From an uncultured Lachnospiraceae bacterium (GTDB taxonomy: Bacteria > Bacillota > Clostridia > Lachnospirales > Lachnospiraceae): a stretch of 63,666 nt of DNA. The position numbers and the translations under genes are program-made. Position 1 is the first letter of the stretch. Each line of letters starts with the position of its first letter. The notes under the pieces were generated by a model. That model was not told the origin of the DNA. It worked only from the letters and a program-made list of their open reading frames with translations, and made no database searches. Location of the stretch: positions 1-63,666 of the forward strand of contig CANRZW010000021.1 in NCBI GenBank assembly GCA_947644545.1. The letters are read 5' to 3'. Positions 1 to 63,666 of the stretch are shown piece by piece.

Positions 1-39
1 TTCGGATGAGCCTATTTTTTAGCTCAATTTTTTCATAGA

Positions 40-390
40 TCACTTGACACTACCCAGAATACTGACATCGACGCAGGACGTATAATAACGGATTCTTCTG
101 AACGGCGCAGGCTCACTGTACATCTGCAGCTCTATGCAGATAATGTCTCCCGTGATCTCCTCTGCCAGTATGTCAAGCTGTACCGAATGACTCTCCAGAT
201 TCCTAATCACATACTGCGTCTTCACATCTTTGAGCCGGAGTCCGTAATCCTGCATCAGAATCTGACATAATTCCTGACAGGCTTCCAGATCCTCGAACAC
301 CTTCCCGGCAAACAAATCACTCGTCAAATTAAATGCCCGTATCTGTGCTCTTTTCTCCTCATGTGTTTCTATGATTGCTTTTTCTCCCAT
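40..390 (-). pseudogene. Truncated Rpn/PD-(D/E)XK nuclease family protein (transposase-like remnant)
   Basis: This 116-residue product has the N-terminal part of the Rpn-family PD-(D/E)XK nuclease/putative transposase fold. Visible pieces are an acidic LDILAEE strand, an IELQ strand (compare the MEMQ strand of the relative at 42094-43086) and an RRIRYYTSCVD helix. Family members usually run to about 270-350 residues, and this one stops right after that helix. The bases left before the window edge do not continue the family pattern in any frame I could follow. The start is supported by GGAGG six bases upstream. It lies at the downstream end of the glycan island while a full-length relative lies at the upstream end. 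I read it as a decayed copy; a natural short form is possible. Confidence 0.6.
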
Positions 391-778
391 CCAAAGCCTC
401 CTTCGTAAATTTTATGCAGGGCCTGTCATTTCAGGGATGAAAAAGCAAAGATACTATAACAATCAAATTTTTCCTTATGACAGTCCTGCCAAACAAATAT
501 GAATCCTCGGCAGAACTGCCTGATCACGCACGTGCCGTCCAAAAACATATTACAAAATATGTCCGGACGATCATTCAGTATCACATAATATGCGCATTAA
601 AGAATTAAGATTTGTTTTGATAAGATGAATATAACATATAATTGATTAAAGTGCAACATGTTTTTCAAAATATTAATAAACGATATTTCGTTTATTTCAT
701 ATTCTATAATTTATCTCCATATCACAATATTGCTATAACACATGGCGGATTATAAAGAAATATTTGGCTGCTTACAAT
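391..778. other. A+T-rich intergenic stretch with a small inverted repeat
   Basis: About 390 bases hold no gene that I can support. The part from about 600 to 780 is strongly A+T-rich. A perfect 9-base inverted repeat with a 4-base spacer lies at 675-696 (arm AATAAACGA). It resembles a protein-binding palindrome, but no partner gene can be assigned. It lies upstream of the truncated Rpn gene and downstream of the last glycan gene. Confidence 0.45.
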
Positions 779-882
779 TATAGTAAACGACTTAACAAAT
801 TTCTGTTTCCGTCCCTTTCAGGAGCCATATACTGTAGCTCCTGAAAGGCCGAAAACGAAATTTCTAATGTCGTTAACTATAG
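779..882. repeat. About 104-bp imperfect palindromic element overlapping the end of the dehydrogenase gene
   Basis: The left arm starts TATAGTAAACGAC at 779 and the right arm ends GTCGTTAACTATA at 882. The arms pair over roughly 45 bases with few mismatches around the central motif CTTTCAGGAGC/GCTCCTGAAAG. No U-run follows the stem, so it looks more like a mobile palindromic (MITE- or REP-like) element than a terminator. The right arm supplies the TAA stop codon (873-875) and the last codons of the dehydrogenase gene. Whether copies occur elsewhere in the genome cannot be seen from this window. Confidence 0.6.
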
Positions 883-1925
883 AAAGCTTTACTGATCATT
901 ACTTTGTTTGTAAAAATAGTTTTATCCCGCAAAACCTCCAGCCCTTCCCGCAGATCCTCACAAGAAAATCTCTGCGTAATCTGACCCGACGGTTTTATCT
1001 TTCCTGTCCGTATCGCTTCGATCGCGATATGCCAGTCGTCATCCTCCTCTTTGGTAAAAGAGGAATTCCACGTGCCATGTAATGTAAGCTGCCGGCGCAG
1101 AATCTTCCAGTAGATCTGCTTGTCTAAGTCAATATTCCCTGCCGGATTCCCCACCAACACTACCTGACCGCCAGCCCTGGCCAAACTGACTGCATTGCTT
1201 ATGCTCTCCACGGAACCCACACACTCGAAGACAAGCTCCGCACCTACTCCCCCTGTCTGCTCCATGACAAAGCCGGCCGGATCCTTCTCCCGGCAGTTAC
1301 AAAATACACATTCCGCCAGCCCGGAAATCAAATCTCCCTGCTCTTTCCTGGTGCCAATACCAAGGATCTGCTTAACTCCCATAGAAGCCAGCCATTGTAT
1401 GATCAGGCTGCCAATCGTTCCACAGCCTAAAACAGCCACATTGTTAACATCCTTCATATCTACCTGCCTGATCGCATGCAGCGCAACGCACGCAGGTTCC
1501 AGCATTGCGGCATCATCGTATCCGACTTCCAGCGGCAGCTCAATCAGATTCCAGACCGGTACTGCCACATATTCGGCAAAACCGCCGTCTGTCCTGGATC
1601 CCAGATAGTTATATGACTGACACATTTCATAAGCTCTTCTCTTACACTGTTCACATGCCATGCAGGGAATCAACGGGAACACTCCCACTCTTTTTCCAAG
1701 CATCGCCCTGTGTTTCTCCGCTCCGACCTCGCGAACGATCCCTGCAAATTCATGTCCGGGCACCGTCGGAAAATGGTAGGTTCCGGTCTCAAAAATACGC
1801 GGAATGTCAGAGCCGCAGATTCCGGCACTGACTACCTCTACAAGCGCTTCCTCCTCATGCAGTTGTGGTGCCTGAATATCTCTGTAGGCCAGCTGACCCA
1901 CTGCTTCCAGAACATAAGCCTTCAT
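873..1925 (-). CDS. Zinc-dependent MDR dehydrogenase, TarJ/GatD-like alditol-phosphate dehydrogenase
   Basis: A medium-chain dehydrogenase/reductase of about 350 residues. Catalytic zinc ligands appear as CGSD and GHE near the N terminus and in the EPA motif. The structural zinc loop has four cysteines in the segment CMACEQCKRRAYEMC. The NAD(P) site is GCGTIG. I start at the ATG at 1925, which has AGAGGG six bases upstream; the longer frame would reach into the previous gene. Its neighbours are an IspD/TarI-like cytidylyltransferase, a pentulose-phosphate epimerase and a TagF-like transferase. This suggests reduction of a pentulose 5-phosphate (ribulose or xylulose) to a pentitol phosphate. 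Substrate and stereochemistry are inferred. The stop codon falls inside a palindromic repeat. Confidence 0.85.
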   Translation of the reverse strand: MKAYVLEAVGQLAYRDIQAPQLHEEEALVEVVSAGICGSDIPRIFETGTYHFPTVPGHEFAGIVREVGAEKHRAMLGKRVGVFPLIPCMACEQCKRRAYEMCQSYNYLGSRTDGGFAEYVAVPVWNLIELPLEVGYDDAAMLEPACVALHAIRQVDMKDVNNVAVLGCGTIGSLIIQWLASMGVKQILGIGTRKEQGDLISGLAECVFCNCREKDPAGFVMEQTGGVGAELVFECVGSVESISNAVSLARAGGQVVLVGNPAGNIDLDKQIYWKILRRQLTLHGTWNSSFTKEEDDDWHIAIEAIRTGKIKPSGQITQRFSCEDLREGLEVLRDKTIFTNKVMISKAFYS

Positions 1926-1983
1926 ATATGCCCTCTTATGTATAAATGCTATGTATAAATCTTGTGAATAACGTCTGTCAATT

Positions 1984-2670
1984 CTAACCTCTGATCCACA
2001 ATCTGCAGCGCTCCAGATCAAGAGGCGTGGTAATCTTAAAATTCCTCTCGTCGCCCGGAATCATGGCGATATCCATACCTGCCAGAACTGCAGGCTCCGT
2101 GGAACCATTGATCTTCTCGATCCTGTCCGGCTTAAGTCTTCTATTCGCCTGATAGTATTTAATCAGATGAAATGCTTCCGGCGCCTGCCCCGAATAAACC
2201 TTTTCCCGTTCCAAAAGGGACGTAACGCATCCGTCCTCACCCATGTATACCGTATCCTTCATCTGCAGCACCGGAAGTGCTCCTTCATGCTGCGCGCAGG
2301 CTTCCACACACGCGGAAATCAGGGCCTTCGTGACAAACGGCCTTACCGCATCATGAATAATAATAATATCCGACTCTTGGGCCGACGGCATCATGAGCTC
2401 CAGACCATTTATAATCGAATGTTGTCTGCTCGGTCCGGGCTTCGCAAATCCGCTGAATTTCCGCAAGGCCGCCTCCGGCATCTGTCTGTAGATCTTCTCC
2501 CGCCACTGCTCATCGGCAACAATCTGGATAGCATCAATCTTAGGATGGGTACTGACCACCTGCAGGCAGTGCGTAATGATCATCTTCCCCTCTACAGATA
2601 TGTACTGCTTTGGTATATCACGCCCAAGACGCTTTCCTATCCCCCCTGCTAATATCAATGCTATATTCAT
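1984..2670 (-). CDS. IspD/TarI-family cytidylyltransferase (probable CDP-alditol synthase)
   Basis: A 228-residue nucleotidyltransferase with the CTP-binding signature LAGGIGKRLGRDIPKQ (residues 7-22) and HDAVRP (residues 106-111) typical of IspD and TarI/Bcs1. The start at 2670 has GGGGAGG nine bases upstream. IspD makes CDP-methylerythritol for isoprenoids, while TarI makes CDP-ribitol for teichoic-type polymers. Placement between a TarJ-like dehydrogenase, a pentulose epimerase and a TagF-like transferase favours the second role: activation of a pentitol phosphate as CDP-pentitol. The exact polyol is not decided by the sequence. About 58 bases separate it from the dehydrogenase, so they are probably cotranscribed. 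Confidence 0.85.
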   Translation of the reverse strand: MNIALILAGGIGKRLGRDIPKQYISVEGKMIITHCLQVVSTHPKIDAIQIVADEQWREKIYRQMPEAALRKFSGFAKPGPSRQHSIINGLELMMPSAQESDIIIIHDAVRPFVTKALISACVEACAQHEGALPVLQMKDTVYMGEDGCVTSLLEREKVYSGQAPEAFHLIKYYQANRRLKPDRIEKINGSTEPAVLAGMDIAMIPGDERNFKITTPLDLERCRLWIRG

Positions 2671-2780
2671 AGTAACCTCCCCTTCATTCCTCTTTACACC
2701 GTAAATCAATACTGAGACTTTCGTTCTTTCATGCCCGTATCCCACGTTCTCCCTGAAAGAGGCATTTTATCCATATTTTC

Positions 2781-3443
2781 CTAAAATTTCAATCTCCTGA
2801 TATCCGCCAGAATCTCTCCATATGGCTTCTTCTTCCCAAACAGAAGCGTTGTTCCCAACACAAACCCGTCGATTCCCTGGGGCGCATAGGTCACGATCCT
2901 GTCTGCACTGCACGCGCCGTCCCAATAAATCTCAAAATTCATCTCTTCCTTCAACGCCAACAGCCTGGTGATCTTCTCTCCGACATAGGGCATAAACATC
3001 TGACCGGCATTACCCGGATTCACCGTCATCACCAGCACCTTCTTCACGATCCGCAGCATCTCCATGACCGTCTCAACACTGGTTCCCGGATTGATCGCGA
3101 TCCCCGGCGTCAGCCCGGCGTTGATGATCTTCTGCAATGTCGTGGATGGATGATATTCTGCCTCCGGGTGAATATAGATCGTATCCCCTTTACGCAGACG
3201 GCTCGTAAAAAGTTCTACCGTATGATTCGGATGTTCCACCATCAGATGCACATCCAGCGGCTTTTTCGTTGCAGATGCAATATATGCCATATCATTTAAT
3301 GACATGGCAAAATTCGGGACATACCGTCCGTCCATAATGTCAATGTGGAAAGAATCAATCCCTCCGTTTTCCAAGTCCCGTACTTCCTTCTCCAGATTGC
3401 CATAATTAGCACACATCATGGACGCCATCAGTTCAAAGTTCAT
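2781..3443 (-). CDS. Ribulose-phosphate 3-epimerase family protein
   Basis: A 220-residue TIM-barrel epimerase. The metal-binding and catalytic segments HIDIMDGRYVPN, DVHLMVE and MTVNPGNAGQ match the Rpe/AlsE family. The last catalytic segment reads WDGACS where housekeeping enzymes usually have VDGG, which points to a specialised member. Rpe interconverts D-ribulose 5-phosphate and D-xylulose 5-phosphate; AlsE acts on allulose 6-phosphate. Next to a TarJ-like reductase and a CDP-alditol synthase it may feed a pentulose phosphate other than ribulose 5-phosphate into the polyol branch. The start has GGGGAG just upstream. Confidence 0.85.
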   Translation of the reverse strand: MNFELMASMMCANYGNLEKEVRDLENGGIDSFHIDIMDGRYVPNFAMSLNDMAYIASATKKPLDVHLMVEHPNHTVELFTSRLRKGDTIYIHPEAEYHPSTTLQKIINAGLTPGIAINPGTSVETVMEMLRIVKKVLVMTVNPGNAGQMFMPYVGEKITRLLALKEEMNFEIYWDGACSADRIVTYAPQGIDGFVLGTTLLFGKKKPYGEILADIRRLKF

Positions 3444-3468
3444 ACATCTCCCCTTCGCCTTAGTAATT

Positions 3469-3517
3469 CAAAAAGCCCGCTATCTAAAATAATCTATCAT
3501 TAGTATAGCGAACTTTT
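3469..3517 (-). terminator. Candidate rho-independent terminator within the glycan operon
   Basis: On the minus strand the arms AAAGTTCGCTAT (516-505 side) and ATAGCGGGCTTT (483-472 side) pair with two G-U wobbles around a 21-base A+T-rich loop and run into five T residues. It lies between the TagF-like gene and the epimerase gene. It may lower, rather than stop, expression of the last three genes. Confidence 0.5.
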
Positions 3518-3531
3518 CCGTTTAAGACAAT

Positions 3532-5070
3532 CTAAATAATTTCCAGCACTTCTAATATTCTCCTACAGCTGTGGTCATCACAAAATCGATGCATCTTCTG
3601 TCGAAGCATCCGCCGCTTCCCTGCCGTCTTGTCCTGCCCTGCTGCCACTTCCTCCACAAAGGCACAGATCTCTTCAAAACAAAAGATTTCTTTCCCCGGA
3701 AGCCACTCCCTGATGTTGTCAAAGACAAATCCCCTGCTTTGCTCATATTCCTCCACATCCTCCAGCATAAACGCGATCGGCCTATCCATCAGCATATAAT
3801 CCACCGCCGCCGAAGAATAATCACTGATCAAAGCATCCGCCATCCCAAGCAGTCGGTTGACCGGAATATCATGCGCCACCAGTTCCTCATTCTCCACCAG
3901 TCGTATATTACTGTACTCCCCACAGTTTACCGTCTTCCTGTTCTGAAAGGGATGCAGCTTTACAATCAGAAATACATCTTTTTTCTGTAAAAGCTCGTTC
4001 AGCCTCTCCAGCTTATCTTCTGTTCCCACGATCGGCAGTCCGGTTTCCGATCCCAGATCATATTCATTCAATTGCGCCAGCTTCTGCTCAGTAGAGCGAA
4101 AGGTTGGCAGCCACAATATATATTGATGTGCCTGTGGTATACAAAGCCGCTGCTTGTCTGTCTCGTCCGGATGAAAAAGCCAATCCTCTTTCGCATAACC
4201 GGTGACAAGGACCTGATCCCTCCTGAGTCCATAAATATCTGCATGGATATCCGCATACAAATCACTGATCACCGTCGTGTACTCATAGCGCTGCTCACAG
4301 CGCACGAAATTCACCCTCGTCTTAAATCCGCAGCCATGCCAGAGCTGAACTCTGATCTGGTCTTCTCTGCAGTTTCTGGCAAAGCCATAGGCATCCGTAA
4401 AAAATATGTATTTTGCAACGCACAGCACATGGTAGTATGCATCCCGTTCCTGCCGATCCTCGGAGACTGACCAGTCAAACGATAAAAACTTCACGTTTTC
4501 TACAGTACTGTATCGTTCAAATTCCATCGGATCCTTAACAAACCACACCAGTTCATAGGTATGGTTGATTCCTGCCGCAAGCGCATACTCAAACAATGCC
4601 CTCGCATTATCCGCAAAATCCATACCCTTCACGTAGGAAGCTGCATGCGGGCCGCTGCGAAGGATAATCAGATTCTCCAACGGTCTCTTTTCGTAAATTT
4701 TCCGGTAATACTCTTCGTATTCTGTCTCCTGGTTCGCGAAATAATAAATATCCGCAACCGGCCCATGCTCCCCCAGAATATCGGTAATCTTCTGAAATGC
4801 CTCCCGATAATAATCGCTGATGATTACAATCGCAGTCTGTTCAGGACCAAGCTGTTGTAATGCAGATATATCACACACCTCAAGTACTCTGTTTCTAAAT
4901 AAGAAACTGCCCTGGTTTCTCTCATTGGTATCTACGATAAAAGAAATAGAATCCAACATATCAAACCGATCACACAACTCGTTCAGATAAGAAAGACTCT
5001 TTTCATAGAGGCAGATCTGCCTGCCCGATACGGCGCCAATATTTTCCGCCGTGAGCTTCTGTACTATCAT
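3532..5070 (-). CDS. CDP-glycerol glycerophosphotransferase (TagB/TagF) family protein
   Basis: This 512-residue protein carries the TagB/TagF transferase domain in its C-terminal two thirds. Visible motifs are LWHGCGFK, TGYAKEDWLF, LWLPTFRS, KLHPFQ and the donor-site segment DALISDYSSAAVDYMLMDRPIAF, with the usual SDYSS. The family moves polyol phosphates from CDP-polyols onto an acceptor. The N-terminal third has no catalytic motif that I recognise. The three genes after it can make a CDP-pentitol, so this is the likely transferase for that donor. No membrane segment is visible; these enzymes bind membranes or act on soluble acceptors. The start at 5070 has GGGGAG upstream. Confidence 0.85.
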   Translation of the reverse strand: MIVQKLTAENIGAVSGRQICLYEKSLSYLNELCDRFDMLDSISFIVDTNERNQGSFLFRNRVLEVCDISALQQLGPEQTAIVIISDYYREAFQKITDILGEHGPVADIYYFANQETEYEEYYRKIYEKRPLENLIILRSGPHAASYVKGMDFADNARALFEYALAAGINHTYELVWFVKDPMEFERYSTVENVKFLSFDWSVSEDRQERDAYYHVLCVAKYIFFTDAYGFARNCREDQIRVQLWHGCGFKTRVNFVRCEQRYEYTTVISDLYADIHADIYGLRRDQVLVTGYAKEDWLFHPDETDKQRLCIPQAHQYILWLPTFRSTEQKLAQLNEYDLGSETGLPIVGTEDKLERLNELLQKKDVFLIVKLHPFQNRKTVNCGEYSNIRLVENEELVAHDIPVNRLLGMADALISDYSSAAVDYMLMDRPIAFMLEDVEEYEQSRGFVFDNIREWLPGKEIFCFEEICAFVEEVAAGQDKTAGKRRMLRQKMHRFCDDHSCRRILEVLEII

Positions 5071-5104
5071 ATCGATAACTCCCCGCTATCCACTCCTGAT
5101 ACTC

Positions 5105-6040
5105 TTATTTCCTCAGACACGTATGTACATATATCTCATTCTCTTTTGTTACCGCTAACAGCTCATATCCTCTTTGCGTAAGCAGTCTCCCAATCCTGCC
5201 GCCTGCAGAATTCTCAACGCAGATCAGCTCAATGGGATACCTTGTAAAATCAAGATGGAACAGCAGATCATAATCCATTCCCTCCGTGTCAAGATCCAGC
5301 ACATCAGGATACGTCTTAAAGCTCTCGGCAATAATCGCATTGATATCTTTCGTCGCTATCCTTCTGGCATTATGGTTCATACCCCGTCTTCTTGCCACTT
5401 CCTCTGAAAAGGTGTTCAGTCCCGGATGCTGTGGATCATAATAATATGTCAGTTCTCCTGCACCTTCCTGCGGCGAAGCGCCAAGATTCAAGACTCTGTT
5501 AAGCGGCCGGTATTCCTGTGCCAGCTCACACATCTGCATATTCGGCTCCACCAAGACCCCATCAGTAAAGCCATTCTCATAGAAAAGATAGGTATTATTC
5601 CTGACCACCGGATGGCATACCCCGATGTCCATATAAGTGAAGTCCGTATATTTTGCCTTCATATATTCCAACATAATCAAGTCTTCGCGGTCAGCGGCAT
5701 AATAGCCTTCCCTCCCATTGATCCTGAGCAGCCGTGCGACAATGGTATCTGCCTTTGGCAAAAACTCCGCTATCTGCCGCAGAATCTCCGTTTCAATATT
5801 CGGATAGATAACGACCAACACGGAGTCCTGATCCCGATACTGCCTGATTGCGTCAACGCCCTGCACACCTATCCCGTTTATGACTTTGCCGACATTCCTG
5901 CCTTCTCCGTCTATCATATGATCTAACCGGCAAATCGTATGCTCATAAAATCTCTGAAATTCAACGCCGGCGCCCCATCCTATCATAGTGGTATACTGTT
6001 TTCTCAGCTGATCATAGTTTTTTCTTTCCGTGATTCTCAT
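5105..6040 (-). CDS. FkbM-type methyltransferase with N-terminal Rossmann-like module
   Basis: About 311 residues. The C-terminal half shows the FkbM-family O-methyltransferase pattern: YMDIGVCHPVVRNNTYLFYENG, VEPN, NLGAS and the late acidic motif LDLDTEGMDYDLLFHLD. The N-terminal 100 residues hold a degenerate Rossmann-type unit (IGWGAGVEFQRF) like the one repeated across this island. I start at 6040, where AGGGAG lies six bases upstream and ten bases separate it from the preceding gene; the longer frame has no ribosome site. It probably methylates a glycan hydroxyl. Which sugar it modifies is unknown. Confidence 0.8.
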   Translation of the reverse strand: MRITERKNYDQLRKQYTTMIGWGAGVEFQRFYEHTICRLDHMIDGEGRNVGKVINGIGVQGVDAIRQYRDQDSVLVVIYPNIETEILRQIAEFLPKADTIVARLLRINGREGYYAADREDLIMLEYMKAKYTDFTYMDIGVCHPVVRNNTYLFYENGFTDGVLVEPNMQMCELAQEYRPLNRVLNLGASPQEGAGELTYYYDPQHPGLNTFSEEVARRRGMNHNARRIATKDINAIIAESFKTYPDVLDLDTEGMDYDLLFHLDFTRYPIELICVENSAGGRIGRLLTQRGYELLAVTKENEIYVHTCLRK

Positions 6041-6050
6041 ATGACACTCC

Positions 6051-7505
6051 CTATCTGGTTCCTCCGGGTTTCCCATCCAGCAGTATTTTCCAATAACGTA
6101 GATGATCCCGCATCTGGCACTTTGGACAGATGTCATCATGCGCCCGATTACCCATACGCTCCAGGCAGTCTCTGTGATGATCAAGGAATACTATCCGCTC
6201 TGCCATATCTGCAATATCCTGTATCGCAACAATACAGCCGTTAACGCCGTCCGTTATATCCTCCCGAATGCCTGATGTCGCAGTGACAACAGGCACCGCG
6301 CCATTCGCCATCGCCTCCATGATGGATATGCTTCTTCCTTCATAATCTGACAAACTCAGACACACATCCTGCTGTTTCCAAAATGCACTGATCTCGTCTC
6401 GTTCCAGCCTGCCCACAAGTCTGACCCGGTTTTCCAAACCCTTACTTCTGACAAAAGCCTTAAGCTGTCCGCTGTAATTTCCCTCTCCTGCAATCTCCAG
6501 ACGGTAATTAACCCTGCGTGTCTCAAGCTCACTGACAAGCAGCGGGACCAAATCCATCCGCTTCTGCTTCACATTGACTCTTCCCGCAAACCCAAGTCTG
6601 ACCGGCTGCGCAGGATCCGTCGCGTAATCTCTCTCCAGAATCTCATCGCAGGCTACAGGACAGGTCATATGATCGATCCTGTCTTTCTCTACACCATGTT
6701 GTTCCAGTCCCTCCGTGATCTCCCTACTCACACCGATAAACACATCCACATAGTCATTCACTGAAGCATACTGTCGGTATAATTCTTCCTTGCCAAAATG
6801 AATAGTCGAAATAATCCGGATATGATCCGGATAACGCTGCTTCACAAGACAGGCAGCCAGAAGTGTTACATAGAATTGTCCCGTAACAATAACACACGGC
6901 AGCTGTTGTAGCAGATAACGAATGACCGCGGCAATCGTCTTCGAGCCAAACATTTCATCATGGTTGATCGGAAGCATAATCACCGCGTTTTTCAATGCCG
7001 GCGGTATGTCATATTCTCCGGTATCGGATATAATATGGATGTTTTCCCTTCCGTCCACGAGCAATTCCCTGCAGATACTTTTTACCCAGGCTTCAATTCC
7101 TCCGAGTCCAAGTCCGTAATCACATTCAAAGAAAATCTTTGGCTGCCCTGACGAAACCTTTTCGCTCAGTGCACTCTGTATCCTTTTGTTTGTCTGATAT
7201 AACTCCCTGAGCAGATCGAAATAGTTGATCTCACGCGTTTCACAGATTGCATATTCCGTGTGCAACCGATTCCGCACATCCATCGCATCCTCTTCTTTCG
7301 CGATTGCTATACAGATCGGCGTCTCACCATCTTGCAGCAAAACTTCCGGCGCAGAGATGGTCGTATCATAAAAAGGAGTGTTCCATTTCTTTGCATTGCT
7401 GTCGATAACATATCTGATGTTGATACCGCACTCCTTCAACAAGGTATATAACCCACTGCCTCGCTGTCCGGAACCGTATATGATTATGCTTTTACCGACT
7501 TTCAT
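6051..7505 (-). CDS. GT4-type glycosyltransferase with N-terminal Rossmann-like module
   Basis: A protein of 484 residues. Residues 1-90 form the island's recurring module: IIYGSGQRGSG, then VIDSN, then a strand with IAIAKEED. The rest is a GT-B retaining glycosyltransferase of the GT4 type: GLGGIEAWVKSICREL near the start, RLGFAGRVNVKQKRMDL in the middle, and the donor-site segment LSDYEGRSISIMEAMANGAVPVVTATSGIREDI at the end. The start at 7505 has GGGGG seven bases upstream; the longer frame overlaps the previous gene. It probably adds one sugar to the growing glycan in the cytosol. Donor and acceptor cannot be told from sequence. Confidence 0.85.
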   Translation of the reverse strand: MKVGKSIIIYGSGQRGSGLYTLLKECGINIRYVIDSNAKKWNTPFYDTTISAPEVLLQDGETPICIAIAKEEDAMDVRNRLHTEYAICETREINYFDLLRELYQTNKRIQSALSEKVSSGQPKIFFECDYGLGLGGIEAWVKSICRELLVDGRENIHIISDTGEYDIPPALKNAVIMLPINHDEMFGSKTIAAVIRYLLQQLPCVIVTGQFYVTLLAACLVKQRYPDHIRIISTIHFGKEELYRQYASVNDYVDVFIGVSREITEGLEQHGVEKDRIDHMTCPVACDEILERDYATDPAQPVRLGFAGRVNVKQKRMDLVPLLVSELETRRVNYRLEIAGEGNYSGQLKAFVRSKGLENRVRLVGRLERDEISAFWKQQDVCLSLSDYEGRSISIMEAMANGAVPVVTATSGIREDITDGVNGCIVAIQDIADMAERIVFLDHHRDCLERMGNRAHDDICPKCQMRDHLRYWKILLDGKPGGTR

Positions 7506-7567
7506 ACATGACCCCCATTTTCCGCTGCAGTCCACCGAACATTTGACATAAACTTTAATCCTCCCTG

Positions 7568-9178
7568 TTACTCCTTGACTACTTTCTGCAATGTCTCTGC
7601 TGTACGTACCGCATCCCCAATAGTCCACCCTGACTCTTCTTCCAGTAACGCAAAAATCTCCGAGATGATCCCTACTGTTCTTTCATCCCGAAGCTGCACG
7701 CATATCGCCCCGCGAGGCAGATCCGTGCAGATTAATTTCCTCTTGCTGCGGTAGTGATCAAGAATATCATGCAGTTCAAATTCTCTATCGCTGTCTATAT
7801 ATTGTTCTACAACACTGCCTATTTCCTGATCAAACAAGTAACATCCTGCAAGTAAGCCACTATCCTTTGTAAGTTCACCCGCTCTCTTCTTCCATACATA
7901 TGCTCCGTCAAACTGCTTTGCTTTCTGATTCATTTCTTTGCCCAAATAGCTGCCATAAAATATATGGTCTTCATAAAACAAGCATACAGCTTCATCATAA
8001 AAATGTGAAATATCGGCTTTTAACACGGAACAGATATCATTTTCGTTTCCTTCCATATAGCGTATATTGACACCTTTATGCCTAAAATCTTCTAAAACCG
8101 GTTCCATTTTTTCCCTGAGTGCCATAGATGTTACGATCGTAATATCTGTCATCTTCATTAGAAACAACGTGTTTAACGAATAATAGATAAGCGGACGTTC
8201 ATTCAGATAGATTAGATCTCTCTTTTCTATTTCCAGCTTTGATCCAAATAGGTATGCCCTGTGTGAGTAATAGCCATCAAAACACATCTTATATTCTCTG
8301 ATCGTATTTTCGTGCAGCATAGTTGCAACTACACTGCCTCCACATGGTGCAAGAACCAAAGAAGGACACCTTGCTAATATGGCCAATGTCAATAAATATT
8401 GTTGATCCCTGTATTCGCCATCTGCCCCACCTGCACGATGAAGATTTATAGATTCCTTACCTACCTGCTCATATCTCGGCGATTCAAGACAGGATAATCT
8501 TCTGCCATACTTCTTCTGCATCGCAGACAGAATCTTCTGATCCTCTGTAGCTACAAATATCTTATCGCATTTACCATTATCCAAATACTCGTCTATTGCG
8601 CAGAACATTTCATCAAGTTGGATGCATTTCGGGTGATGCATCGGTTTTAAGTTCTTATAATCTGTTCCCCGGATCAACACGCCCAGCGTATGGTCGTCTA
8701 TCATCCGTTTTGCCGCGCAATCTATTCTATTTAAGAAGTCCTTACGAAAACGCACATATTTGCGGAATTGCTCTCGTCTATCCCCAGCCTTGTAAAAATC
8801 CACATAATCCTTTAGCAGGAAATCCTTACTTCCCTTTATAGCCAGGACATCATCTACAATCCAATAGTCCTCACTCTCATATGCCTCTTTAAGACCGATC
8901 CCGCACGGCTGCTCAAAAAAAACCTCCCAAATATTTCTCCTGTCAGATTCATACGAATATTGCGGCAGTTTGCAGCTTTCCCAATCGACAACAGGAATAT
9001 AAGCATTCTCCAGCGCAATCTCGATACCAATAAAAGTATGTAGAATGTACCACCCTAATCCGGCGGTCGTTACCAGCGAAGTTCCCATTCTCAGGATCAT
9101 GTACTTTTTGTCTGTTTCCACTCGGGCAGATATGGTATCATTTCGCCACTCTGAATATGCACCAACTATTTTGCTCAT
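7568..9178 (-). CDS. Fusion of fucosyltransferase-like domain with a degenerate RmlA-like nucleotidyltransferase domain
   Basis: The protein has 536 residues. The first 300 resemble GT23/NodZ-type fucosyltransferases: VLIRGTDYK (residues 167-175, the GDP-fucose-binding region), FVATEDQ and APCGGSV. From about residue 318 the chain follows glucose-1-phosphate thymidylyltransferase (RmlA): RPLIYYSLNTLFLMKM, then YEDHIFYGSYL (compare the RmlA segment DNIFYG), then a C-terminal GCYLFD...ELHDILDHY block. The nucleotide-binding signature GGxGTRLxPxT and the PKQ lysine are absent, so this half is probably non-catalytic. I start at the ATG at 9178, preceded by GGAAG. I recall no characterised protein with this pairing. 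Confidence 0.75.
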   Translation of the reverse strand: MSKIVGAYSEWRNDTISARVETDKKYMILRMGTSLVTTAGLGWYILHTFIGIEIALENAYIPVVDWESCKLPQYSYESDRRNIWEVFFEQPCGIGLKEAYESEDYWIVDDVLAIKGSKDFLLKDYVDFYKAGDRREQFRKYVRFRKDFLNRIDCAAKRMIDDHTLGVLIRGTDYKNLKPMHHPKCIQLDEMFCAIDEYLDNGKCDKIFVATEDQKILSAMQKKYGRRLSCLESPRYEQVGKESINLHRAGGADGEYRDQQYLLTLAILARCPSLVLAPCGGSVVATMLHENTIREYKMCFDGYYSHRAYLFGSKLEIEKRDLIYLNERPLIYYSLNTLFLMKMTDITIVTSMALREKMEPVLEDFRHKGVNIRYMEGNENDICSVLKADISHFYDEAVCLFYEDHIFYGSYLGKEMNQKAKQFDGAYVWKKRAGELTKDSGLLAGCYLFDQEIGSVVEQYIDSDREFELHDILDHYRSKRKLICTDLPRGAICVQLRDERTVGIISEIFALLEEESGWTIGDAVRTAETLQKVVKE

Positions 9179-9223
9179 TCGACCCACTTCCAATTTATTC
9201 TACTTACACAGAATGTAATATCG

Positions 9224-10420
9224 TTAATAATTATAGCAGTTTTCTGCCATATACTCCATCATACTGCTGATGCATTTGCCTAACTGTTCGTTCTCATCTG
9301 ACAAACTTATATAATTACGGTAATCATACGTTTCTTTCTTTACAATCTCCACCGTTATATACTGACTGCTTCTCTGTACACTGCCTTCCACAAATACCTT
9401 GATCACTATATGATCACCAAAGAATTTATTGACATTGACATAATTATTTTCATTCCAAATAATAAATTCGTTGTCGTCATTATAATCAATATTCCACTTA
9501 TGCAGTCCCAAACATCCTTCATAAACAGCCTCTGCACGATGATGATACAGCCGTAAAAGACCACCCGTTTTCAATACCTGCAAACATTCGACCAAACTCT
9601 TTAAGGGATCAATGCAATGATCCAGGGCATTTTCTATCAAGATCACATCCGCATAATCCTTTTGAAAAAAAACTGCCATAAACTCAAACATTCCAAAAGC
9701 AACAGTTTTCACATTGCCAAGTGCATAACGTGCATTAATCCTATTATACGCATATGACAATGGATCAACCGCAACAGCATGAACTCTGCCGCCATCAGGC
9801 AGCCGTGAGCCATATCTTGATACGACGCCGCAGCCGATGTCCAAAAGAGTACCACCATCCTTCAGATAGTGAAATATATTCTCTCCATGACAGCCTTTTG
9901 CCGGCGCCACATCACAGTTCCTGATATTTGTGAGATATTCTTCATGATATCTACCGTTTTCTTTGGCTGCCCAATTAACCCAAAAGTTTACTTCCGACTC
10001 TAATTCTCTTGTCCACTGTGCTGCCTGCTGCACAAAATCAGCATCATACCTCCCCAGGCTACCCCGGTTTTCTCTGTGTTTTCGTTCTATCATATCGTTC
10101 TGGAGCACATCTTTATCTATGATCCTTCCATTGAATTCTGTATTAATGATTTCCTCGATCTCTGATACAACGTCTGAATGAATCGGCGAAATGATAAAAT
10201 ACAGATTATCCTGATATTTTGCACACAGTTCCAACACCTGGGCTTTATCAAAAATAATTTTGCCACAAAAAGACTGTCCCCAAAGCGCCTTGTTAGAATC
10301 GTAGTATCCCAACAAATCATAAAACTGGCTAATATATTTATCCATGCCGAAAGCACTTTTGCCTGCACCGAAAACTATATATTTTTGGTTTACTTGAATT
10401 TGCATTCCGTCCCACTCCAT
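9224..10420 (-). CDS. Class I SAM methyltransferase with N-terminal Rossmann-like module
   Basis: The product has 398 residues. Residues 1-95 form the recurring module (YIVFGAGKSAFGMDKYI, YYDSNKALWGQ). The middle has a class I methyltransferase core with the SAM-binding motif LLDIGCG, an acidic VDPLS after the second strand, and DVILIENALDHCIDPLKSL. A linker segment, ELESEVNFWVNWAAKENG, resembles the small remnant at 22241-22369. The acceptor is unknown; position in the island suggests a glycan sugar or sugar nucleotide. The start at 10420 is kept, though an ATG five codons later is equally possible. Confidence 0.75.
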   Translation of the reverse strand: MEWDGMQIQVNQKYIVFGAGKSAFGMDKYISQFYDLLGYYDSNKALWGQSFCGKIIFDKAQVLELCAKYQDNLYFIISPIHSDVVSEIEEIINTEFNGRIIDKDVLQNDMIERKHRENRGSLGRYDADFVQQAAQWTRELESEVNFWVNWAAKENGRYHEEYLTNIRNCDVAPAKGCHGENIFHYLKDGGTLLDIGCGVVSRYGSRLPDGGRVHAVAVDPLSYAYNRINARYALGNVKTVAFGMFEFMAVFFQKDYADVILIENALDHCIDPLKSLVECLQVLKTGGLLRLYHHRAEAVYEGCLGLHKWNIDYNDDNEFIIWNENNYVNVNKFFGDHIVIKVFVEGSVQRSSQYITVEIVKKETYDYRNYISLSDENEQLGKCISSMMEYMAENCYNY

Positions 10421-10475
10421 CAGTTTCTATCCTAATATAGCCACTATACTGCTATATTATCTACTTCAATCTATA

Positions 10476-10958
10476 TTATAACTCATATAGAACATCTTCC
10501 AGCGAAATCACCGGACAATCAACTTTCTGATACAGCATTTCCTCAATCTCGTCAAAATAAAAGGTAGCAGTAACAACGATTGCATCTACCGACTCCAGCT
10601 CCTCATCCGGTGTAACAACATCGATATCTGCATATATACCATCTGCATTCCTGTCAATAATATATTTTACCGTAATACCGGAATCCTTCAATTCATCAAG
10701 CAGCCTTTCTCCAAACTCCTTCATTCCATATATCGCGATCGTTTTATACTGATTTTCTTCAAAAAAATCTGCCAGCGATTTCCCTTCCTGACGGACCATA
10801 AGCCATTTATTAAACATATGATAATAGGAACTCATTTTGCTTGCTTTATCTTTTGTCGTTTGCAGTTCCTTCTTTAATTTCGTGCCAATTGCCACACTTC
10901 CTGCTGCAGCCCCAATGGCTCCGCTGGTCATTACCGAAATAATACTTCCTTTTTTCAT
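10476..10958 (-). CDS. Stand-alone Rossmann-like module with hydrophobic N terminus
   Basis: A 160-residue protein of unknown function. Residues 8-27 are a glycine/alanine-rich hydrophobic stretch (TSGAIGAAAGSVAIGTKL) that could be a membrane anchor, followed by a lysine-rich helix. From about residue 70 it is a single Rossmann-like unit: TIAIYGMKEFGERLLDEL, then VKYIIDRNADG, then AIVVTATFYFDEIEEML. The same unit is fused to at least ten neighbouring enzymes. It has no catalytic domain. A scaffold, ligand sensor or membrane tether for the glycan enzymes are possible roles. The start has GGAGGG eight bases upstream. Confidence 0.7.
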   Translation of the reverse strand: MKKGSIISVMTSGAIGAAAGSVAIGTKLKKELQTTKDKASKMSSYYHMFNKWLMVRQEGKSLADFFEENQYKTIAIYGMKEFGERLLDELKDSGITVKYIIDRNADGIYADIDVVTPDEELESVDAIVVTATFYFDEIEEMLYQKVDCPVISLEDVLYEL

Positions 10959-10991
10959 CGTTTGATCCCTCCTGCTTTCCTATAATATCCA

Positions 10992-12095
10992 CTAACTCTC
11001 AATGCTTCCTAAGCTTATCATCTGATCCAACAGCTCGGCATAGGTAAAAGATCTGCCCGTCTCCACTCCCGTATCTTTTAATCTGCGGATGATCTCTTCC
11101 TCATACCCTTTTGGTGTAATGCATATACGAATCCCGGGATCCTGAAGATCTGCATTCTCTGGTTTTATCACCTGATATCCCCTGATCTGTGCCTTCTCTT
11201 TATAAGAATCAATGAATCCAACGATTCGCAGCCCCAGATACTCAAAAAGCTCCATGCACTCCATCCCTCTGTTGCCGATTCCCCAGATATAATATGCTTT
11301 GCTATAGTCAAATAATTTCTTGATATCGTCCGTTCTCTTTTCTATGGCATTTCTTTTTCTCTCCCTTCTTTCCACCATCTTTAGTTGAGCGGGATAGAAC
11401 TCCCTTACCCTTTTTTCCATATGTGCATATGCACTGAGCTTCGCATACTTAAGCGCCATACGGTATTCTTCTTCCAATGCCAAATACTGTTTTCTGGAAC
11501 TGATCCCGCCATCGCTAAAATAGGTAAAATAATCTTCCACACATATAACTTTCGCCCCATTCAGGCATACTTTCATCACCCAGTCTGAGTCTGCCGCTAT
11601 CTTATACGATGTATCAAACCCACCATATTTTATATATAATTCTCTCTTGGCAAACAGCGCTGGATGTGGATACACAACACCAAAAAATAAATTTTCTCTG
11701 TTGCTTTTGTCATAGACAGCTTTTTTTACTGTTCCCTCCGCACATATATACATATTTCCACTGACCATATCTACATCGTCAGTCTTAAAATATTCATTCA
11801 CGCGTTCCAAAACATTTTCTGTATAATAATCATCACTATTTAAAAAGGCAAAAACTTCTCCGGTTGCCTTCGCCAGCCCTTTATTCATTGCATCATACAA
11901 CCCATCATCCGGTTCACTGATCCATACTGACAGATTCTCTTTATACTTTCTTATAATATCCAGTGTTCCGTCTGTCGAACCACCATCAATGATGATATAT
12001 TCTAATTCACTATAATTCTGCGCTAACACGCTTTTAATCGTTCTCTCGATTGTTTTTACACTGTTAAAGCAAACAGTAATAACTGTAATCTTCAT
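10992..12095 (-). CDS. GT2 glycosyltransferase with C-terminal Rossmann-like module
   Basis: The product has 367 residues. The N-terminal GT-A domain begins ITVITVCFNS and has the nucleotide-binding IIDGGSTDGT, the metal-binding LNSDD and a late DSDWVMKV block, all typical of family 2. After a charged helical linker the last 100 residues hold the recurring module (YYIWGIGNRGMECMEL, VGFIDSY, ICITPKGYEEEI). It is a close paralogue of the preceding gene in the same arrangement, so the pair looks like a tandem duplication. Its first 32 bases overlap the end of that gene, which indicates translational coupling. The sugar specificity is unknown. Confidence 0.85.
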   Translation of the reverse strand: MKITVITVCFNSVKTIERTIKSVLAQNYSELEYIIIDGGSTDGTLDIIRKYKENLSVWISEPDDGLYDAMNKGLAKATGEVFAFLNSDDYYTENVLERVNEYFKTDDVDMVSGNMYICAEGTVKKAVYDKSNRENLFFGVVYPHPALFAKRELYIKYGGFDTSYKIAADSDWVMKVCLNGAKVICVEDYFTYFSDGGISSRKQYLALEEEYRMALKYAKLSAYAHMEKRVREFYPAQLKMVERRERKRNAIEKRTDDIKKLFDYSKAYYIWGIGNRGMECMELFEYLGLRIVGFIDSYKEKAQIRGYQVIKPENADLQDPGIRICITPKGYEEEIIRRLKDTGVETGRSFTYAELLDQMISLGSIES

Positions 12096-13191
12096 TATAA
12101 TCTGTTTCTCCTAATTGAATTATCCTCTCCACCAAATTTGAAAAAAGTATAATATTGTCTTCCGCCATACCCATTTCTTTCAGCTGTATCCTTATCTCAT
12201 TTTCATACTGTTTAGGCGTTACACAAACAATGGCATCAGGTTCTATGCTGTCAGGCCTAAAAACACGATATCCGTCACATTCCGTAAGGTCAGTATAGGA
12301 ATCGATAAAGCCTGCTATGCTGATCTTCGCACGTACAAGCAGGTCTCGGCACTGTTTCCCCCTTACTCCGACTCCCCATATATAATATACTCGTCTGACA
12401 TCTAACAACGTCCTGATTTTGTTGATCTGATACGATATCGCCCGGTTATAGGCTGTCTCCCTTTTTGCAAAATAAAGTTCCCTCTCATAATATTCTCTCA
12501 AACGTTCTCTAAGATGTTCTTTTTTGTGGCATTGTATAGCGGTAAGCGCCGCCTTATATTGCTCCTTTAATGCGTCGTAACGTCTCAATGTACTCACCCC
12601 GCCATAGGAAAAAAAGGTAAGACAGTCATTCACCACCAATACTTTTACACCTGCAAGACACACACGCAGCATCCAGTCATAGTCTGCCGCAATTTTATAA
12701 TCTGTGTCAAATGCACCATATCTTTTAAAAAGTTTTGCTCTGACAAATAAGGCAGGGTGCGGAAATCCTATATCAAGAAAATAATCATCCGCATTATCTT
12801 GTTCCTTGCTGTGTATGATACTGCGTTCCCCGTTTCTTACACAACAAATACACCCGCTTACCATATCGGCATCACTTTCACTGAAATACTCTTTTACGCG
12901 CTCAAACGTATTACTCTCATACCAATCATCACTATTAAGAAATGCTATGATATCTCCCGTTGATGCTGCTATGCCTTTATTCATAGCATCATAGATGCCT
13001 TGATCCGGCTCACTTACCCAATAAGTAATTGCGTTCTCATACTTTTGTATAATGTCACAAGTGTTATCTGTAGAGCCTCCATCAATAACGATATATTCCA
13101 CCTCCCTATATCCTTGCACTATGACGCTTTTTATCGCTCGTTCAATTGTTTTTTCGCTATTATAGCAGACTGTTATAATTGATATTTTCAT
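12064..13191 (-). CDS. GT2 glycosyltransferase with C-terminal Rossmann-like module (paralogue)
   Basis: The product has 375 residues with the same plan as its downstream neighbour: GT-A domain (ISIITVCYNS, VIDGGSTDNT, LNSDDWY, DYDWMLRV), charged linker, then the Rossmann-like module (YYIWGVGVRGKQCRDL, AGFIDSY, VCVTPKQYENEI). The two proteins align along their whole length, so they arose by duplication and may add successive sugars. The 3' end overlaps the next start by 32 bases. Family 2 enzymes are inverting; the donor cannot be named. Confidence 0.85.
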   Translation of the reverse strand: MKISIITVCYNSEKTIERAIKSVIVQGYREVEYIVIDGGSTDNTCDIIQKYENAITYWVSEPDQGIYDAMNKGIAASTGDIIAFLNSDDWYESNTFERVKEYFSESDADMVSGCICCVRNGERSIIHSKEQDNADDYFLDIGFPHPALFVRAKLFKRYGAFDTDYKIAADYDWMLRVCLAGVKVLVVNDCLTFFSYGGVSTLRRYDALKEQYKAALTAIQCHKKEHLRERLREYYERELYFAKRETAYNRAISYQINKIRTLLDVRRVYYIWGVGVRGKQCRDLLVRAKISIAGFIDSYTDLTECDGYRVFRPDSIEPDAIVCVTPKQYENEIRIQLKEMGMAEDNIILFSNLVERIIQLGETDYNEDYSYYCLL

Positions 13192-13208
13192 AATTTGCGC
13201 AATAGTCC

Positions 13209-14477
13209 TCAGCGTGTTGCCGATATAATCTTACCAATGGATTGTTCATAACCTTGATCGGAAATGTCTGTTACCATTGTATCTCCCGGCATCTCATTAT
13301 TGTACTTATGTGGAACGTAACTATAGCCCTTTCCCCTCAAAAACCATTCATACTCCAAATCCAAATGACCAATATCCAGTGCCCAGTATCCTGCTTTTGC
13401 CAAATCATACGCAAGTACTGTAGCCGTCGGGCCAAGGGCGATAAGTATAACCTTATTTTCTCCCTCTTCCATCACCGCATCATATACCGCATCATATACA
13501 TCAAATGCATTTTCATTCGGTGCGATAATTCGTTCGACACTTTCAGCATTAGCAAATAGATCATTACCGATACCCATGCGGGTTCTGTCGCCTTCCACGA
13601 GCAAAACTTCTCGCTGATCCCATATGCGTTTCAAATCATCAAATCTTTTCCTCGCCTTTTCAATCTCATCATGGGGATAGATCACATAAGGGCGGCTGAT
13701 ATACGCATTATAATATGTTTTATCCATATCCAATAACGCATAATGCTGCTTTCTTTTCTCCTCGGTCATATAATGTCGGATCGTTTCTTTATTTTCTTTT
13801 CTTATTCCTTCCATCGCGCCATAATCATCCGCAAGCGCCACAATATGATTCTGTACATCCGACGTCAGAATTTCACTTAACCGTTCAGCCAATTTCGCAT
13901 TATCACTCTGATAAATGGCTTTTGCTGTCCCCAGGATAATTTCAAATTCTCCATCCCCGTATCTGCTCATTGAACACTTTTCAGAAATAATCTTGTCACA
14001 TGTGCACTCCACGCTTACGATCCGTGGTAGTTCTATCTGCCTCCGCTTCAGTATGTCGGCCGCCTCATACAAATAATTCTCCTCGAAATGCTGCCGGCTT
14101 AGTTCCATCCATCTGATCCGTGTCTCCATATGATCCATTCGGAGTTTTAGCCGAAATCGATCGGCCGCATCCACGTCAAAAATATCCCGATATCCGTAAA
14201 GATCAATTGTTGGATCGCATAAGTTAATAATACGTTCTTGATCAAATCCTAAATCTGTCAACTCCTGATTGACACCTTCATACGCATAAATAAGGATAAC
14301 CACATACTCTACCATATCACCCGAAAACTCATACGGAGAGAAAACCTTTTTATCTCCTATCATTGCTCCCAATGACTTTATGTTATTATCAATAAAAAAG
14401 GCTATTTCGATATCACGGCTAAATATCTTTTCCAATTCCTTTATGTTTCTTCTTCCAACCATTACAGCAATTTTCAT
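13209..14477 (-). CDS. GT-D fold glycosyltransferase (DUF1792-type) with N-terminal Rossmann-like module
   Basis: A protein of 422 residues. Residues 1-90 carry a module like those of the neighbours (MKIAVMVGRRNIKELEKIF, FFIDNN, VVILIYAYEGV). The C-terminal 260 residues match the DUF1792/GT-D type first described for a glucosyltransferase in the Fap1 adhesin glycosylation pathway of Streptococcus parasanguinis. Visible motifs are MSRYGDGEFEI (residues 170-180, with the metal-binding DGE), YNAYISRPY, VEGDRTRMGIGNDLF and ALGPTATVLAYDL. That family works on protein-linked glycans, which agrees with protein glycosylation here. The start has GAGGGG eight bases upstream. Confidence 0.8.
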   Translation of the reverse strand: MKIAVMVGRRNIKELEKIFSRDIEIAFFIDNNIKSLGAMIGDKKVFSPYEFSGDMVEYVVILIYAYEGVNQELTDLGFDQERIINLCDPTIDLYGYRDIFDVDAADRFRLKLRMDHMETRIRWMELSRQHFEENYLYEAADILKRRQIELPRIVSVECTCDKIISEKCSMSRYGDGEFEIILGTAKAIYQSDNAKLAERLSEILTSDVQNHIVALADDYGAMEGIRKENKETIRHYMTEEKRKQHYALLDMDKTYYNAYISRPYVIYPHDEIEKARKRFDDLKRIWDQREVLLVEGDRTRMGIGNDLFANAESVERIIAPNENAFDVYDAVYDAVMEEGENKVILIALGPTATVLAYDLAKAGYWALDIGHLDLEYEWFLRGKGYSYVPHKYNNEMPGDTMVTDISDQGYEQSIGKIISATR

Positions 14478-14495
14478 AATAATTTCCCCTCACGC

Positions 14496-15806
14496 TCAGG
14501 CATCATATCGTAATACCGAGAAAATACCATCTTCATACATATGCTGGTTCTTATATAGATTTTCTTCATTCCCAAGCAGATAATTCCAGACTTCCAGATG
14601 CTTATTCACATAATTTTTCCACGTCCATGTACTTACAGAATTCACGATTCTCTCCCGTTTCCTCTGTAAGCTTAACAGCACATCCCTAAAATCCGGTATT
14701 GTCCGGCATTCATAGGTTATTCCCTCTCTCAAATCGAGATGAAATCCCTGTGGTGTAACAATCGTTCCCACTCCGGCACGAAGGGCGTCTAAATACCCCA
14801 TAGACCCTTCATCAAATCCCCAATAGAGAAAATAATCAAGTGTCGGTATCAGCTTGATGTACTCCTCATAATCGAATTCGTCATAATAATCTATCTGGAA
14901 TCCCATTGCTTTAACTTCTGCAACTATGTTTGTCCAACCGGAACCCATTATTTTAAATGCAAAATAATCCGGACTCAATACCTTACATAAATCAACCAGA
15001 ACATTCTCATTTTTTCTGTGATCATCATGCGTCTTGTTTGTTATACCCAGCACATATTTTTTGGGCTTTATTATTTCATCCTGTGCCGGATTGATATAAC
15101 ACAACTTTTCTCTGGGTACACCGTACATGACAAGCCTTTCCATTGTCTCCCTGGACATACAGATTCCCATCTTTGCCGTTCCCAATTGAAATTTAAGCAT
15201 CTCGAGCTTATTATACGAATCTATATGCGTTATCATAATCGTGTCATTATAAGAAGCAATCGGCTCATAGCTGTCATAAATAATATAGTGATTAATATCT
15301 GCCGTCGAATCTGTTACATTGCTAATGGAGCATTCATACCCCTTTCTTTCCAATTCTTCCTGCATCCTAACGGCGAATTTTCTTAAGATCCATCCCCGGT
15401 CTTCACACACCAAGTGTACATAACGTATGTCTTTCTTTTCCTCAGAAGCTACCAGGATCCTCTTTGTAAAATGCCTAAATGCCACATTATTAAAAAAATC
15501 AAAAACACAGGCATTAATTGACATTTTTTCTAACGTTTCTCTAATTTCCTTTCTAACCACCTCTGATTTCACACAGATCACGATCAACAATGTTTCTTCT
15601 GTCATCTGAAGTTTTGCCGGCGGGATCACAGGCACTCCATTTAATGTCCCGATCTCATCAGCACGCCTATCACATATCCAAGATATATTTTTAAGATACG
15701 GAAAAGCTTTCCTGGCATACATTCCTGCACCATATATTACAGTTTTATATCCCATAGTCTCACAAATATCAAAATAATCGTCCTCAAATGACATAAATTT
15801 TACCAT
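14496..15806 (-). CDS. GT-B glycosyltransferase with N-terminal Rossmann-like module
   Basis: About 436 residues. The first 110 form the recurring module (KTVIYGAGMYARKAFPYL, WICDRRADE, LLIVICVKSE). The remainder looks like a GT-B glycosyltransferase: an N-terminal lobe with HLVCEDRGWILRKFA, then YVLGITNKTHDDHRKNE and FKIMGSGW, and a donor-site segment LYWGFDEGSMGYLDALRAGVGTIVTPQGFH. It most resembles GT4/CgeB-like enzymes, though I cannot place it in a family with confidence. I use the ATG at 15806, which has GGAG about ten bases upstream; another ATG lies four codons later. Confidence 0.7.
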   Translation of the reverse strand: MVKFMSFEDDYFDICETMGYKTVIYGAGMYARKAFPYLKNISWICDRRADEIGTLNGVPVIPPAKLQMTEETLLIVICVKSEVVRKEIRETLEKMSINACVFDFFNNVAFRHFTKRILVASEEKKDIRYVHLVCEDRGWILRKFAVRMQEELERKGYECSISNVTDSTADINHYIIYDSYEPIASYNDTIMITHIDSYNKLEMLKFQLGTAKMGICMSRETMERLVMYGVPREKLCYINPAQDEIIKPKKYVLGITNKTHDDHRKNENVLVDLCKVLSPDYFAFKIMGSGWTNIVAEVKAMGFQIDYYDEFDYEEYIKLIPTLDYFLYWGFDEGSMGYLDALRAGVGTIVTPQGFHLDLREGITYECRTIPDFRDVLLSLQRKRERIVNSVSTWTWKNYVNKHLEVWNYLLGNEENLYKNQHMYEDGIFSVLRYDA

Positions 15807-15935
15807 TACTTTGCTCTCCACCGTATAAGCTGCTGTTCTCCGGAACATCAGGTCAGATTTCTAAACTGCAATATCATTCTACATCTTTATCTCCGAATGC
15901 ATATTGGAGGTGTCACTTTCAAACTTACTTCTATA

Positions 15936-16700
15936 TCACACCGGCTTTGCAATAAAATAGCTGGTCCATGAATCGTAATCCGTCTCACCAAGCGTTCGAC
16001 AATCAATATTGTCAAGCAGTTGAAATCCGGCATCCCTTAACAACAACTCCAATTCCGGCCTGAAATAGTATCGCATTTTATGTACTTCATTGATAGTCTG
16101 TACCTGGCCTGTCTTCTTATTCATAATCAGCACTTCATAGTTCACATCCACCACATTTTCCTTATCATGCATGACCGGCCTCGCAATTCTGATCAGCTGA
16201 TTCTCGTTGTCTTCTATCTCCTTTACCCTGACACACGGCCTGTCACTTAAAACCCCCGGCCCGTACCATACGTCAAAAAGAAAGCATCCGTTTGCATTGT
16301 CATTTAAGGAAGCCCTGGCCGATCGAAATGCCTGTACAATATCTTCATTTGTATTCTGATAACTCATAACATGAAACAGAGAAATAACCGCATCATACTT
16401 CTGATCCGTTTCGTAATTCCTGACGTCTGCAACTTCAAACGCGATCCTGCTGCCATCCGAATCCGAATTCTGCCTTGCTATCTCTATCATAAGAGGACTC
16501 ATGTCAATCCCTTTACATTGATAACCAAGCTTTACAAGCTCCATATCATGTTTCCCTGTACCACAGCCGAAATTGATGACCCTGTTGATCCGAGAGCCAT
16601 ATCGCTTCAAAAGCTTGTCCACGGTCTCTGCCTCAGACTTATAATCCTTATCTTTATAAAATGCATTGTAATAATACGCATAATCTTGAAATGTCTGCAT
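15936..16700 (-). CDS. Class I SAM-dependent methyltransferase
   Basis: A 254-residue single-domain methyltransferase. Motif I is VINFGCGTGKHD, the acidic residue after strand 2 is in GIDMSPLMI, and motif II/III includes AVISLFHVMSYQ. The C-terminal half has a long beta segment ending TSYFIAKP. It lacks the Rossmann-like module seen on most neighbours. N- or O-methylation of a sugar nucleotide or glycan is likely; members of this general family also methylate amino sugars. It starts 12 bases after the next upstream gene ends. Confidence 0.75.
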   Translation of the reverse strand: MQTFQDYAYYYNAFYKDKDYKSEAETVDKLLKRYGSRINRVINFGCGTGKHDMELVKLGYQCKGIDMSPLMIEIARQNSDSDGSRIAFEVADVRNYETDQKYDAVISLFHVMSYQNTNEDIVQAFRSARASLNDNANGCFLFDVWYGPGVLSDRPCVRVKEIEDNENQLIRIARPVMHDKENVVDVNYEVLIMNKKTGQVQTINEVHKMRYYFRPELELLLRDAGFQLLDNIDCRTLGETDYDSWTSYFIAKPV

Positions 16701-16712
16701 AAACCCTACCCT

Positions 16713-17774
16713 CTATAGCAAATGCTCACACCAAAATATTTTACTGTCTTGAAAACGGCTTTTTCCTCCACCGACTATCCCTATATCCATAACATCTATG
16801 CCCATATTCCACAATACATACATTAGGCTGATCTGGTCTCTGGTGGGCCATTTAATATATTCCCTCCACCAGTTTTCCATAATCTGATTGCCCAAGTTCC
16901 TCTTATGATTTCTAAAGATGGCCCCGCCAGCTAATAATCCATATTTAGCCGGCATTCCTTTTTCAGCATATTCCCTCAACTGTAGCTTTATTTTATGCGG
17001 ATCTACTTTATTCAAAAACATTACCGCCATCCCCTCATCATAAATACAATCTCGAACCTCATGTTTATAAAAGGCAATCCCGCTCTCATTTGTCAAATTA
17101 ATATAATCCGATATGTCCTGCAATATCCTCACATTTCCATCCAAATATATGGAATACTCATATTGCTTAAAAATGGCATGTCCATGCATTTTGCAATACC
17201 GATTTTGCAGCTTGGGGGCTTTGATATTATCCGGAACAACTTCACTTATATTTATATTTTGTGTACTGCCGCTGCATCTCACCGGTCTGTCAGAAATAAG
17301 AAAATAATCACTATCAGGAACGATTGCTTTTTGCTCCTCATACGTATCGTACCCATCCGTTATGCAGGTATATATGGCAATCCTTTTTGTTGTATAATTA
17401 CATATCCTATCTGTTCCATATACCCATCGCTTTGCCGCAATACTACCCGAAAAATCTTCCCATATAATATAGCTTAATCCTTCGTGAACTTCTAACCGCT
17501 GAATGATCTCGCTATAATACCGATGCGCTACAGTGATAATAAAAATCACTTCCCGCCTGATCTGCAACAAATCCTCTAATTTTAAGCAGACCGTCTGATC
17601 CATGATCTCCTGCCCCCATAACGATGAATTGGAATCACAGAATGCATAGACATCTATCGCATTATCTTTCAAAAAGGTATATGCCTGTCTTCCTGTTTTT
17701 CCTCCCCCATATAATACCACCCTGCAGCTGCCAGATACAATTCTCTCAGCCAAAAGCTCTGATCTTTGTGACAT
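16713..17774 (-). CDS. DUF616-like glycosyltransferase with N-terminal Rossmann-like module
   Basis: The product has 353 residues. Residues 10-100 carry the module (VVLYGGGKTGRQAYTFL, FCDSNSSLWGQ, IFIITVAHRYY). The rest follows the DUF616/TOD1-like glycosyltransferase pattern: IAIYTCITDGYD, DYFLISDRP, the acceptor-side KLQNRYCKMHGH, a YSIYLDGNVRI segment with the DxN-type metal site, and a late LLAGGAIFRNH and WWREYIKWPTRDQISL. I start at 17774 because GGAGG lies four bases upstream; the longer frame needs a GTG without a ribosome site. Donor and acceptor are unknown. Confidence 0.7.
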   Translation of the reverse strand: MSQRSELLAERIVSGSCRVVLYGGGKTGRQAYTFLKDNAIDVYAFCDSNSSLWGQEIMDQTVCLKLEDLLQIRREVIFIITVAHRYYSEIIQRLEVHEGLSYIIWEDFSGSIAAKRWVYGTDRICNYTTKRIAIYTCITDGYDTYEEQKAIVPDSDYFLISDRPVRCSGSTQNINISEVVPDNIKAPKLQNRYCKMHGHAIFKQYEYSIYLDGNVRILQDISDYINLTNESGIAFYKHEVRDCIYDEGMAVMFLNKVDPHKIKLQLREYAEKGMPAKYGLLAGGAIFRNHKRNLGNQIMENWWREYIKWPTRDQISLMYVLWNMGIDVMDIGIVGGGKSRFQDSKIFWCEHLL

Positions 17775-17837
17775 TTCTCCTCCAGTGATTCCATTCACAT
17801 ATCATTTCCGATCCCCTGAACTATATTCTGTCGTTTT

Positions 17838-18962
17838 TCAACTAATCTTGCTCATTATTCTTCCGACCTGATCTACAACTCGTTCCATCTGCTCCTCTGT
17901 TAAGGCAAGCCCACTCGGAATATAGAGCCCTTTCCTTGCCAGATATTCCGCATTGGGATAAGCTTCTCCCTGAAACAATCCTGCTTTCTTATATACAGGC
18001 TGTTCATGTATACACCAGAAAAAAGTTCTGGCGCCTATCCCCGCCTCTGCCAGGCTCTTCTGTACTTCTCTGTTATCGGCTTTCCTATGCTTGTCCAACA
18101 CCAATCCATATACCCAGTAAATGTTATCTGCATAATCCGTCTTTTCAACCGGAAGCAATAACCCATCGATTCCCTGCAGTTTCTCTGTATAGTACCTTCC
18201 CATAGCCCTTTTGCGTTTAATGAACTCCTCGAGTCTTTCCAGCTGCGCAAGCCCGACCGCCGCCTGAAGATTCGTAAATCTGTAATTATCACTGATTTCA
18301 TCATGTACATACCGTACATCTTTTCTGAAACATAAGTTTCTCAGTAAACGACATCTTTCTGCCAGTTCCTCATCATCTGTAACTACCATTCCTCCCTCTC
18401 CGGTCGTCACATGCTTATTCGGATAAAAGCTAAAAGTACTAATATCACCAAAGCTTCCGCAAGGTTTTCCATGATAAGTCTGTCCGTGCATCTCTGCCGC
18501 ATCTTCAATAATCTTTAAATTATATTTTTGGGCTAACTTTATAATAGGATCCACTTCAACCGGCAGTCCATACAAATGCACAATCATAATGGCTTTTGTC
18601 TTATCTGTTATCCTATTCTCAATCTCTTCTACATTCATATTCCATGTACGCAGATCACTGTCTACAAGTACCGGGATTGCTCCTAATTTTGTGACCGCCA
18701 TCGCACAGGAAATAATCGTAAATGCCGGCATGATAACTTCATCCCCTGCCTCAATACCAAGAGCCTGAACCGCAACCTCCAGCGCTGCCGTTCCGTTAGA
18801 TACAGAGATTCCGTATTTCCTACCCACAGTAGAACTCATCTTCTGCTCAAATTCCTTAACAAACGGCCCCTCTGAAGAGATCCACCCGCTATCAATGCAT
18901 TCACATAAATATTTTTTTTCGTTCCCGTCCAGCAATGGTTCATTGACCGGTATAAAATCCAT
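17838..18962 (-). CDS. DegT/DnrJ/EryC1/StrS family sugar aminotransferase
   Basis: The product has 374 residues in the PLP-dependent family that aminates keto-sugar nucleotides. The fold-type I landmarks are SNGTAALEVAVQAL, the aspartate-containing IIEDAAEMHGQ that contacts the pyridine nitrogen, and SFYPNKHVTTGEGGM with the PLP lysine at residue 183. It would make an amino sugar nucleotide for the island's glycan. The partner dehydratase or dehydrogenase is not in the window and must be encoded elsewhere. I use the ATG at 18962 because AGG lies eight bases upstream. Confidence 0.88.
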   Translation of the reverse strand: MDFIPVNEPLLDGNEKKYLCECIDSGWISSEGPFVKEFEQKMSSTVGRKYGISVSNGTAALEVAVQALGIEAGDEVIMPAFTIISCAMAVTKLGAIPVLVDSDLRTWNMNVEEIENRITDKTKAIMIVHLYGLPVEVDPIIKLAQKYNLKIIEDAAEMHGQTYHGKPCGSFGDISTFSFYPNKHVTTGEGGMVVTDDEELAERCRLLRNLCFRKDVRYVHDEISDNYRFTNLQAAVGLAQLERLEEFIKRKRAMGRYYTEKLQGIDGLLLPVEKTDYADNIYWVYGLVLDKHRKADNREVQKSLAEAGIGARTFFWCIHEQPVYKKAGLFQGEAYPNAEYLARKGLYIPSGLALTEEQMERVVDQVGRIMSKIS

Positions 18963-19008
18963 ATGCTCCACCTATGTTACCTTATAAACAAACCTTTCGT
19001 TACGCCAT

Positions 19009-19461
19009 TCACCCTTCATTGATCTCTTTCTTGATCATAGCCTCAGCATCTGTAATTCCCGTAAATCTTACCTTATCCTTATCTCCTGAATAAGGCCCCT
19101 GTTTTACTTCAATCATCTCAACCTCTTCCAAAACGGTAAATCCATGTCCACCTGAAACAAGCAAAATAACATCACCGCTTTCCAACACAGTACTCTCCAG
19201 ATAATCCTCATAGTTATCATAAAAGTCCACGCGCAGCTTTCCCTTTTTAATAAAAAGAACTTCCTGCGTCATAACAACATTTCTATGCACCAGATTATGG
19301 AGATGTGCATCAATCACTTTACCTGTCGGATGATGCATATATGCTACCTGTTGTGAATAATCACCCGGAGTAATAAAATCTACGCCTTCGCAAGAGTAAT
19401 TATTTTTTATAATAATAGCTATTATTGTTTCTTTTTTCTTAATAAATTGAACAGTACCCAA
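19009..19461 (-). CDS. Cupin-fold protein of sugar-modification loci
   Basis: The product has 150 residues. A single cupin barrel is indicated by GKVIDAHLHNLVHRNV (histidine-rich first motif), EVLFIKKGKLRVDFYDN, and the second motif LESGDVILLVSGGHGF. Small cupins of this kind occur in nucleotide-sugar loci as epimerases, isomerases or metal-binding proteins, but no specific activity can be named. The start is a TTG at 19461: AGAAGG sits six bases upstream and no ATG follows for 40 codons. It lies between an aminotransferase and a glycosyltransferase, so a role with the amino sugar is plausible. Confidence 0.65.
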   Translation of the reverse strand: MGTVQFIKKKETIIAIIIKNNYSCEGVDFITPGDYSQQVAYMHHPTGKVIDAHLHNLVHRNVVMTQEVLFIKKGKLRVDFYDNYEDYLESTVLESGDVILLVSGGHGFTVLEEVEMIEVKQGPYSGDKDKVRFTGITDAEAMIKKEINEG

Positions 19462-19496
19462 AGTTAACCTTCTTTCTTTACTTTTCTACATATTTT

Positions 19497-21071
19497 TTAT
19501 ATTCTGATCAAAGGTGAATTACATGCAAGAAAATAATCTTGATTTCTCATCTTTCCATACATCTCCAAATACTCCATAACCTCCGCTATTGCTTTTGGGT
19601 TCTCCATCGCAATAAAGACTGTCCCACATTCTTCCAAAATTTCATCTTTATTCTGAAATATTGGATAACCGAAGTACATTCCTTCTTTGCTCATATCAAT
19701 AAATCCCACAAGCCTTGTCTGTTCTCCCAACATTTGAATCCATTCTAAGACCTGTCCTCCCCAAAAACCAGCTCCCCAAATAACAATTTTTTTATTTTTT
19801 TTCTGCTCTATTTTTGAAAAAACATGATACAAAAACCATATCCGGCTGCGCATGATCGGCGTAATCTCGCCTATCTCCTTCTTCATAAGAAACGCCTGGA
19901 ATTTTTGTTTAACCTCATCTGCTGTCAAATGCGGTAATCGCCTGCTATTATAATCCTGCACAATCCATTGATAATAATCTTCCAGTTGATTTCCCACTGC
20001 CTCATATGTATGGTTCTGCAAATACGTATCATATGCATTTTTTACTATTTGCCCAATCTGACCACTCTTTCTATAAGCTAAAAATTTTAAAAATGCTTCA
20101 TAAAGATAGCTTGCTTCATATCCCTCCGTAAGAAACGCATTTTTCCCATCTGTCAACAGTTCTGGGACACCCGCCACCGGTGTGGAAATAATCGGCACCT
20201 TATTTGCCATACTTTCGACTATGACTCCCGGATAAGATTCTACGGTACTCGCTAAAATAAATAAATCCGCTTCTCTGAAATAATCTTCAATATTTAAAAC
20301 AAATCCTTCAAATCTTACATAGTCCCACATACCATGTTGATCAACGAAATCTCTGCACTTTTTTCCATAAGTATTATTATAAACACCAAGAAAAATAAGC
20401 TCTACATTTTTTCCGTTTCGTTTACATTGTAAAGCAAACTTTATCATCGCCAATTGATTCTTATGCTCGCAAAACACCCCTATTGATAATATGATGATGG
20501 GTTGTTCATCCCTCTTTTCTGTCATGCAGTTTCTTACGCTCTGGTCTGCTTCATATGCTATCCGGATACATCTTGACGGAATGCAAAGCCCTTTTCCCCA
20601 ACGCTCGGAAAATAGAATAGAATCTGCACTATGGTATTGCGGAAATATTTCCATCCAATCCAAATCAAATGATTCCCGATCCGCCGGATAAATATTCATT
20701 AAATGAGGTATTCCCAATTCCCGCGCTGCAAGTTCGACGGCAATATTCAATTGTGCGCTGTGGATTATATCCGGCTTATCCGCCTTAAGTAGCCCGACAA
20801 TATCTCTGTAGTCTTTCAATGCGTTCAAAATGTCAATGTTTTCCATGCAGGCAGATATAGTATAATTTGCATACATCGTCTCAAGATCATATTTCTTCCA
20901 CACCTCATTGCAATCATCAACAGGCGCTTCTCCCTCTCTGGCAGGTATTACCATCTTCACATGATATCCTCTTTGTTTCATTATGTATGCCTGGGTAAGC
21001 AAAACCTTATTTGAACCACCTAAACAATCTGAAAAATCTAAAAAATAAGTTGCTTTTTTTATATCATCCAT
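19497..21071 (-). CDS. GT4 glycosyltransferase with C-terminal Rossmann-like module
   Basis: The product has 524 residues. The N-terminal 390 are a GT-B, GT4-type transferase: FSDCLGGSNKVLLTQAYIM, IIILSIGVFCEHKNQLAMI, VRFEGFV and the donor-site segment LFILASTVESYPGVIVESMANKVPIIST. The last 110 residues carry the recurring module (KIVIWGAGFWGGQVLEWI, LVGFIDMS, VFIAMENPKAI). In this protein the module is C-terminal, while in the GT4 protein at 6051-7505 it is N-terminal, so the fusions arose independently. The start has AGGG eight bases upstream. Confidence 0.85.
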   Translation of the reverse strand: MDDIKKATYFLDFSDCLGGSNKVLLTQAYIMKQRGYHVKMVIPAREGEAPVDDCNEVWKKYDLETMYANYTISACMENIDILNALKDYRDIVGLLKADKPDIIHSAQLNIAVELAARELGIPHLMNIYPADRESFDLDWMEIFPQYHSADSILFSERWGKGLCIPSRCIRIAYEADQSVRNCMTEKRDEQPIIILSIGVFCEHKNQLAMIKFALQCKRNGKNVELIFLGVYNNTYGKKCRDFVDQHGMWDYVRFEGFVLNIEDYFREADLFILASTVESYPGVIVESMANKVPIISTPVAGVPELLTDGKNAFLTEGYEASYLYEAFLKFLAYRKSGQIGQIVKNAYDTYLQNHTYEAVGNQLEDYYQWIVQDYNSRRLPHLTADEVKQKFQAFLMKKEIGEITPIMRSRIWFLYHVFSKIEQKKNKKIVIWGAGFWGGQVLEWIQMLGEQTRLVGFIDMSKEGMYFGYPIFQNKDEILEECGTVFIAMENPKAIAEVMEYLEMYGKMRNQDYFLACNSPLIRI

Positions 21072-21098
21072 TTCATCAACCCTAATGTTTCATTCAAA

Positions 21099-22151
21099 TT
21101 ACTTTTTTACAAAATGAAAAAGCCCATAACGATAATTTCCATTATGTTCATCCTGATCATATTTGTGGATATCAACATTATAATCAATCCTGTCCGCTGT
21201 TACACATGAATATTCAACCAGATCCATCTCATAAAAATAATCTATAACTGTACTCGCATAAAAAATCCTATGCGCATTAAACTCTACCCGCTCCTTACCA
21301 ATCGGAAGTGAAATATATAAATTCCCTCCCCCTTTTATCCTCTTCTGTATTTCCTCAAAACATATGAAACAGGCTTCCGGATCAATAGGATCCCCATATC
21401 TTCCTAGGCCAAAATGTTCTAAAGAACAAAGCGCTGACATGCTTTCTATACTTTCTTCCGGAATCGCTCTAAGTGTCGTAGCATCATCTACAATAGTATG
21501 AAGTCCCTCTATCTCACCTGGAAACTCTCTTATATCGATTAACGTCACATCAATATCCATTGCCAATAAATGCCCTATAAACCCGTCTATTCTAGATCCT
21601 ATATCGAAATGTTTTTTAGCTCCTGTTCTATTTATCAATTTTGCCGCCCATAAATCCTGCAGGAAATAATTTCCCATCGTTCCTGCTTTACTATATTTAT
21701 CACAAATGATCGGCCAAAGGTTTTCCTCATTTATGTGAAAATTATCTCTTACATTTTTCCTCTGATACTCATCCAGATCATCTTGAAAAAAAGATTCGCC
21801 ATAACGCCCATATTGTATGCAGTACATCGTATAATTTCTTTCCTTCAATATATCTTTTAATACTTCCGGATTCGTTTCTCCCACCTGTCTCATCAAAGGA
21901 TATAAAAAAATAAACTTATTTATATTAAATCCCCTATCTATACATTCTTCATATATTTCACTTGAATATGTATTTGCCACAACAACATAATCATAATCCG
22001 GCCACAATTCATCAATACCATATACCGATATACCTTTAAATTCATTTTGTTTCTTGCACGTTTCTATAAAGCCAACGACATTTGCATTTACTTCATTCTC
22101 AAAAAACTCTATGGACTTCACCCCTGTTCCCCATACTAATATTTTCTTCAT
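21099..22151 (-). CDS. DUF268-type methyltransferase-like protein with N-terminal Rossmann-like module
   Basis: The product has 350 residues. The first 85 form the module (KILVWGTGVKSIEFFE, VVGFIETC, YVVVANTYSSEIYEEC). The C-terminal half matches DUF268: HFDIGSRIDGFIGHLL, a VTLIDIRE strand, CSLEHFGLGRYGDPIDPEA and GGNLYISLPIGKERVEFNAHR. DUF268 has a SAM-methyltransferase-like core, but its reaction is not established as far as I know. It recurs in bacterial glycan loci. The start has GAGGGG seven bases upstream. Confidence 0.7.
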   Translation of the reverse strand: MKKILVWGTGVKSIEFFENEVNANVVGFIETCKKQNEFKGISVYGIDELWPDYDYVVVANTYSSEIYEECIDRGFNINKFIFLYPLMRQVGETNPEVLKDILKERNYTMYCIQYGRYGESFFQDDLDEYQRKNVRDNFHINEENLWPIICDKYSKAGTMGNYFLQDLWAAKLINRTGAKKHFDIGSRIDGFIGHLLAMDIDVTLIDIREFPGEIEGLHTIVDDATTLRAIPEESIESMSALCSLEHFGLGRYGDPIDPEACFICFEEIQKRIKGGGNLYISLPIGKERVEFNAHRIFYASTVIDYFYEMDLVEYSCVTADRIDYNVDIHKYDQDEHNGNYRYGLFHFVKK

Positions 22152-22240
22152 CGCTGCCCCTCGCTTCTACATTAATTGATTGCAGACTATAAACAATCCA
22201 CTCTTTTTCTTTATCAAATAAAATTATGGTTGTTTTCGTC

Positions 22241-22369
22241 CTATACTTCCTGTGCAATATAGGTAATCCAAAACCTGATCTCCTCTTTTATTCCGTTTAA
22301 CCATGTTGACATATTCTTTTCATAGTCATTTTCTATCAAATTCTTCCCCCAAAAATTAGAGTCCATCAT
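22241..22369 (-). pseudogene. Small ORF, possible methyltransferase gene remnant
   Basis: The 246-base gap between the asparagine synthetase and DUF268 genes holds a 42-codon frame starting with two ATG codons. Its product includes the segment GIKEEIRFWITYIAQE. This resembles the linker ELESEVNFWVNWAAKE that precedes the SAM core in the methyltransferase at 9224-10420. I read it as the stub of a second such methyltransferase that lost its catalytic core. Similarity over so few residues could be chance. Confidence 0.3.
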
Positions 22370-22397
22370 AATGTGAATCTCTTCTATTTTTTATGAA

Positions 22398-24095
22398 TTA
22401 GCGCATTTTCCAAATCTCTTTTAACATTTTTTCATTAGTCATTTCTCTCCGTCCCAGATATTGCCTCGGCATGCAAAATCCTTGCTTCTTCTTATATAAA
22501 ATAGACTTTGGTATTTCAGGATATGCTTTTCTCAATAAATGTTTCATCTCACCTTTCGGGCATCTTTCTTCCTGAGATAATGAAAAAGCAAATTCAACGA
22601 TTTTCCGTGATAAAAGTGGAACTCTGGCTTCCAACGACAACTGCATGCTTACCCGATCTACTTTAGTCAATATTTCTGGTAAATAGGTACATAAGTCAAT
22701 GTACTGTAGCCTTGTCAAGGTTGGGAGCTCTTTATGATCATATTCTCTTAAAAACCAATAATCGTCATAATCTTTGGGTATTCCCCATCTTTGTGCCACT
22801 CTGCTTTTCATTTCTTTTGTGTAATACCCGTGAAATACACTGAATTTATATAATGTCTCGTATAATAGCTCACCGGCCATTGGAATAGACAACTTCTTAT
22901 TATTAATTGTCAAATTTTCATAAAATCGCGATATTTGTGATGAATCTCCCAATAACCCCGGCCTATATTTACGATTATACCATGCATACCCGCCAAATAA
23001 CTCGTCTCCACCATCACCGGTCAATACAACGGTAACTTTTTCTTTTGCTAACCTAGATACCAGATATGTTGGAAATGCTGATGTATCTGCAAACGGTTCA
23101 TCAAACCATTCTTCCGCTTTCTTATATAATTCCTTAAAAATTTTCTTACTGAATATCTGCTCATTGGAATTATTTTGAAATTTCTGTATAAATGCATGAT
23201 AATACTTTGATTCATCATAGTTCTCATCATCGAATCCGATTGAAAAAGATTCTATATCAGGCTTTTCCAAAAGACTCTCATAGGTAATAATGCTGGAATC
23301 GACTCCTCCACTCAAAAAAGTGCCTACTGGTACATCGGCAATCATTTGTTCTCTAACAGACTCATGTATCAGCTGCCGAAGCTCCCCTGCTAGTTCCCCA
23401 TCTTTTCTGCATCTGTCCACTCTATCATTGATAACAAGATTCCAATAATTTTTTTGTGTAGATAATCTATGCTCTTTAACCTGATATATAATTTTATGTG
23501 CAGGCTTTAGCTGTCTAACACTTTTATACATTGTCTTCGGCGCCGGCACATATGCATATGTCAAATAATCGTATAATGCCGTATAGTCCAGAGCAAACTT
23601 ACTCTCGCCTACCAAACACCTTAGAGCCTTTAATTCTGATGCAAAACCAAAATTGTATCCATCATAATAGTAATATAATGGCTTCACTCCTACTCGATCC
23701 CGAAACATTCGTACTGTCTGATTTCTTCTGTCAAATATTGCAACCGCAAAAATTCCGTCAATATAATCTACAAATCTGTCTCCATACTTCATATACGCAT
23801 ATAGGATGACTTCTGTATCAGAGTAAGAAACAAAAGGATAATTACTTTCCAATTCTTTTTTTAAATAGTCATACCCATATATCTCGCCATTATATACAAT
23901 GGTCACTTTTCCGTCGAAAGATGTCATCGGCTGCATAGCCGCATCTGACAAATCTATAATAGACAATCTTGCAAATGCCAGACTAAATTCCTCTTCTCTA
24001 AGTATTCTCTGTCCGTCCGGGCCCCGATGATTCAACGCTGTTATTCCCGCTTCATAATTCCATTCTGTTTCGCTGCCACCAAGTATTCCACACAT
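22398..24095 (-). CDS. asnB: Asparagine synthetase B-type amidotransferase
   Basis: The 565-residue product starts MCGILGG, so the N-terminal cysteine is the class II glutaminase nucleophile, followed by LNHRGPDGQ and the YNGEIYGYD region. The C-terminal synthetase domain has the PP-loop SGGVDSS and GGDELFGGYAWY. The reaction is ATP-dependent amide transfer from glutamine to a carboxylate, normally aspartate. In O-antigen and flagellar glycan loci such enzymes often amidate a uronic acid or another acidic group, and that use fits here better than amino acid supply. It is cotranscribed with a GT2 enzyme upstream. Confidence 0.85.
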   Translation of the reverse strand: MCGILGGSETEWNYEAGITALNHRGPDGQRILREEEFSLAFARLSIIDLSDAAMQPMTSFDGKVTIVYNGEIYGYDYLKKELESNYPFVSYSDTEVILYAYMKYGDRFVDYIDGIFAVAIFDRRNQTVRMFRDRVGVKPLYYYYDGYNFGFASELKALRCLVGESKFALDYTALYDYLTYAYVPAPKTMYKSVRQLKPAHKIIYQVKEHRLSTQKNYWNLVINDRVDRCRKDGELAGELRQLIHESVREQMIADVPVGTFLSGGVDSSIITYESLLEKPDIESFSIGFDDENYDESKYYHAFIQKFQNNSNEQIFSKKIFKELYKKAEEWFDEPFADTSAFPTYLVSRLAKEKVTVVLTGDGGDELFGGYAWYNRKYRPGLLGDSSQISRFYENLTINNKKLSIPMAGELLYETLYKFSVFHGYYTKEMKSRVAQRWGIPKDYDDYWFLREYDHKELPTLTRLQYIDLCTYLPEILTKVDRVSMQLSLEARVPLLSRKIVEFAFSLSQEERCPKGEMKHLLRKAYPEIPKSILYKKKQGFCMPRQYLGRREMTNEKMLKEIWKMR

Positions 24096-24117
24096 TCTTT
24101 ATTTCATCTCTCTTCCA

Positions 24118-25050
24118 TCAGTTATCTAAAATCCATAGCCCGTCTGCTTCTTTTACTTTTTCCAAAAATCTTTTTCTACACATAATTCTGACCTCTTCCG
24201 CAAACTCCAATTTATTTTGAGCTGCCTGATTCGCCATCTTCCACAGCGCTTCATGTAATAATATCATTTCTTTTTGAGAAGCTATTTTTCCATATATACC
24301 AAACACGTTAATCAGAACTTCCTGTTCTTCCTCCGAAAAGTGAAATCCATATTGTTGAAAAACATATAATTTAATTTCCCGTTCAGCTGCTTCTTTAACT
24401 GACGTATTCGAATTATTATACAGACTATGATTCCTCAAGCGATAATACCATAATACTTTATCCATTCCTACTATTTTTCCATGCTTAAGATAATCACACC
24501 AAAACTTATAATCAGATGCTATTTTCCAATCTTCGTCATATCTCAAATGATACCTCTCAACAATCTGTCTACGAAACATCATTCCACAATTCGCAACTGT
24601 ATTATTTAATAACATGTATGCTTTAACATATTTATAATTGTGATATGCAACCGGCCATGCCTCGCTAACGATTTTATCATCTACATCAATATGCTGATAT
24701 TTTGCATAGACTCCATCAATTTCCGGATGCTCTTTTAAGAATTCATATTGCATCTCTAATCTGTTCGGAAGCGATATATCGTCTGCATCCATCAATGCAA
24801 TATAATCCGATCTACATTGCTTTATTCCAATATTGCGAGCATATGCTACCCCTCTGTTTTCCTTAACTGCAATAATTTTGATCCTTGCATCATCATATCC
24901 CTTTATAATTTGTAAACTATTATCGGTTGACCCATCATCCACAATAATGATTTCAAAATCGCTCCATGTTTGATTCAGAATACTGTCAACTGCTCTCTTT
25001 AAATACTGTTCACAATTATATACCGTTATTAAGACCGAAATTACCGCCAT
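24118..25050 (-). CDS. GT2 glycosyltransferase
   Basis: About 310 residues. The GT-A domain runs from ISVLITVYNCEQYLKRAV through IIVDDGSTDNS and the metal-binding LMDADD to WKIASDYKFWCDY, which places it in family 2. There is no fused Rossmann-like module. I use the ATG at 25050, with GGAGG seven bases upstream, rather than the TTG two codons earlier. The sugar is unknown. Confidence 0.85.
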   Translation of the reverse strand: MAVISVLITVYNCEQYLKRAVDSILNQTWSDFEIIIVDDGSTDNSLQIIKGYDDARIKIIAVKENRGVAYARNIGIKQCRSDYIALMDADDISLPNRLEMQYEFLKEHPEIDGVYAKYQHIDVDDKIVSEAWPVAYHNYKYVKAYMLLNNTVANCGMMFRRQIVERYHLRYDEDWKIASDYKFWCDYLKHGKIVGMDKVLWYYRLRNHSLYNNSNTSVKEAAEREIKLYVFQQYGFHFSEEEQEVLINVFGIYGKIASQKEMILLHEALWKMANQAAQNKLEFAEEVRIMCRKRFLEKVKEADGLWILDN

Positions 25051-25110
25051 TTTCAATCCTCCTCTGCAATTTTCAAGTCATTCTCTACCACGGCACAGCC
25101 TATATGGTTT

Positions 25111-27612
25111 CTATGCCATGTGTTCTTCTATACTAAGCAGACATCTGGTTTCATTTATTCTGCCTCTCAAATAAGCTTGTAACATTATCCTGGCATTCAG
25201 GTCTAAGTAATCCTTATATAATCCTGTCGTATCCCCTGGCAATTCAAACCGAAACTCCTTCAAGAACATCTCCTGTAACTCCTTTCTTGTAAATTGCTCC
25301 GGCTCTACATGTGGATATCCATACTTCTTTCTCCATGGTGCATCAATAAGCATTAATCTCAACCTGTCAAACTCCGAGAAAAAATTCTCATATGTATTAT
25401 ATACAGGACCCAAATCAAAACCACTTACCTTTTGCATGCTCATGTCAGTATAAAAGTCTTCTTGTCCATTCTGCGTAGTTTGCATTAATGTATCAGACCA
25501 TCTCAGACCCCATTCATCGCAAATATTCTGCAACGTTTCTCTCGGATTGCACTTCAAATCCTCAAACTTTATAACCACTCTGTCACTCTGCTCATATTCT
25601 TTTTGTTCCATATTCAAGGGTACCAACATAACATCATATGCGGTCTGGGTTCCCCCGGAATAACACCATGGCAGCTTAAGTGGAGCCCCCTTTTGTTGTA
25701 TCGAATTTCTTACCACATTGATTATATCGCAAGGAACAGACTCTGTTCCCAGCCATTTCACGCATTCTTCCAGTTTGGCCCGATTCAAATAATGCGGCTC
25801 CCAATAAACAAGCATATCACTTATATTATCCTCTGTTACCTCTAATCCAAACATATACATATAAGCAATATGAAACATAATAAACAGCTCCTGCGAAGTA
25901 AACCTGCTATTACACGTCAATAACTGTTTCATCTTCCTAATGAATGCTGCCTGGTCTACAATCGATCCTTCACTTCCTTCTATAAGTTTCCAGAATAAGG
26001 GGATAATATTTTCTACACATTCCATTGACAACCGTACACATAACCAAAAGAGCTGATTATTCATATCACAATACTGCATGAGCAACACATTTGGATGCGA
26101 GTCCAATAATGATCTAATCAAAGTATTCCCACTATGATCAAGTATGGATCCAAGGACTATCCTTTTTGCTTTAAAGCGCTTACTATATTTGACAATATTA
26201 TCCTTTTCTATATTAATAAACGGGATTATATCACAGAAATAATCTGTATAATTATTTATATTTTGATTCTTCAAATATGCCAAGCGCTGCTTTTTTTCTT
26301 CCTTTCCAATATATATTCCTTTAGGATTACTATAATAGACAGGCTCTACAACTAAACACATAGCGTCCTGACCAACAGCCTCTATCGCTACTTCAGGCAT
26401 ATTTTCCGGCTTTATATCCGTCTGTAATGTGCGTAAATATCCTACAACTAAAATATCCTTCCGCGTTAAATATTCATATAGTCTACCACACAAATGACGA
26501 TCTCCGGACAGCACTACTCCCGTATTTTCAAGCGCATTCAATAAATTGCTTCCCGGTACTTCCACATAATCCCTCAAAGCAATAAATCTTTCATCTCTTC
26601 TATATCCTATATAATCATAATAATCTACACTGCCATTCCCCCAGGCACTATATTTTGAACTGACATCAATAAAAACAGGCTCATGATAAGTATCCATGGC
26701 TTCATGCAAACCCATTATTCTTTTCCCAAACATTCTGCGTTTATATCCGAAATCTAATTCATCCAATACAAAACACTTTGCTTCAATTCCATTGTTCAAC
26801 AACCAATTATATGCATCTTGAGCATCCATATCTATTCCTCGAATCAAAACTTCTTTCTCCTCATATAAACGCTCAACCAATGCATGATGCCCCTTACTGC
26901 AGGTATTTTTGATATAATTATTCTTTATATTAGCCTCATAAATCTTATCAATGCACTCAAATTCTACAGAAACACTTCTTAGCAAATTTTCTTTCCAATT
27001 CCGGCTCTTTTTCCATGTTCCTTCCGCATATATGTTCAAGCATTCATACTCTGGCACAAGACATTCTTCATTGGGCAAAAAATCCTGCCACATTATGCCG
27101 TCTAACTGCACCTGAATATTTTGCTCTCTGAGATATTCTGCAAAATAATATGCCAACTCATTAAATCCATATATTTTCACACACTTATATTCTGGAAGCA
27201 AATCTGAAAACTGTAATACTCCCTGTGCTTCTTTCAATTCGCGCAGCATACGAAGCTCTCGATTTGCATCTTCATCCTGATATGCAAAACAAATCAAATG
27301 ATAATCTTGATCTAAAACAGGCAGCAGAGTGGCTTTACGAATATCACGACTTCTTCTTTTAAAAATTTCTCTTGCGTTATTCCATATGTTTCGATCTAAA
27401 ATCACGTATTCTTTTAGGATTGCACTATCAATGGAAAGAGCATACAATATAGAATTATACGTAATGATTCCGATAAATTGCCCTTCATTAAAATCATCAT
27501 AGACAGAAACCATTTCATCGATATGCCCAGACAAAAAATAAGATATAAGCTTGCCCCTATTTAATGAATGATATTCTACGCATCCCACTTCGTCATCACA
27601 AAATCTGATCAT
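25111..27612 (-). CDS. Large sulfotransferase-like protein; candidate phosphoramidate or sulfuryl transferase (paralogue 1)
   Basis: The product has 833 residues. The N-terminal 480 contain no known catalytic motif but several Rossmann-like strands (VKIYGFNELAYYFAEYL, VLIRGIDMDAQDAYNWLL, VVLSGDRHLCGRLYEYL). From about residue 484 a sulfotransferase-like domain follows: VLGSILDHSGNTLIRSLLDSHP (residues 487-507, the 5'-phosphate loop region), NVVRNSIQQ (an arginine at the 3'-phosphate site) and VVIKFEDLKCNP. It is paralogous along its whole length to the 34845-37343 product, which lies inside the phosphoramidate gene set. Both may therefore transfer (O-methyl)phosphoramidate from a 3'-phospho-CDP donor. 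Classical sulfation from PAPS is the alternative. The start has GGGAGG upstream. Confidence 0.65.
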   Translation of the reverse strand: MIRFCDDEVGCVEYHSLNRGKLISYFLSGHIDEMVSVYDDFNEGQFIGIITYNSILYALSIDSAILKEYVILDRNIWNNAREIFKRRSRDIRKATLLPVLDQDYHLICFAYQDEDANRELRMLRELKEAQGVLQFSDLLPEYKCVKIYGFNELAYYFAEYLREQNIQVQLDGIMWQDFLPNEECLVPEYECLNIYAEGTWKKSRNWKENLLRSVSVEFECIDKIYEANIKNNYIKNTCSKGHHALVERLYEEKEVLIRGIDMDAQDAYNWLLNNGIEAKCFVLDELDFGYKRRMFGKRIMGLHEAMDTYHEPVFIDVSSKYSAWGNGSVDYYDYIGYRRDERFIALRDYVEVPGSNLLNALENTGVVLSGDRHLCGRLYEYLTRKDILVVGYLRTLQTDIKPENMPEVAIEAVGQDAMCLVVEPVYYSNPKGIYIGKEEKKQRLAYLKNQNINNYTDYFCDIIPFINIEKDNIVKYSKRFKAKRIVLGSILDHSGNTLIRSLLDSHPNVLLMQYCDMNNQLFWLCVRLSMECVENIIPLFWKLIEGSEGSIVDQAAFIRKMKQLLTCNSRFTSQELFIMFHIAYMYMFGLEVTEDNISDMLVYWEPHYLNRAKLEECVKWLGTESVPCDIINVVRNSIQQKGAPLKLPWCYSGGTQTAYDVMLVPLNMEQKEYEQSDRVVIKFEDLKCNPRETLQNICDEWGLRWSDTLMQTTQNGQEDFYTDMSMQKVSGFDLGPVYNTYENFFSEFDRLRLMLIDAPWRKKYGYPHVEPEQFTRKELQEMFLKEFRFELPGDTTGLYKDYLDLNARIMLQAYLRGRINETRCLLSIEEHMA

Positions 27613-27687
27613 ACTTCTCCTCCCTTAATATTCCAAACACAAAACACCTATCATACAATCACTGGATTAAACACAAATTCAATTTTC

Positions 27688-28587
27688 TTATTCAAACCAA
27701 ATCTTTGATAAATCACGCTGCAAAAATATTTCTAACGCTTTTTTGTCTTCTTTAAAAAAATATTTACATCTTTGATAGGATCTCTTACTCATTTGATCAT
27801 TATTCTCGCACGTCGAATAATGTCTTATACGTTCAATAAATCCAGTCAATTCTTTATAAACTACGATCGGTATATGCTTATTTGTTCTCAATAAATAATC
27901 CAGTTTCGTAAGCCAGCCATTCATTATGAGACAAAAGATATTTTTACTTACTCGATTACCCTTATTTTCAATTATACTGTAATCCATTTCTTTATATTCA
28001 AAACCTAAAAACTCTACGAGTTCACGCACAGTCTTTTGAGGATTACTAATATAGTCCTCAAAAATTATAAAGTGCATATTTTCTTTAGGGAAATATTGTA
28101 AAAACTGTTCAATACAACGCATGTATTTTCCCCGCTCAAAATATGGATTTATCTCTTTGTTTGCACACTTCATGTTTTCAATCACAAATCTGTCAAACAT
28201 TCTGGATACTCCTGTCTTCTTGTCATAATAAGGATAAATCCACCTATTACCCAATTTTAACTCCATCCTAAAATAGGAGTACAGCCTTTCTATTGGGTTT
28301 CGCATAATAAAAATTAATTTTACATCTTTTCCAAAAGTCCTGTATATTTCATATGGGAAAAAGTCAAATTCCGGTTCAACTACCCCGAAACTACCACTTT
28401 CATTCAAATCAAAAAATCTATTCCAAAAAACATTTAACGAATCGCAATATTTGTACTTCCAATGAAAATATTGTGTCTCCTTAATTTCAGGCAAAACAAT
28501 CTGATCATACTTTCGCAATATAGCATCTAATGTCGTAGTCCCAGATTTTTGAAATCCAACGCATAAAAAATCCAACTGTTTCTTCAT
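27688..28587 (-). CDS. PAPS-dependent sulfotransferase
   Basis: The product has 299 residues with all the classical sulfotransferase landmarks. The 5'-phosphosulfate loop GFQKSGTTTL is at residues 11-20. The 3'-phosphate motif IMRNPIERLYSYF has Arg96 and Ser104. FEDYISNPQKTV lies near residue 170. It transfers sulfate from PAPS to a hydroxyl, probably on a sugar of the island's glycan. PAPS can be made by the CysD and CysN/C proteins encoded at 47303-50029. It ends two bases from the next upstream gene. It differs clearly from the two 832-residue relatives, which have weaker loops and a long N-terminal region. Confidence 0.88.
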   Translation of the reverse strand: MKKQLDFLCVGFQKSGTTTLDAILRKYDQIVLPEIKETQYFHWKYKYCDSLNVFWNRFFDLNESGSFGVVEPEFDFFPYEIYRTFGKDVKLIFIMRNPIERLYSYFRMELKLGNRWIYPYYDKKTGVSRMFDRFVIENMKCANKEINPYFERGKYMRCIEQFLQYFPKENMHFIIFEDYISNPQKTVRELVEFLGFEYKEMDYSIIENKGNRVSKNIFCLIMNGWLTKLDYLLRTNKHIPIVVYKELTGFIERIRHYSTCENNDQMSKRSYQRCKYFFKEDKKALEIFLQRDLSKIWFE

Positions 28588-28588
28588 G

Positions 28589-29704
28589 TTATACTTTCCC
28601 TTTAATCTTAATTAAATCGCTAATTCTCTTTATATCTTCCCGTTTTAGCTCAGGATACAATGGAAGGACAAGAACCTTTTCTGCCAATTCTTTCGCACAC
28701 TCCAACTTGTTGTCCTTAAATTTATTTTTATAGCATTCCTGATCCGACGTCAGCGGATAAAAATATTTTCTCGCAAAAATATTATTTTCCCGTAACCAAT
28801 CATATAATCCGTTCCGGCTCATGTTATATTCTTTCTCAACTATAATCGGAAAATAGGCATAATTCCTTTCCACAGCTTTTTTTGAATCAAATACACGAAT
28901 GCCCCTAACATTCGACAACTCCTCTAAATAATAAGCACATAGCCGCTCCCTTTTTTCAATCGCCTCACTAATATGTCTTAAATTACACAATCCCATAATT
29001 GCAGCAAATTCATTCATTTTTGCATTCGCTCCAATATCTGATACTATCTCTTCTCCACGAATCCCAAAATTTTTAAGATTATATAATTTTTCATACATTT
29101 CATGCGCTGAGAATGTAACGGCACCACCCTCTATCGTATTAAACACTTTGGTCGCGTGAAAACTAAAAACCGCAGCATCTCCATATCCTCCTATACCTTT
29201 GTCCTTATACTTTACACCAAAAGCATGTGCTGCATCATAAATAACCTTTAATCCATATTTATCAGCAATTCTCTGTATTGCGTCCACATTACATACATTT
29301 CCATATACATGTACCGGGATAATTGCAACAGTCTTATCAGAAATCAATCCTTCTATTTTTTTATCGTCCATTGTTCCGTCACTCACTTTTACATCACAGA
29401 ACACTGGCTTTAAGCCATTTCTTACTATAGCATGCGTTGTTGAAATAAAAGTAAACGGAGTAGTAATAATCTCTGCATTAGAGGGAAATTCAAATGCCTG
29501 TATTGCTAATTCTAACGCCATATGTCCATTTACCACAAGAGATACTTCTTGAACATCCAAATAATCCTTCAATTGACTTTCCAACTCTCTGTGAAAACAT
29601 CCCATATTAGTAAGCCAATGACTATCCCACAAAGGTCTTATTGCCTCAACATATTCTTCAAACGCCGGCATAGTTGAACGTGTTACCAATATTTTGTCAT
29701 TCAT
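28589..29704 (-). CDS. DegT/DnrJ/EryC1/StrS family sugar aminotransferase (VioA/FdtB-like)
   Basis: The product has 371 residues. PLP landmarks are VVNGHMALELAIQAF, VIYDAAHAFGVKYK and SFHATKVFNTIEGG with the PLP lysine at residue 186. The HATK-type motif and the FNTIEGG continuation are typical of the VioA/FdtB/QdtB branch, which aminates dTDP-4-keto- or 3-keto-6-deoxyhexoses. An acetyltransferase of the PglD/NeuD type is encoded two genes downstream in the sequence and could N-acetylate the product. No dTDP-glucose synthase or dehydratase is in the window, so the keto sugar must come from elsewhere. Confidence 0.85.
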   Translation of the reverse strand: MNDKILVTRSTMPAFEEYVEAIRPLWDSHWLTNMGCFHRELESQLKDYLDVQEVSLVVNGHMALELAIQAFEFPSNAEIITTPFTFISTTHAIVRNGLKPVFCDVKVSDGTMDDKKIEGLISDKTVAIIPVHVYGNVCNVDAIQRIADKYGLKVIYDAAHAFGVKYKDKGIGGYGDAAVFSFHATKVFNTIEGGAVTFSAHEMYEKLYNLKNFGIRGEEIVSDIGANAKMNEFAAIMGLCNLRHISEAIEKRERLCAYYLEELSNVRGIRVFDSKKAVERNYAYFPIIVEKEYNMSRNGLYDWLRENNIFARKYFYPLTSDQECYKNKFKDNKLECAKELAEKVLVLPLYPELKREDIKRISDLIKIKGKV

Positions 29705-29782
29705 TTTAGATCGATGCCTTTCTTATAGACTGTAGGTTTCAAGCACATATTATAACTTTCTCTCTATAATACACATCCAAAA

Positions 29783-30718
29783 TCACTCATTCTCAGCTAC
29801 TGCATAGCCAATTCCACTTACTCCAAAACCATTCCCATTATAAAACATTACATACCGCCCTTCTTCCTTTATAATATTGGCATACGCTAACATCTCCGAG
29901 TCCCAACCATTCTCCGAAACAGCAATTCCTGCTTCATCATCTTTTCTAATCCATGTATATCCATCTAAAGATTCCGCATAACCTATTCTGTAGGAATTCA
30001 TTCTATTTGTACGATAATCCAACGTTTTTCTTGTGGAATACCACATTCTATAACCTTGTCCATCCATGATAACACACGGCTGTGCAATAGCTTCTTCTGA
30101 TTTTCCATCAATACAAAGATTATTATCCGGCACATCCCAATGAATCCCATCGTGTGACATTGCATATCTGATATCATATATTGGCTCTCGTTTGCTCTCT
30201 CCTTCTATCCATTCAGTACAAGACAGATAATATAATATCCAATCTTCCTCTCGTTTTACAACATAAGGGCTTGCAACAAAAATCGGATCATGCAGCGAGC
30301 GTCCTAATATAGGACCTTCAGCATATTTTCTGAAGCTTATACCTCCATCTTCGCTAACGGCCAATCCTATAGAATTCTGATAAGGAACTGTCACCTGCTG
30401 ATTCCAACCTATATAATACATATATATTTTTCCTGCAAAGTTAACTATGGACGAAAACATAACTCCACTATCATCAAAAGTACCTGGTTTACCTAACATA
30501 AGTAAAGGCTCATAATTTTTATGTACAATATTAAATGTATCTTTTTCCAATTCTACAAATGTAGGGAGCGATTTCCCTTCAAACCTTGTGGTAAAATAAA
30601 TACGATAATTACCATTATCCAATTTGAACGGAACCGGAAGCTGCAAATGAGAATGCATCCATGAAACATCTTTTAAATCATCCAATGTAATAATACACCC
30701 TTGTTTTTTCCACCTCAT
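29783..30718 (-). CDS. Five-bladed beta-propeller protein, GH43/GH32-like
   Basis: The product has 311 residues. Repeated blade motifs such as YRIYFTTRFEG, IYMYYIGWNQ, WILYYLSCTEW, YRMWYSTRKT and YVMFYNGNG are typical of five-bladed glycosidase-like propellers (GH43, GH32, GH130-type). Acidic residues in LHDPIFVASPYV and DDSGVMFSS could form an active site, but the family cannot be fixed. It has no signal peptide, so it is cytosolic. That is unusual for a degradative glycosidase and suggests sugar transfer, trimming or binding during assembly. GGAGG precedes the start. Confidence 0.65.
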   Translation of the reverse strand: MRWKKQGCIITLDDLKDVSWMHSHLQLPVPFKLDNGNYRIYFTTRFEGKSLPTFVELEKDTFNIVHKNYEPLLMLGKPGTFDDSGVMFSSIVNFAGKIYMYYIGWNQQVTVPYQNSIGLAVSEDGGISFRKYAEGPILGRSLHDPIFVASPYVVKREEDWILYYLSCTEWIEGESKREPIYDIRYAMSHDGIHWDVPDNNLCIDGKSEEAIAQPCVIMDGQGYRMWYSTRKTLDYRTNRMNSYRIGYAESLDGYTWIRKDDEAGIAVSENGWDSEMLAYANIIKEEGRYVMFYNGNGFGVSGIGYAVAENE

Positions 30719-30719
30719 C

Positions 30720-31379
30720 TTAAATCCTCCTTATTTCACTGCTGTTCTTTTCCAACTGAATAGTTCCACGTTGTGTGTAAACTGCTTTTGCCTCTGTATC
30801 TCTCAAAATTACCGAACCCGCCCCGATCAGATTTTCCCGCTCTATTATTACGGAATCTCTAATTGTTGCATTCACTCCTATAAATGTATAATCCTTTATT
30901 TTTGCGGCTCCTGAAACAACTACCTGAGATGCAATAAAGCAATGATCTCCTACTTCCGCATGATGTCCAATATGATTCCCACTCCATAAAATAGTGTTAT
31001 TTCCTATCTTTGTAAATGGCTGAATTACATTGTTTTCAAAAATAATCGTGTTTTCACCTACAGGAGTTCCATAATACGCCGCTCTGGAGCTAATATACGA
31101 AATGAATTCATATCCTTTCTTTTTAGCCTCATAATATTTTTCAGCTCTTATTTTATTCATTTTCTTATAACTAATCGGAATAATCATCTTATATAGAAGC
31201 GGATCATAAATCCTCTCAATGTCTTCAAAAGGAACTACCGGCAAATCCTTAAATTGCTGTTTGGTCAAATACTCTCTGTCCACTGTAAACGCAACAACAT
31301 CATGATCAGAATCGCTTGTCAAATAAAAGTGAATTACCTCTGCAATCTGTCCTATCCCAAAAATTACTACTTTACTCAT
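30720..31379 (-). CDS. PglD/NeuD-type sugar O/N-acetyltransferase
   Basis: The product has 219 residues. The N-terminal 80 form a Rossmann-like unit (KVVIFGIGQIAEVIHFYL, VVAFTVDREY) equivalent to PglD_N, here the natural partner of a hexapeptide acyltransferase. The C-terminal part is a left-handed beta-helix: repeated hexapeptides run from TPVGENTIIFENNVIQPF through HIGHHAEVGDHCFIASQVVVSG, with the catalytic-type histidine in the HIGHH segment. It uses acetyl-CoA to acetylate an amino sugar or hydroxyl. The aminotransferase at 28589-29704 may provide its substrate. It almost abuts both neighbours. Confidence 0.82.
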   Translation of the reverse strand: MSKVVIFGIGQIAEVIHFYLTSDSDHDVVAFTVDREYLTKQQFKDLPVVPFEDIERIYDPLLYKMIIPISYKKMNKIRAEKYYEAKKKGYEFISYISSRAAYYGTPVGENTIIFENNVIQPFTKIGNNTILWSGNHIGHHAEVGDHCFIASQVVVSGAAKIKDYTFIGVNATIRDSVIIERENLIGAGSVILRDTEAKAVYTQRGTIQLEKNSSEIRRI

Positions 31380-31383
31380 TCTT

Positions 31384-32307
31384 CTAATCCTTTACATATT
31401 TATCCTTCATTTTTTGTTCTAATGCTCTTAAATAACTGCCTGCCAATATCTCGACACCATAAATATTCTGTAAACTAAAATCTCTCACTGTCATAACAGC
31501 CTTTCTACGTAATAAATATGAAAAATGACTTGAAAGATCAACATTCTCATGAAAAGCCAGTTGAATATATTGACGTGCCTTAAAATAGTTAGCACATATA
31601 CGATGAGTGGGATCTGTGCCGTAAGTCATAGCCGTCCAGCTTGTTCCCGAAAACACTCTTCTCCTGCAAGACCACGTCTCCTCGAAAAAATAAATATATC
31701 CCAGCATTCCTAATGTAATACCTAATTTAAAATCACCATTCAAGCTGCTCTGATTATATATTTTCCACTGTTTTGAAGTCAAAATATCTCGAAAATTTCT
31801 AAACACTAAACTGCTCATATGTCCAAATTCTTCAAGATTCATAGCTTCCTTTTTTCCATATTTATGTTGCTTTCTATAAGGAAAATCCACAAGCTCCTTT
31901 GGCAATTTATTTCCGTTTTCGTCAATACATAAGACATTATGTGCCGTCGCCATTGCTCCGCTATGCGTCTCTAAATACTCTACTTGCTTTTGTAATTTCA
32001 AGTCATCCTTCCAAAAATCATCTCCTTCAAGATATGCGATGTATTTTCCTTTACACCTGCCAAACAGCTCATTTGCATTCCTATTCATTCCCAAATTATG
32101 TTGTCTATGTATTACTGTGATTACATCCGAATAACGACTTTGATACTGATCCAGTATCTGAGATGTTCCATCATCGGATTCGTCATCCGCAATTAGAAAT
32201 TCATAATTAAAATTAACCTTTTGCATTAACACACTCTTTATGGCAATTTCAATGTATTTTTCCTGATTATATGTAATAAGCGCTACGCTGACCAGTGGTC
32301 TTTTCAT
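31384..32307 (-). CDS. GT2 glycosyltransferase
   Basis: About 307 residues. The GT-A domain starts LVSVALITYNQEKYIEIAIKS and shows LIADDESDDGT, LGMNRNANELF and the metal-binding LEGDDFW. It is of the family 2 type often seen in O-antigen and capsule loci. The start is the ATG at 32307 with AGGAG nine bases upstream; the codon before it is TTG. No fused module is present. Specificity is unknown. Confidence 0.85.
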   Translation of the reverse strand: MKRPLVSVALITYNQEKYIEIAIKSVLMQKVNFNYEFLIADDESDDGTSQILDQYQSRYSDVITVIHRQHNLGMNRNANELFGRCKGKYIAYLEGDDFWKDDLKLQKQVEYLETHSGAMATAHNVLCIDENGNKLPKELVDFPYRKQHKYGKKEAMNLEEFGHMSSLVFRNFRDILTSKQWKIYNQSSLNGDFKLGITLGMLGYIYFFEETWSCRRRVFSGTSWTAMTYGTDPTHRICANYFKARQYIQLAFHENVDLSSHFSYLLRRKAVMTVRDFSLQNIYGVEILAGSYLRALEQKMKDKYVKD

Positions 32308-32359
32308 CAAGTCTCTCTCCTAACACAATATTTCAACCATTTGCCTTCATACTCCCAGT

Positions 32360-33418
32360 CTATTCACTCATAGCTTTTGTAAATAGATGGATTTTACTCC
32401 CAACATGCTGTACAACGGATTCATTAATCCTACTCTGTTTAAAATATGTCTGCTCTTTATCAATCACAATATATTTCATATATAATCTAAATGATCGTAC
32501 AGTGTTCTCTAAATAGCACTTTTCTTCTTTATTTATCGCCCGAAAGTATCGAGATAGTAAATCATCACTACACTCAGCGCATTGAATAACTTCTTTACTT
32601 ATTTCTCCTTTTCCCTTTATACATTGCCTTGTCTCTAAATCCACATTAATACTCTCCAAATTACTTATGCATTTCAATCTACCGCTATCATTTTTTAACA
32701 CAGTCTCACCACACTCGCTCCGTAGATCAATATTATTGATCTTATCCTCTATCTTTCCACTACAACTCCATTTAATAATGCTTTTCTGCTTTTGAGAAAA
32801 CAACCAAAATTTTCCTCTTTCTTCTGACTGACATATCGCTGAGCAGCCTATCGGTAAATCATACAATCTCAGAGAATCATCAAGCAAATTGAATTGCACG
32901 ATTCCCTTTTCTCCTAATAAAGGAATCCAAACACAACTTTCTTCCCTTACATAGTTATACGAAAAAAATAATCCACACATTGGTTCTAATTCATTTAAGT
33001 TGGTATTCCGAGAGTCAATCAAACCATTCAATAACTCTATTTTATTTGTACACATATTAATTTTGACAATACCCGGAATGCGTCTTCCAAACAAGTACAA
33101 AAAGTTATCACATGTAATAGAAAATGAATATTTATAATCCATATCCTGCCAATCTGACAATTCCTCACAACTCAAAAAATTTTTTTCCGACCTTTTGGTG
33201 TCATAAACAAGAATATCTTTTGCACGCCAAGGAACCAAAAATATTTTCTCGGCATATTTATGAATTGCATTATATAAAAATTCTTCTTGATCATAATATG
33301 GCAAAATATCTCTGCAAATGATTCTTTTACCTATCTGTTGACACAAAAGATTTGTATTCTGCGCTGGAAACCATTCTACTCCATCTATATTAACAACGCA
33401 TCCTTTAACAATCTCCAT
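32360..33418 (-). CDS. Protein of unknown function, possible beta-propeller
   Basis: I do not recognise this 352-residue protein. It is rich in beta strands with recurring pairs such as KIFLVPWRAKDILVYDTK, FLYLFGRRIPGIVKINM, CVWIPLLGEKGIVQFNL and FWLFSQKQKSIIKWSC. Each looks like a blade reading a value and then naming a state, which suggests a six- or seven-bladed propeller. The C-terminal 80 residues are more helical. No signal peptide or catalytic motif is visible. It lies between a GT2 gene and a WbqC-like gene in the most A+T-rich part of the island. A sugar-binding or assembly role is a guess only. Confidence 0.5.
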   Translation of the reverse strand: MEIVKGCVVNIDGVEWFPAQNTNLLCQQIGKRIICRDILPYYDQEEFLYNAIHKYAEKIFLVPWRAKDILVYDTKRSEKNFLSCEELSDWQDMDYKYSFSITCDNFLYLFGRRIPGIVKINMCTNKIELLNGLIDSRNTNLNELEPMCGLFFSYNYVREESCVWIPLLGEKGIVQFNLLDDSLRLYDLPIGCSAICQSEERGKFWLFSQKQKSIIKWSCSGKIEDKINNIDLRSECGETVLKNDSGRLKCISNLESINVDLETRQCIKGKGEISKEVIQCAECSDDLLSRYFRAINKEEKCYLENTVRSFRLYMKYIVIDKEQTYFKQSRINESVVQHVGSKIHLFTKAMSE

Positions 33419-33463
33419 GAATATCCTCTCCCAAATCGATAATAGTACTCATCGAATCTTCAA

Positions 33464-34186
33464 TTATGCATTCTCCAATTTAAATTCTGTTAACAGCTGT
33501 TGTATTTCTTCTACACTGTTGAACATCATAACATCAATGATTGACAAATCAGGGACAAATAAATTTTCAAACTGTTTATATGAACTGCAGATATTTCGCA
33601 AAAAAAGTAACTTTATTCCATATCTCTCAAATATTTCTTTATGATATAATTCCTTGCCTCCTATAGCATTGATATAGCAATCAGCTCCTCTGTTTATACA
33701 GATATCAATAATTTTCTCTTCTCCTTTCAATGATCTGTTTTTTTCAAGATTAGAAGACAAATAAATTTTTGTTGTTATTTCCAAATACTCACATATTGCT
33801 TCTATTTGATATTTTAAAAAATCTGACAAATTATCATTGTTGCAACGCAATAATCTTTCTAACAAATTGAATGTTTCATTAAAGTATGGAGCCTTCCGAT
33901 ACGCATCCTTTATCAATCTAATCAATTTCTCAGTATTATTATTTTCAGCCAGATGTGTATCCTTTATCAGTCTGTTTTGGCTAGCATCTCTAATATATAA
34001 GTTTATTCTTTTTACTGCTCTATTATAAAGAATATTATTTCTATTAATCCAACCGCTTTTAATATAATTAACATCATCAAATATAATATATTCATCCACT
34101 GCATTCAATAATTGCCAGTATCCAATATACGGGAAAAAATAAGGCTGCATAATGCCAATTTTCTTATTTGCTATCACCATTTCCAT
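33464..34186 (-). CDS. WbqC-like family protein
   Basis: The product has 240 residues and follows the WbqC family closely: IGIMQPYFFPYIGYWQL at the start, DEYIIFDDVNYIKSGWINRNNIL, a YINAIGGKELY segment and LSIIDVMMFNS near the end. WbqC-like proteins are common in O-antigen and capsule loci. Their reaction is not firmly established; roles in attaching amino acid or other small groups to sugars have been considered. The start at 34186 has CAGGAG eight bases upstream. Confidence 0.8.
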   Translation of the reverse strand: MEMVIANKKIGIMQPYFFPYIGYWQLLNAVDEYIIFDDVNYIKSGWINRNNILYNRAVKRINLYIRDASQNRLIKDTHLAENNNTEKLIRLIKDAYRKAPYFNETFNLLERLLRCNNDNLSDFLKYQIEAICEYLEITTKIYLSSNLEKNRSLKGEEKIIDICINRGADCYINAIGGKELYHKEIFERYGIKLLFLRNICSSYKQFENLFVPDLSIIDVMMFNSVEEIQQLLTEFKLENA

Positions 34187-34221
34187 TTATATATCTCCTG
34201 ATATAAACCACTATTTATATG

Positions 34222-34317
34222 TCAAATCAAACTTACAAAATCATTTGTCTGACCTACATCAACAATATAAACATTCCCATCATTTAAAGTTAGGCATTTT
34301 TCTCCTCCACTGCTCAC
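34222..34317 (-). other. 31-codon ORF overlapping the stop of the APS-kinase-like gene
   Basis: A GTG codon overlaps the TGA stop of the kinase gene (GTGA), an arrangement typical of coupled genes. The frame continues for 31 codons and its product includes KCLTLNDGNVYIVDVGQ and NDFVSLI before a TGA stop. The composition is protein-like (alternating hydrophobic strand, acidic and glycine turns), but I recognise no family. It could be a tiny coupled protein or the tail of a lost gene. It fills most of an otherwise empty 127-base gap. Confidence 0.3.
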
Positions 34318-34826
34318 TCAATATGGCAACACTGTAATATACACTCAGCCAGCTCCTCCGGTTTCCGGTCCCCATCATTCTTCAAAATCAAATCCGGACA
34401 CTTCGGTTCCTCAATCTCCATGTGGATCCCTACTACCCCTTTTTGTTTTTCCTCGCTTCTTCCACTGTACAGCCCTTTTTGATCTCTTTTCCTAAGCGTA
34501 TTCATAGAAACTTTTACATAAATCTCTCTATAATTCCGAATATTTTCCCGGTTCCATTTTCTTATACTGTCAAACATAGAGATGGTGCAACAAACCACAT
34601 TCATGTCCTGTTCTTGCAACATGGCACACAGTCTTGCATAACGCATTGCGCATTTTCTGCGATCCTCCTGATCGTACCCAAGGTCATCTCCAAACACTTT
34701 TCGCAATATATCACCATCGAGAAACACTGTATTAGGATAAATTCTTTTTATTTTCTCATAAAGTATTCTTCCAATCGTAGTTTTTCCTGCGCCGGAAAGA
34801 CCTGTAATCCAATATACTGTAGCCAT
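34314..34826 (-). CDS. APS-kinase-like protein, probable CDP-phosphoramidate kinase (Cj1415-like)
   Basis: A 170-residue P-loop kinase of the CysC fold: Walker A GLSGAGKTT (residues 9-17), FLDGD (35-39), and RDQKGLY (114-120). It departs from true APS kinase, seen at the C terminus of 47303-49129. The FISP motif is replaced by TISM, and the stretch KKARKGEIPNFTGI by an unrelated SGRSEEKQKGVVGI. In C. jejuni, Cj1415 is a CysC-like enzyme that phosphorylates the 3'-hydroxyl of CDP-phosphoramidate. The four other MeOPN enzyme families lie just upstream, so I assign that role by context. APS kinase activity is the fallback. Confidence 0.75.
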   Translation of the reverse strand: MATVYWITGLSGAGKTTIGRILYEKIKRIYPNTVFLDGDILRKVFGDDLGYDQEDRRKCAMRYARLCAMLQEQDMNVVCCTISMFDSIRKWNRENIRNYREIYVKVSMNTLRKRDQKGLYSGRSEEKQKGVVGIHMEIEEPKCPDLILKNDGDRKPEELAECILQCCHIE

Positions 34827-34844
34827 GTCTTTTTTACATTCCTC

Positions 34845-37343
34845 CTAAAATACGCTTTCCCATATACTCAACAGGCATCGTACTTCCTGTACTCTATACC
34901 TAAGATCATTTTGCAATGCTATTCTTCTATCCAGATCTAAACAATCTTTATAAAATCCGGTCCTGTCCCCCGGACGTTCAAAGTAAAACTCTTTTAAAAA
35001 CATTTCCTGCACTTCTCCTCTTGTAAACCAATCCGGCTCTACATACGCATATCCATATCTTTTTTGCCATATGGCATCAATAAGCATTATTTTTAACCTG
35101 TCAAATTCTGAAAAGAAATTGTCATATGTATTATATACAGGTTTTAAATCGAAACCGCTTACTCTCTGCATCGTATCACCATAAACATACTCCACCCCAT
35201 CCTTTGTAGTCTGCATCAATGTATCAGACCAAGGCACACCCCATCGTTCACAAATCTTCATCAACATTTCTTTTGGTTTACATTTCAAATCCTCAAATTT
35301 TATAATCAGCCTTTCGCTTTGCATATACTTCCTTTTATCAATCGGCATACGCCGTAAGACAGAACGATAAGCCGTTCTTACCCCTCCTTTTATACACTTG
35401 GTTTCTTTAAGAGTAGAACCCTTCTGAGGCACTGCATTTCGAACCACGTTTATAATATCGCAGGGCACATCTTCTGATTCCAGCCATTTGGCACATTCTT
35501 CTGTTTTATCTCTCTCCTGGAAATGCGGCTCCCAATATATTACTATACTGCGTAATTCATTTTCATTTATATTTTGTCCCTGCATAGATCTATAGGCAAT
35601 ATGAAACATGACAAATAATTCTTGAGATGTAAATCTATTGCTCTCCGCCAATAGTCTCTCCATCTTCTTTACAAATGCAGGCCTGTCTGTAATGCTCTCC
35701 TCGTTCCCTGCTATCAATTTCCAGAACAATGGCATAATATCTTCAGCACGTACCATCGACAAGCGCATACATATCCAAAACAGCTGATTATTTAAATCAC
35801 AATAATAAATACTTAATACAGTTGGGTGAGAATCTAATAACGATCTTAGAAAAATATTTCCATTATAAGGTAATATGGAACCAATCACTACTTTTTTCGG
35901 CATCAAATATTCTCTATGATATTTCATCTCATTATCCTGTTCCATATGAATAAAAGAAACTATATCCGAAAAATAATCTGTATAATTATCCAATCCCTTT
36001 TCCCTTAAAAACACAATGCGTTGATTTTTTTCCTCTTTTCCTGCAAGTCCTTCTTTAGCATCACTCCTATATATGGGCTCTATAAGGATACATATAGTAT
36101 CTTCATTAATATTATCTGCAAATACTTCCGGCATATTTTCCGGCTGTAAATCTTTTTGCAATGTTTGCAAATATCCTGTTGCCAGAATATCATTCTGCTT
36201 TAAGTATTCATATAACCTGCTGCACAAATAACAGTCTCCAGACAAAACAATCTTTGCATTTTTAAGAACATCAAGTAAATTATTTTCCGGTATCTCCACA
36301 TAGTCTTTCAATAGGATAAACCCTTCATTCCTTTTATATCCTATATAATCAAAGTAATCTACACTCCCAAGGCCCCACGCACTATATTGCGAAGTACAAT
36401 CAATAAATATCGGGGTGTGATATATCCTCGCAGCCTCACTTATCGTTATAATTTTTTTCCCGAACATCCTGTGCATGCATTCAACGTTTAATTCTTCTAC
36501 TGCAAAACAGCACGCTTCAATTCCATTTCCCATCAAAAAATCATACGCATCCTGTGACTTCTTATCTACCCCGCAAAGTATAATTTCTTTTTCTATCCGC
36601 AAATGTTCCAATAATGCACTACACTCTATATCCGCATTCTTAATCAAATTCCTTTTGAGATTAACTTCATAAATTTTATCTATACAGTCAAATTCTACAG
36701 AAACGCTTCTCAGCAGATTCTCCTTCCAGTCACGCGGTCTTTCCCATGTACCTTCTGCATATATATTCAAACATTCATATTCCGGTACCGGATTTTCTTC
36801 ACTATCAAAGAACTCCTGCCACATTCCGTCACTTACTTGAACCTGAATATACTGCTTTCTGAGATATTTTGCAAAAAAATATGCCAATTCATTAAACCCA
36901 TATATTTTCACACAAGTATATTCCGAAAACACATCTGCAAACTGTACTACTCCCTGTGTTTTTTCCAGTTCGCGTAACATACGAATTTCGCGATTGGCCT
37001 CTTCATCCTGATATGCAAAACAAACCAACTGATAATCCTTATCCAAAACCGGAAGCGGAAGCATATTCCGAATACCTCTACCTCGCTTTCTAAATATCTC
37101 TCTCGCAGTCAGCCATATATCCTTATCTAAGATTACATAATCTCTTACTATTGCAGCGTTAATAGATACCGCATCCAATAATGAATAATAGGTTATAATT
37201 CCAATAAAATCTTCTGCATCAGGACCATCATATACACATACAATCTCCGTTAAATGCCCCGACAAAAAATAAGAAAGAAGCCGCCCCCTATCCAGCAACT
37301 TGTATTCCACACATCCTACTTCACTATCACAGAATCTAATCAC
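34845..37343 (-). CDS. Large sulfotransferase-like protein; candidate O-methyl phosphoramidate transferase (paralogue 2)
   Basis: The product has 832 residues, colinear with the 25111-27612 protein from MIRFCDSEVGCVEY onward. The N-terminal region has Rossmann-like strands (VKIYGFNELAYFFAKYL, IVLSGDCYLCSRLYEYL). The C-terminal sulfotransferase-like domain shows VIGSILPYNGNIFLRSLLDSHP, IINVVRNAVPQ and LIIKFEDLKCKP. The 5'-loop has lost the usual SGTT serine and threonines (it reads NGNI), which argues against plain sulfate transfer. The gene sits between the cytidylyltransferase and the CDP-amidate kinase genes. A 3'-phospho-CDP-phosphoramidate donor would need just such a fold. Translation starts at GTG, and the paralogue confirms that start. 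Confidence 0.65.
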   Translation of the reverse strand: MIRFCDSEVGCVEYKLLDRGRLLSYFLSGHLTEIVCVYDGPDAEDFIGIITYYSLLDAVSINAAIVRDYVILDKDIWLTAREIFRKRGRGIRNMLPLPVLDKDYQLVCFAYQDEEANREIRMLRELEKTQGVVQFADVFSEYTCVKIYGFNELAYFFAKYLRKQYIQVQVSDGMWQEFFDSEENPVPEYECLNIYAEGTWERPRDWKENLLRSVSVEFDCIDKIYEVNLKRNLIKNADIECSALLEHLRIEKEIILCGVDKKSQDAYDFLMGNGIEACCFAVEELNVECMHRMFGKKIITISEAARIYHTPIFIDCTSQYSAWGLGSVDYFDYIGYKRNEGFILLKDYVEIPENNLLDVLKNAKIVLSGDCYLCSRLYEYLKQNDILATGYLQTLQKDLQPENMPEVFADNINEDTICILIEPIYRSDAKEGLAGKEEKNQRIVFLREKGLDNYTDYFSDIVSFIHMEQDNEMKYHREYLMPKKVVIGSILPYNGNIFLRSLLDSHPTVLSIYYCDLNNQLFWICMRLSMVRAEDIMPLFWKLIAGNEESITDRPAFVKKMERLLAESNRFTSQELFVMFHIAYRSMQGQNINENELRSIVIYWEPHFQERDKTEECAKWLESEDVPCDIINVVRNAVPQKGSTLKETKCIKGGVRTAYRSVLRRMPIDKRKYMQSERLIIKFEDLKCKPKEMLMKICERWGVPWSDTLMQTTKDGVEYVYGDTMQRVSGFDLKPVYNTYDNFFSEFDRLKIMLIDAIWQKRYGYAYVEPDWFTRGEVQEMFLKEFYFERPGDRTGFYKDCLDLDRRIALQNDLRYRVQEVRCLLSIWESVF

Positions 37344-37360
37344 GCTTATACAACCTCGCC

Positions 37361-38140
37361 TTAAGAAATTTGTGTCTCCACCACCTTCAAATCCTCACAA
37401 TCATCAATCTCAAACCAGCCTCTTTGTATATGTACTGCCCGCAGTTTACTCCCTGTATCAATTAGTCCCTGCAGCAGATCCGTCATATACATCTTCGCAT
37501 AAGCTCTGTCTGTCCGCCATAATACTTCCCCATTTGCACTTCTTCTCTCTGCTTCTTTACTAAGTTCCAACATTTTCTTCAAGCCTTCCCCTTTAAAACG
37601 CATCAGTCCAATATACTGAGACTGCACTTTTGCAAGTTCCGTCGTTTTTTGCCCAATCTCAGTCAGAAAATCCTCTGCATCAAACATCAACGTTTCTGCA
37701 TCATCCAGTGGATTCTCACACCGCTCAGACCAATACGCATACCACCCGTCATCCACAATCACCGACATAGTATCCTTAGCTGTCAGTATTTTCCTGAAAA
37801 CAGCTTCCTCATAAATAATATCACCATAAGATATGATAATGTCCTCTTCTGTCTCCATCATCTTTCTTGCACACATCAAGGAGCACACCATATTCGTTGA
37901 ATCATACTGTTCATTTACAACAAAACGAATCTGTGTATCCGCAAACCTTTTCCTTAGTACTTCACTACAATAACCACATATAATAGTGATGTCCTGATCC
38001 TGAATCCCGCAGACACGCATCGTATCAAGCTGTCTTTCAATAATACTCCGTCCATTAACTTCCACCATGCATTTCGGTCTGTCATCTGTTAATGGACGCA
38101 GCCGAGTTCCCTGCCCCGCCGCTAATATGATAACTTTCAT
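37361..38140 (-). CDS. Nucleotidyltransferase, probable CTP:phosphoglutamine cytidylyltransferase (Cj1416-like)
   Basis: The product has 259 residues in the LicC/RmlA-like nucleotidyltransferase family. The nucleotide loop is LAAGQGTRLRPLTDDRPKCM (residues 6-25) with the conserved lysine at 23. An ISYGDIIYEEAVF segment carries the metal-binding aspartate, and GWFEIDDCEDL lies at the end. By sequence alone it could activate phosphocholine or a sugar phosphate. Context points to the C. jejuni Cj1416 reaction, CTP plus L-glutamine phosphate to CDP-L-glutamine and pyrophosphate. Glutamine-kinase-like, CDP-glutamine-hydrolase-like and CDP-amidate-kinase-like genes surround it. The ATG at 38140 has GAGGAAAG upstream. 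Confidence 0.8.
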   Translation of the reverse strand: MKVIILAAGQGTRLRPLTDDRPKCMVEVNGRSIIERQLDTMRVCGIQDQDITIICGYCSEVLRKRFADTQIRFVVNEQYDSTNMVCSLMCARKMMETEEDIIISYGDIIYEEAVFRKILTAKDTMSVIVDDGWYAYWSERCENPLDDAETLMFDAEDFLTEIGQKTTELAKVQSQYIGLMRFKGEGLKKMLELSKEAERRSANGEVLWRTDRAYAKMYMTDLLQGLIDTGSKLRAVHIQRGWFEIDDCEDLKVVETQIS

Positions 38141-38170
38141 CACTCTTTCCTCTTTCTTGTTATAAACAAC

Positions 38171-38779
38171 TCATCCGAACAGTTCCCGTACCCTCTGTAC
38201 ATCCTCCATTCGAAATGGCTCTTCACGCTCCGGATGCCACATTGTAGCTAATACTGGCTTCTCTTTGTGTCGTATCGCCTCGATTACGCCATCTTCTGCC
38301 TGTGCAAGTACCGTTAACGAACTGACGGCTTTGCAGCACGCCTGATTGTGAAAACTGTTTACTTCCATCGTTCCCAATTTACCATGCACTTCATGCCGGA
38401 CTGCCACATGGCCCTGTATCTGCTCCAACTCACATCCGAAATAGTCTGCAATCACCTGCATTCCTCTACAGAAACCATAGGTCGGAATATCAAACTGTAG
38501 TGCAAGTTTAAGAAGTTCTCTCTCTACCTGATCTCTTTCCGGAGCATCGCCTCCATATTTCGTCAGACTGTTCCCCCCCGTCAGAACAAGCCCCACAGGC
38601 CGCAGCTGTTCCACCATATACTTTGTGATACTGGGTATGTTTGGCACAGGAACCGGCAAATATCCGCAAGCTTCTATAAAGCGGGCAATATTTTGATCAG
38701 CACAATCTCTTCTTTCTCCATAACCGCTCACGATCTCCACTCGCTGCGTATACAATATGATCTTTGCTTTTACAGACAT
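38171..38779 (-). CDS. Class I glutamine-amidotransferase-like hydrolase, probable gamma-glutamyl-CDP-amidate hydrolase (Cj1417-like)
   Basis: The product has 202 residues of the peptidase C26 / class I GATase fold. The oxyanion-side strand is GLVLTGGNSL, the nucleophile elbow YGFCRGMQ places Cys104, and the rest of the triad is in MWHPEREE (His182 and Glu184). The family includes gamma-glutamyl-GABA hydrolase. In C. jejuni the relative Cj1417 cuts CDP-L-glutamine to CDP-phosphoramidate and glutamate. No separate synthetase partner is present, which fits a free-standing hydrolase. The gene lies directly between the cytidylyltransferase gene and the methyltransferase gene. Confidence 0.82.
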   Translation of the reverse strand: MSVKAKIILYTQRVEIVSGYGERRDCADQNIARFIEACGYLPVPVPNIPSITKYMVEQLRPVGLVLTGGNSLTKYGGDAPERDQVERELLKLALQFDIPTYGFCRGMQVIADYFGCELEQIQGHVAVRHEVHGKLGTMEVNSFHNQACCKAVSSLTVLAQAEDGVIEAIRHKEKPVLATMWHPEREEPFRMEDVQRVRELFG

Positions 38780-38780
38780 A

Positions 38781-39530
38781 TTACTTCACCCGTGCCATCC
38801 AGATCCTTGTAGTATAAGGCACTTTAATATACTCTTGACCTTTCGCTTCAACTATTTTACGAATTTCTTCATTGATTGCATCAAATTTTTCCTGAGATTG
38901 ACGTTGTACTGTTCCATGCGATTTCCAACCTTCGATAAAATCCTTCGCAAGAATGTCATGTAGCACAGTCCCTTCAATATAAATCACTTCTCCAAACAAA
39001 CCGCTCTCATTGATGACTGCTGTCTGATCTTCACGTCTGGTTCCATAATTATAATCCGGGATCTCCCTTTTCAAAATATCTTCAATTTCTTTCTGCAAAG
39101 AATCCTCCAGATCTCTATGGTTCCACATACATGCAAACCAACCGTTGTTTTTTAGAATCCTTTTCGCTTCTGCCAGTGCCTCCTGTCGATTACATACGTT
39201 AAAAGAAGAACCAAATGTCACCAGATCAAATTTGTTTTCTTCCATTCCTGTATGTTCCCCAACACCTTCAAACCATTGAACTGTCTCAAAACTGCTTGTT
39301 CTGCGGATTCCATTTGCACGCATCGCGTCATTGGGTTCAACTGCACAGACATTCAATCCATACTCCGCTAATTTTAAAGTCAAATGTGCTGCTCCAGCCC
39401 CTACATCACATGCGTTATCCCCTTTTCTCACACCGGCTGTTTCCAGCATCCTGTCAATTGCATTCTGGGCATAATCCGGTCTTTTTAAATATGCCTCAGC
39501 TAATTCTGTGTAATCCCATTCTGTCTTCAT
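38781..39530 (-). CDS. SAM methyltransferase, probable phosphoramidate O-methyltransferase (Cj1419/Cj1420-like)
   Basis: The product has 249 residues of the class I fold: ACDVGAGAAHLTLKLAEYGL is motif I, CAVEPNDAMRANG holds the acidic residue that binds the ribose, and FDLVTFGSSFNVCNRQEAL follows. The C-terminal part ends with PYTTRIWMARVK. The MeOPN loci of Campylobacter carry one or two such methyltransferases (Cj1419, Cj1420) that are thought to methylate the phosphoramidate. Its position immediately before the hydrolase gene and after the glutamine kinase gene supports the same job here. The neighbours leave only one-base and about 30-base gaps. Confidence 0.8.
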   Translation of the reverse strand: MKTEWDYTELAEAYLKRPDYAQNAIDRMLETAGVRKGDNACDVGAGAAHLTLKLAEYGLNVCAVEPNDAMRANGIRRTSSFETVQWFEGVGEHTGMEENKFDLVTFGSSFNVCNRQEALAEAKRILKNNGWFACMWNHRDLEDSLQKEIEDILKREIPDYNYGTRREDQTAVINESGLFGEVIYIEGTVLHDILAKDFIEGWKSHGTVQRQSQEKFDAINEEIRKIVEAKGQEYIKVPYTTRIWMARVK

Positions 39531-39560
39531 GTCTACTAAATCCTTTCTTTAAATATACTT

Positions 39561-41954
39561 TTATTGTAATACTCTGACCAGTTTCCCGGCCGCATCAATC
39601 TCCACCATTTTGGCCTTCTTATACTCTCCGAAACTCTTTGCTCCCACACCCACCGCTGCAGGTATAGATAGCTCGCCCGCCCGGATCGCCATATGGGAAT
39701 TGGCTCCACCATACATGGTAATAAGCCCTTTGATCCCATGTGAAAAGATCCAATCATACCCCGGATCCGCGCTCGGTATCAATACAATCCGATCTTTCAA
39801 CTCTTCGGTAAAGCTTCCTTCATCCAGAACGCAGACTGTACCAACCGCCTGGTTTGTCGTAATATAATTTGGTTCTGAATCCGGATAATAGAACTGCATC
39901 GCATCTTCAGTCCGTATAATCATCGGCGGCAATGTGATAGATTGTGTCACTTCATAATCATTCTTACCCTGCTGCACAGAACGCCAAAAACTTGTCCGAA
40001 CATCTCCCGCCGATGCATAGAATCCACATATATCGTGAATATTTGCAAAAGCACAATCCTCTTTGGATATTCCTACTTCCTGTCCAAGTTCTCCAATCAG
40101 CCGAAGCGCCATGCTCAGATTACGGGTAAAAGCAAATTTCCCATATTCTCGCCCTTCAATAACTGTCTTAATAAAGTCCATCAATTCAAGTATATCATTG
40201 GTTAATCCATTTTCGATCAGTTTTCTTTTCAGTAAACTTAGCTGTTGAAGCGACAGCCGGAATTCCTCTCGTTTTTTGTTGCTGTCTTCTGCTTTCTCGC
40301 CTTTTCTATTCCATTCAAAGTATAACTCAGGCGCCTCATCATAGCGCAGGGAAATAATGTCATATGTTCCCGGACGCAAATGCCCGTATTTTCTTAAAAA
40401 AGCTTTCCTGGATAACTCTTCAAAATCGGCATTCATCTCAGAACTCACTGTATTAACGCCGCTCATAAACGACTCATAGTCCGCTTCATCAAGAATATTA
40501 CAAGTCACAAGAGAACGCAGAATCTGAACAGCGATAAATGCCGCTCTGGCCAATCCTGCAAATGGTAAGGTTCCATATCGCTTGCAGTCCTCAAGCAGCC
40601 AGTACACCTTCCCGATCTTCCCGAAATCACTCGCCATGATCTCGTCATAACGCTTATTTAATATCCCTATCTTATCATAATCTCTACGCCACAGTCCGTT
40701 CTTATGATCAATGATGTTGTTTGTCACATCGCGGAGCGCATCTATGATCTTCTCAATCTCTCCTTCTGTAAATCCATACTGCCTCAACACCTGTATCCGA
40801 TCCGGCAGGTCGAAAGTATAACAGGAGAAAACAATGTCAAATTCTGCCTTGTCATGTTTTGCTGGATTTTCAACCAGCCGATCCAGATAATAATTCACTA
40901 ACTTATCGCTGAGTTCTTCTTCCAGTCCAGCCGGAACAAAAGAATTGAAGCTGACTCTTACATCAATATAAGGCAGACCCCCGAAATCCACCATCAAGGG
41001 AAAACTTCGCAGATTACGATATCCATAATTATCCCTCTGATATGCCCACACACTGTCTGTAATAATTTCCCGGTAAAGCGACAACGCCAAAGGCTTTGGG
41101 CGAATACCGATCATCTCTGCCGGATTCCAGTCTGTCATAACACTATAGAGCGCTTTCTCGCCGCACAGAAACGGCTTCTTCCTCTGTGCCTGCCGTATTT
41201 TCTCCTCGATGCGCTCTAATTCTGACTGCTGCATCCTCCGATCCGCAGGCTGTCCCTGCACGCACAAAGCTCTTGTCTGCAGAATATACAACACGTCATC
41301 CCCGTCAAATGCAAACTCTACATCCAGATTCTCCTGTCCGAAGAACTCTTCTAGTTCCTGCAGCGCCCTGCACAGGCGATCCATCCTTTCCCCGGCTATA
41401 TCATTGCACTTATCAGTTTCCTTTTCTGTTTCTACACCATCCTGCAGTTTTTCCGGACTGACCGTCTTAAACCGATAATACAGCCTGCTTTCTGTACCCT
41501 GTCCGGATGTGATCGCAGACGTGGAACCTTTCTCATCATAATTAATCACATAGTAATTCCCCATAGTGTTCGGATCCAACGTAAATGCAACGCCACAAAT
41601 CTTTACATCAGCAAGCATAGGCTGCACCAGTATCTGATTCGCTGCATTATCATCATCATATGATTCAATCACCATCTCTACAGCATTCTGAAAGGCTTCC
41701 TCGCCGCATACATTGGCAATCGATTCATACTTTCCCGCCTGAGAACTATCGTTTGTGTCTTCCGCCAGAGAACTGCTTCGCACGATCACTTTTTTCTTCC
41801 ATTCCAATGCCAGATAGTTCTTCTTAATCCGCTCCGGATCTGCTGCCCACTCAGCTGCAGTGAACGTATATTGCGGCAAAACCTGTGCGTATTTTAGCTT
41901 CTGATATAATTTTTGCAGTGTCTCCGCTTTGGTGCCCAGTTTCTCCCTGCTCAT
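39561..41954 (-). CDS. PEP-synthase-like phosphotransferase, probable L-glutamine kinase (Cj1418-like)
   Basis: The product has 797 residues. The N-terminal third is an ATP-grasp domain of the PEP synthase type (VIVRSSSLAEDTNDSSQAGK, residues 56-75; later EFAFDGDDVLYILQTRAL). The C-terminal swivelling domain holds the phospho-histidine in MYGGANSHMAIRAGELSIPAAVG (His754). The middle differs from PEP synthase and pyruvate phosphate dikinase: no PEP/pyruvate TIM barrel is present. Relatives with this plan phosphorylate small molecules. Cj1418 of C. jejuni converts L-glutamine and ATP to L-glutamine phosphate, AMP and phosphate. The remaining MeOPN enzymes follow at once, so this is the likely first step. 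A hairpin with a T-run precedes its GAGG ribosome site. Confidence 0.82.
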   Translation of the reverse strand: MSREKLGTKAETLQKLYQKLKYAQVLPQYTFTAAEWAADPERIKKNYLALEWKKKVIVRSSSLAEDTNDSSQAGKYESIANVCGEEAFQNAVEMVIESYDDDNAANQILVQPMLADVKICGVAFTLDPNTMGNYYVINYDEKGSTSAITSGQGTESRLYYRFKTVSPEKLQDGVETEKETDKCNDIAGERMDRLCRALQELEEFFGQENLDVEFAFDGDDVLYILQTRALCVQGQPADRRMQQSELERIEEKIRQAQRKKPFLCGEKALYSVMTDWNPAEMIGIRPKPLALSLYREIITDSVWAYQRDNYGYRNLRSFPLMVDFGGLPYIDVRVSFNSFVPAGLEEELSDKLVNYYLDRLVENPAKHDKAEFDIVFSCYTFDLPDRIQVLRQYGFTEGEIEKIIDALRDVTNNIIDHKNGLWRRDYDKIGILNKRYDEIMASDFGKIGKVYWLLEDCKRYGTLPFAGLARAAFIAVQILRSLVTCNILDEADYESFMSGVNTVSSEMNADFEELSRKAFLRKYGHLRPGTYDIISLRYDEAPELYFEWNRKGEKAEDSNKKREEFRLSLQQLSLLKRKLIENGLTNDILELMDFIKTVIEGREYGKFAFTRNLSMALRLIGELGQEVGISKEDCAFANIHDICGFYASAGDVRTSFWRSVQQGKNDYEVTQSITLPPMIIRTEDAMQFYYPDSEPNYITTNQAVGTVCVLDEGSFTEELKDRIVLIPSADPGYDWIFSHGIKGLITMYGGANSHMAIRAGELSIPAAVGVGAKSFGEYKKAKMVEIDAAGKLVRVLQ

Positions 41955-41962
41955 ATCATTTT

Positions 41963-42006
41963 CCTCAAAAAAACGACCATTGCTACTTGATGCAATGGTC
42001 GTTTAA
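41963..42006 (-). terminator. Strong hairpin with T-run just ahead of the glutamine kinase gene
   Basis: On the minus strand AAACGACCATTGC pairs with GCAATGGTCGTTT around an 8-base loop, and seven T residues in all follow. It ends about ten bases before the ribosome site of the gene at 41954. It can serve as the terminator of the Rpn-family gene. If a promoter lies between 42006 and 42093, or if readthrough drives the island, it would instead act as an attenuator of the phosphoramidate genes. I found no convincing promoter in the 90 bases between. Confidence 0.75.
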
Positions 42007-42093
42007 ACCTCTATCCAATATCTGCATCCATGCAATATCTTTTCATTCATCCTGAATTACTGTAATAGATATCGGCATAGGATGTATTATTCT

Positions 42094-43086
42094 TTAGATT
42101 GAGTCTGGTGGCAAATTTGATAATGCAAGCTTCGATTTCGCATCCTTATACTCTTCCACCGTTACTCCCAGGCCATCGCATACTTCCTGCAGCGAAAGCC
42201 CAAAGTTTCTTATCGCCAAGTCTACATTCCTAACTAATGTTTGTCTGGTTCCCTGTTCTATTCCCTTTTCTATTCCCAGTTCCATTCCCTGCTCTATTCC
42301 CAGTTCCATTCCCCTCTGCATACCTCTTTCCAGTCCGATCTCAAGAATACCCATCTTCACAACCTCCCATTCTTCTGACTTCTTTACTTCCTCAACGATT
42401 CTGTCCAGATCCAGGATTCTCTCATCCATTACTGCGATATCAGGATTTGTAAGTGTAGTATGTTTCATATACTGCAGCATGCTGACCAGTTCCTGCCTGC
42501 CGTTCTTGCTCGTCATATTGAGAAAAATCTTAGTCGCACCATCTTCTAACAGCAGATCTGCATCTTCTGCACATTGCTCTCTGAATGTATACATCGCCCG
42601 ATCTCTCTTGAAAATATCTTCCTGTGTAATAAATATAATTACTGTCGAGGGCAGATGTTTATAGCGAGTCTTTTTTCCCGATTTAAGGATTGGCGTATCA
42701 ATCAGACTCTGGTAAAATCTGGAACGCCTGCGGACATCATCTCCACTTGCATCATTCTGCATTTCCATATCAAACTGCCTGTCGTATACGTCCTGCGCCC
42801 ACGCATCCAGACGTATGGCACGTTTCCCGGATCTGTTCAGAATAACCTCCTCCACCCTGACTTCCTTGAGTTTCAGTTCCGGCTCATTCAGAATAATACT
42901 GAGTACATCGGTATAAGCCTCCTTCACTTTCATCACCGATAAGAAAAGTGCAAAATCACTTAGGTTAAGCTCAAATTCCTCCGGGCGCGTCCTGCCTGCA
43001 TCATTCACATGTGCCGTACCGCGTTCTTCCGTTACGAGCCCTGTTCCCTGTACTTGTGTTGTCTTATACTTTTTCTTCTGCTGCAT
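42094..43086 (-). CDS. Rpn-family PD-(D/E)XK recombination-promoting nuclease / putative transposase
   Basis: About 330 residues. The nuclease core is visible as IRLDAWAQDVYDRQFDMEMQ (D, then ExQ), with RRRSRFYQSLID after it and VIIFITQEDIF further on, the standard Rpn/PDDEXK_2 layout. The C-terminal part has a repetitive E-x-G pattern (GMQRGMELGIEQGMELGIEK), which is common in this family. Members cut DNA and promote recombination; they are multicopy in many Firmicutes. I start at the ATG at 43086 with AGAGG seven bases upstream; the longer frame begins with TTG and lacks a site. It marks the upstream border of the glycan island, and a truncated relative marks the other end. Confidence 0.85.
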   Translation of the reverse strand: MQQKKKYKTTQVQGTGLVTEERGTAHVNDAGRTRPEEFELNLSDFALFLSVMKVKEAYTDVLSIILNEPELKLKEVRVEEVILNRSGKRAIRLDAWAQDVYDRQFDMEMQNDASGDDVRRRSRFYQSLIDTPILKSGKKTRYKHLPSTVIIFITQEDIFKRDRAMYTFREQCAEDADLLLEDGATKIFLNMTSKNGRQELVSMLQYMKHTTLTNPDIAVMDERILDLDRIVEEVKKSEEWEVVKMGILEIGLERGMQRGMELGIEQGMELGIEKGIEQGTRQTLVRNVDLAIRNFGLSLQEVCDGLGVTVEEYKDAKSKLALSNLPPDSI

Positions 43087-43151
43087 ATCATACCTCTCTT
43101 TCTTTACACAGGCAGAGAGGCATGATCCGGTCAATTCCCACCGTTGTTCTT

Positions 43152-43389
43152 TTCCTCCCTGCGGTTATTTAGTTATAAGCAAGGAGTTCTCGCAGAGACT
43201 GCTCTGCGTAGAAACGGACTGTAAACTCAATCCATTAAGATATCATAAGAATCTTAGACGTGTTCTTTGCTTGATATGATTGTATCACATTCTTTTTTTC
43301 ATCACAACACCAAATTAAATAAAGTATATTTCAGACAGCTCTCTTAATTATCATCAGACATCATTTTCTAAATCGACACATGATGAAAC
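43152..43389. other. Leader and intergenic region upstream of the Rpn gene
   Basis: This stretch of about 240 bases has no gene. It contains the promoter listed separately and a leader of about 185 bases. The leader has a perfect 7-base hairpin (CGCAGAG, 4-base loop, CTCTGCG) at about 43188-43205 with no T-run after it. I see no known riboswitch. Confidence 0.4.
43279..43307 (-). promoter_or_regulatory. Candidate sigma-A promoter for the Rpn gene and possibly the island
   Basis: On the minus strand TTGTGA (43307-43302) and TACAAT (43284-43279) are separated by exactly 17 bases. This is the best vegetative promoter I see near the upstream end of the island. It lies just after the terminator of the sulfate operon, so it should drive the Rpn gene. 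It could drive the glycan genes as well if the hairpin at 41963-42006 is read through. Confidence 0.55.
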
Positions 43390-43417
43390 AAAAAATCCAA
43401 CTGAACTTATTCAGTTT
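43388..43417 (-). terminator. Rho-independent terminator of the sulfate operon
   Basis: On the minus strand AACTGAA pairs with TTCAGTT around a 4-base loop and is followed by GGA and six T residues. It lies about 30 bases after the stop of the sulfate ABC ATPase gene. Confidence 0.7.
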
Positions 43418-43444
43418 GTTAGACTAAATTGCTCACCAGAGAAT

Positions 43445-44191
43445 TTATTCAACCCTTCTTACCGCCATCAAAGCCTCAAACCGCTCTGCATCCACGAAAT
43501 CTGCCACAAACTCCGTCTGCGGATGTCTGCAGACTTCCTCCGGTGTGCCAATCTGCTCTATCCTTCCCTGATTAGTAATGATGATGGTATCAGCCACCTC
43601 CACAGCCTCTTCCTGATCGTGCGTCACGAAGATACTGGTCACGCCCACTCTTCCGATCATTTCCTTCAGCCATGTCCGCAGTTCCCTGCGCACCTTGGCG
43701 TCAATTGCCGCAAAAGGCTCATCCAGCAGCAGAAGCTGCGGATCAGGCGCCAACGCACGGGCAAATGCCACCCTCTGACGCTGTCCTCCGGAAAGCTGAT
43801 GGGGATACCGCTTCCCGAGATCCTGCATGGAGACCAGCTCCAGTAGCTCTTCCACTCTATCCTTTATTTCCTTTTTATTCTTTTTCTGCACTTCCAGACC
43901 AAAGGCAATGTTATCCGCCACCGTCATATACCGAAACAGCGCATAATTCTGGAAGACGAAACCGATCCCTCTCTTACTCCCCGGTATATCATTCACTCTG
44001 TTTCCATTGATCAGAATATCGCCCGAATCCGGTCTGTCCAGGCCGGCGATCATCCGCAGTATCGTCGTCTTACCGCTTCCGCTCGGACCAAGCAATGCCG
44101 CCAGATGTCCTTTCTGCACCCCGAAGTTCACATCTTTGGATGCCTGAAAACCGTCAAACGTCTTATTGATCCGTCTCATTTCCACATACAT
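43445..44191 (-). CDS. cysA: Sulfate/thiosulfate ABC transporter ATP-binding protein CysA
   Basis: The 248-residue ATPase has Walker A GPSGSGKTT (residues 35-43), the signature LSGGQRQRVAFARAL, Walker B LLLLDEPFAAID and the switch histidine in FVTHDQ. It matches the CysA/PotA-like family but is shorter than the usual 330-360 residues, because the C-terminal regulatory domain is largely missing. It powers import through CysT and CysW, encoded just upstream. Operon position after the sulfate-binding lipoprotein and permeases makes sulfate the likely substrate. The start has GAGGG upstream. Confidence 0.88.
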   Translation of the reverse strand: MYVEMRRINKTFDGFQASKDVNFGVQKGHLAALLGPSGSGKTTILRMIAGLDRPDSGDILINGNRVNDIPGSKRGIGFVFQNYALFRYMTVADNIAFGLEVQKKNKKEIKDRVEELLELVSMQDLGKRYPHQLSGGQRQRVAFARALAPDPQLLLLDEPFAAIDAKVRRELRTWLKEMIGRVGVTSIFVTHDQEEAVEVADTIIITNQGRIEQIGTPEEVCRHPQTEFVADFVDAERFEALMAVRRVE

Positions 44192-44299
44192 TGCCGTTCC
44201 CTCTTCTTACACAAACTATTTCATACCATTCCATCATGACTTCTTGTCCTGTTACCGCTCTTTGTCCTAAGCGCTTCCACAAATCCGGTCTGTACCAAA

Positions 44300-45190
44300 T
44301 CAAATCTTTCTTTTTCTCTCAATAAAGCTTCTGATGATTAAGATTACAACAGCCATAATAACGAGAATCGATGACACCGCAAAAGCGGCCGTCGTATTAA
44401 ACTCATTATACAATATCTCCACATGAAGCGGCAGCGTATTTGTCTTCCCCCGCAGGTGGCCGGATATGACAGATACCGCCCCGAATTCTCCCATCGCACG
44501 CGCCGTACACAGGACAACGCCATAGACCAATGCCCATTTGATATGCGGAAACGTAATCCTGCGAAAGATCATCAGTCCGCCTGCACCCATCAGGGCCGCT
44601 GCCTCTTCCTCGTCTTTTCCCTGCGCATTCATAACCGGAAAAAGTTCTCGGAACACAAAGGGAAACGTGACAAAAATCGTTGCCAGTATGACACCCGGCA
44701 CGGCAAAGACAATCTTAATATCATGTGCTTTCAGGAAATCACCCATCCATCCAATATTGCCAAACGTTAATATGAAGATCAGGCCGGCAATGACCGGAGA
44801 GATCGAGAAAGGAATATCGATCAGTGATGCCAGAACCTGCCGTCCCCTGAAATAGAATTTGGACAGAAGATAAGACGCAAATACGCCAAAGATTGTATTC
44901 ACCGCCACGGCACATACCGTTGCAAACAATGTCAGCTGCAGAGCTCTCACCGTATATTCATCCATAACCGCTTCTTTATATGCCTGCCAGCCGTCCCGCA
45001 GTGCATTTATGAGCACAACGGTCAACGGCATAATAAGCATAACCAGCAGAAACACCGCTGCAATGCCTATCAGAATATATTTTATTGCATGATCCGCATC
45101 ATCCCTGTGCGGTTCGATCACCTTCCTGATCGAATGAATATCATCGCCTACAATATCGTGTTGATAGCTATGCTCTACCTGATCTTGCAT
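44300..45190 (-). CDS. cysW: Sulfate ABC transporter permease CysW
   Basis: About 296 residues with six predicted membrane helices, starting with IKYILIGIAAVFLLVMLIMPLTVVLI. The permease EAA-type loop is EEEAAALMGAGGLMIFRRITFPHIKWAL, and ARAMGEFGAVSVISGH is the usual CysW segment. With CysT it forms the membrane channel of the sulfate importer. A hydrophilic N-terminal extension of about 35 residues precedes the first helix. I choose the second of two adjacent ATG codons, six bases after GGGAG; the first, at 45193, is nearly as good. Confidence 0.88.
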   Translation of the reverse strand: MQDQVEHSYQHDIVGDDIHSIRKVIEPHRDDADHAIKYILIGIAAVFLLVMLIMPLTVVLINALRDGWQAYKEAVMDEYTVRALQLTLFATVCAVAVNTIFGVFASYLLSKFYFRGRQVLASLIDIPFSISPVIAGLIFILTFGNIGWMGDFLKAHDIKIVFAVPGVILATIFVTFPFVFRELFPVMNAQGKDEEEAAALMGAGGLMIFRRITFPHIKWALVYGVVLCTARAMGEFGAVSVISGHLRGKTNTLPLHVEILYNEFNTTAAFAVSSILVIMAVVILIIRSFIERKRKI

Positions 45191-45281
45191 CATAATCTCC
45201 CATTCTAACGCAGCCTGCTTAACCTGGTATTTCCCCAAATCAATCTTCGGGGCAATCCCCCGTCTTCCTTCCCATACCGCA

Positions 45282-46133
45282 TTATGTCCTGCTGAATTTC
45301 TGCATATAAATCTGTACAGAATTAATTATAAGCATCACCACAAAAGAAACCAGCAGCAGCACAAACGCAATTGCCGTCGCATCCTCATATTTATACTGCT
45401 CTAACTTTGCCATAATAAGCAGTGGTGCAATCTGTGTCTTATAAGGAATGTTCCCGGCTATAAACACTACGCTTCCGTATTCTCCGATTCCTCTGGCAAA
45501 GGCAAGTCCGAACCCGGCAATCAATGCCGGGAAGAGTTCCGGCAGAATCACCTTGAAAAAGATGCGCGCCCGGCCGGCCCCCAGCATCATGGCTGCCTCT
45601 TCGTACTGTCTGTCCAGCTTCGCCAAAACAGGCTGCACCGTTCTCACCACAAAGGGAATCCCCACAAATACCATGGCAATCGTGATACCGATCCGCGTAT
45701 AGGCAATCTTAATACCCGCCTTATCAAAAAGAGAACCTATCCATCCCTGATCAGAATAAAGATAGGTCAAAGAAATACCCGCCACCGCAGTGGGCAGTGC
45801 AAACGGAAGTTCGATAATCCCGTCCATTAGCCTTTTCCCCGGAAATTCATAGCGAACCAGAACCCAGGCAAGGATCATTCCAAACAACGCATTCACAAGC
45901 GCGGCGGCAAAAGCACAGGAAAAACTGACGATATAACCGGAAACGATCTGCCGGGATGCGATCACATCCACGAATCCCCGTAAACCCAATCTTCCTGCAC
46001 TGACAAAAACGGATGCCAGCGGAATCAACACGAGCACGCTGAGCATTGAAAGCGTCACCCCAAACGAAAGCCCAAAACCGGGTATCACCCTGACACCACG
46101 CTTATTCTTCACCTTAACAATCTGCTGTTCCAT
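45282..46133 (-). CDS. cysT: Sulfate ABC transporter permease CysT
   Basis: The product has 283 residues with six membrane helices (GLSFGVTLSMLSVLVLIPLASVFV is the first). The EAA loop is YEEAAMMLGAGRARIFFKVILPELFPAL, followed by FARGIGEYGSVVFIAGN, all as in CysT/CysU. It pairs with CysW downstream. AGGAG lies nine bases before the ATG. The gene order, binding protein, CysT, CysW, CysA, is the classical one. Confidence 0.9.
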   Translation of the reverse strand: MEQQIVKVKNKRGVRVIPGFGLSFGVTLSMLSVLVLIPLASVFVSAGRLGLRGFVDVIASRQIVSGYIVSFSCAFAAALVNALFGMILAWVLVRYEFPGKRLMDGIIELPFALPTAVAGISLTYLYSDQGWIGSLFDKAGIKIAYTRIGITIAMVFVGIPFVVRTVQPVLAKLDRQYEEAAMMLGAGRARIFFKVILPELFPALIAGFGLAFARGIGEYGSVVFIAGNIPYKTQIAPLLIMAKLEQYKYEDATAIAFVLLLVSFVVMLIINSVQIYMQKFSRT

Positions 46134-46159
46134 AAATCACAGCTCCTTATATTATCCTG

Positions 46160-47215
46160 CTATTCCTCATAAATCTGGTCGAAGATCGCCCCGTCTTCAA
46201 AGTAAACCCGATAAGCCTCATCCCAGCCGCCAAAATCATCAATCGTAACCAGATTCATATCCAGATCAAACTGTCCAGAAAGCTCCTGCAGGATCGTCTC
46301 TTTAGACGGCCGGTAGTAGTTTTCTCCTGCCAGTCTCTGTGCCTCATCGCTGTACAAATATTCCAGATAAGCTTCGGCCGCTTCCCTCGTTCCATGATCG
46401 TCAACGTTGCTGTCAACGACCGCCACCGAAGGCTGTGCCAGAATACTGACGCTGGGCGTGATGATCTCATACTGATCCGGATATTCTTTCATTGCCAGAT
46501 AAGCCTCATTCTCCCAGGCGATCAGCACATCTCCCTGCCCATTCTCCACGAAAGTGTTCGTCGCGCCTCTTGCACCGGAATCCAGAACCAACACGTTCTG
46601 ATAAAGCTTCTTCATAAACTCTCTTGTCACATCTTCATCATTACCGTCCTGCTCCTGCTGATACGCCCACGCCGCAAGGAAATTCCAGCACGCGCCGCCG
46701 GATGTCTTCGGATTCGGAGTGATAACTTCCACACCGTCCTTGATCAGATCATTCCAATCCTGTATATTCTTCTCGTTTCCCTTATGTACCAGGAATACGA
46801 TCGTTGAGGTGTAGGGCGCGCTGTTACTGTCAAACTCTCCGATCCACCCGCTCTCGATCAACCCCGCTTCTTCGATCGCCGTTACATCATGAGCAAGCGC
46901 CAGCGTTACCACATCGGCCTCATTTCCCTCAATCACCGATCTGGCCTGAGAGCCGGAACCTCCGTGAGACTGTGTTACACTGATCTCCTGCCCGCTCTGC
47001 TCCTTCCAATATTCACTGAACATTTGATTATATGCCGCGTAAAACTCACGAGTCGGGTCGTAAGAAACATTCAGAAGTTCCACCTTCTCCCGATTACCGT
47101 CACCGCTGCCCGAAGCTCCTGTCTCATTGCCGCCGCACCCTGTCAGCACAGTCATGGAGACTACAGTCAAAACCACCAGAATCCTACTACATAAATTCAT
47201 CTTTTTTTGTCTCAT
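46160..47215 (-). CDS. sbp: Sulfate-binding lipoprotein (Sbp/CysP family)
   Basis: About 351 residues. A lipoprotein signal peptide ends in the lipobox LTGC, so the protein should be anchored outside the membrane. The mature part matches the sulfate/thiosulfate-binding family: LLNVSYDPTREFYAAYN, VTQSHGGSGSQARSVIEG, ADVVTLALAHDV, and later NPKTSGGACWNFLAAWAY and GARGATNTFVENGQGDVLIAWENEA. It delivers sulfate to CysT/CysW. I start at the ATG at 47215, which gives a proper signal peptide; the ribosome site is weak and a start five codons later is possible. Confidence 0.88.
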   Translation of the reverse strand: MRQKKMNLCSRILVVLTVVSMTVLTGCGGNETGASGSGDGNREKVELLNVSYDPTREFYAAYNQMFSEYWKEQSGQEISVTQSHGGSGSQARSVIEGNEADVVTLALAHDVTAIEEAGLIESGWIGEFDSNSAPYTSTIVFLVHKGNEKNIQDWNDLIKDGVEVITPNPKTSGGACWNFLAAWAYQQEQDGNDEDVTREFMKKLYQNVLVLDSGARGATNTFVENGQGDVLIAWENEAYLAMKEYPDQYEIITPSVSILAQPSVAVVDSNVDDHGTREAAEAYLEYLYSDEAQRLAGENYYRPSKETILQELSGQFDLDMNLVTIDDFGGWDEAYRVYFEDGAIFDQIYEE

Positions 47216-47302
47216 TCCACTTATTATCCTTACCTTATCATATTGCATTATGCAGTCTGCCGTAAAGCCCGCATTCCCGCGCCCTGGCATTCATTGATTA
47301 CA

Positions 47303-49129
47303 TCAGCCATCCGCCATATCCAGTTTCTCGATCATAAGAGTGACTGCCTCTTCCAGATCCATCTTTTGCGTATCGATCACCAGATCGGGCGCTGATGGTG
47401 CTTCATAGGGACTGGAAATTCCGGTAAAATTAGGGATCTCTCCTTTTCGTGCCTTCTTATACAGTCCTTTTACATCCCGTCTCTCACACTCTGCCAGCGA
47501 TGTGCTGACATATACCTCGAAGAAGTCTTCCCCGATGATATCCCTGGCGTTCTCTCTGTCTTTCCGATACGGAGAAATAAACGCCGTCAGCACGATCAGC
47601 CCTGCATCATTCATCAGTTTGGCCACCTCGGCGATCCTTCTGATGTTCTCCACCCTGTCTACTTCCGTAAATCCGAGATTCCTGTTTAAGCCCATGCGGA
47701 TGTTATCCCCGTCTAACAACATCGTATGCTTACCCATAGCCACCAGTCTCTTCTCCAGGGCATTGGCAAGCGTGGATTTTCCTGAGCCGGACAACCCGGT
47801 GAACCATATGGTTTTCGTAGTCTGATTCTTCTGTTCCGCACGAATCTGTTTCGTAATATCCGTCTCCTGCCATACCAGATTATCAGAGCGGCGCAGTGTA
47901 TGTTCAACCGTACCGCAGGCAGAGGTCATGTTCGTCACTCTGTTGACAAAGATAAAGCTTCCTAAGTCCTTACTGTTCTCAAAGGCGTCAACCACACATT
48001 TCTCCGACAACATGATATCGCATACGGCCAGCTCATTCTTATAAAGCTGCTCGGCCGGAAGCTGGTCTCCACTGTTAACGTCAATCCTGTATTTAATGTC
48101 CATCACGGATGCCGGAAGCAGCCTGGTTCCCAGTTTGATCCAGTAATTTCTTCCTGGCACCAGACTCTCATCATCCATCCACAACAGATTCGCCGTAAAC
48201 AGATTCGCAGATTTCATGGATGCGCTCTTGCAGATAACACAACCCCTGGAGATGTCAATCTCCCGATCCAGCTGGATTGTCACCGGCTGTCCGGCCTGCG
48301 CAGATTCCTTCTTTAGATCCGTTACATAGATCTCTGCCACCTTAGCATGTTCATGGCTTGGCAGCACGGTGATCTCGTCACCGACGCAAACTTCTCCGGC
48401 GCTGATCTGTCCCTGAAATCCCCGGAAACTGTGGTTAGGCCTGCTGACTCTCTGGATCGCCATCACAAACCCATCCTCGGCAGCCAGCCCCGTTATCTCA
48501 ATATTTTCCAGATAGGTCAGCAAAGTCGTACCATGATACCACGGCATCGCGGAGGAGCCGCCTGTAATATTATCCCCTTCCGTAGCGGATACCGGTATCA
48601 TCTGTATGCTCGCTATTTCAAATTCACTTACAAACCGCTTGACTTCCTTTGCAATCTTGTCATAGATGCCCTTGTCGTAATGTACCAGATCCATCTTGTT
48701 GATCGCAAAAACAAAATGCCTGATTCCCATCAGAGAACAGATGCGGATATGTCTTCTCGTCTGGATCAGCATCCCCTGCGTCGCATCGATGAGGATTACC
48801 GCTACATCGGCAAAAGAAGCGCCCACCGCCATATTCCTTGTGTATTCTTCATGTCCCGGCGTATCCGCCACGATGAAGCTTCTCTTCTCCGTAGTAAAAT
48901 ACCGGTATGCCACGTCGATCGTAATTCCCTGTTCCCGTTCGGCCATCAATCCGTCCAGCAGCAGAGAATAATCGATCTTTCCTTCCCGGCTCCCAATCTT
49001 ACTGTCCAGCTCCAGCGCTTTCTCCTGATCCGCAAATATCAGTTTTGCATCATACAGCATATGTCCGATCAAGGTAGATTTCCCGTCGTCCACACTGCCG
49101 CAGGTGATAAATTTCAACAAGCTCTTCAT
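47303..49129 (-). CDS. cysNC: CysN/CysC fusion: sulfate adenylyltransferase GTPase subunit with APS kinase
   Basis: The product has 608 residues. The N-terminal 430 are the CysN GTPase with G1 CGSVDDGKST (residues 10-19), DTPGH (89-93) and NKMD (144-147), followed by two beta-barrel domains. From residue 438 a complete APS kinase follows: Walker A GLSGSGKS (445-452), LLDGDNIR, FISPYR (517-522) and the KGLYKKAR...FTGI block near 554-571. With CysD it makes APS from sulfate and ATP, and its own kinase domain makes PAPS. No APS/PAPS reductase is in the window, so PAPS may serve the sulfotransferase at 27688-28587. It abuts the CysD gene. Confidence 0.93.
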   Translation of the reverse strand: MKSLLKFITCGSVDDGKSTLIGHMLYDAKLIFADQEKALELDSKIGSREGKIDYSLLLDGLMAEREQGITIDVAYRYFTTEKRSFIVADTPGHEEYTRNMAVGASFADVAVILIDATQGMLIQTRRHIRICSLMGIRHFVFAINKMDLVHYDKGIYDKIAKEVKRFVSEFEIASIQMIPVSATEGDNITGGSSAMPWYHGTTLLTYLENIEITGLAAEDGFVMAIQRVSRPNHSFRGFQGQISAGEVCVGDEITVLPSHEHAKVAEIYVTDLKKESAQAGQPVTIQLDREIDISRGCVICKSASMKSANLFTANLLWMDDESLVPGRNYWIKLGTRLLPASVMDIKYRIDVNSGDQLPAEQLYKNELAVCDIMLSEKCVVDAFENSKDLGSFIFVNRVTNMTSACGTVEHTLRRSDNLVWQETDITKQIRAEQKNQTTKTIWFTGLSGSGKSTLANALEKRLVAMGKHTMLLDGDNIRMGLNRNLGFTEVDRVENIRRIAEVAKLMNDAGLIVLTAFISPYRKDRENARDIIGEDFFEVYVSTSLAECERRDVKGLYKKARKGEIPNFTGISSPYEAPSAPDLVIDTQKMDLEEAVTLMIEKLDMADG

Positions 49130-50029
49130 TTAGAAATATCCCTCTCTCTTGCGTCTTTCCATGCTTCCGGCCGCCTCGTGATCGATTACTCTGCTGGTAC
49201 GCTCCGAGGTGATCGCCTGCAACGTCTCCTCTATGATCGCATCCAGCGTATCCGCCTCGGACTCGACGCCGCCGGTCAGAGGATAACACCCCAATGTCCG
49301 AAAACGCACCTTCTTCCACTCTACTTTCTCACCCTGTCCAAGCTGCATCCTGTCATCATCTACCATGATAATATTGCCGTCCCGGTATACCACCGGTCTT
49401 TCTTTCGCATAGTAAAGCGGCACGATCTCTATTCTCTCCTGACGGATATACTGCCAGATATCCTTTTCCGTCCAGTTTGACAGAGGGAAGATCCGGATGG
49501 ATTCGCCCTTTCTGATCTTCGTATTATAAAGTTTCCACATCTCCGGTCTCTGGTTCTTGGGATCCCATGCATGCTGCGCATTCCGGAAAGAGAAAATCCT
49601 CTCTTTCGCCCGGGATTTCTCCTCATCCCGCCTTCCGCCGCCAAAAGCAGCCGTAAACCCATACTGATCCAGGGCCTGTTTCAGCGCCTGTGTCTTCATG
49701 ATATCCGTATAGGCAGAACCATGGTCAAAGGGATTGATCCCGTCTCTTACTCCTTCTTCATTGGTATAGACCAACATCTCTATGCCAAGTTTCTTAGCCG
49801 TCTGATCACGAAAAGCAATCATCTCCTGAAACTTCCAGGTAGTATCAATATGCAGAAAGGGAAACGGCGGCTTCTCCGGGTAAAAGGCTTTGAGCGCCAG
49901 GTGCAGCATGACCGAACTGTCCTTGCCAATCGAATAGAGCATCACCGGCTTCTCACATTCGGCTGCCACTTCCCTCATAATATAGATCGCTTCCGCTTCC
50001 AATTGTTCCAAATGAGTCAACTCTCTCAT
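49130..50029 (-). CDS. cysD: Sulfate adenylyltransferase subunit 2 (CysD)
   Basis: The product has 299 residues of the PP-loop family. The loop is [11 protein letters not shown] (residues 31-41), followed by [16 protein letters not shown] and the conserved [14 protein letters not shown] block. The [19 protein letters not shown] and GYF segments complete the pattern. It adenylates sulfate together with the CysN part of the next gene. It is the first gene of the sulfate operon; the 156 bases before it show no leader RNA that I recognise. A GGGAG lies very close to the ATG. Confidence 0.93.
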
Positions 50030-50185
50030 ACTCCCGGCTTAGCCCCTTTCACTAACAGCCTCGCAGATCCGAAGCATTTTCCTGCAATATCCTTCTATTT
50101 ATCCTAACCAGCCATAATGCTGAATACTTCAATACTATATCGACGAATACAGCATATCCCTTTAGCCGTATCAGTTACCGCATCT

Positions 50186-51541
50186 TCACAGAATCTCAAC
50201 ATTCTGTATCATTACCGGTTTCCCGGTCTCCTGATACACCTGTACCACGCTGCTCCTGTCTCCATAATAGGCATCACTCAGCACCACGGCACGGTCAAGT
50301 TCTGCCGTGTCATCATAGATTCCCCACCCTTTCGTCCTGTATTCCTGTACAAGCTTCTCATACTCCGCCCGCATCTGCGGTTTCATGGCCTTAATAGTAC
50401 TTTCCAGCAAAGGATGCGGCCGCCACAGAAGCGCCACCTCCTCCTGCTGCTCCTTGAACGTTTGAAAGACAGATTTCATTTTCTGAAGCATCTTCTCCTC
50501 ACTCTGCAGCATTGCGCCAATGCTCGTATTGTAAAAGATGATCTTCTTCCAGGTACCGTCCGGTTTCTCGATGATCTTCCGCCATGCCTCCGGTATCTCC
50601 ATGCTTTCTCTATTTGTTCTGTGCACCTTGTCCAGTTTCGGAGACCCCAGCCCCAATATCTTCTCTTCCAGCTTCTTTCTGTCCGTATGTTCTCCCGACA
50701 AACCGACTTCTTTCGCCGCTTTCCTATATTCATTGATATAAATTTGCCGCATCTTCTCAGACTGTACGATGACCTTATCCGCCCAGATCGTCCCCGGCAG
50801 GAAACAGAAATGTTTCATGGTATCAATGGCCTCCTGGTTATCCGGCTCGATCTCATCCAGGACGAAATAAGGGATATAGACCAGGCAGTCCGTATACCTT
50901 TTCAGATTACTGCTAAAGTACCGTTCCGGCACACAGGTTACCACATTACATCTGTCATAGGGATTATGAATGTAGATAACATCCGGATGCCTCTGCTCCA
51001 AATCATACGCTTCATAATGAGTGATCTCAATATCAGACGGATATTCGTCTCCTTCATAATGCAGTTCCCCCAGACTGTCATCCGGCAATTTATCATAATA
51101 TGGGATCGGCACCACATAGGCGTCACATTCTTCATCTTCTCTTGCCGCCAGATAGACGCTCTCCAGCGAATCCCACATACTCGCCTTATATGGCAGAAAG
51201 ACCACTTCTTTCCTGAGCCGCATATGCCTGATCGCATTTTCCGCCCGAAGCAGCACTTCCTCCAGATGCTTATAAGCCTTCTGCGGTGAGATCACCTCTA
51301 TCTGTACATTGACCTGATAGAGCCGCTCGCAATACTGCTCGAGAAAGGCAACCGGCTCCGTCCCCTCGCCGTCCAGCTGTTCGATCAGCTCCCCAATCTG
51401 AATCGCTGCATCCTGACAGTCGGTAAGAAGCCCCTGCGCCGCCTGAAAGGCTTTCCCGGACAAATAGTCCCTGCAATGCTGATGCGCCGCGTGCATACTC
51501 GCAACGACTTCCAATATCTGCTGCCTATGAACTTTACGCAT
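50186..51541 (-). CDS. TagB/TagF superfamily (CDP-glycerol glycerophosphotransferase-like) protein next to flagellin
   Basis: The product has 451 residues. The N-terminal 120 are helical. The rest follows a Lachnospiraceae-type branch of the CDP-glycerol glycerophosphotransferase superfamily: VVFLPYKASMWDSLESVY, DAYVVPIPYYD, DVIYIHNPYD, a central ILGLGSPKLDK, then IFYNTSIGAML, VALLWRPHPL and the donor-site VVLSDAYYGDRSSVVQVYQETGKPVMI. The DYSS-type motif of TagF reads DRSS here. It lies directly after the flagellin terminator. In Clostridioides difficile type A flagellin loci a related transferase helps attach a phosphodiester-linked group to the flagellin sugar, so a similar role is possible. 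The start has GGGAGG nine bases upstream. Confidence 0.7.
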   Translation of the reverse strand: MRKVHRQQILEVVASMHAAHQHCRDYLSGKAFQAAQGLLTDCQDAAIQIGELIEQLDGEGTEPVAFLEQYCERLYQVNVQIEVISPQKAYKHLEEVLLRAENAIRHMRLRKEVVFLPYKASMWDSLESVYLAAREDEECDAYVVPIPYYDKLPDDSLGELHYEGDEYPSDIEITHYEAYDLEQRHPDVIYIHNPYDRCNVVTCVPERYFSSNLKRYTDCLVYIPYFVLDEIEPDNQEAIDTMKHFCFLPGTIWADKVIVQSEKMRQIYINEYRKAAKEVGLSGEHTDRKKLEEKILGLGSPKLDKVHRTNRESMEIPEAWRKIIEKPDGTWKKIIFYNTSIGAMLQSEEKMLQKMKSVFQTFKEQQEEVALLWRPHPLLESTIKAMKPQMRAEYEKLVQEYRTKGWGIYDDTAELDRAVVLSDAYYGDRSSVVQVYQETGKPVMIQNVEIL

Positions 51542-51683
51542 ATGTCATTTCCTCCCAAACTGCCTGTCCCTGTCCTGCCTTCCACAAAGATCCGGCAGGC
51601 GGCATCACGATCTTTCCACGAATAGCAGTGCATCCGATCACAGTATACCATACACTTCTCTAAATTCCTATCCCATTTCATCC

Positions 51684-51717
51684 AAAAAGGCAGAAGCGCT
51701 TACACCTCTGCCTTTTG
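51684..51717 (-). terminator. Rho-independent terminator of the flagellin gene
   Basis: On the minus strand AAAAGGCAGA pairs with TCTGCCTTTT around a 12-base loop and ends in five T residues. It starts three bases after the flagellin stop codon. Confidence 0.85.
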
Positions 51718-51719
51718 TC

Positions 51720-53108
51720 CTACTGCAACAGCTGCAATATATAATTCGACTGCTGGTTTGCCTGCGACAACATGGATGTCGCCGCCTGCTCCAATATATT
51801 GATATTGGAAAAGCGAACCATCTCCGTAGCAATATCGGTATCCCGAATACGCGATTCCGCCGCAGACAGGTTCTCCACGATATTCTCCTCATTGGCGATT
51901 GTATGCTCCAACCGGTTCTGCTGTGCGCCGATCCGGCTGCGGGTCTTCATCACTTTCCTCAGAGCATCCCTGGCAGAATCAATCGCCGATCCGGCTCCGT
52001 TCACAGACGATACATTCAGCTCCTTAATTCCCAATCCTTGCGTGCTCATGTTACCAATCTCCAGCCAGATGCCCTCCCCGGGCTCACAGCCGGTATGGAT
52101 CCAGATCTTCTTACCGGCATCTTCAAAGCTGCCGAAGATCTCCTTTGAATCACAGAAATATGCCGCCTCTTTATCACTCTGATCCCAGCCATGATTGTCA
52201 ATATCATACAGATACAGCATGGATCCTTTGTAGGCGAACTCTACATGACTGGTATGATCCATACTGTTTCCACTTGTTGAATCAAACGCCTTCATGCTAT
52301 CCACAATATACTTAGTGAATTCTTCCGCATTTGTGTAATAAGAGCCGTCGGCTTTTTTCATGCCGATCTCTATTTTCCCCGGACCAGCCGTAACGCCCGC
52401 TGTATCCGTAAAAACAACCGTAGTAGGACAACAGTCCGTACAGCAATTAACAAAGAAAGTAGAGTTTACCAGATCCTCCAGCTTATTTAAAGCGCCCATA
52501 TTAATGTGAACACTGACATAAGGATTAGCGGCCGGATCCGTATCCAAAGCAGAAGTTGATCCATCAACCATAGTATTTCTCAACTCTTCGTGCATATATC
52601 CGGTCTTGGATATACTGTTGCCAAACAGCTGGAAGAACTTACCGTCAGTCGAAGGCTTCGACATATTGATCGTACCACCGCCAAAAGATTCGAGCCCGTC
52701 AAATAGCTTAATCTCATTAAATGTCGTTGTCTCTGCAATGCGGTCTATTTCCGTGATCAGTTGTCGTACTTCCTGTTGAATATAATCCCTGTCGTCAGCC
52801 GTATTCGTTTCATTGGCTGCTTTTATAGACAGTTCTGATATTCTTTGGATCATATCACTGACTTCCGTCAGCGCTCCATCCGCCACCTGACACACAGAAA
52901 CCCCTTCCTGCGTATTCTTTACTCCCTGTTTCAGCCCTCGAATCTGTCTGCGCATTTTCTCTGAGATGGAAAGACCGGCCGCATCATCTGCCGCGCGGTT
53001 AATGCGGTATCCGGAAGAGAGCTTTTCCATAGAATCCGCTTTACTATTGCTGACAATCCCTAATTGTCTTTCTGCATTCATGGCAAACATATTGTGCCTT
53101 ATAACCAT
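51720..53108 (-). CDS. Flagellin
   Basis: The product has 462 residues. The N-terminal D0/D1 region reads HNMFAMNAERQLG, KLSSGYRINRAADDAAGLSI and IQRISELSIKAANETNTADD, which includes the TLR5-contact helix. The C-terminal D1/D0 region contains RDTDIATEMVRFSNINILEQAA and ends QQSNYILQLLQ. The variable domain (about 140-360) is unusual in holding the pairs Cys222-Cys223 and Cys226-Cys227, plus Cys319 and Cys341; most flagellins have none. It is the filament subunit, exported unfolded by the flagellar type III system. It has its own ribosome site (GGAGG, eight bases) and terminator. It is the most likely target of the glycan island. Confidence 0.95.
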   Translation of the reverse strand: MVIRHNMFAMNAERQLGIVSNSKADSMEKLSSGYRINRAADDAAGLSISEKMRRQIRGLKQGVKNTQEGVSVCQVADGALTEVSDMIQRISELSIKAANETNTADDRDYIQQEVRQLITEIDRIAETTTFNEIKLFDGLESFGGGTINMSKPSTDGKFFQLFGNSISKTGYMHEELRNTMVDGSTSALDTDPAANPYVSVHINMGALNKLEDLVNSTFFVNCCTDCCPTTVVFTDTAGVTAGPGKIEIGMKKADGSYYTNAEEFTKYIVDSMKAFDSTSGNSMDHTSHVEFAYKGSMLYLYDIDNHGWDQSDKEAAYFCDSKEIFGSFEDAGKKIWIHTGCEPGEGIWLEIGNMSTQGLGIKELNVSSVNGAGSAIDSARDALRKVMKTRSRIGAQQNRLEHTIANEENIVENLSAAESRIRDTDIATEMVRFSNINILEQAATSMLSQANQQSNYILQLLQ

Positions 53109-53174
53109 ATAAGCTTCCTCCGTTTATGCTGACAGCAAATTGTATTCCATTTCCAAAAATGGATATATTGTAAT

Positions 53175-53203
53175 GTATCGACAGCTTTTTGCCGTTTCAT
53201 AAG
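53175..53203 (-). promoter_or_regulatory. Candidate sigma-28 type promoter of the flagellin gene
   Basis: On the minus strand GTCGATAC (53182-53175) matches six of eight bases of the flagellar GCCGATAA box. A weak CTTAT lies 15-16 bases upstream in place of CTAAA. It would give a leader of about 60 bases before the flagellin ATG. A weak sigma-A pair (TTACAA, 17 bases, TACAAT) lies slightly downstream as an alternative. Confidence 0.35.
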
Positions 53204-53236
53204 AGGTCACAAATATTTTGTCCGATATTCTGTACA

Positions 53237-53402
53237 CTAGTACTCCGTACTTGAAGTTCTTGAGCAAATTTTCGAGGATATTTTTTCGAGTGTACAAGTT
53301 CAGAAACGGAGGCGTAGCGGGCTACGTTGAGTATTCTGGGCTTGTGCAATCGGGAAAGTAGACCGAAATATTTGCACAAGGGTTTTCAGTACAGAGTACT
53401 AG
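53237..53402. repeat. 166-bp palindromic element with nested inverted repeats
   Basis: The outer arms (53237-53269 and 53370-53402) pair over about 33 bases with few mismatches; both ends read CTAGTACTC when read inward. A second inverted repeat is nested inside, CGTAGC against GCTACG with longer flanks ending ACAAG/CTTGT. The whole unit would fold into one long hairpin. Its right end supplies the TAG stop of the ferritin-like gene. A 60-codon frame within it, beginning MCKYFGLLSRLHKPRILN, looks familiar to me as a recurring spurious ORF in Lachnospiraceae genomes. That is recall, not a search. Confidence 0.65.
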
Positions 53403-53944
53403 CCCCTTCTCATCATTTGCAACAGCATAATATGATACTCCTCATCCTGCACGATCCTCTCCAGCACTGCCCTCACACAGTCATCCTCGATCATCTTCAT
53501 ATGCTGCTCATACTGGTTGATCGCCGCTTTCTCGGCCTCTATGTTGGCTGAGATGATTCCCTGCAGATTACCGGCAAACTCCACATAAGATGGCGTCCAT
53601 TGCTGCGGTTTACCACTTCGTGTCGAGATCGAAAAATCAATGTTTCCGCCCAGCAGCATAACCATCTCTCCCAGCTTCTGCAGATGGATCATCTCCGCCA
53701 TGGCAATGCCAAGCAGCGTTCTGGCCTCCGTACAGTATCCGCAGCACATACAGCTTTCCCCGTGGATATACTGGGTAATGGCTGTCAGCTCCGATACTGC
53801 TCCGCAATAATCCACTGTCAGCAGCTTGGCATAGAAAGGATTCTGCTCCTGTACCCTGACCGGTGGGTAGGGGAAGGGCAGCATCAGCGGCGAGATACCG
53901 CTGAAACTGCAGTCACTTTGTAACATCTTTCCTTTTGCTTCCAT
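53399..53944 (-). CDS. Ferritin-like di-iron protein
   Basis: A 181-residue four-helix-bundle protein. The pairs of metal-ligand motifs expected of ferritin-like proteins are present: SELTAITQYIHGE, MAEMIHLQKLGE (ExxH), IEAEKAAINQYEQHM and QDEEYHIMLL (ExxH). This fits rubrerythrin/bacterioferritin-like or manganese-catalase-like proteins. A CMCCGYC cluster between helices 1 and 2 is odd and could bind metal. The N-terminal 35 residues are proline-rich. The likely role is iron or peroxide handling in an anaerobe. Its stop codon lies in a palindromic repeat element, so the native C terminus may have been replaced. Confidence 0.75.
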   Translation of the reverse strand: MEAKGKMLQSDCSFSGISPLMLPFPYPPVRVQEQNPFYAKLLTVDYCGAVSELTAITQYIHGESCMCCGYCTEARTLLGIAMAEMIHLQKLGEMVMLLGGNIDFSISTRSGKPQQWTPSYVEFAGNLQGIISANIEAEKAAINQYEQHMKMIEDDCVRAVLERIVQDEEYHIMLLQMMRRG

Positions 53945-54001
53945 AATAATTCAATCCTTATCTTTTTACATTCTCTATAAGATATTCTATGGAAGCACCC
54001 T

Positions 54002-54059
54002 CACATGGTGTAGCATTAATGCACAAATTACACATGGGGCGGCATTATCGCGCAAATTA
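54002..54059. repeat. Two-copy 29-bp tandem repeat
   Basis: Two adjacent 29-base copies beginning CACATGG and ending CAAATTA agree at 23 of 29 positions. They lie between the oleate hydratase stop and the ferritin-like gene, about 60-115 bases before the latter's start. They could be paired operator sites or a chance duplication. Confidence 0.5.
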
Positions 54060-54096
54060 CAAATCTCTTCCCGCAGAAAAATCTCCACTCCGCAGG

Positions 54097-56100
54097 CTAC
54101 AGCATACCCTCCTTGATCACGCCCTGATCCCGCAGCACCTTCTCCACCACCGTGCCTTTCACCACGCGCAGCAACGGCTTCTTCAACGCATTTAGCGGCC
54201 CCGGCAGCGCGATCTCCAGCGGGGACTTGCCATCCATCAGCTTCACACTGCTGCCAAGCAGTTCCCGGATATCATACACACTGCCCCACACTTCCGGCAC
54301 GCCTCTGTCCACACCCAACAGCCCATATACGGCTTCCATTGCCGTGCGCACGGAATATTCTGTCGTGAAGACCGTATCTCTGGGCGTCTCTGCAAACTGT
54401 CCCAGGAAAGCGAAGTTCACGCAGCAGTCAGGAATCACGTCCGGGCGGTCTCCCTTTGCCCTGGGCATGAAAAACGCCGTAATATAAGGCATCATCGTCG
54501 GCACGCAGACCGCGCTGTGCTCTGCCAGTTCCTCGATCTCTTCCACCGGCACGCCCAGATGATAAAGCCACTCTGCCGTAATTTCCTTACCGGTGCATTC
54601 CTTCATCGGTTTCCTTATATAGTCTCCGGGTACATCCGTAAACAGACCGTAAACCCATACGCAAACCTGCTCCTTATCCTGCTCCTTAAATTGTCCCTGT
54701 CTGTTGATCGTCCAACTCAGCAGCCAGGAAGAGTCCTTGCAGCTTACGATACCGCCGGTCACAACCCTGCCGCTCCTTGGATCACGCTTACAGATATTTG
54801 TGATATAGGGAAGGATCCTGTTATCCAGCGTAGTGACTGTCGCAGATTCCCAGTTTGTCTTCGTTACGTCGGAACAGAATTTCTCAGGATGACCAAATGC
54901 CGCATCCTGCCTGGCAATATTTTTCCACAGACTCCAACAGCCGCTCGTTCTGACCTCGGCATCCCCGTTGGGTGCATGATCCTGGTCACCATACACAGTA
55001 CCCTCGGTACAGCTCCCGTTCGTGACAAACACAAGATCATTCTCTGTGAGCATAATACCTTCTTCGACTCCTTTTACCCTGCACTCGATGGCTTTTGCCA
55101 CTTTCCTGCCGTTCCTGATCTCGAAGATCACATTTGTCACTTCCGTATTGAAGCGAAACTCCACGCCTGCAGCCTCAAGATATTTCTGCATAGGCAGAAT
55201 CAGCGACTCATATTGGTTATACTTCGTAAATTTCAGTGCGCTGAAATCCGGCAGCCCCGCAATATGATGAATGAATCTCTGGAAATAGAGCTTCATCTCC
55301 AAGGCACTGTGCCAGTTCTCGAAGGCAAACATCGTCCGCCAGTACAGCCAGAATGTAGAATCAAACACTTCATCATCGAAGACATCCTCTATTGTCTTAT
55401 CATACAAGTCCTCATCTTTTGTCATAAAAAGCTTCATAATCTCCATGCAGCCCTTTTGACTCAGATTAAACCTGCCGTCCGTATGCGCATCCTCGCCCCG
55501 GTTCATGGTAGCACGGCACAGGGAATAATTCGGATCCTCCTTGTTGAGCCAGTAATATTCATCCAGCACCGATACACCGGGAGTCTCGAGTGAGGGGATA
55601 CTACGGAAAAGATCCCACAGGCATTCAAAGTGATTCTCCATCTCCCGGCCGCCCCTCATAATGTAACCTCTTGTGGAATCATATATTCCGTCGCAGGCGC
55701 CTCCCGCGATCTCCATGGCCTCCAGAATGTGGATATGACTGCCCGGCATCTGACCGTCACGCACCAAGAAACATGCCGCCGCCAGAGAGGCAAGCCCGCT
55801 GCCCACGATATAGGCATTCTTTTCTTCCACACCCTCGGGCTTTCTCGGTCTGGCAAAAGCCTCATAATTACCGTTACTGTAGTAGATTCCCTTGCTGTTC
55901 TTCGCATCCTTTCCCAGTTCTGTATTCCGGTACTCAGGTTCCGTCGTCACATAATTTCCGCCCGGCTTCCTTCCCCCACCGTGGCCCTGGCTTTGCCGTC
56001 CTTCTTTCTTCTTTTCGTGACTGTGCGCCGCATATGCGACTGCTCCTGCACCTGCCGCTACGGCTGCAACACCTAATCCCAATCCTTTTTTCTTACCCAT
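54097..56100 (-). CDS. ohyA: Oleate hydratase (myosin-cross-reactive antigen family)
   Basis: The product has 667 residues. The FAD-binding start is NAYIVGSGLASLAAACFLVRDG near residue 94, followed by ILEAMEIAGGACDG and the RGGREMENHFECLWDLFRSIPS segment that carries the family's catalytic glutamate. GYDQ-like and NFAFLGQFAETPRDTVFTTEYSVRTAMEAVY segments continue the match to the end. The enzyme adds water to oleate to give 10-hydroxystearate and detoxifies unsaturated fatty acids. An N-terminal extension of about 90 residues is unusual: a glycine/alanine-rich hydrophobic stretch (residues 6-25) and a lysine/glycine-rich linker, perhaps a membrane anchor. A TetR-family gene lies just upstream. 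Confidence 0.9.
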   Translation of the reverse strand: MGKKKGLGLGVAAVAAGAGAVAYAAHSHEKKKEGRQSQGHGGGRKPGGNYVTTEPEYRNTELGKDAKNSKGIYYSNGNYEAFARPRKPEGVEEKNAYIVGSGLASLAAACFLVRDGQMPGSHIHILEAMEIAGGACDGIYDSTRGYIMRGGREMENHFECLWDLFRSIPSLETPGVSVLDEYYWLNKEDPNYSLCRATMNRGEDAHTDGRFNLSQKGCMEIMKLFMTKDEDLYDKTIEDVFDDEVFDSTFWLYWRTMFAFENWHSALEMKLYFQRFIHHIAGLPDFSALKFTKYNQYESLILPMQKYLEAAGVEFRFNTEVTNVIFEIRNGRKVAKAIECRVKGVEEGIMLTENDLVFVTNGSCTEGTVYGDQDHAPNGDAEVRTSGCWSLWKNIARQDAAFGHPEKFCSDVTKTNWESATVTTLDNRILPYITNICKRDPRSGRVVTGGIVSCKDSSWLLSWTINRQGQFKEQDKEQVCVWVYGLFTDVPGDYIRKPMKECTGKEITAEWLYHLGVPVEEIEELAEHSAVCVPTMMPYITAFFMPRAKGDRPDVIPDCCVNFAFLGQFAETPRDTVFTTEYSVRTAMEAVYGLLGVDRGVPEVWGSVYDIRELLGSSVKLMDGKSPLEIALPGPLNALKKPLLRVVKGTVVEKVLRDQGVIKEGML

Positions 56101-56141
56101 ACTCTAACGCCGCCTTTCTTAATCTGTAGATTTTCAAGAAC

Positions 56142-56162
56142 TCCGGAAATTGGTTTTCCGGA
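56142..56162. promoter_or_regulatory. Inverted repeat, candidate TetR operator ahead of oleate hydratase
   Basis: Perfect 8-base arms TCCGGAAA and TTTCCGGA are separated by 5 bases. The repeat lies between the candidate promoter and the hydratase start, a position where a bound repressor would block transcription. The TetR-family protein encoded immediately upstream is the obvious partner. Confidence 0.5.
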
Positions 56163-56185
56163 ATGGTTCCTCCTGACTTAGGCAT

Positions 56186-56214
56186 ATCTTACACGGCAGC
56201 AAAAAGAAATCCAA
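56186..56214 (-). promoter_or_regulatory. Candidate promoter of the oleate hydratase gene
   Basis: On the minus strand TTGGAT (56214-56209) and TAAGAT (56191-56186) are 17 bases apart. It lies just downstream of the TetR gene terminator and about 25 bases upstream of the inverted repeat. Confidence 0.4.
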
Positions 56215-56219
56215 CTTAC

Positions 56220-56263
56220 AAAAGAGGCAAAATGATATGTTTTTTATCATTTCACCTCTTTTG
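56220..56263 (-). terminator. Rho-independent terminator overlapping the end of the TetR gene
   Basis: On the minus strand AAAAGAGGTGAAATGAT pairs with ATCATTTTGCCTCTTTT (one mismatch) around a 9-base A-rich loop. The stem includes the last codons and stop codon of the TetR gene and ends in T residues. Confidence 0.7.
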
Positions 56264-56834
56264 ATAAATCCTTCTGTGACACTTTTTCAAAGTTATGTAT
56301 GGAATGGGTAATATTCCCATGTAAAGTAATGCTCATTTTCTCAACGATTGCCGTATAATCCTCCTTCATTCCCCGGTCAATCCAGTCCAGCATAACGCCT
56401 ACAAACCCGTATTTATAAAATTCTGCAATAAACGCCTTGTCTTCCTGCCCCAGCCTGGCGTCCTCGCACTTTTCTTCCACCACGTCGACAATAAGCCTGT
56501 AAGTCAGTTCATACAGATAACTCTCCAGCTTGCTGCGTTCCACTGCACGATACACATTCATGATAAAAGGTTTGTTTTCCAATACAACCTCAAAGATCTG
56601 CAGCATTCCCTCCTGCCAGGTATCATAGGTCTTCTTCCCTTGCAGCGCCTTCCTGCCATCCTCAATGCAGCTCCACTCTACCAGATCATAAATATCCTTG
56701 AAATGATAGTAGAAAGACATCCGGCTGATCCCGCAGTCCGCCGTCAGATCCTGAATCGTAATTTTATCCAACGGCTTGTGCATCAGCAGCCGCTTAAGCG
56801 ACGTCTCCAGCGAATGTTTTGTCGTATTCGGCAT
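56247..56834 (-). CDS. TetR/AcrR family transcriptional regulator
   Basis: About 195 residues. The N-terminal helix-turn-helix reads KITIQDLTADCGISRMSFYYHFKDIYDLVEW, the standard TetR DNA-binding segment. The C-terminal part resembles the DhaS-like branch that binds small ligands. It is encoded just upstream of the oleate hydratase gene, which has its own promoter and a palindrome, so regulation by a fatty acid or a related ligand is plausible. I use the ATG at 56834 with GAGAGG upstream; the longer frame starts at a TTG. Confidence 0.85.
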   Translation of the reverse strand: MPNTTKHSLETSLKRLLMHKPLDKITIQDLTADCGISRMSFYYHFKDIYDLVEWSCIEDGRKALQGKKTYDTWQEGMLQIFEVVLENKPFIMNVYRAVERSKLESYLYELTYRLIVDVVEEKCEDARLGQEDKAFIAEFYKYGFVGVMLDWIDRGMKEDYTAIVEKMSITLHGNITHSIHNFEKVSQKDLSKEVK

Positions 56835-56882
56835 GATTCCTCTCTCCCTGTTGCACAAAGATACGATACTTCATTCTGCAGT

Positions 56883-59456
56883 CTATTCAATGTTCATATA
56901 TCTCTTTAACAGCATAAGCAGTTCGTCAATATTGACGGGCTTTGCCGTGTGAGCATTCATGCCGCTTTCCAGACAGCGCTGTATATCTTCCGAAAAGGCG
57001 TCCGCGGTCATGGCAATAATCGGAATCGTCTGTGCATCCGCTTTCCCGGAAGCACGAATCGCCCTGGTTGCCTCATATCCGGTCATGACAGGCATACGGA
57101 CATCCATCAAAACAGCATCATAGTAACCCGCCTTTTCCTGCTCGAACTTTTCTGCGCAGATCTGCCCGTTCTCCGCCCATTCCAGTTCCAGTCCCAGATC
57201 CGTCAGCAATTCATGCAAAACTTCCCAGTTCAGGCTGTTGTCCTCCGCTACCAAAATACGGTATCCGGACAAGTTTGCGCCTTTCACCTCCTCGATCTGG
57301 GCGTCCGCTTCCCGCCCCATATACTTCTGCAATCCATAGAAAAGCGTCGATTTAAACAGGGGCTTAGCGATAAAGCCGCTGATGCCCGCATCCCGGGCTT
57401 CACTCTCAAAATCACTCCAGTCATACGCCGAGATCAGCAAAATCGGAATCTCATCCCCCAGTCCCCGCCGTATCTCTCTGGCAACCTGCACGCCATCCAT
57501 TCCCGGCAGTTTCCAGTCCAGAAGAATGATCTGATAATCGTCTCTCTTTTCGTGATGTTCCATTACGAGCTTAAGCGCCTTTTCTCCGCTCAGCGTCCAA
57601 TCCGCCTGCACGCCAATGGAATCCAACGCTTCTACCACCGTACGGCATAATGTCTCATCATCATCCACCACGAGCATCTTCCAGGCCGGCAGGATCATGT
57701 CCACTTCTTTTACGGTCGCTTTCTCAAAATCAACGGTCACATGGAATTCGGAACCTTTACCCAATTCACTCTCTACATCAATACTTCCTTCCATAGCGCC
57801 GATGATATACTTGGTGATCGCCATCCCCAGGCCGGCGCCCTCCGTCTTATGCACTCTCTTACTGTCCGCCCTCGAGTAGGACTCAAAGATCTTGGAGATA
57901 AACTCCGGTGACATTCCTATCCCATTATCCTTGACGATAATATGCGTCCGAACATAATCTTCTCCTTTCGGAGACTCCTCCTGATATAAGGACAGGCGGA
58001 TTGAACCGTCCTCATGCGTATATTTGACAGAATTCGACAGAAGATTCAGCAAAACCTGATTCAGACGCACACTGTCACAATATACATCTTCCGAAATAAT
58101 ACGATCTATATGTACTTCAAAATTCTGCCGCTTTGCTTTCACCTGCGGCTGAACGATGCCTACAATACCCTCCATTACTTCCCGCAGAGAAACCATATCC
58201 ACCGTCAATGTCATCTTACCGCTCTCGATTTTGGACATATCCAGCACATCATTGATCAATCCCAACAGATGTTTACCTGACAGAGCGATCTTTTTCAGAC
58301 AATTCTGTACCTGTTCCTTATCATCCACATGAGCCGTAGCAATTGCGGTCATGCCCACGATCGCATTCATGGGTGTTCGGATATCATGACTCATATTAGA
58401 CAGGAATTCACTCTTGGCCCTTGTCGCCTCCTCTGCCGCCTGACGCGCCTCATTCAGGTCGTGGATCTGCTGCTTGCTCATCCTGAAATATATGAAAAAG
58501 ATCAGTAACAGCAGTACCAGAATAGAACCGCAGGCTAACAGCGTGGCCCCCGTTCTCTCCTCATTCAACGCTTCCACTGCCTGGTTCAGTGCACCAAATG
58601 GCAGGACAATGACCAGATTCCACTCGGAATTGGGCAGGCTTACCGTGATCACCTGCTGTCTGCCGCCGCCAAATTCAAGTATGGCGACATAACCGTTGCC
58701 CACCTCCAGCGCAGAGACAAGTTCTGTAATATACCGCTCCACATTCTCCTTGTCCTCTTCCTCTGTATAGGTTCCACGCAAATAGCTGAAATAATCCGCA
58801 TAATCTATGCTCTCATCGCGTATGACAAAGGTGCCGTCCGCCCGGATAATATGAGCGTACATTTCTATGCTTTCCTTCTCCAGCGAAAGCTCACCGCTGA
58901 TCTCATCCGTAGAAACCGACATGACCGTAGCGATGCTTTCCTCTCCGGAGCTCATGGGATATCTGGCATTCACGCCGAACAAAACCACCTGCTCACCGGA
59001 AGAATCAGTGGCCACTGCCACCTTGTTTTCTCCCTTTCTGAGAGATTCCATGAACGGCTTCGGATCGATCAATACAGCCTCTTTGCCATACAGCGTCTCA
59101 AACTCTCCTGATTCGGAACACAAAGCCAGAGAAGCAAAATCTCTGACTTCCGTCCTGTAGATCAGCTCCTCATAGATCTCCTCTATGTCATCTCCATCCG
59201 CCGAAACTACTGTCGCTACCGCTTCCGCCTGTTTCAGGCGCAGGTTTACAATGGTCTCAAAATGCTTGCAGATACGTTCTCCCATGCTGGTCATATACAT
59301 GTTACCCAGTTCATCTATCGCCCGTTCGCTCTGACGGCTCATATAAGTACCGAGGAATGCGAACGCCGCCACACTGAAGAAAATAAGTAAAACGAAACCG
59401 CCCAGCACGAATTCCGTCGTCCCTATATTAATACCGCTTTTTTTCTTTTTATCCAT
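56883..59456 (-). CDS. Hybrid sensor histidine kinase with two receiver domains
   Basis: About 857 residues. A first membrane helix (residues 15-38) and a second (about 303-325, LLACGSILVLLLLIFFIYF) enclose an extracellular sensor region of the dCache type. Then come a HisKA domain with the phospho-acceptor in FLSNMSHDIRTPMNAIVGM (His357), an ATPase domain with QVLLNLLSNSVKYT and DNGIGM, and two receiver domains (MLVVDDDE...LLDWKLPGMDG and ILVAEDNS...VLMDVRMPVMTG). No separate output regulator is encoded nearby. The stimulus is unknown. I use the ATG at 59456 with GAAGG upstream; the frame begins eight codons earlier at a TTG. Confidence 0.9.
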   Translation of the reverse strand: MDKKKKSGINIGTTEFVLGGFVLLIFFSVAAFAFLGTYMSRQSERAIDELGNMYMTSMGERICKHFETIVNLRLKQAEAVATVVSADGDDIEEIYEELIYRTEVRDFASLALCSESGEFETLYGKEAVLIDPKPFMESLRKGENKVAVATDSSGEQVVLFGVNARYPMSSGEESIATVMSVSTDEISGELSLEKESIEMYAHIIRADGTFVIRDESIDYADYFSYLRGTYTEEEDKENVERYITELVSALEVGNGYVAILEFGGGRQQVITVSLPNSEWNLVIVLPFGALNQAVEALNEERTGATLLACGSILVLLLLIFFIYFRMSKQQIHDLNEARQAAEEATRAKSEFLSNMSHDIRTPMNAIVGMTAIATAHVDDKEQVQNCLKKIALSGKHLLGLINDVLDMSKIESGKMTLTVDMVSLREVMEGIVGIVQPQVKAKRQNFEVHIDRIISEDVYCDSVRLNQVLLNLLSNSVKYTHEDGSIRLSLYQEESPKGEDYVRTHIIVKDNGIGMSPEFISKIFESYSRADSKRVHKTEGAGLGMAITKYIIGAMEGSIDVESELGKGSEFHVTVDFEKATVKEVDMILPAWKMLVVDDDETLCRTVVEALDSIGVQADWTLSGEKALKLVMEHHEKRDDYQIILLDWKLPGMDGVQVAREIRRGLGDEIPILLISAYDWSDFESEARDAGISGFIAKPLFKSTLFYGLQKYMGREADAQIEEVKGANLSGYRILVAEDNSLNWEVLHELLTDLGLELEWAENGQICAEKFEQEKAGYYDAVLMDVRMPVMTGYEATRAIRASGKADAQTIPIIAMTADAFSEDIQRCLESGMNAHTAKPVNIDELLMLLKRYMNIE

Positions 59457-59496
59457 CAGTGATATCCTTCCATAAAACAATACGATATATTATATA

Positions 59497-59526
59497 AATA
59501 TAGCACATAGTCCTCGGTAAACGCAA
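59497..59526 (-). promoter_or_regulatory. Candidate promoter of the hybrid kinase gene
   Basis: On the minus strand TTGCGT (59526-59521) and TATATT (59502-59497) are 18 bases apart in an A+T-rich stretch about 45 bases before the kinase start. TATAAT overlaps just downstream with poorer spacing. Confidence 0.35.
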
Positions 59527-59587
59527 GACGTTTCCGGCATTTTGAACACCCTCTGAACCGGGAGCATACCTATGCCCTCACATTTTC

Positions 59588-59926
59588 TCAGGATTCACAA
59601 CCATGTTCCGCCGCTTCCTGCCACTGGCATTTTGTCATATTAACACAGCCGTTTTCCCTGAAAATAACACCTTCCGCTGCCAACAGGCTTCTCTGTTCCG
59701 CAAAGCGGGGCGCCATCCTGCCTGCGTGATTAACGACTCTGTGACACGGGTACTCCCCGTAATGCTCAGCCATGGCAAGAATCCTGCCTACCAGTCTCGC
59801 ATTCCTGTCACGCCCGATCAGCCTGGCAATCTGCCCATAAGTTGCCACCTTGCCTTCCGGGATTTCCTCCACCACCGATAGAATCTCGTACACCAGTGCA
59901 TCATTTACGATAGCTTTCTCACGCAT
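59588..59926 (-). CDS. MGMT-family protein (alkylated-DNA repair methyltransferase-like)
   Basis: The product has 112 residues and covers only the C-terminal DNA-binding and active-site domain of O6-alkylguanine-DNA alkyltransferases: VEEIPEGKVATYGQIARLIG (wing-helix part), ARLVGRILA and YPCHRVVNHAGRMAP with the acceptor cysteine intact. Alkyltransferase-like proteins that lack the cysteine have tryptophan there, so this one may be active. The frame is open for 127 codons further upstream, but that part overlaps the permease gene and is not protein-like for this family. I start at 59926, where GGGGAAAG precedes the ATG. Confidence 0.8.
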   Translation of the reverse strand: MREKAIVNDALVYEILSVVEEIPEGKVATYGQIARLIGRDRNARLVGRILAMAEHYGEYPCHRVVNHAGRMAPRFAEQRSLLAAEGVIFRENGCVNMTKCQWQEAAEHGCES

Positions 59927-59988
59927 CTTCTTTCCCCACGCCTTACAGGCTCCTTGCACCGGAATACAGGTTCGCGCATTCTGTCCTG

Positions 59989-60888
59989 CTACAGATTGCT
60001 CTGGCCTGTATTTCCCTTTCCCCGCAGATAATTGCCAAGACTCGTAATGCACAACAGCGTCACGGTCAGGAAACTGCCTGGAATCAGAATAATCCACCAG
60101 GCATTTGTCAGCAACGCATTTTCGGACAGCGACAACATGCTGCCCCATGTCACTTCCTCCACAGGCAGGCCGATGCCCATAAAGCTCAAAGTGGATTCCG
60201 CTACAATCGCATTTCTCACATTCATCACTACCATAAACATAATAGAAGGAATAAAGTTCGGTGTCAAATGCTTCCACAGAATATGAAAAAAACCGCCGCC
60301 CATGCACTTTGCAGCGATCAGATATTCACTGTTGCGAATCCTGCGCACTTCACTCCTGACAACCCTCGCAATGCTCATCCATCCGGTAATGCCCAGCACA
60401 AATGAAATACTGAACAAATTCGCCTGTCCAAGGACTGCCTGCATCAAAATGACCAGTGGAAGGCTCGGTATGCTGAGAAAAATATCTGTCAGGCGCATCA
60501 TTAACGCATCTATTCTGGCCGGCGCAATACCGCTCGCAGCGCCCAAAATCACTGCCAGAACAGTCGACAGCAGCGTTGACGCAATGCCAATAAACAAAGA
60601 AATCCTACCCCCATACCAGATCATGGAAAAAATATCCCGCCCCATCGTATCTGTCCCAAACAGAAATTCTCTTCCCGGAGGCACACTGCAGCTTCGTAGA
60701 TCCAGGCTGGCCGGGTCCCCGGTCATCACCAGTTCACATAGCAGACATGCCAGAACGATCAGCACAAGTATGGCCGCAGCCGCAATCGGTTTATCCCGAT
60801 ACCGCCTCTTCCGCTTCTTCTGCTTTACCGATTCGGTGCATGGCAGCCGGCGAATCCCTACAATCTCAAATTTACTGTCTTTCGTCAT
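59989..60888 (-). CDS. Peptide/oligopeptide ABC transporter permease (DppC/OppC family)
   Basis: About 299 residues. The first membrane helix is IAAAAILVLIVLACLLCELV, followed by the family segments LFGTDTMGRDIFSMIWYGGRISL, RLTDIFLSIPSLPLVIL, a permease loop with IRNSEYLIAAKCMGGGFFHILWKHLTPN, and ESTLSFMGIGLPVEEVTWGSML. It pairs with the DppB-like permease encoded upstream. I use the ATG at 60888, seven bases after GAGAGGG; two earlier ATG codons have no good site. Its start overlaps the end of the preceding gene. Confidence 0.9.
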   Translation of the reverse strand: MTKDSKFEIVGIRRLPCTESVKQKKRKRRYRDKPIAAAAILVLIVLACLLCELVMTGDPASLDLRSCSVPPGREFLFGTDTMGRDIFSMIWYGGRISLFIGIASTLLSTVLAVILGAASGIAPARIDALMMRLTDIFLSIPSLPLVILMQAVLGQANLFSISFVLGITGWMSIARVVRSEVRRIRNSEYLIAAKCMGGGFFHILWKHLTPNFIPSIMFMVVMNVRNAIVAESTLSFMGIGLPVEEVTWGSMLSLSENALLTNAWWIILIPGSFLTVTLLCITSLGNYLRGKGNTGQSNL

Positions 60889-61852
60889 TCCCATACCCTC
60901 TCTCATTGATCATCTGTACTGCCAGATTGGACAGGATAACGGCAATACCCGAAAGCATACACAACAGCATCAGCAGATTATAGTCTTTGTATCTGGCGCT
61001 CTCATAGAGCAGTGTCCCCAGGCCCGGATAAGAAAAAACAACCTCTATGATATAGGTCCCTCCCAATATATGAGGAACGGAGATTGCCATGATACTCAGA
61101 TAAGCGGGCATCACATTGCGAAGGCAATGACGGTACAGTATGCTGTGTCTGCCAAGGCCCTTGGCTTTTGCCAACAGGACATAATCCGCCCGCACTTCTT
61201 CCAGAATCCTGTTGCGGATCAAATATGCGTAATACCAAAGATGGCCCAGCACGACTGCTGCCGTCGGCAGGATCAGATGTCTGGCACGGTCCGGCCACTG
61301 ACCGGGTCCTCCGGCCGTATAGGAGCCGCTGCTTGGCAGCCATTTCAGATTTACGGCAAAGATCAGCACCAACAGCAAAGACAGCCAGAATTCCGGAATA
61401 CAGCTGCTGACCGTTCCGATCCCACAGATCACTCTGTCCGGCAGCTTTCCTTCATGCCGTGCACACAAGATACCGAGCAGCAGCGCCAGACAGAAGATCA
61501 GCACAAACCCAATACCTCCCAAAAGAAGCGTATTGCCGATACGCTCCCCGATCACACCCACGACATCCCTCTTGTATTTATAGGAAATGCCAAAATCTCC
61601 ACGCATCACATTGGTAAGCCAACGGACATATTGGACCGGCATCGACTCATGCAGCCCGAGTTTTTCTTCCGCCCATGCCCTCTCTTCCGGCCCCATCTTT
61701 TCCGCGCGTTCGCCATAATAGGAGACAAGCGGATCCCCCGGCGCCAGGCGGGTGATAAAGAAAACTGCCACCGAAAGAACAACAATACTCATAAGAAACA
61801 GCAGCAGCTTTTTACCAAAATAGATAAATTTATTCATTCGTATTCCTGTCAT
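60872..61852 (-). CDS. Peptide/oligopeptide ABC transporter permease (DppB/OppB family)
   Basis: About 326 residues. It opens with the helix LLLFLMSIVVLSVAVFFITRLAPGDPLVSYYG typical of DppB, then WLTNVMRGDFGISYKYKRDV, several membrane helices, and the permease loop VLLAKAKGLGRHSILYRHCLRNVMPAYLS. It forms the channel with the DppC-like protein. I use the ATG at 61852 with CGGAG seven bases upstream; the frame opens with TTG, and another ATG lies five codons later. Its 3' end overlaps the DppC-like gene. Confidence 0.9.
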   Translation of the reverse strand: MTGIRMNKFIYFGKKLLLFLMSIVVLSVAVFFITRLAPGDPLVSYYGERAEKMGPEERAWAEEKLGLHESMPVQYVRWLTNVMRGDFGISYKYKRDVVGVIGERIGNTLLLGGIGFVLIFCLALLLGILCARHEGKLPDRVICGIGTVSSCIPEFWLSLLLVLIFAVNLKWLPSSGSYTAGGPGQWPDRARHLILPTAAVVLGHLWYYAYLIRNRILEEVRADYVLLAKAKGLGRHSILYRHCLRNVMPAYLSIMAISVPHILGGTYIIEVVFSYPGLGTLLYESARYKDYNLLMLLCMLSGIAVILSNLAVQMINERGYGNDERQ

Positions 61853-61896
61853 TTCCAGACTCCGATCCTGCAAAGGTATTTCATATTCAACGAAAG

Positions 61897-63666
61897 CTAA
61901 ACCGCAGACAACAGTCTTTTCGTATAAGAATGCTGCGGATTCCCGAAGATCTCCTCTGTCTTTCCTGTCTCCACCAGTTTCCCCTGATACATAACGCCTA
62001 CGCGGTCACACAGAAACTCCGCCATGGCGAGATCATGTGCGATAAAAAGAAAAGAAAAGCCGTATTTCTTCTGCAGATGCCTGAACAGATTCACGATCTG
62101 GGCCTGGATCGACACATCCAGAGACGCAATGGGTTCATCCGCCACCAATAGCTCAGGTTTCATGGACAACGCTCTTGCAATTGCCACGCGTTGTCTCTGT
62201 CCGCCGGACAGCTCAGCCGGGTAACGGTCCAGATACTCCACATCCAAACCTACGCATTGCAGCCAAAAGGCCGCCTCCGCCCGGTAGGAACCGCGCTCCG
62301 GCATTCGATGCTGCACACGCATCGGTTCCGTTACAATATCCCACACCTTCATGCGCTGATTCAGGCTGGAATCCGAATCCTGAAAAACAATCTGCCTCGT
62401 CGCCTGCAGCATTCTTCTGTTAGCCCGGAAAGCTTTCGGATCACAAGTATCTACTTCCTTATAATAAATCCTTGTCCCTTCGCTTTCCGGCCTGTAGATG
62501 TTCATAATACAACGGGCTACCGTAGATTTTCCGGAACCCGATTCTCCCACCAGCCCGAAGATTTCTCCTTTTCTGATCTGAAAAGAGACATCGTCCACAG
62601 CCTTCAACCTATGCTTTTTAGACAACGCAAAACTGTGCGTAAGATGCTGTACATCCACTAAAATCTCCTTCGTCTCCTTCCTGTCAGATCTGTCAGATGT
62701 TTTCTCCTCCCCCGCCGCTTCTCTGTCCGTTTCCCACATACAGTCCCTTTCCTGCAAAGAAGAATTCCCGGCAGAAAAGCCGGACGGCAGCGTAATCTTC
62801 GGCGCCCGCTCGTCTAACAGCCAGGTAGCCGCATAATGGGTATCACTGGCACGAAACAAAGGCGGCTCCTCCTCATAGTCGATGGCCAGCGCATAAGGAT
62901 TGCGGCAGGCAAAAGCATCCCCCTCCGGCGGGTCAATCAGCGTTGGCGGCATACCGGGGATGGTATACAGCGTCCTGCGTCCCTTTGAAAACGACGGCAG
63001 CGCCTGCATAAGCCCCCAGGTATAGGGATGCCGCGGATCGTGAAAGATTTCCTCCATAGTCCCGATCTCCACGATCTTTCCGGCGTACATGACTGCTACA
63101 CGGTCTGCCGCCTTCATCGCCACACCCAGATCATGTGTCACCAGGACCGAAGCCATTTCGCGCTTCTTTTGTATGCCGCGCAGAAGCTTGAGAATCTGCG
63201 CCTGGATCGTCACGTCCAATGCCGTCGTAGGTTCATCCGCAAACAGGATCGCCGGACTGCCGGCCAGCGCGATGGCCATCACGCAGCGCTGCCGCATACC
63301 GCCGGAAAAGCTGTACGGATACAGGTTCATCCGCTCCTGCACCCGGTCGATCTCCACCAGTCTCATCAGCTCCTGCACCCGGTCATGCACGGCTTCCCGC
63401 GAAATCTTCGGCTGATGTACCCGAACTGCCTCCGCAATCTGTGCGCCGACAGACATAGACGGATTCAGAGACGTCAACGGATCCTGTAACACCATGGAAA
63501 ACAGTTTTCCCCTAAGCTTTTGCATCTCCCGCTCCCGATATCCGCTGATATCCACACCGTTGACGCATATGCTGCCGGACTTGATCCGGGCGGAAGCGGG
63601 CAAGAGTTTCATGATACTTTTGCACAGCACGCTTTTCCCGCATCCCGACTCTCCCACTATGGCCAG
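61897..63666 (-). CDS. Fused two-domain peptide ABC transporter ATPase (DppD-DppF type), 5' end cut by the window
   Basis: At least 589 residues, incomplete at the N terminus: the reading frame runs through the window edge just before Walker A GESGCGKS. The first ATPase has FSGGMRQRCVMAIAL and LFADEPTTALDV. It is followed by the C-terminal oligopeptide/dipeptide extension with HPYTWGLMQALPS. After a charged linker the second ATPase has Walker A GESGSGKS, LSGGQRQRVAIARAL and LLVADEPIASLDV, and its own HSYTKRLLSAV tail. Most Dpp/Opp systems encode two separate ATPases; here both are in one chain, as in YejF. It drives the permeases encoded next. No binding protein is visible in the window. Confidence 0.9.
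   Translation of the reverse strand: MAIVGESGCGKSVLCKSIMKLLPASARIKSGSICVNGVDISGYREREMQKLRGKLFSMVLQDPLTSLNPSMSVGAQIAEAVRVHQPKISREAVHDRVQELMRLVEIDRVQERMNLYPYSFSGGMRQRCVMAIALAGSPAILFADEPTTALDVTIQAQILKLLRGIQKKREMASVLVTHDLGVAMKAADRVAVMYAGKIVEIGTMEEIFHDPRHPYTWGLMQALPSFSKGRRTLYTIPGMPPTLIDPPEGDAFACRNPYALAIDYEEEPPLFRASDTHYAATWLLDERAPKITLPSGFSAGNSSLQERDCMWETDREAAGEEKTSDRSDRKETKEILVDVQHLTHSFALSKKHRLKAVDDVSFQIRKGEIFGLVGESGSGKSTVARCIMNIYRPESEGTRIYYKEVDTCDPKAFRANRRMLQATRQIVFQDSDSSLNQRMKVWDIVTEPMRVQHRMPERGSYRAEAAFWLQCVGLDVEYLDRYPAELSGGQRQRVAIARALSMKPELLVADEPIASLDVSIQAQIVNLFRHLQKKYGFSFLFIAHDLAMAEFLCDRVGVMYQGKLVETGKTEEIFGNPQHSYTKRLLSAV

Follow-up and report, generated by a model that had tools for sequence, protein, structure and literature searches.

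The closest described system is the O-methyl phosphoramidate (MeOPN) capsule pathway of Campylobacter jejuni (Cj1415-Cj1422 type). One study reports that the phosphoramidate tag is a phage receptor in Campylobacter (PMC5808241). According to a 2019 review, Campylobacter is the only source from which sugars carrying this P-N tag had been identified to date (PMC6429109); a 2022 review terms the kinase C. jejuni-specific (PMC9561416). We found no earlier report of the present findings in an open-access library; papers of the Raushel group on these enzymes may mention wider homologues.

We analyzed a stretch of 63,666 nucleotides (the window), which probably comes from a member of the Lachnospiraceae. 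Its block 34314-41954 appears, with a probability of roughly 80%, to encode enzymes related to the Campylobacter phosphoramidate pathway that likely make an activated phosphoramidate. A first-pass annotation had described a complete candidate MeOPN cassette of five consecutive enzymes, tightly spaced on one strand. The positions, strand and spacing are borne out by the ORF coordinates, with gaps of 30 (kinase-methyltransferase), 1 (methyltransferase-amidase) and 27 bases (amidase-nucleotidyltransferase). Family scans likewise return the five MeOPN-like families, from which the reactions are predicted. All five genes do lie in one run, but an 832-aa ORF is interposed between the nucleotidyltransferase and the CysC-like gene, with spacers of 17 and 18 bases, respectively; the MeOPN-type core of the cassette is supported, and a likely transferase had been overlooked. 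The block lies in an island with glycosyltransferases, ∼10 kb from a flagellin gene, whose product is, by position, a candidate glycan carrier. Promoter and terminator scans gave counts no higher than in shuffled sequences.

Table 1. Features of the window considered in the analysis
Feature	Coordinates	Strand	Length	Basis or remark
833-aa paralogue of the 832-aa protein, second predicted transferase	25111..27612	-	833 aa	61% identity
Ordinary sulfotransferase, loop lysine (GFQKSGTT), outside the proposed pathway (contrast)	27688..28587	-	299 aa	PF00685, 72.4 bits
CysC-like kinase, predicted CDP-amidate 3'-kinase, stretch TISMFDSIRKWNR	34314..34826	-	170 aa	PF01583, blastp, tree
Predicted phosphoramidate transferase, C-terminal sulfotransferase fold 473-768	34845..37343	-	832 aa	
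CTP-type nucleotidyltransferase, predicted phosphoglutamine cytidylyltransferase	37361..38143	-	260 aa	PF12804/PF00483
C26-type amidase, predicted gamma-glutamyl-CDP-amidate hydrolase	38171..38779	-	202 aa	PF07722, tree
SAM methyltransferase, nearer Cj1419 than Cj1420 type	38781..39530	-	249 aa	PF08241
Glutamine kinase, Cj1418 type, NF004508/PRK05849	39561..41954	-	797 aa	Profile, blastp, tree
CysNC and CysD, sulfate activation, CysNC with its own APS kinase domain	47303..50029	-		Contrast for CysC-like gene
Flagellin	51720..53108	-	462 aa	PF00669, PF00700

The kinase carries PF01326 and PF00391 domains and scores 931 bits against NCBIfam NF004508/PRK05849 (cut-off 501), compared to ≤75 bits for other models. 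Identities to five Campylobacter kinases are 40-42% by blastp, and a sixth matches in two pieces (43% and 32%). Phylogenetically, the window kinase and the Campylobacter kinases form an NF004508 clade (20 rows, 100/100) with 24 clade-specific positions; six PEP-utilising enzymes, E. coli PpsA among them, fall outside it. H754, which we take to be the phosphohistidine, is invariant in 20/20 rows. Score and clade place the protein in the L-glutamine kinase family (Cj1418/NF004508). One could argue that it is instead an enzyme of unrelated function resembling PEP synthase or rifampin phosphotransferase, and that widespread families have come together here by coincidence, as the PPDK_N and PEP-utilizers domains are common to all of these and the kinase matches the PEP synthase and Rph models weakly. 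We consider this very improbable: the other models score far lower, the 100/100 clade speaks against both assignments, which we rejected, the same partner genes stand beside the kinase in three distant groups, and on one contig (L033) kinase and amidase are fused in one ORF.

The top NCBIfam model for the amidase is NF045546 (gamma-glutamyl-CDP-amidate hydrolase), but because its 121 bits fall below the cut-off of 250, we do not file the protein as that equivalog; the C. jejuni 414 amidase gene gives 327 bits. In the tree, the amidase groups with those of Campylobacter (19 rows, 97/94), apart from a set of five that includes E. coli PuuD. C104, H182 and E184 are invariant in 19/19 rows, and a clade comparison (19 versus 5 rows) indicates that the signature residues are not diagnostic. 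The nucleotidyltransferase ORF opens GTG-ATG, with the first ATG at 38140, and T83-N84-M85 is invariant in 19/19 rows. By blastp, the protein matches six Campylobacter relatives at 35-40% over about residues 2-254, whereas its LicC match is confined to residues 2-132; the former match marks it as a relative of phosphoglutamine cytidylyltransferase. The first-pass reading would have failed had these three proteins fallen into clades of known unrelated function. On sequence evidence they appear to stand apart from such families, by clade for the kinase (against rifampin phosphotransferase, for example) and the amidase (against gamma-glutamyl-GABA hydrolase), and by extent of the blastp match for the nucleotidyltransferase (against LicC).

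Six Campylobacter regions were compared with the window methyltransferase by blastp. Identity is 38-43% for the first methyltransferase of these regions and 31-36% for their second. A search of the window's own genome for a second methyltransferase (Cj1420 type) found none; the only match to a relative's second-type gene is 38781-39530 itself (35%). Because there is one methyltransferase here and two in Campylobacter, calling the cassette complete was too strong as regards methylation.

The CysC-like kinase scores 189 bits against NF004041/PRK05541 (cut-off 127) and 111 bits against the apsK model, under its cut-off of 138.7. It is 39-47% identical to four Campylobacter Cj1415-type genes (blastp), and a 99/95 branch (14 rows versus 7) places it with the Campylobacter proteins, opposite E. 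coli CysC and the window CysNC. A [TA][IV]SM[FW] ... N motif occurs in 12/12 rows labelled kinase-linked and 0/9 others; as one of the nine (G013) also adjoins a kinase, the motif is present in 12/13 linked rows. Branch and motif point to a Cj1415-type CDP-amidate kinase rather than an APS kinase. An alternative is that this kinase and the 832- and 833-aa proteins serve glycan sulfation, together with the ordinary sulfotransferase, CysDNC and the sulfate transporter, leaving only kinase, amidase and nucleotidyltransferase for phosphoramidate. Genes for sulfate-type ABC transport and for sulfate activation do occupy 43445-50029, the 832-aa protein has a modelled sulfotransferase fold, and CysC-like proteins are annotated as APS kinases. 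Yet CysNC already supplies an APS kinase domain, and the loop lysine of the neighbouring sulfotransferase is almost always missing in the 832-aa family. Moreover, G008 (67% complete), G010 (83%) and G023 (99%) carry CysC-like and 832-aa family genes, with no CysD/ATP-sulfurylase match in these genomes. In Campylobacter this absence is not seen: PF01747 is present in 7/7 genomes tested. Tree, motif and the missing ATP-sulfurylase in sister genomes disfavour a sulfation role for the CysC-like gene, and we regard this alternative as unlikely.

A family scan returned no Pfam match for the 832-aa protein, and its paralogue reaches 20.8 bits against Sulfotransfer_3, under the cut-off of 27, so that neither exceeds the cut-off of a Pfam sulfotransferase model. 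The predicted structure of the 832-aa protein nonetheless has a sulfotransferase fold. In sulfotransferases, the loop that binds the 5'-phosphosulfate carries a basic residue, a Lys. The 832-aa protein lacks this lysine, and a loop K or R is found in only 5/86 rows of its family and in 0/33 rows of the Campylobacter DUF2972 family. The first alignment comprises 84 of 120 listed relatives plus the window's two proteins (one relative, P0135, is probably the 833-aa protein again); the second comprises 33 of 120 listed relatives, 20 of them <90% alike. We found no profile homology between the two families, and their link therefore comes from fold and loop. A DUF2972 MeOPN transferase was found in 0/41 relatives including the window's own genome, compared to 6/11 Campylobacter in the positive control, and DUF2972 was dropped as the local transferase. 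We consider the 832-aa family slightly more likely than not to be the phosphoramidate transferase. The N-terminal part of an Azospirillum CysC-like fusion (L025) resembled a sulfotransferase by eye but had no family or PDB match, and was set aside.

Kinase, amidase and nucleotidyltransferase genes also adjoin each other in Campylobacter, in further Bacillota and in Proteobacteria, which indicates that their grouping is more than chance. Outside Campylobacter, a related enzyme set thus occurs in Bacillota, and triads of these three genes occur in Proteobacteria. Phylum and class samples, too sparse for distribution, gave the kinase in 1/398 (own genome) and the amidase in 2/291 (own genome and G034). 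Of the 7998 protein-database candidates that were scored, at least 7397 are relatives of the kinase at E 0.001; the best 120 were listed and none entered a tree. The blastp table covers 20 loci, with L030 left out; L031 and L033 were left out of the kinase, amidase and nucleotidyltransferase alignments and the kinase and amidase trees, and the L025 and L026 amidases and one nucleotidyltransferase were taken from the records' annotation.

The phosphoramidate pathway could also be real with another product: unmethylated, placed on another polymer or small molecule, or moved by an enzyme outside the 832-aa family. Consistent with this are the single methyltransferase, the absence of the 832-aa family from 2/6 genus carriers, and the triads of Vibrio, Pseudohalocynthiibacter, Agrobacterium vitis and G034, which have no CysC-like gene or methyltransferase in the stretch examined and in A. 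vitis adjoin a CDP-alcohol phosphatidyltransferase gene. The CysC-like gene and Cj1419-like methyltransferase within the block, in an island with glycosyltransferases, argue the other way, and we hold this possibility to be the less probable one; it overlaps the core of the favoured reading, so the two probabilities do not add to one.

In the favoured pathway, the nucleotidyltransferase would join CMP from CTP to phosphoglutamine, the amidase would remove glutamate to give CDP-amidate, and the CysC-like kinase would phosphorylate its 3'-hydroxyl; the methyltransferase may O-methylate the phosphoramidate. The sulfotransferase domain of the 832-aa protein and its paralogue would bind the 3'-phospho-nucleotide and pass the phosphoramidoyl group to a sugar, by analogy with sulfate transfer by PAPS-dependent sulfotransferases. 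The acceptor would be a cell-surface glycan, probably flagellin-linked. The puzzling 3'-phosphorylation would then provide a PAPS-like handle for sulfotransferase-fold transferases, and under this proposal transfer can be tested directly in vitro. We give even odds to a broader idea, that of a second sulfation-like bacterial chemistry: a CysC-descended kinase puts a 3'-phosphate on CDP-amidate, and sulfotransferase-fold enzymes that lost the sulfate-loop lysine (Campylobacter DUF2972 and the unrelated-looking Lachnospiraceae 832-aa family) read it and move phosphoramidate to surface glycans, so that the flagellin of the window's bacterium would be phosphoramidate-tagged. Given the report of the tag as a phage receptor in Campylobacter, it may affect phage and host recognition in other bacteria too.

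Compared with PAPS-dependent sulfotransferases (tyrosylprotein, curacin-type, heparan), the 832-aa family has no loop Lys/Arg in 81/86 rows, and the 832-aa protein has a long N-terminal part and no Pfam match. The CysC-like kinase shares the PF01583 domain and P-loop with the APS kinase CysC, but the two fall on opposite sides of the 99/95 branch, and where the former has [TA][IV]SM[FW] ... N, the window CysNC and E. coli CysC have an ISP[YH] ... R stretch. In both the window and the C. jejuni MeOPN pathway, kinase, amidase, nucleotidyltransferase, Cj1419-like methyltransferase and CysC-like kinase lie close together (30-47% identity). Unlike C. jejuni, the window has one methyltransferase rather than two, located between kinase and amidase, and an 832-aa gene flanked by those of the nucleotidyltransferase and the CysC-like kinase; it lacks a DUF2972 transferase, and the block lies in an island with a flagellin gene.

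The five open reading frames (ORFs) that the first-pass annotation had read as consecutive genes of an O-methyl phosphoramidate (MeOPN) pathway are all present in the window, on the minus strand. Their tight spacing and shared strand hold, but strict succession does not, as a sixth ORF, encoding an 832-aa predicted phosphoramidate transferase, intervenes between the nucleotidyltransferase and CysC-like genes. Successive genes are separated by 30, 1, 27, 17 and 18 bases, counted from the kinase towards the CysC-like gene. On the downstream side of the block are glycosyltransferases and aminotransferases, a sulfotransferase, and a protein of 833 aa that is paralogous to the 832-aa one. G+C content is 44–52% at 38 to 62 kb versus 32–38% at 20 to 38 kb, with the shift located within the block. 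Among the matches listed, named relatives of the kinase and 832-aa protein are few, all Lachnospiraceae. Both the acceptor and a link to flagellin are putative. In a 541-aa protein elsewhere in the window, residues 325–434 resemble RmlA-type nucleotidyltransferases (54 bits, far below the cut-off); a Pfam search with this protein gave no match.

Coordinates of features in the window and of loci (L) on other contigs
Feature	Coordinates	Strand	Position or source
832-aa ORF	34845-37343	minus	in block
Transposase-like ORF, PD-(D/E)XK, PF12784	42094-43134		directly upstream of block
ABC transport and sulfate activation genes	43445-50029		upstream, beyond transposase-like ORF
Flagellin	51720-53108		upstream, ~10 kb from block
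541-aa protein	7568-9193		window
Kinase ORF	L027:8275-11373		Pseudohalocynthiibacter
Kinase ORF	L028:8353-11340		Vibrio
Five-gene locus	L032:8908-13997		Agrobacterium vitis plasmid
1011-aa ORF	L033:652-3687		unverified phage contig, human faeces
Kinase locus	L078:2834-6652		genome G034
CysC-like/methyltransferase fusion locus	L107:9484-13404		genome G008
CysC-like/methyltransferase fusion	L087:1492-2649		genome G017

The same annotation had the kinase and amidase as candidate members of the MeOPN pathway, and the trees agree. A 100/100 branch separates 20 rows matching NF004508, the Cj1418-type glutamine kinase model, from an outgroup of six enzymes that includes E. coli PpsA. In the NF004508 rows 24 positions are invariant that are different or unaligned in all six outgroup enzymes, and H754 is likewise invariant among these rows. 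For the amidase, a 97/94 branch sets 19 rows apart from five outgroup proteins, E. coli PuuD among them; because 18 of the 19 invariant residues recur in at least one outgroup, the weight here lies on the clade. CysC-like proteins divide (99/95) into 14 rows and seven with E. coli CysC and CysNC. Twelve of the 14 are kinase-linked, all with the motif [TA][IV]SM[FW], which is absent from the other rows (0/9). The remaining two (L084, L087) have TIAM for TISM and a methyltransferase fusion, and adjoin no glutamine kinase. The CysC-like gene of genome G013 adjoins a glutamine kinase, although it is not among the 12 counted as kinase-linked, and groups with CysC. Family membership, clades, gene grouping and fold are established by computation, enzyme names come from published titles and passages, and we infer the reactions and the methyl group.

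The 385-aa TIAM fusion occurs in G008, followed by a 916-aa member of the 832-aa family, and in G017, in which a full glutamine kinase was not found.

Within the window's genus, the kinase exceeds the cut-off in 6/25 genomes. An APS-kinase-family gene is present in all six carriers versus 2/19 others (Fisher 0.00016, kinship ignored). CysC-like genes of G008, G010, G014 and G023 are of Campylobacter type. CysD occurs in G000 alone among the seven Bacillota carriers, and PF01747 in none of them; the genus carriers besides G000 are 67% (G008), 83% (G010), 100% (G013), 81% (G014) and 99% (G023) complete. The CysC-like kinases of G008, G010, G014 and G023 are therefore unlikely to make PAPS. PF01747 is present in 7/7 Campylobacter genomes tested.

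G034, from the same order as the window's bacterium, also carries the kinase over cut-off. This 926-aa protein has an extra N-terminal domain, cytidylyltransferase-looking by eye; amidase and nucleotidyltransferase follow, and a sulfotransferase (PF13469, 31.8 bits) with the lysine-free loop GYFGTGSS precedes. The G034 genome gave no APS-kinase-family match at 1e-15.

In a plasmid collection, 19 records match the kinase, 14 of them with a query coverage of 80% or more. Kinase, amidase and nucleotidyltransferase are close together in six of eight records examined (two Azospirillum, Pseudohalocynthiibacter, Vibrio alfacsensis, Deltaproteobacteria Smac51, Agrobacterium vitis), with the kinase ~3 kb off on the opposite strand in Azospirillum TSA2s; the grouping was not seen in the Microvirga record or the incompletely annotated Cupriavidus record. 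Both Azospirillum records and Smac51 also have a CysC-like gene and methyltransferase. The L027 and L028 kinase ORFs also match nucleotidyltransferase (20–23% identity), and hence may contain a fused nucleotidyltransferase-like domain. The A. vitis locus comprises kinase, amidase, nucleotidyltransferase, LysE transporter and CDP-alcohol phosphatidyltransferase; CysC-like gene and methyltransferase were not seen there, and its phosphoramidate product is perhaps different. The single phage-contig ORF combines kinase-like and amidase-like parts.

Named Campylobacter genomes were obtained by scanning with a genus 16S primer (confirmed in print), and 7/11 examined exceed the NF004508 cut-off. Six regions share the order methyltransferases, kinase, amidase, nucleotidyltransferase, four with a CysC-like gene; the window's methyltransferase instead lies between kinase and amidase. 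By blastp, identities between window and Campylobacter are 40–42% for the kinase in five single-piece matches (the sixth is in two pieces, 43% and 32%), 38–43% and 31–36% for the first and second methyltransferase types, 30–36% for the amidase, 35–40% for the nucleotidyltransferase and 39–47% for the CysC-like protein, versus 31–36% between the same Campylobacter CysC-like proteins and the window's CysNC. Against NF045546 (gamma-glutamyl-CDP-amidate hydrolase), the amidase of C. jejuni 414 reaches 327 bits and that of the window 121, under cut-off; for NF004041 (CysC-like) the scores are 271 and 189, the latter over cut-off. The window thus joins the Campylobacter core to a different, predicted transferase family, in a different phylum; in both groups, phosphoramidate transfer may be a branch of sulfotransferase chemistry.
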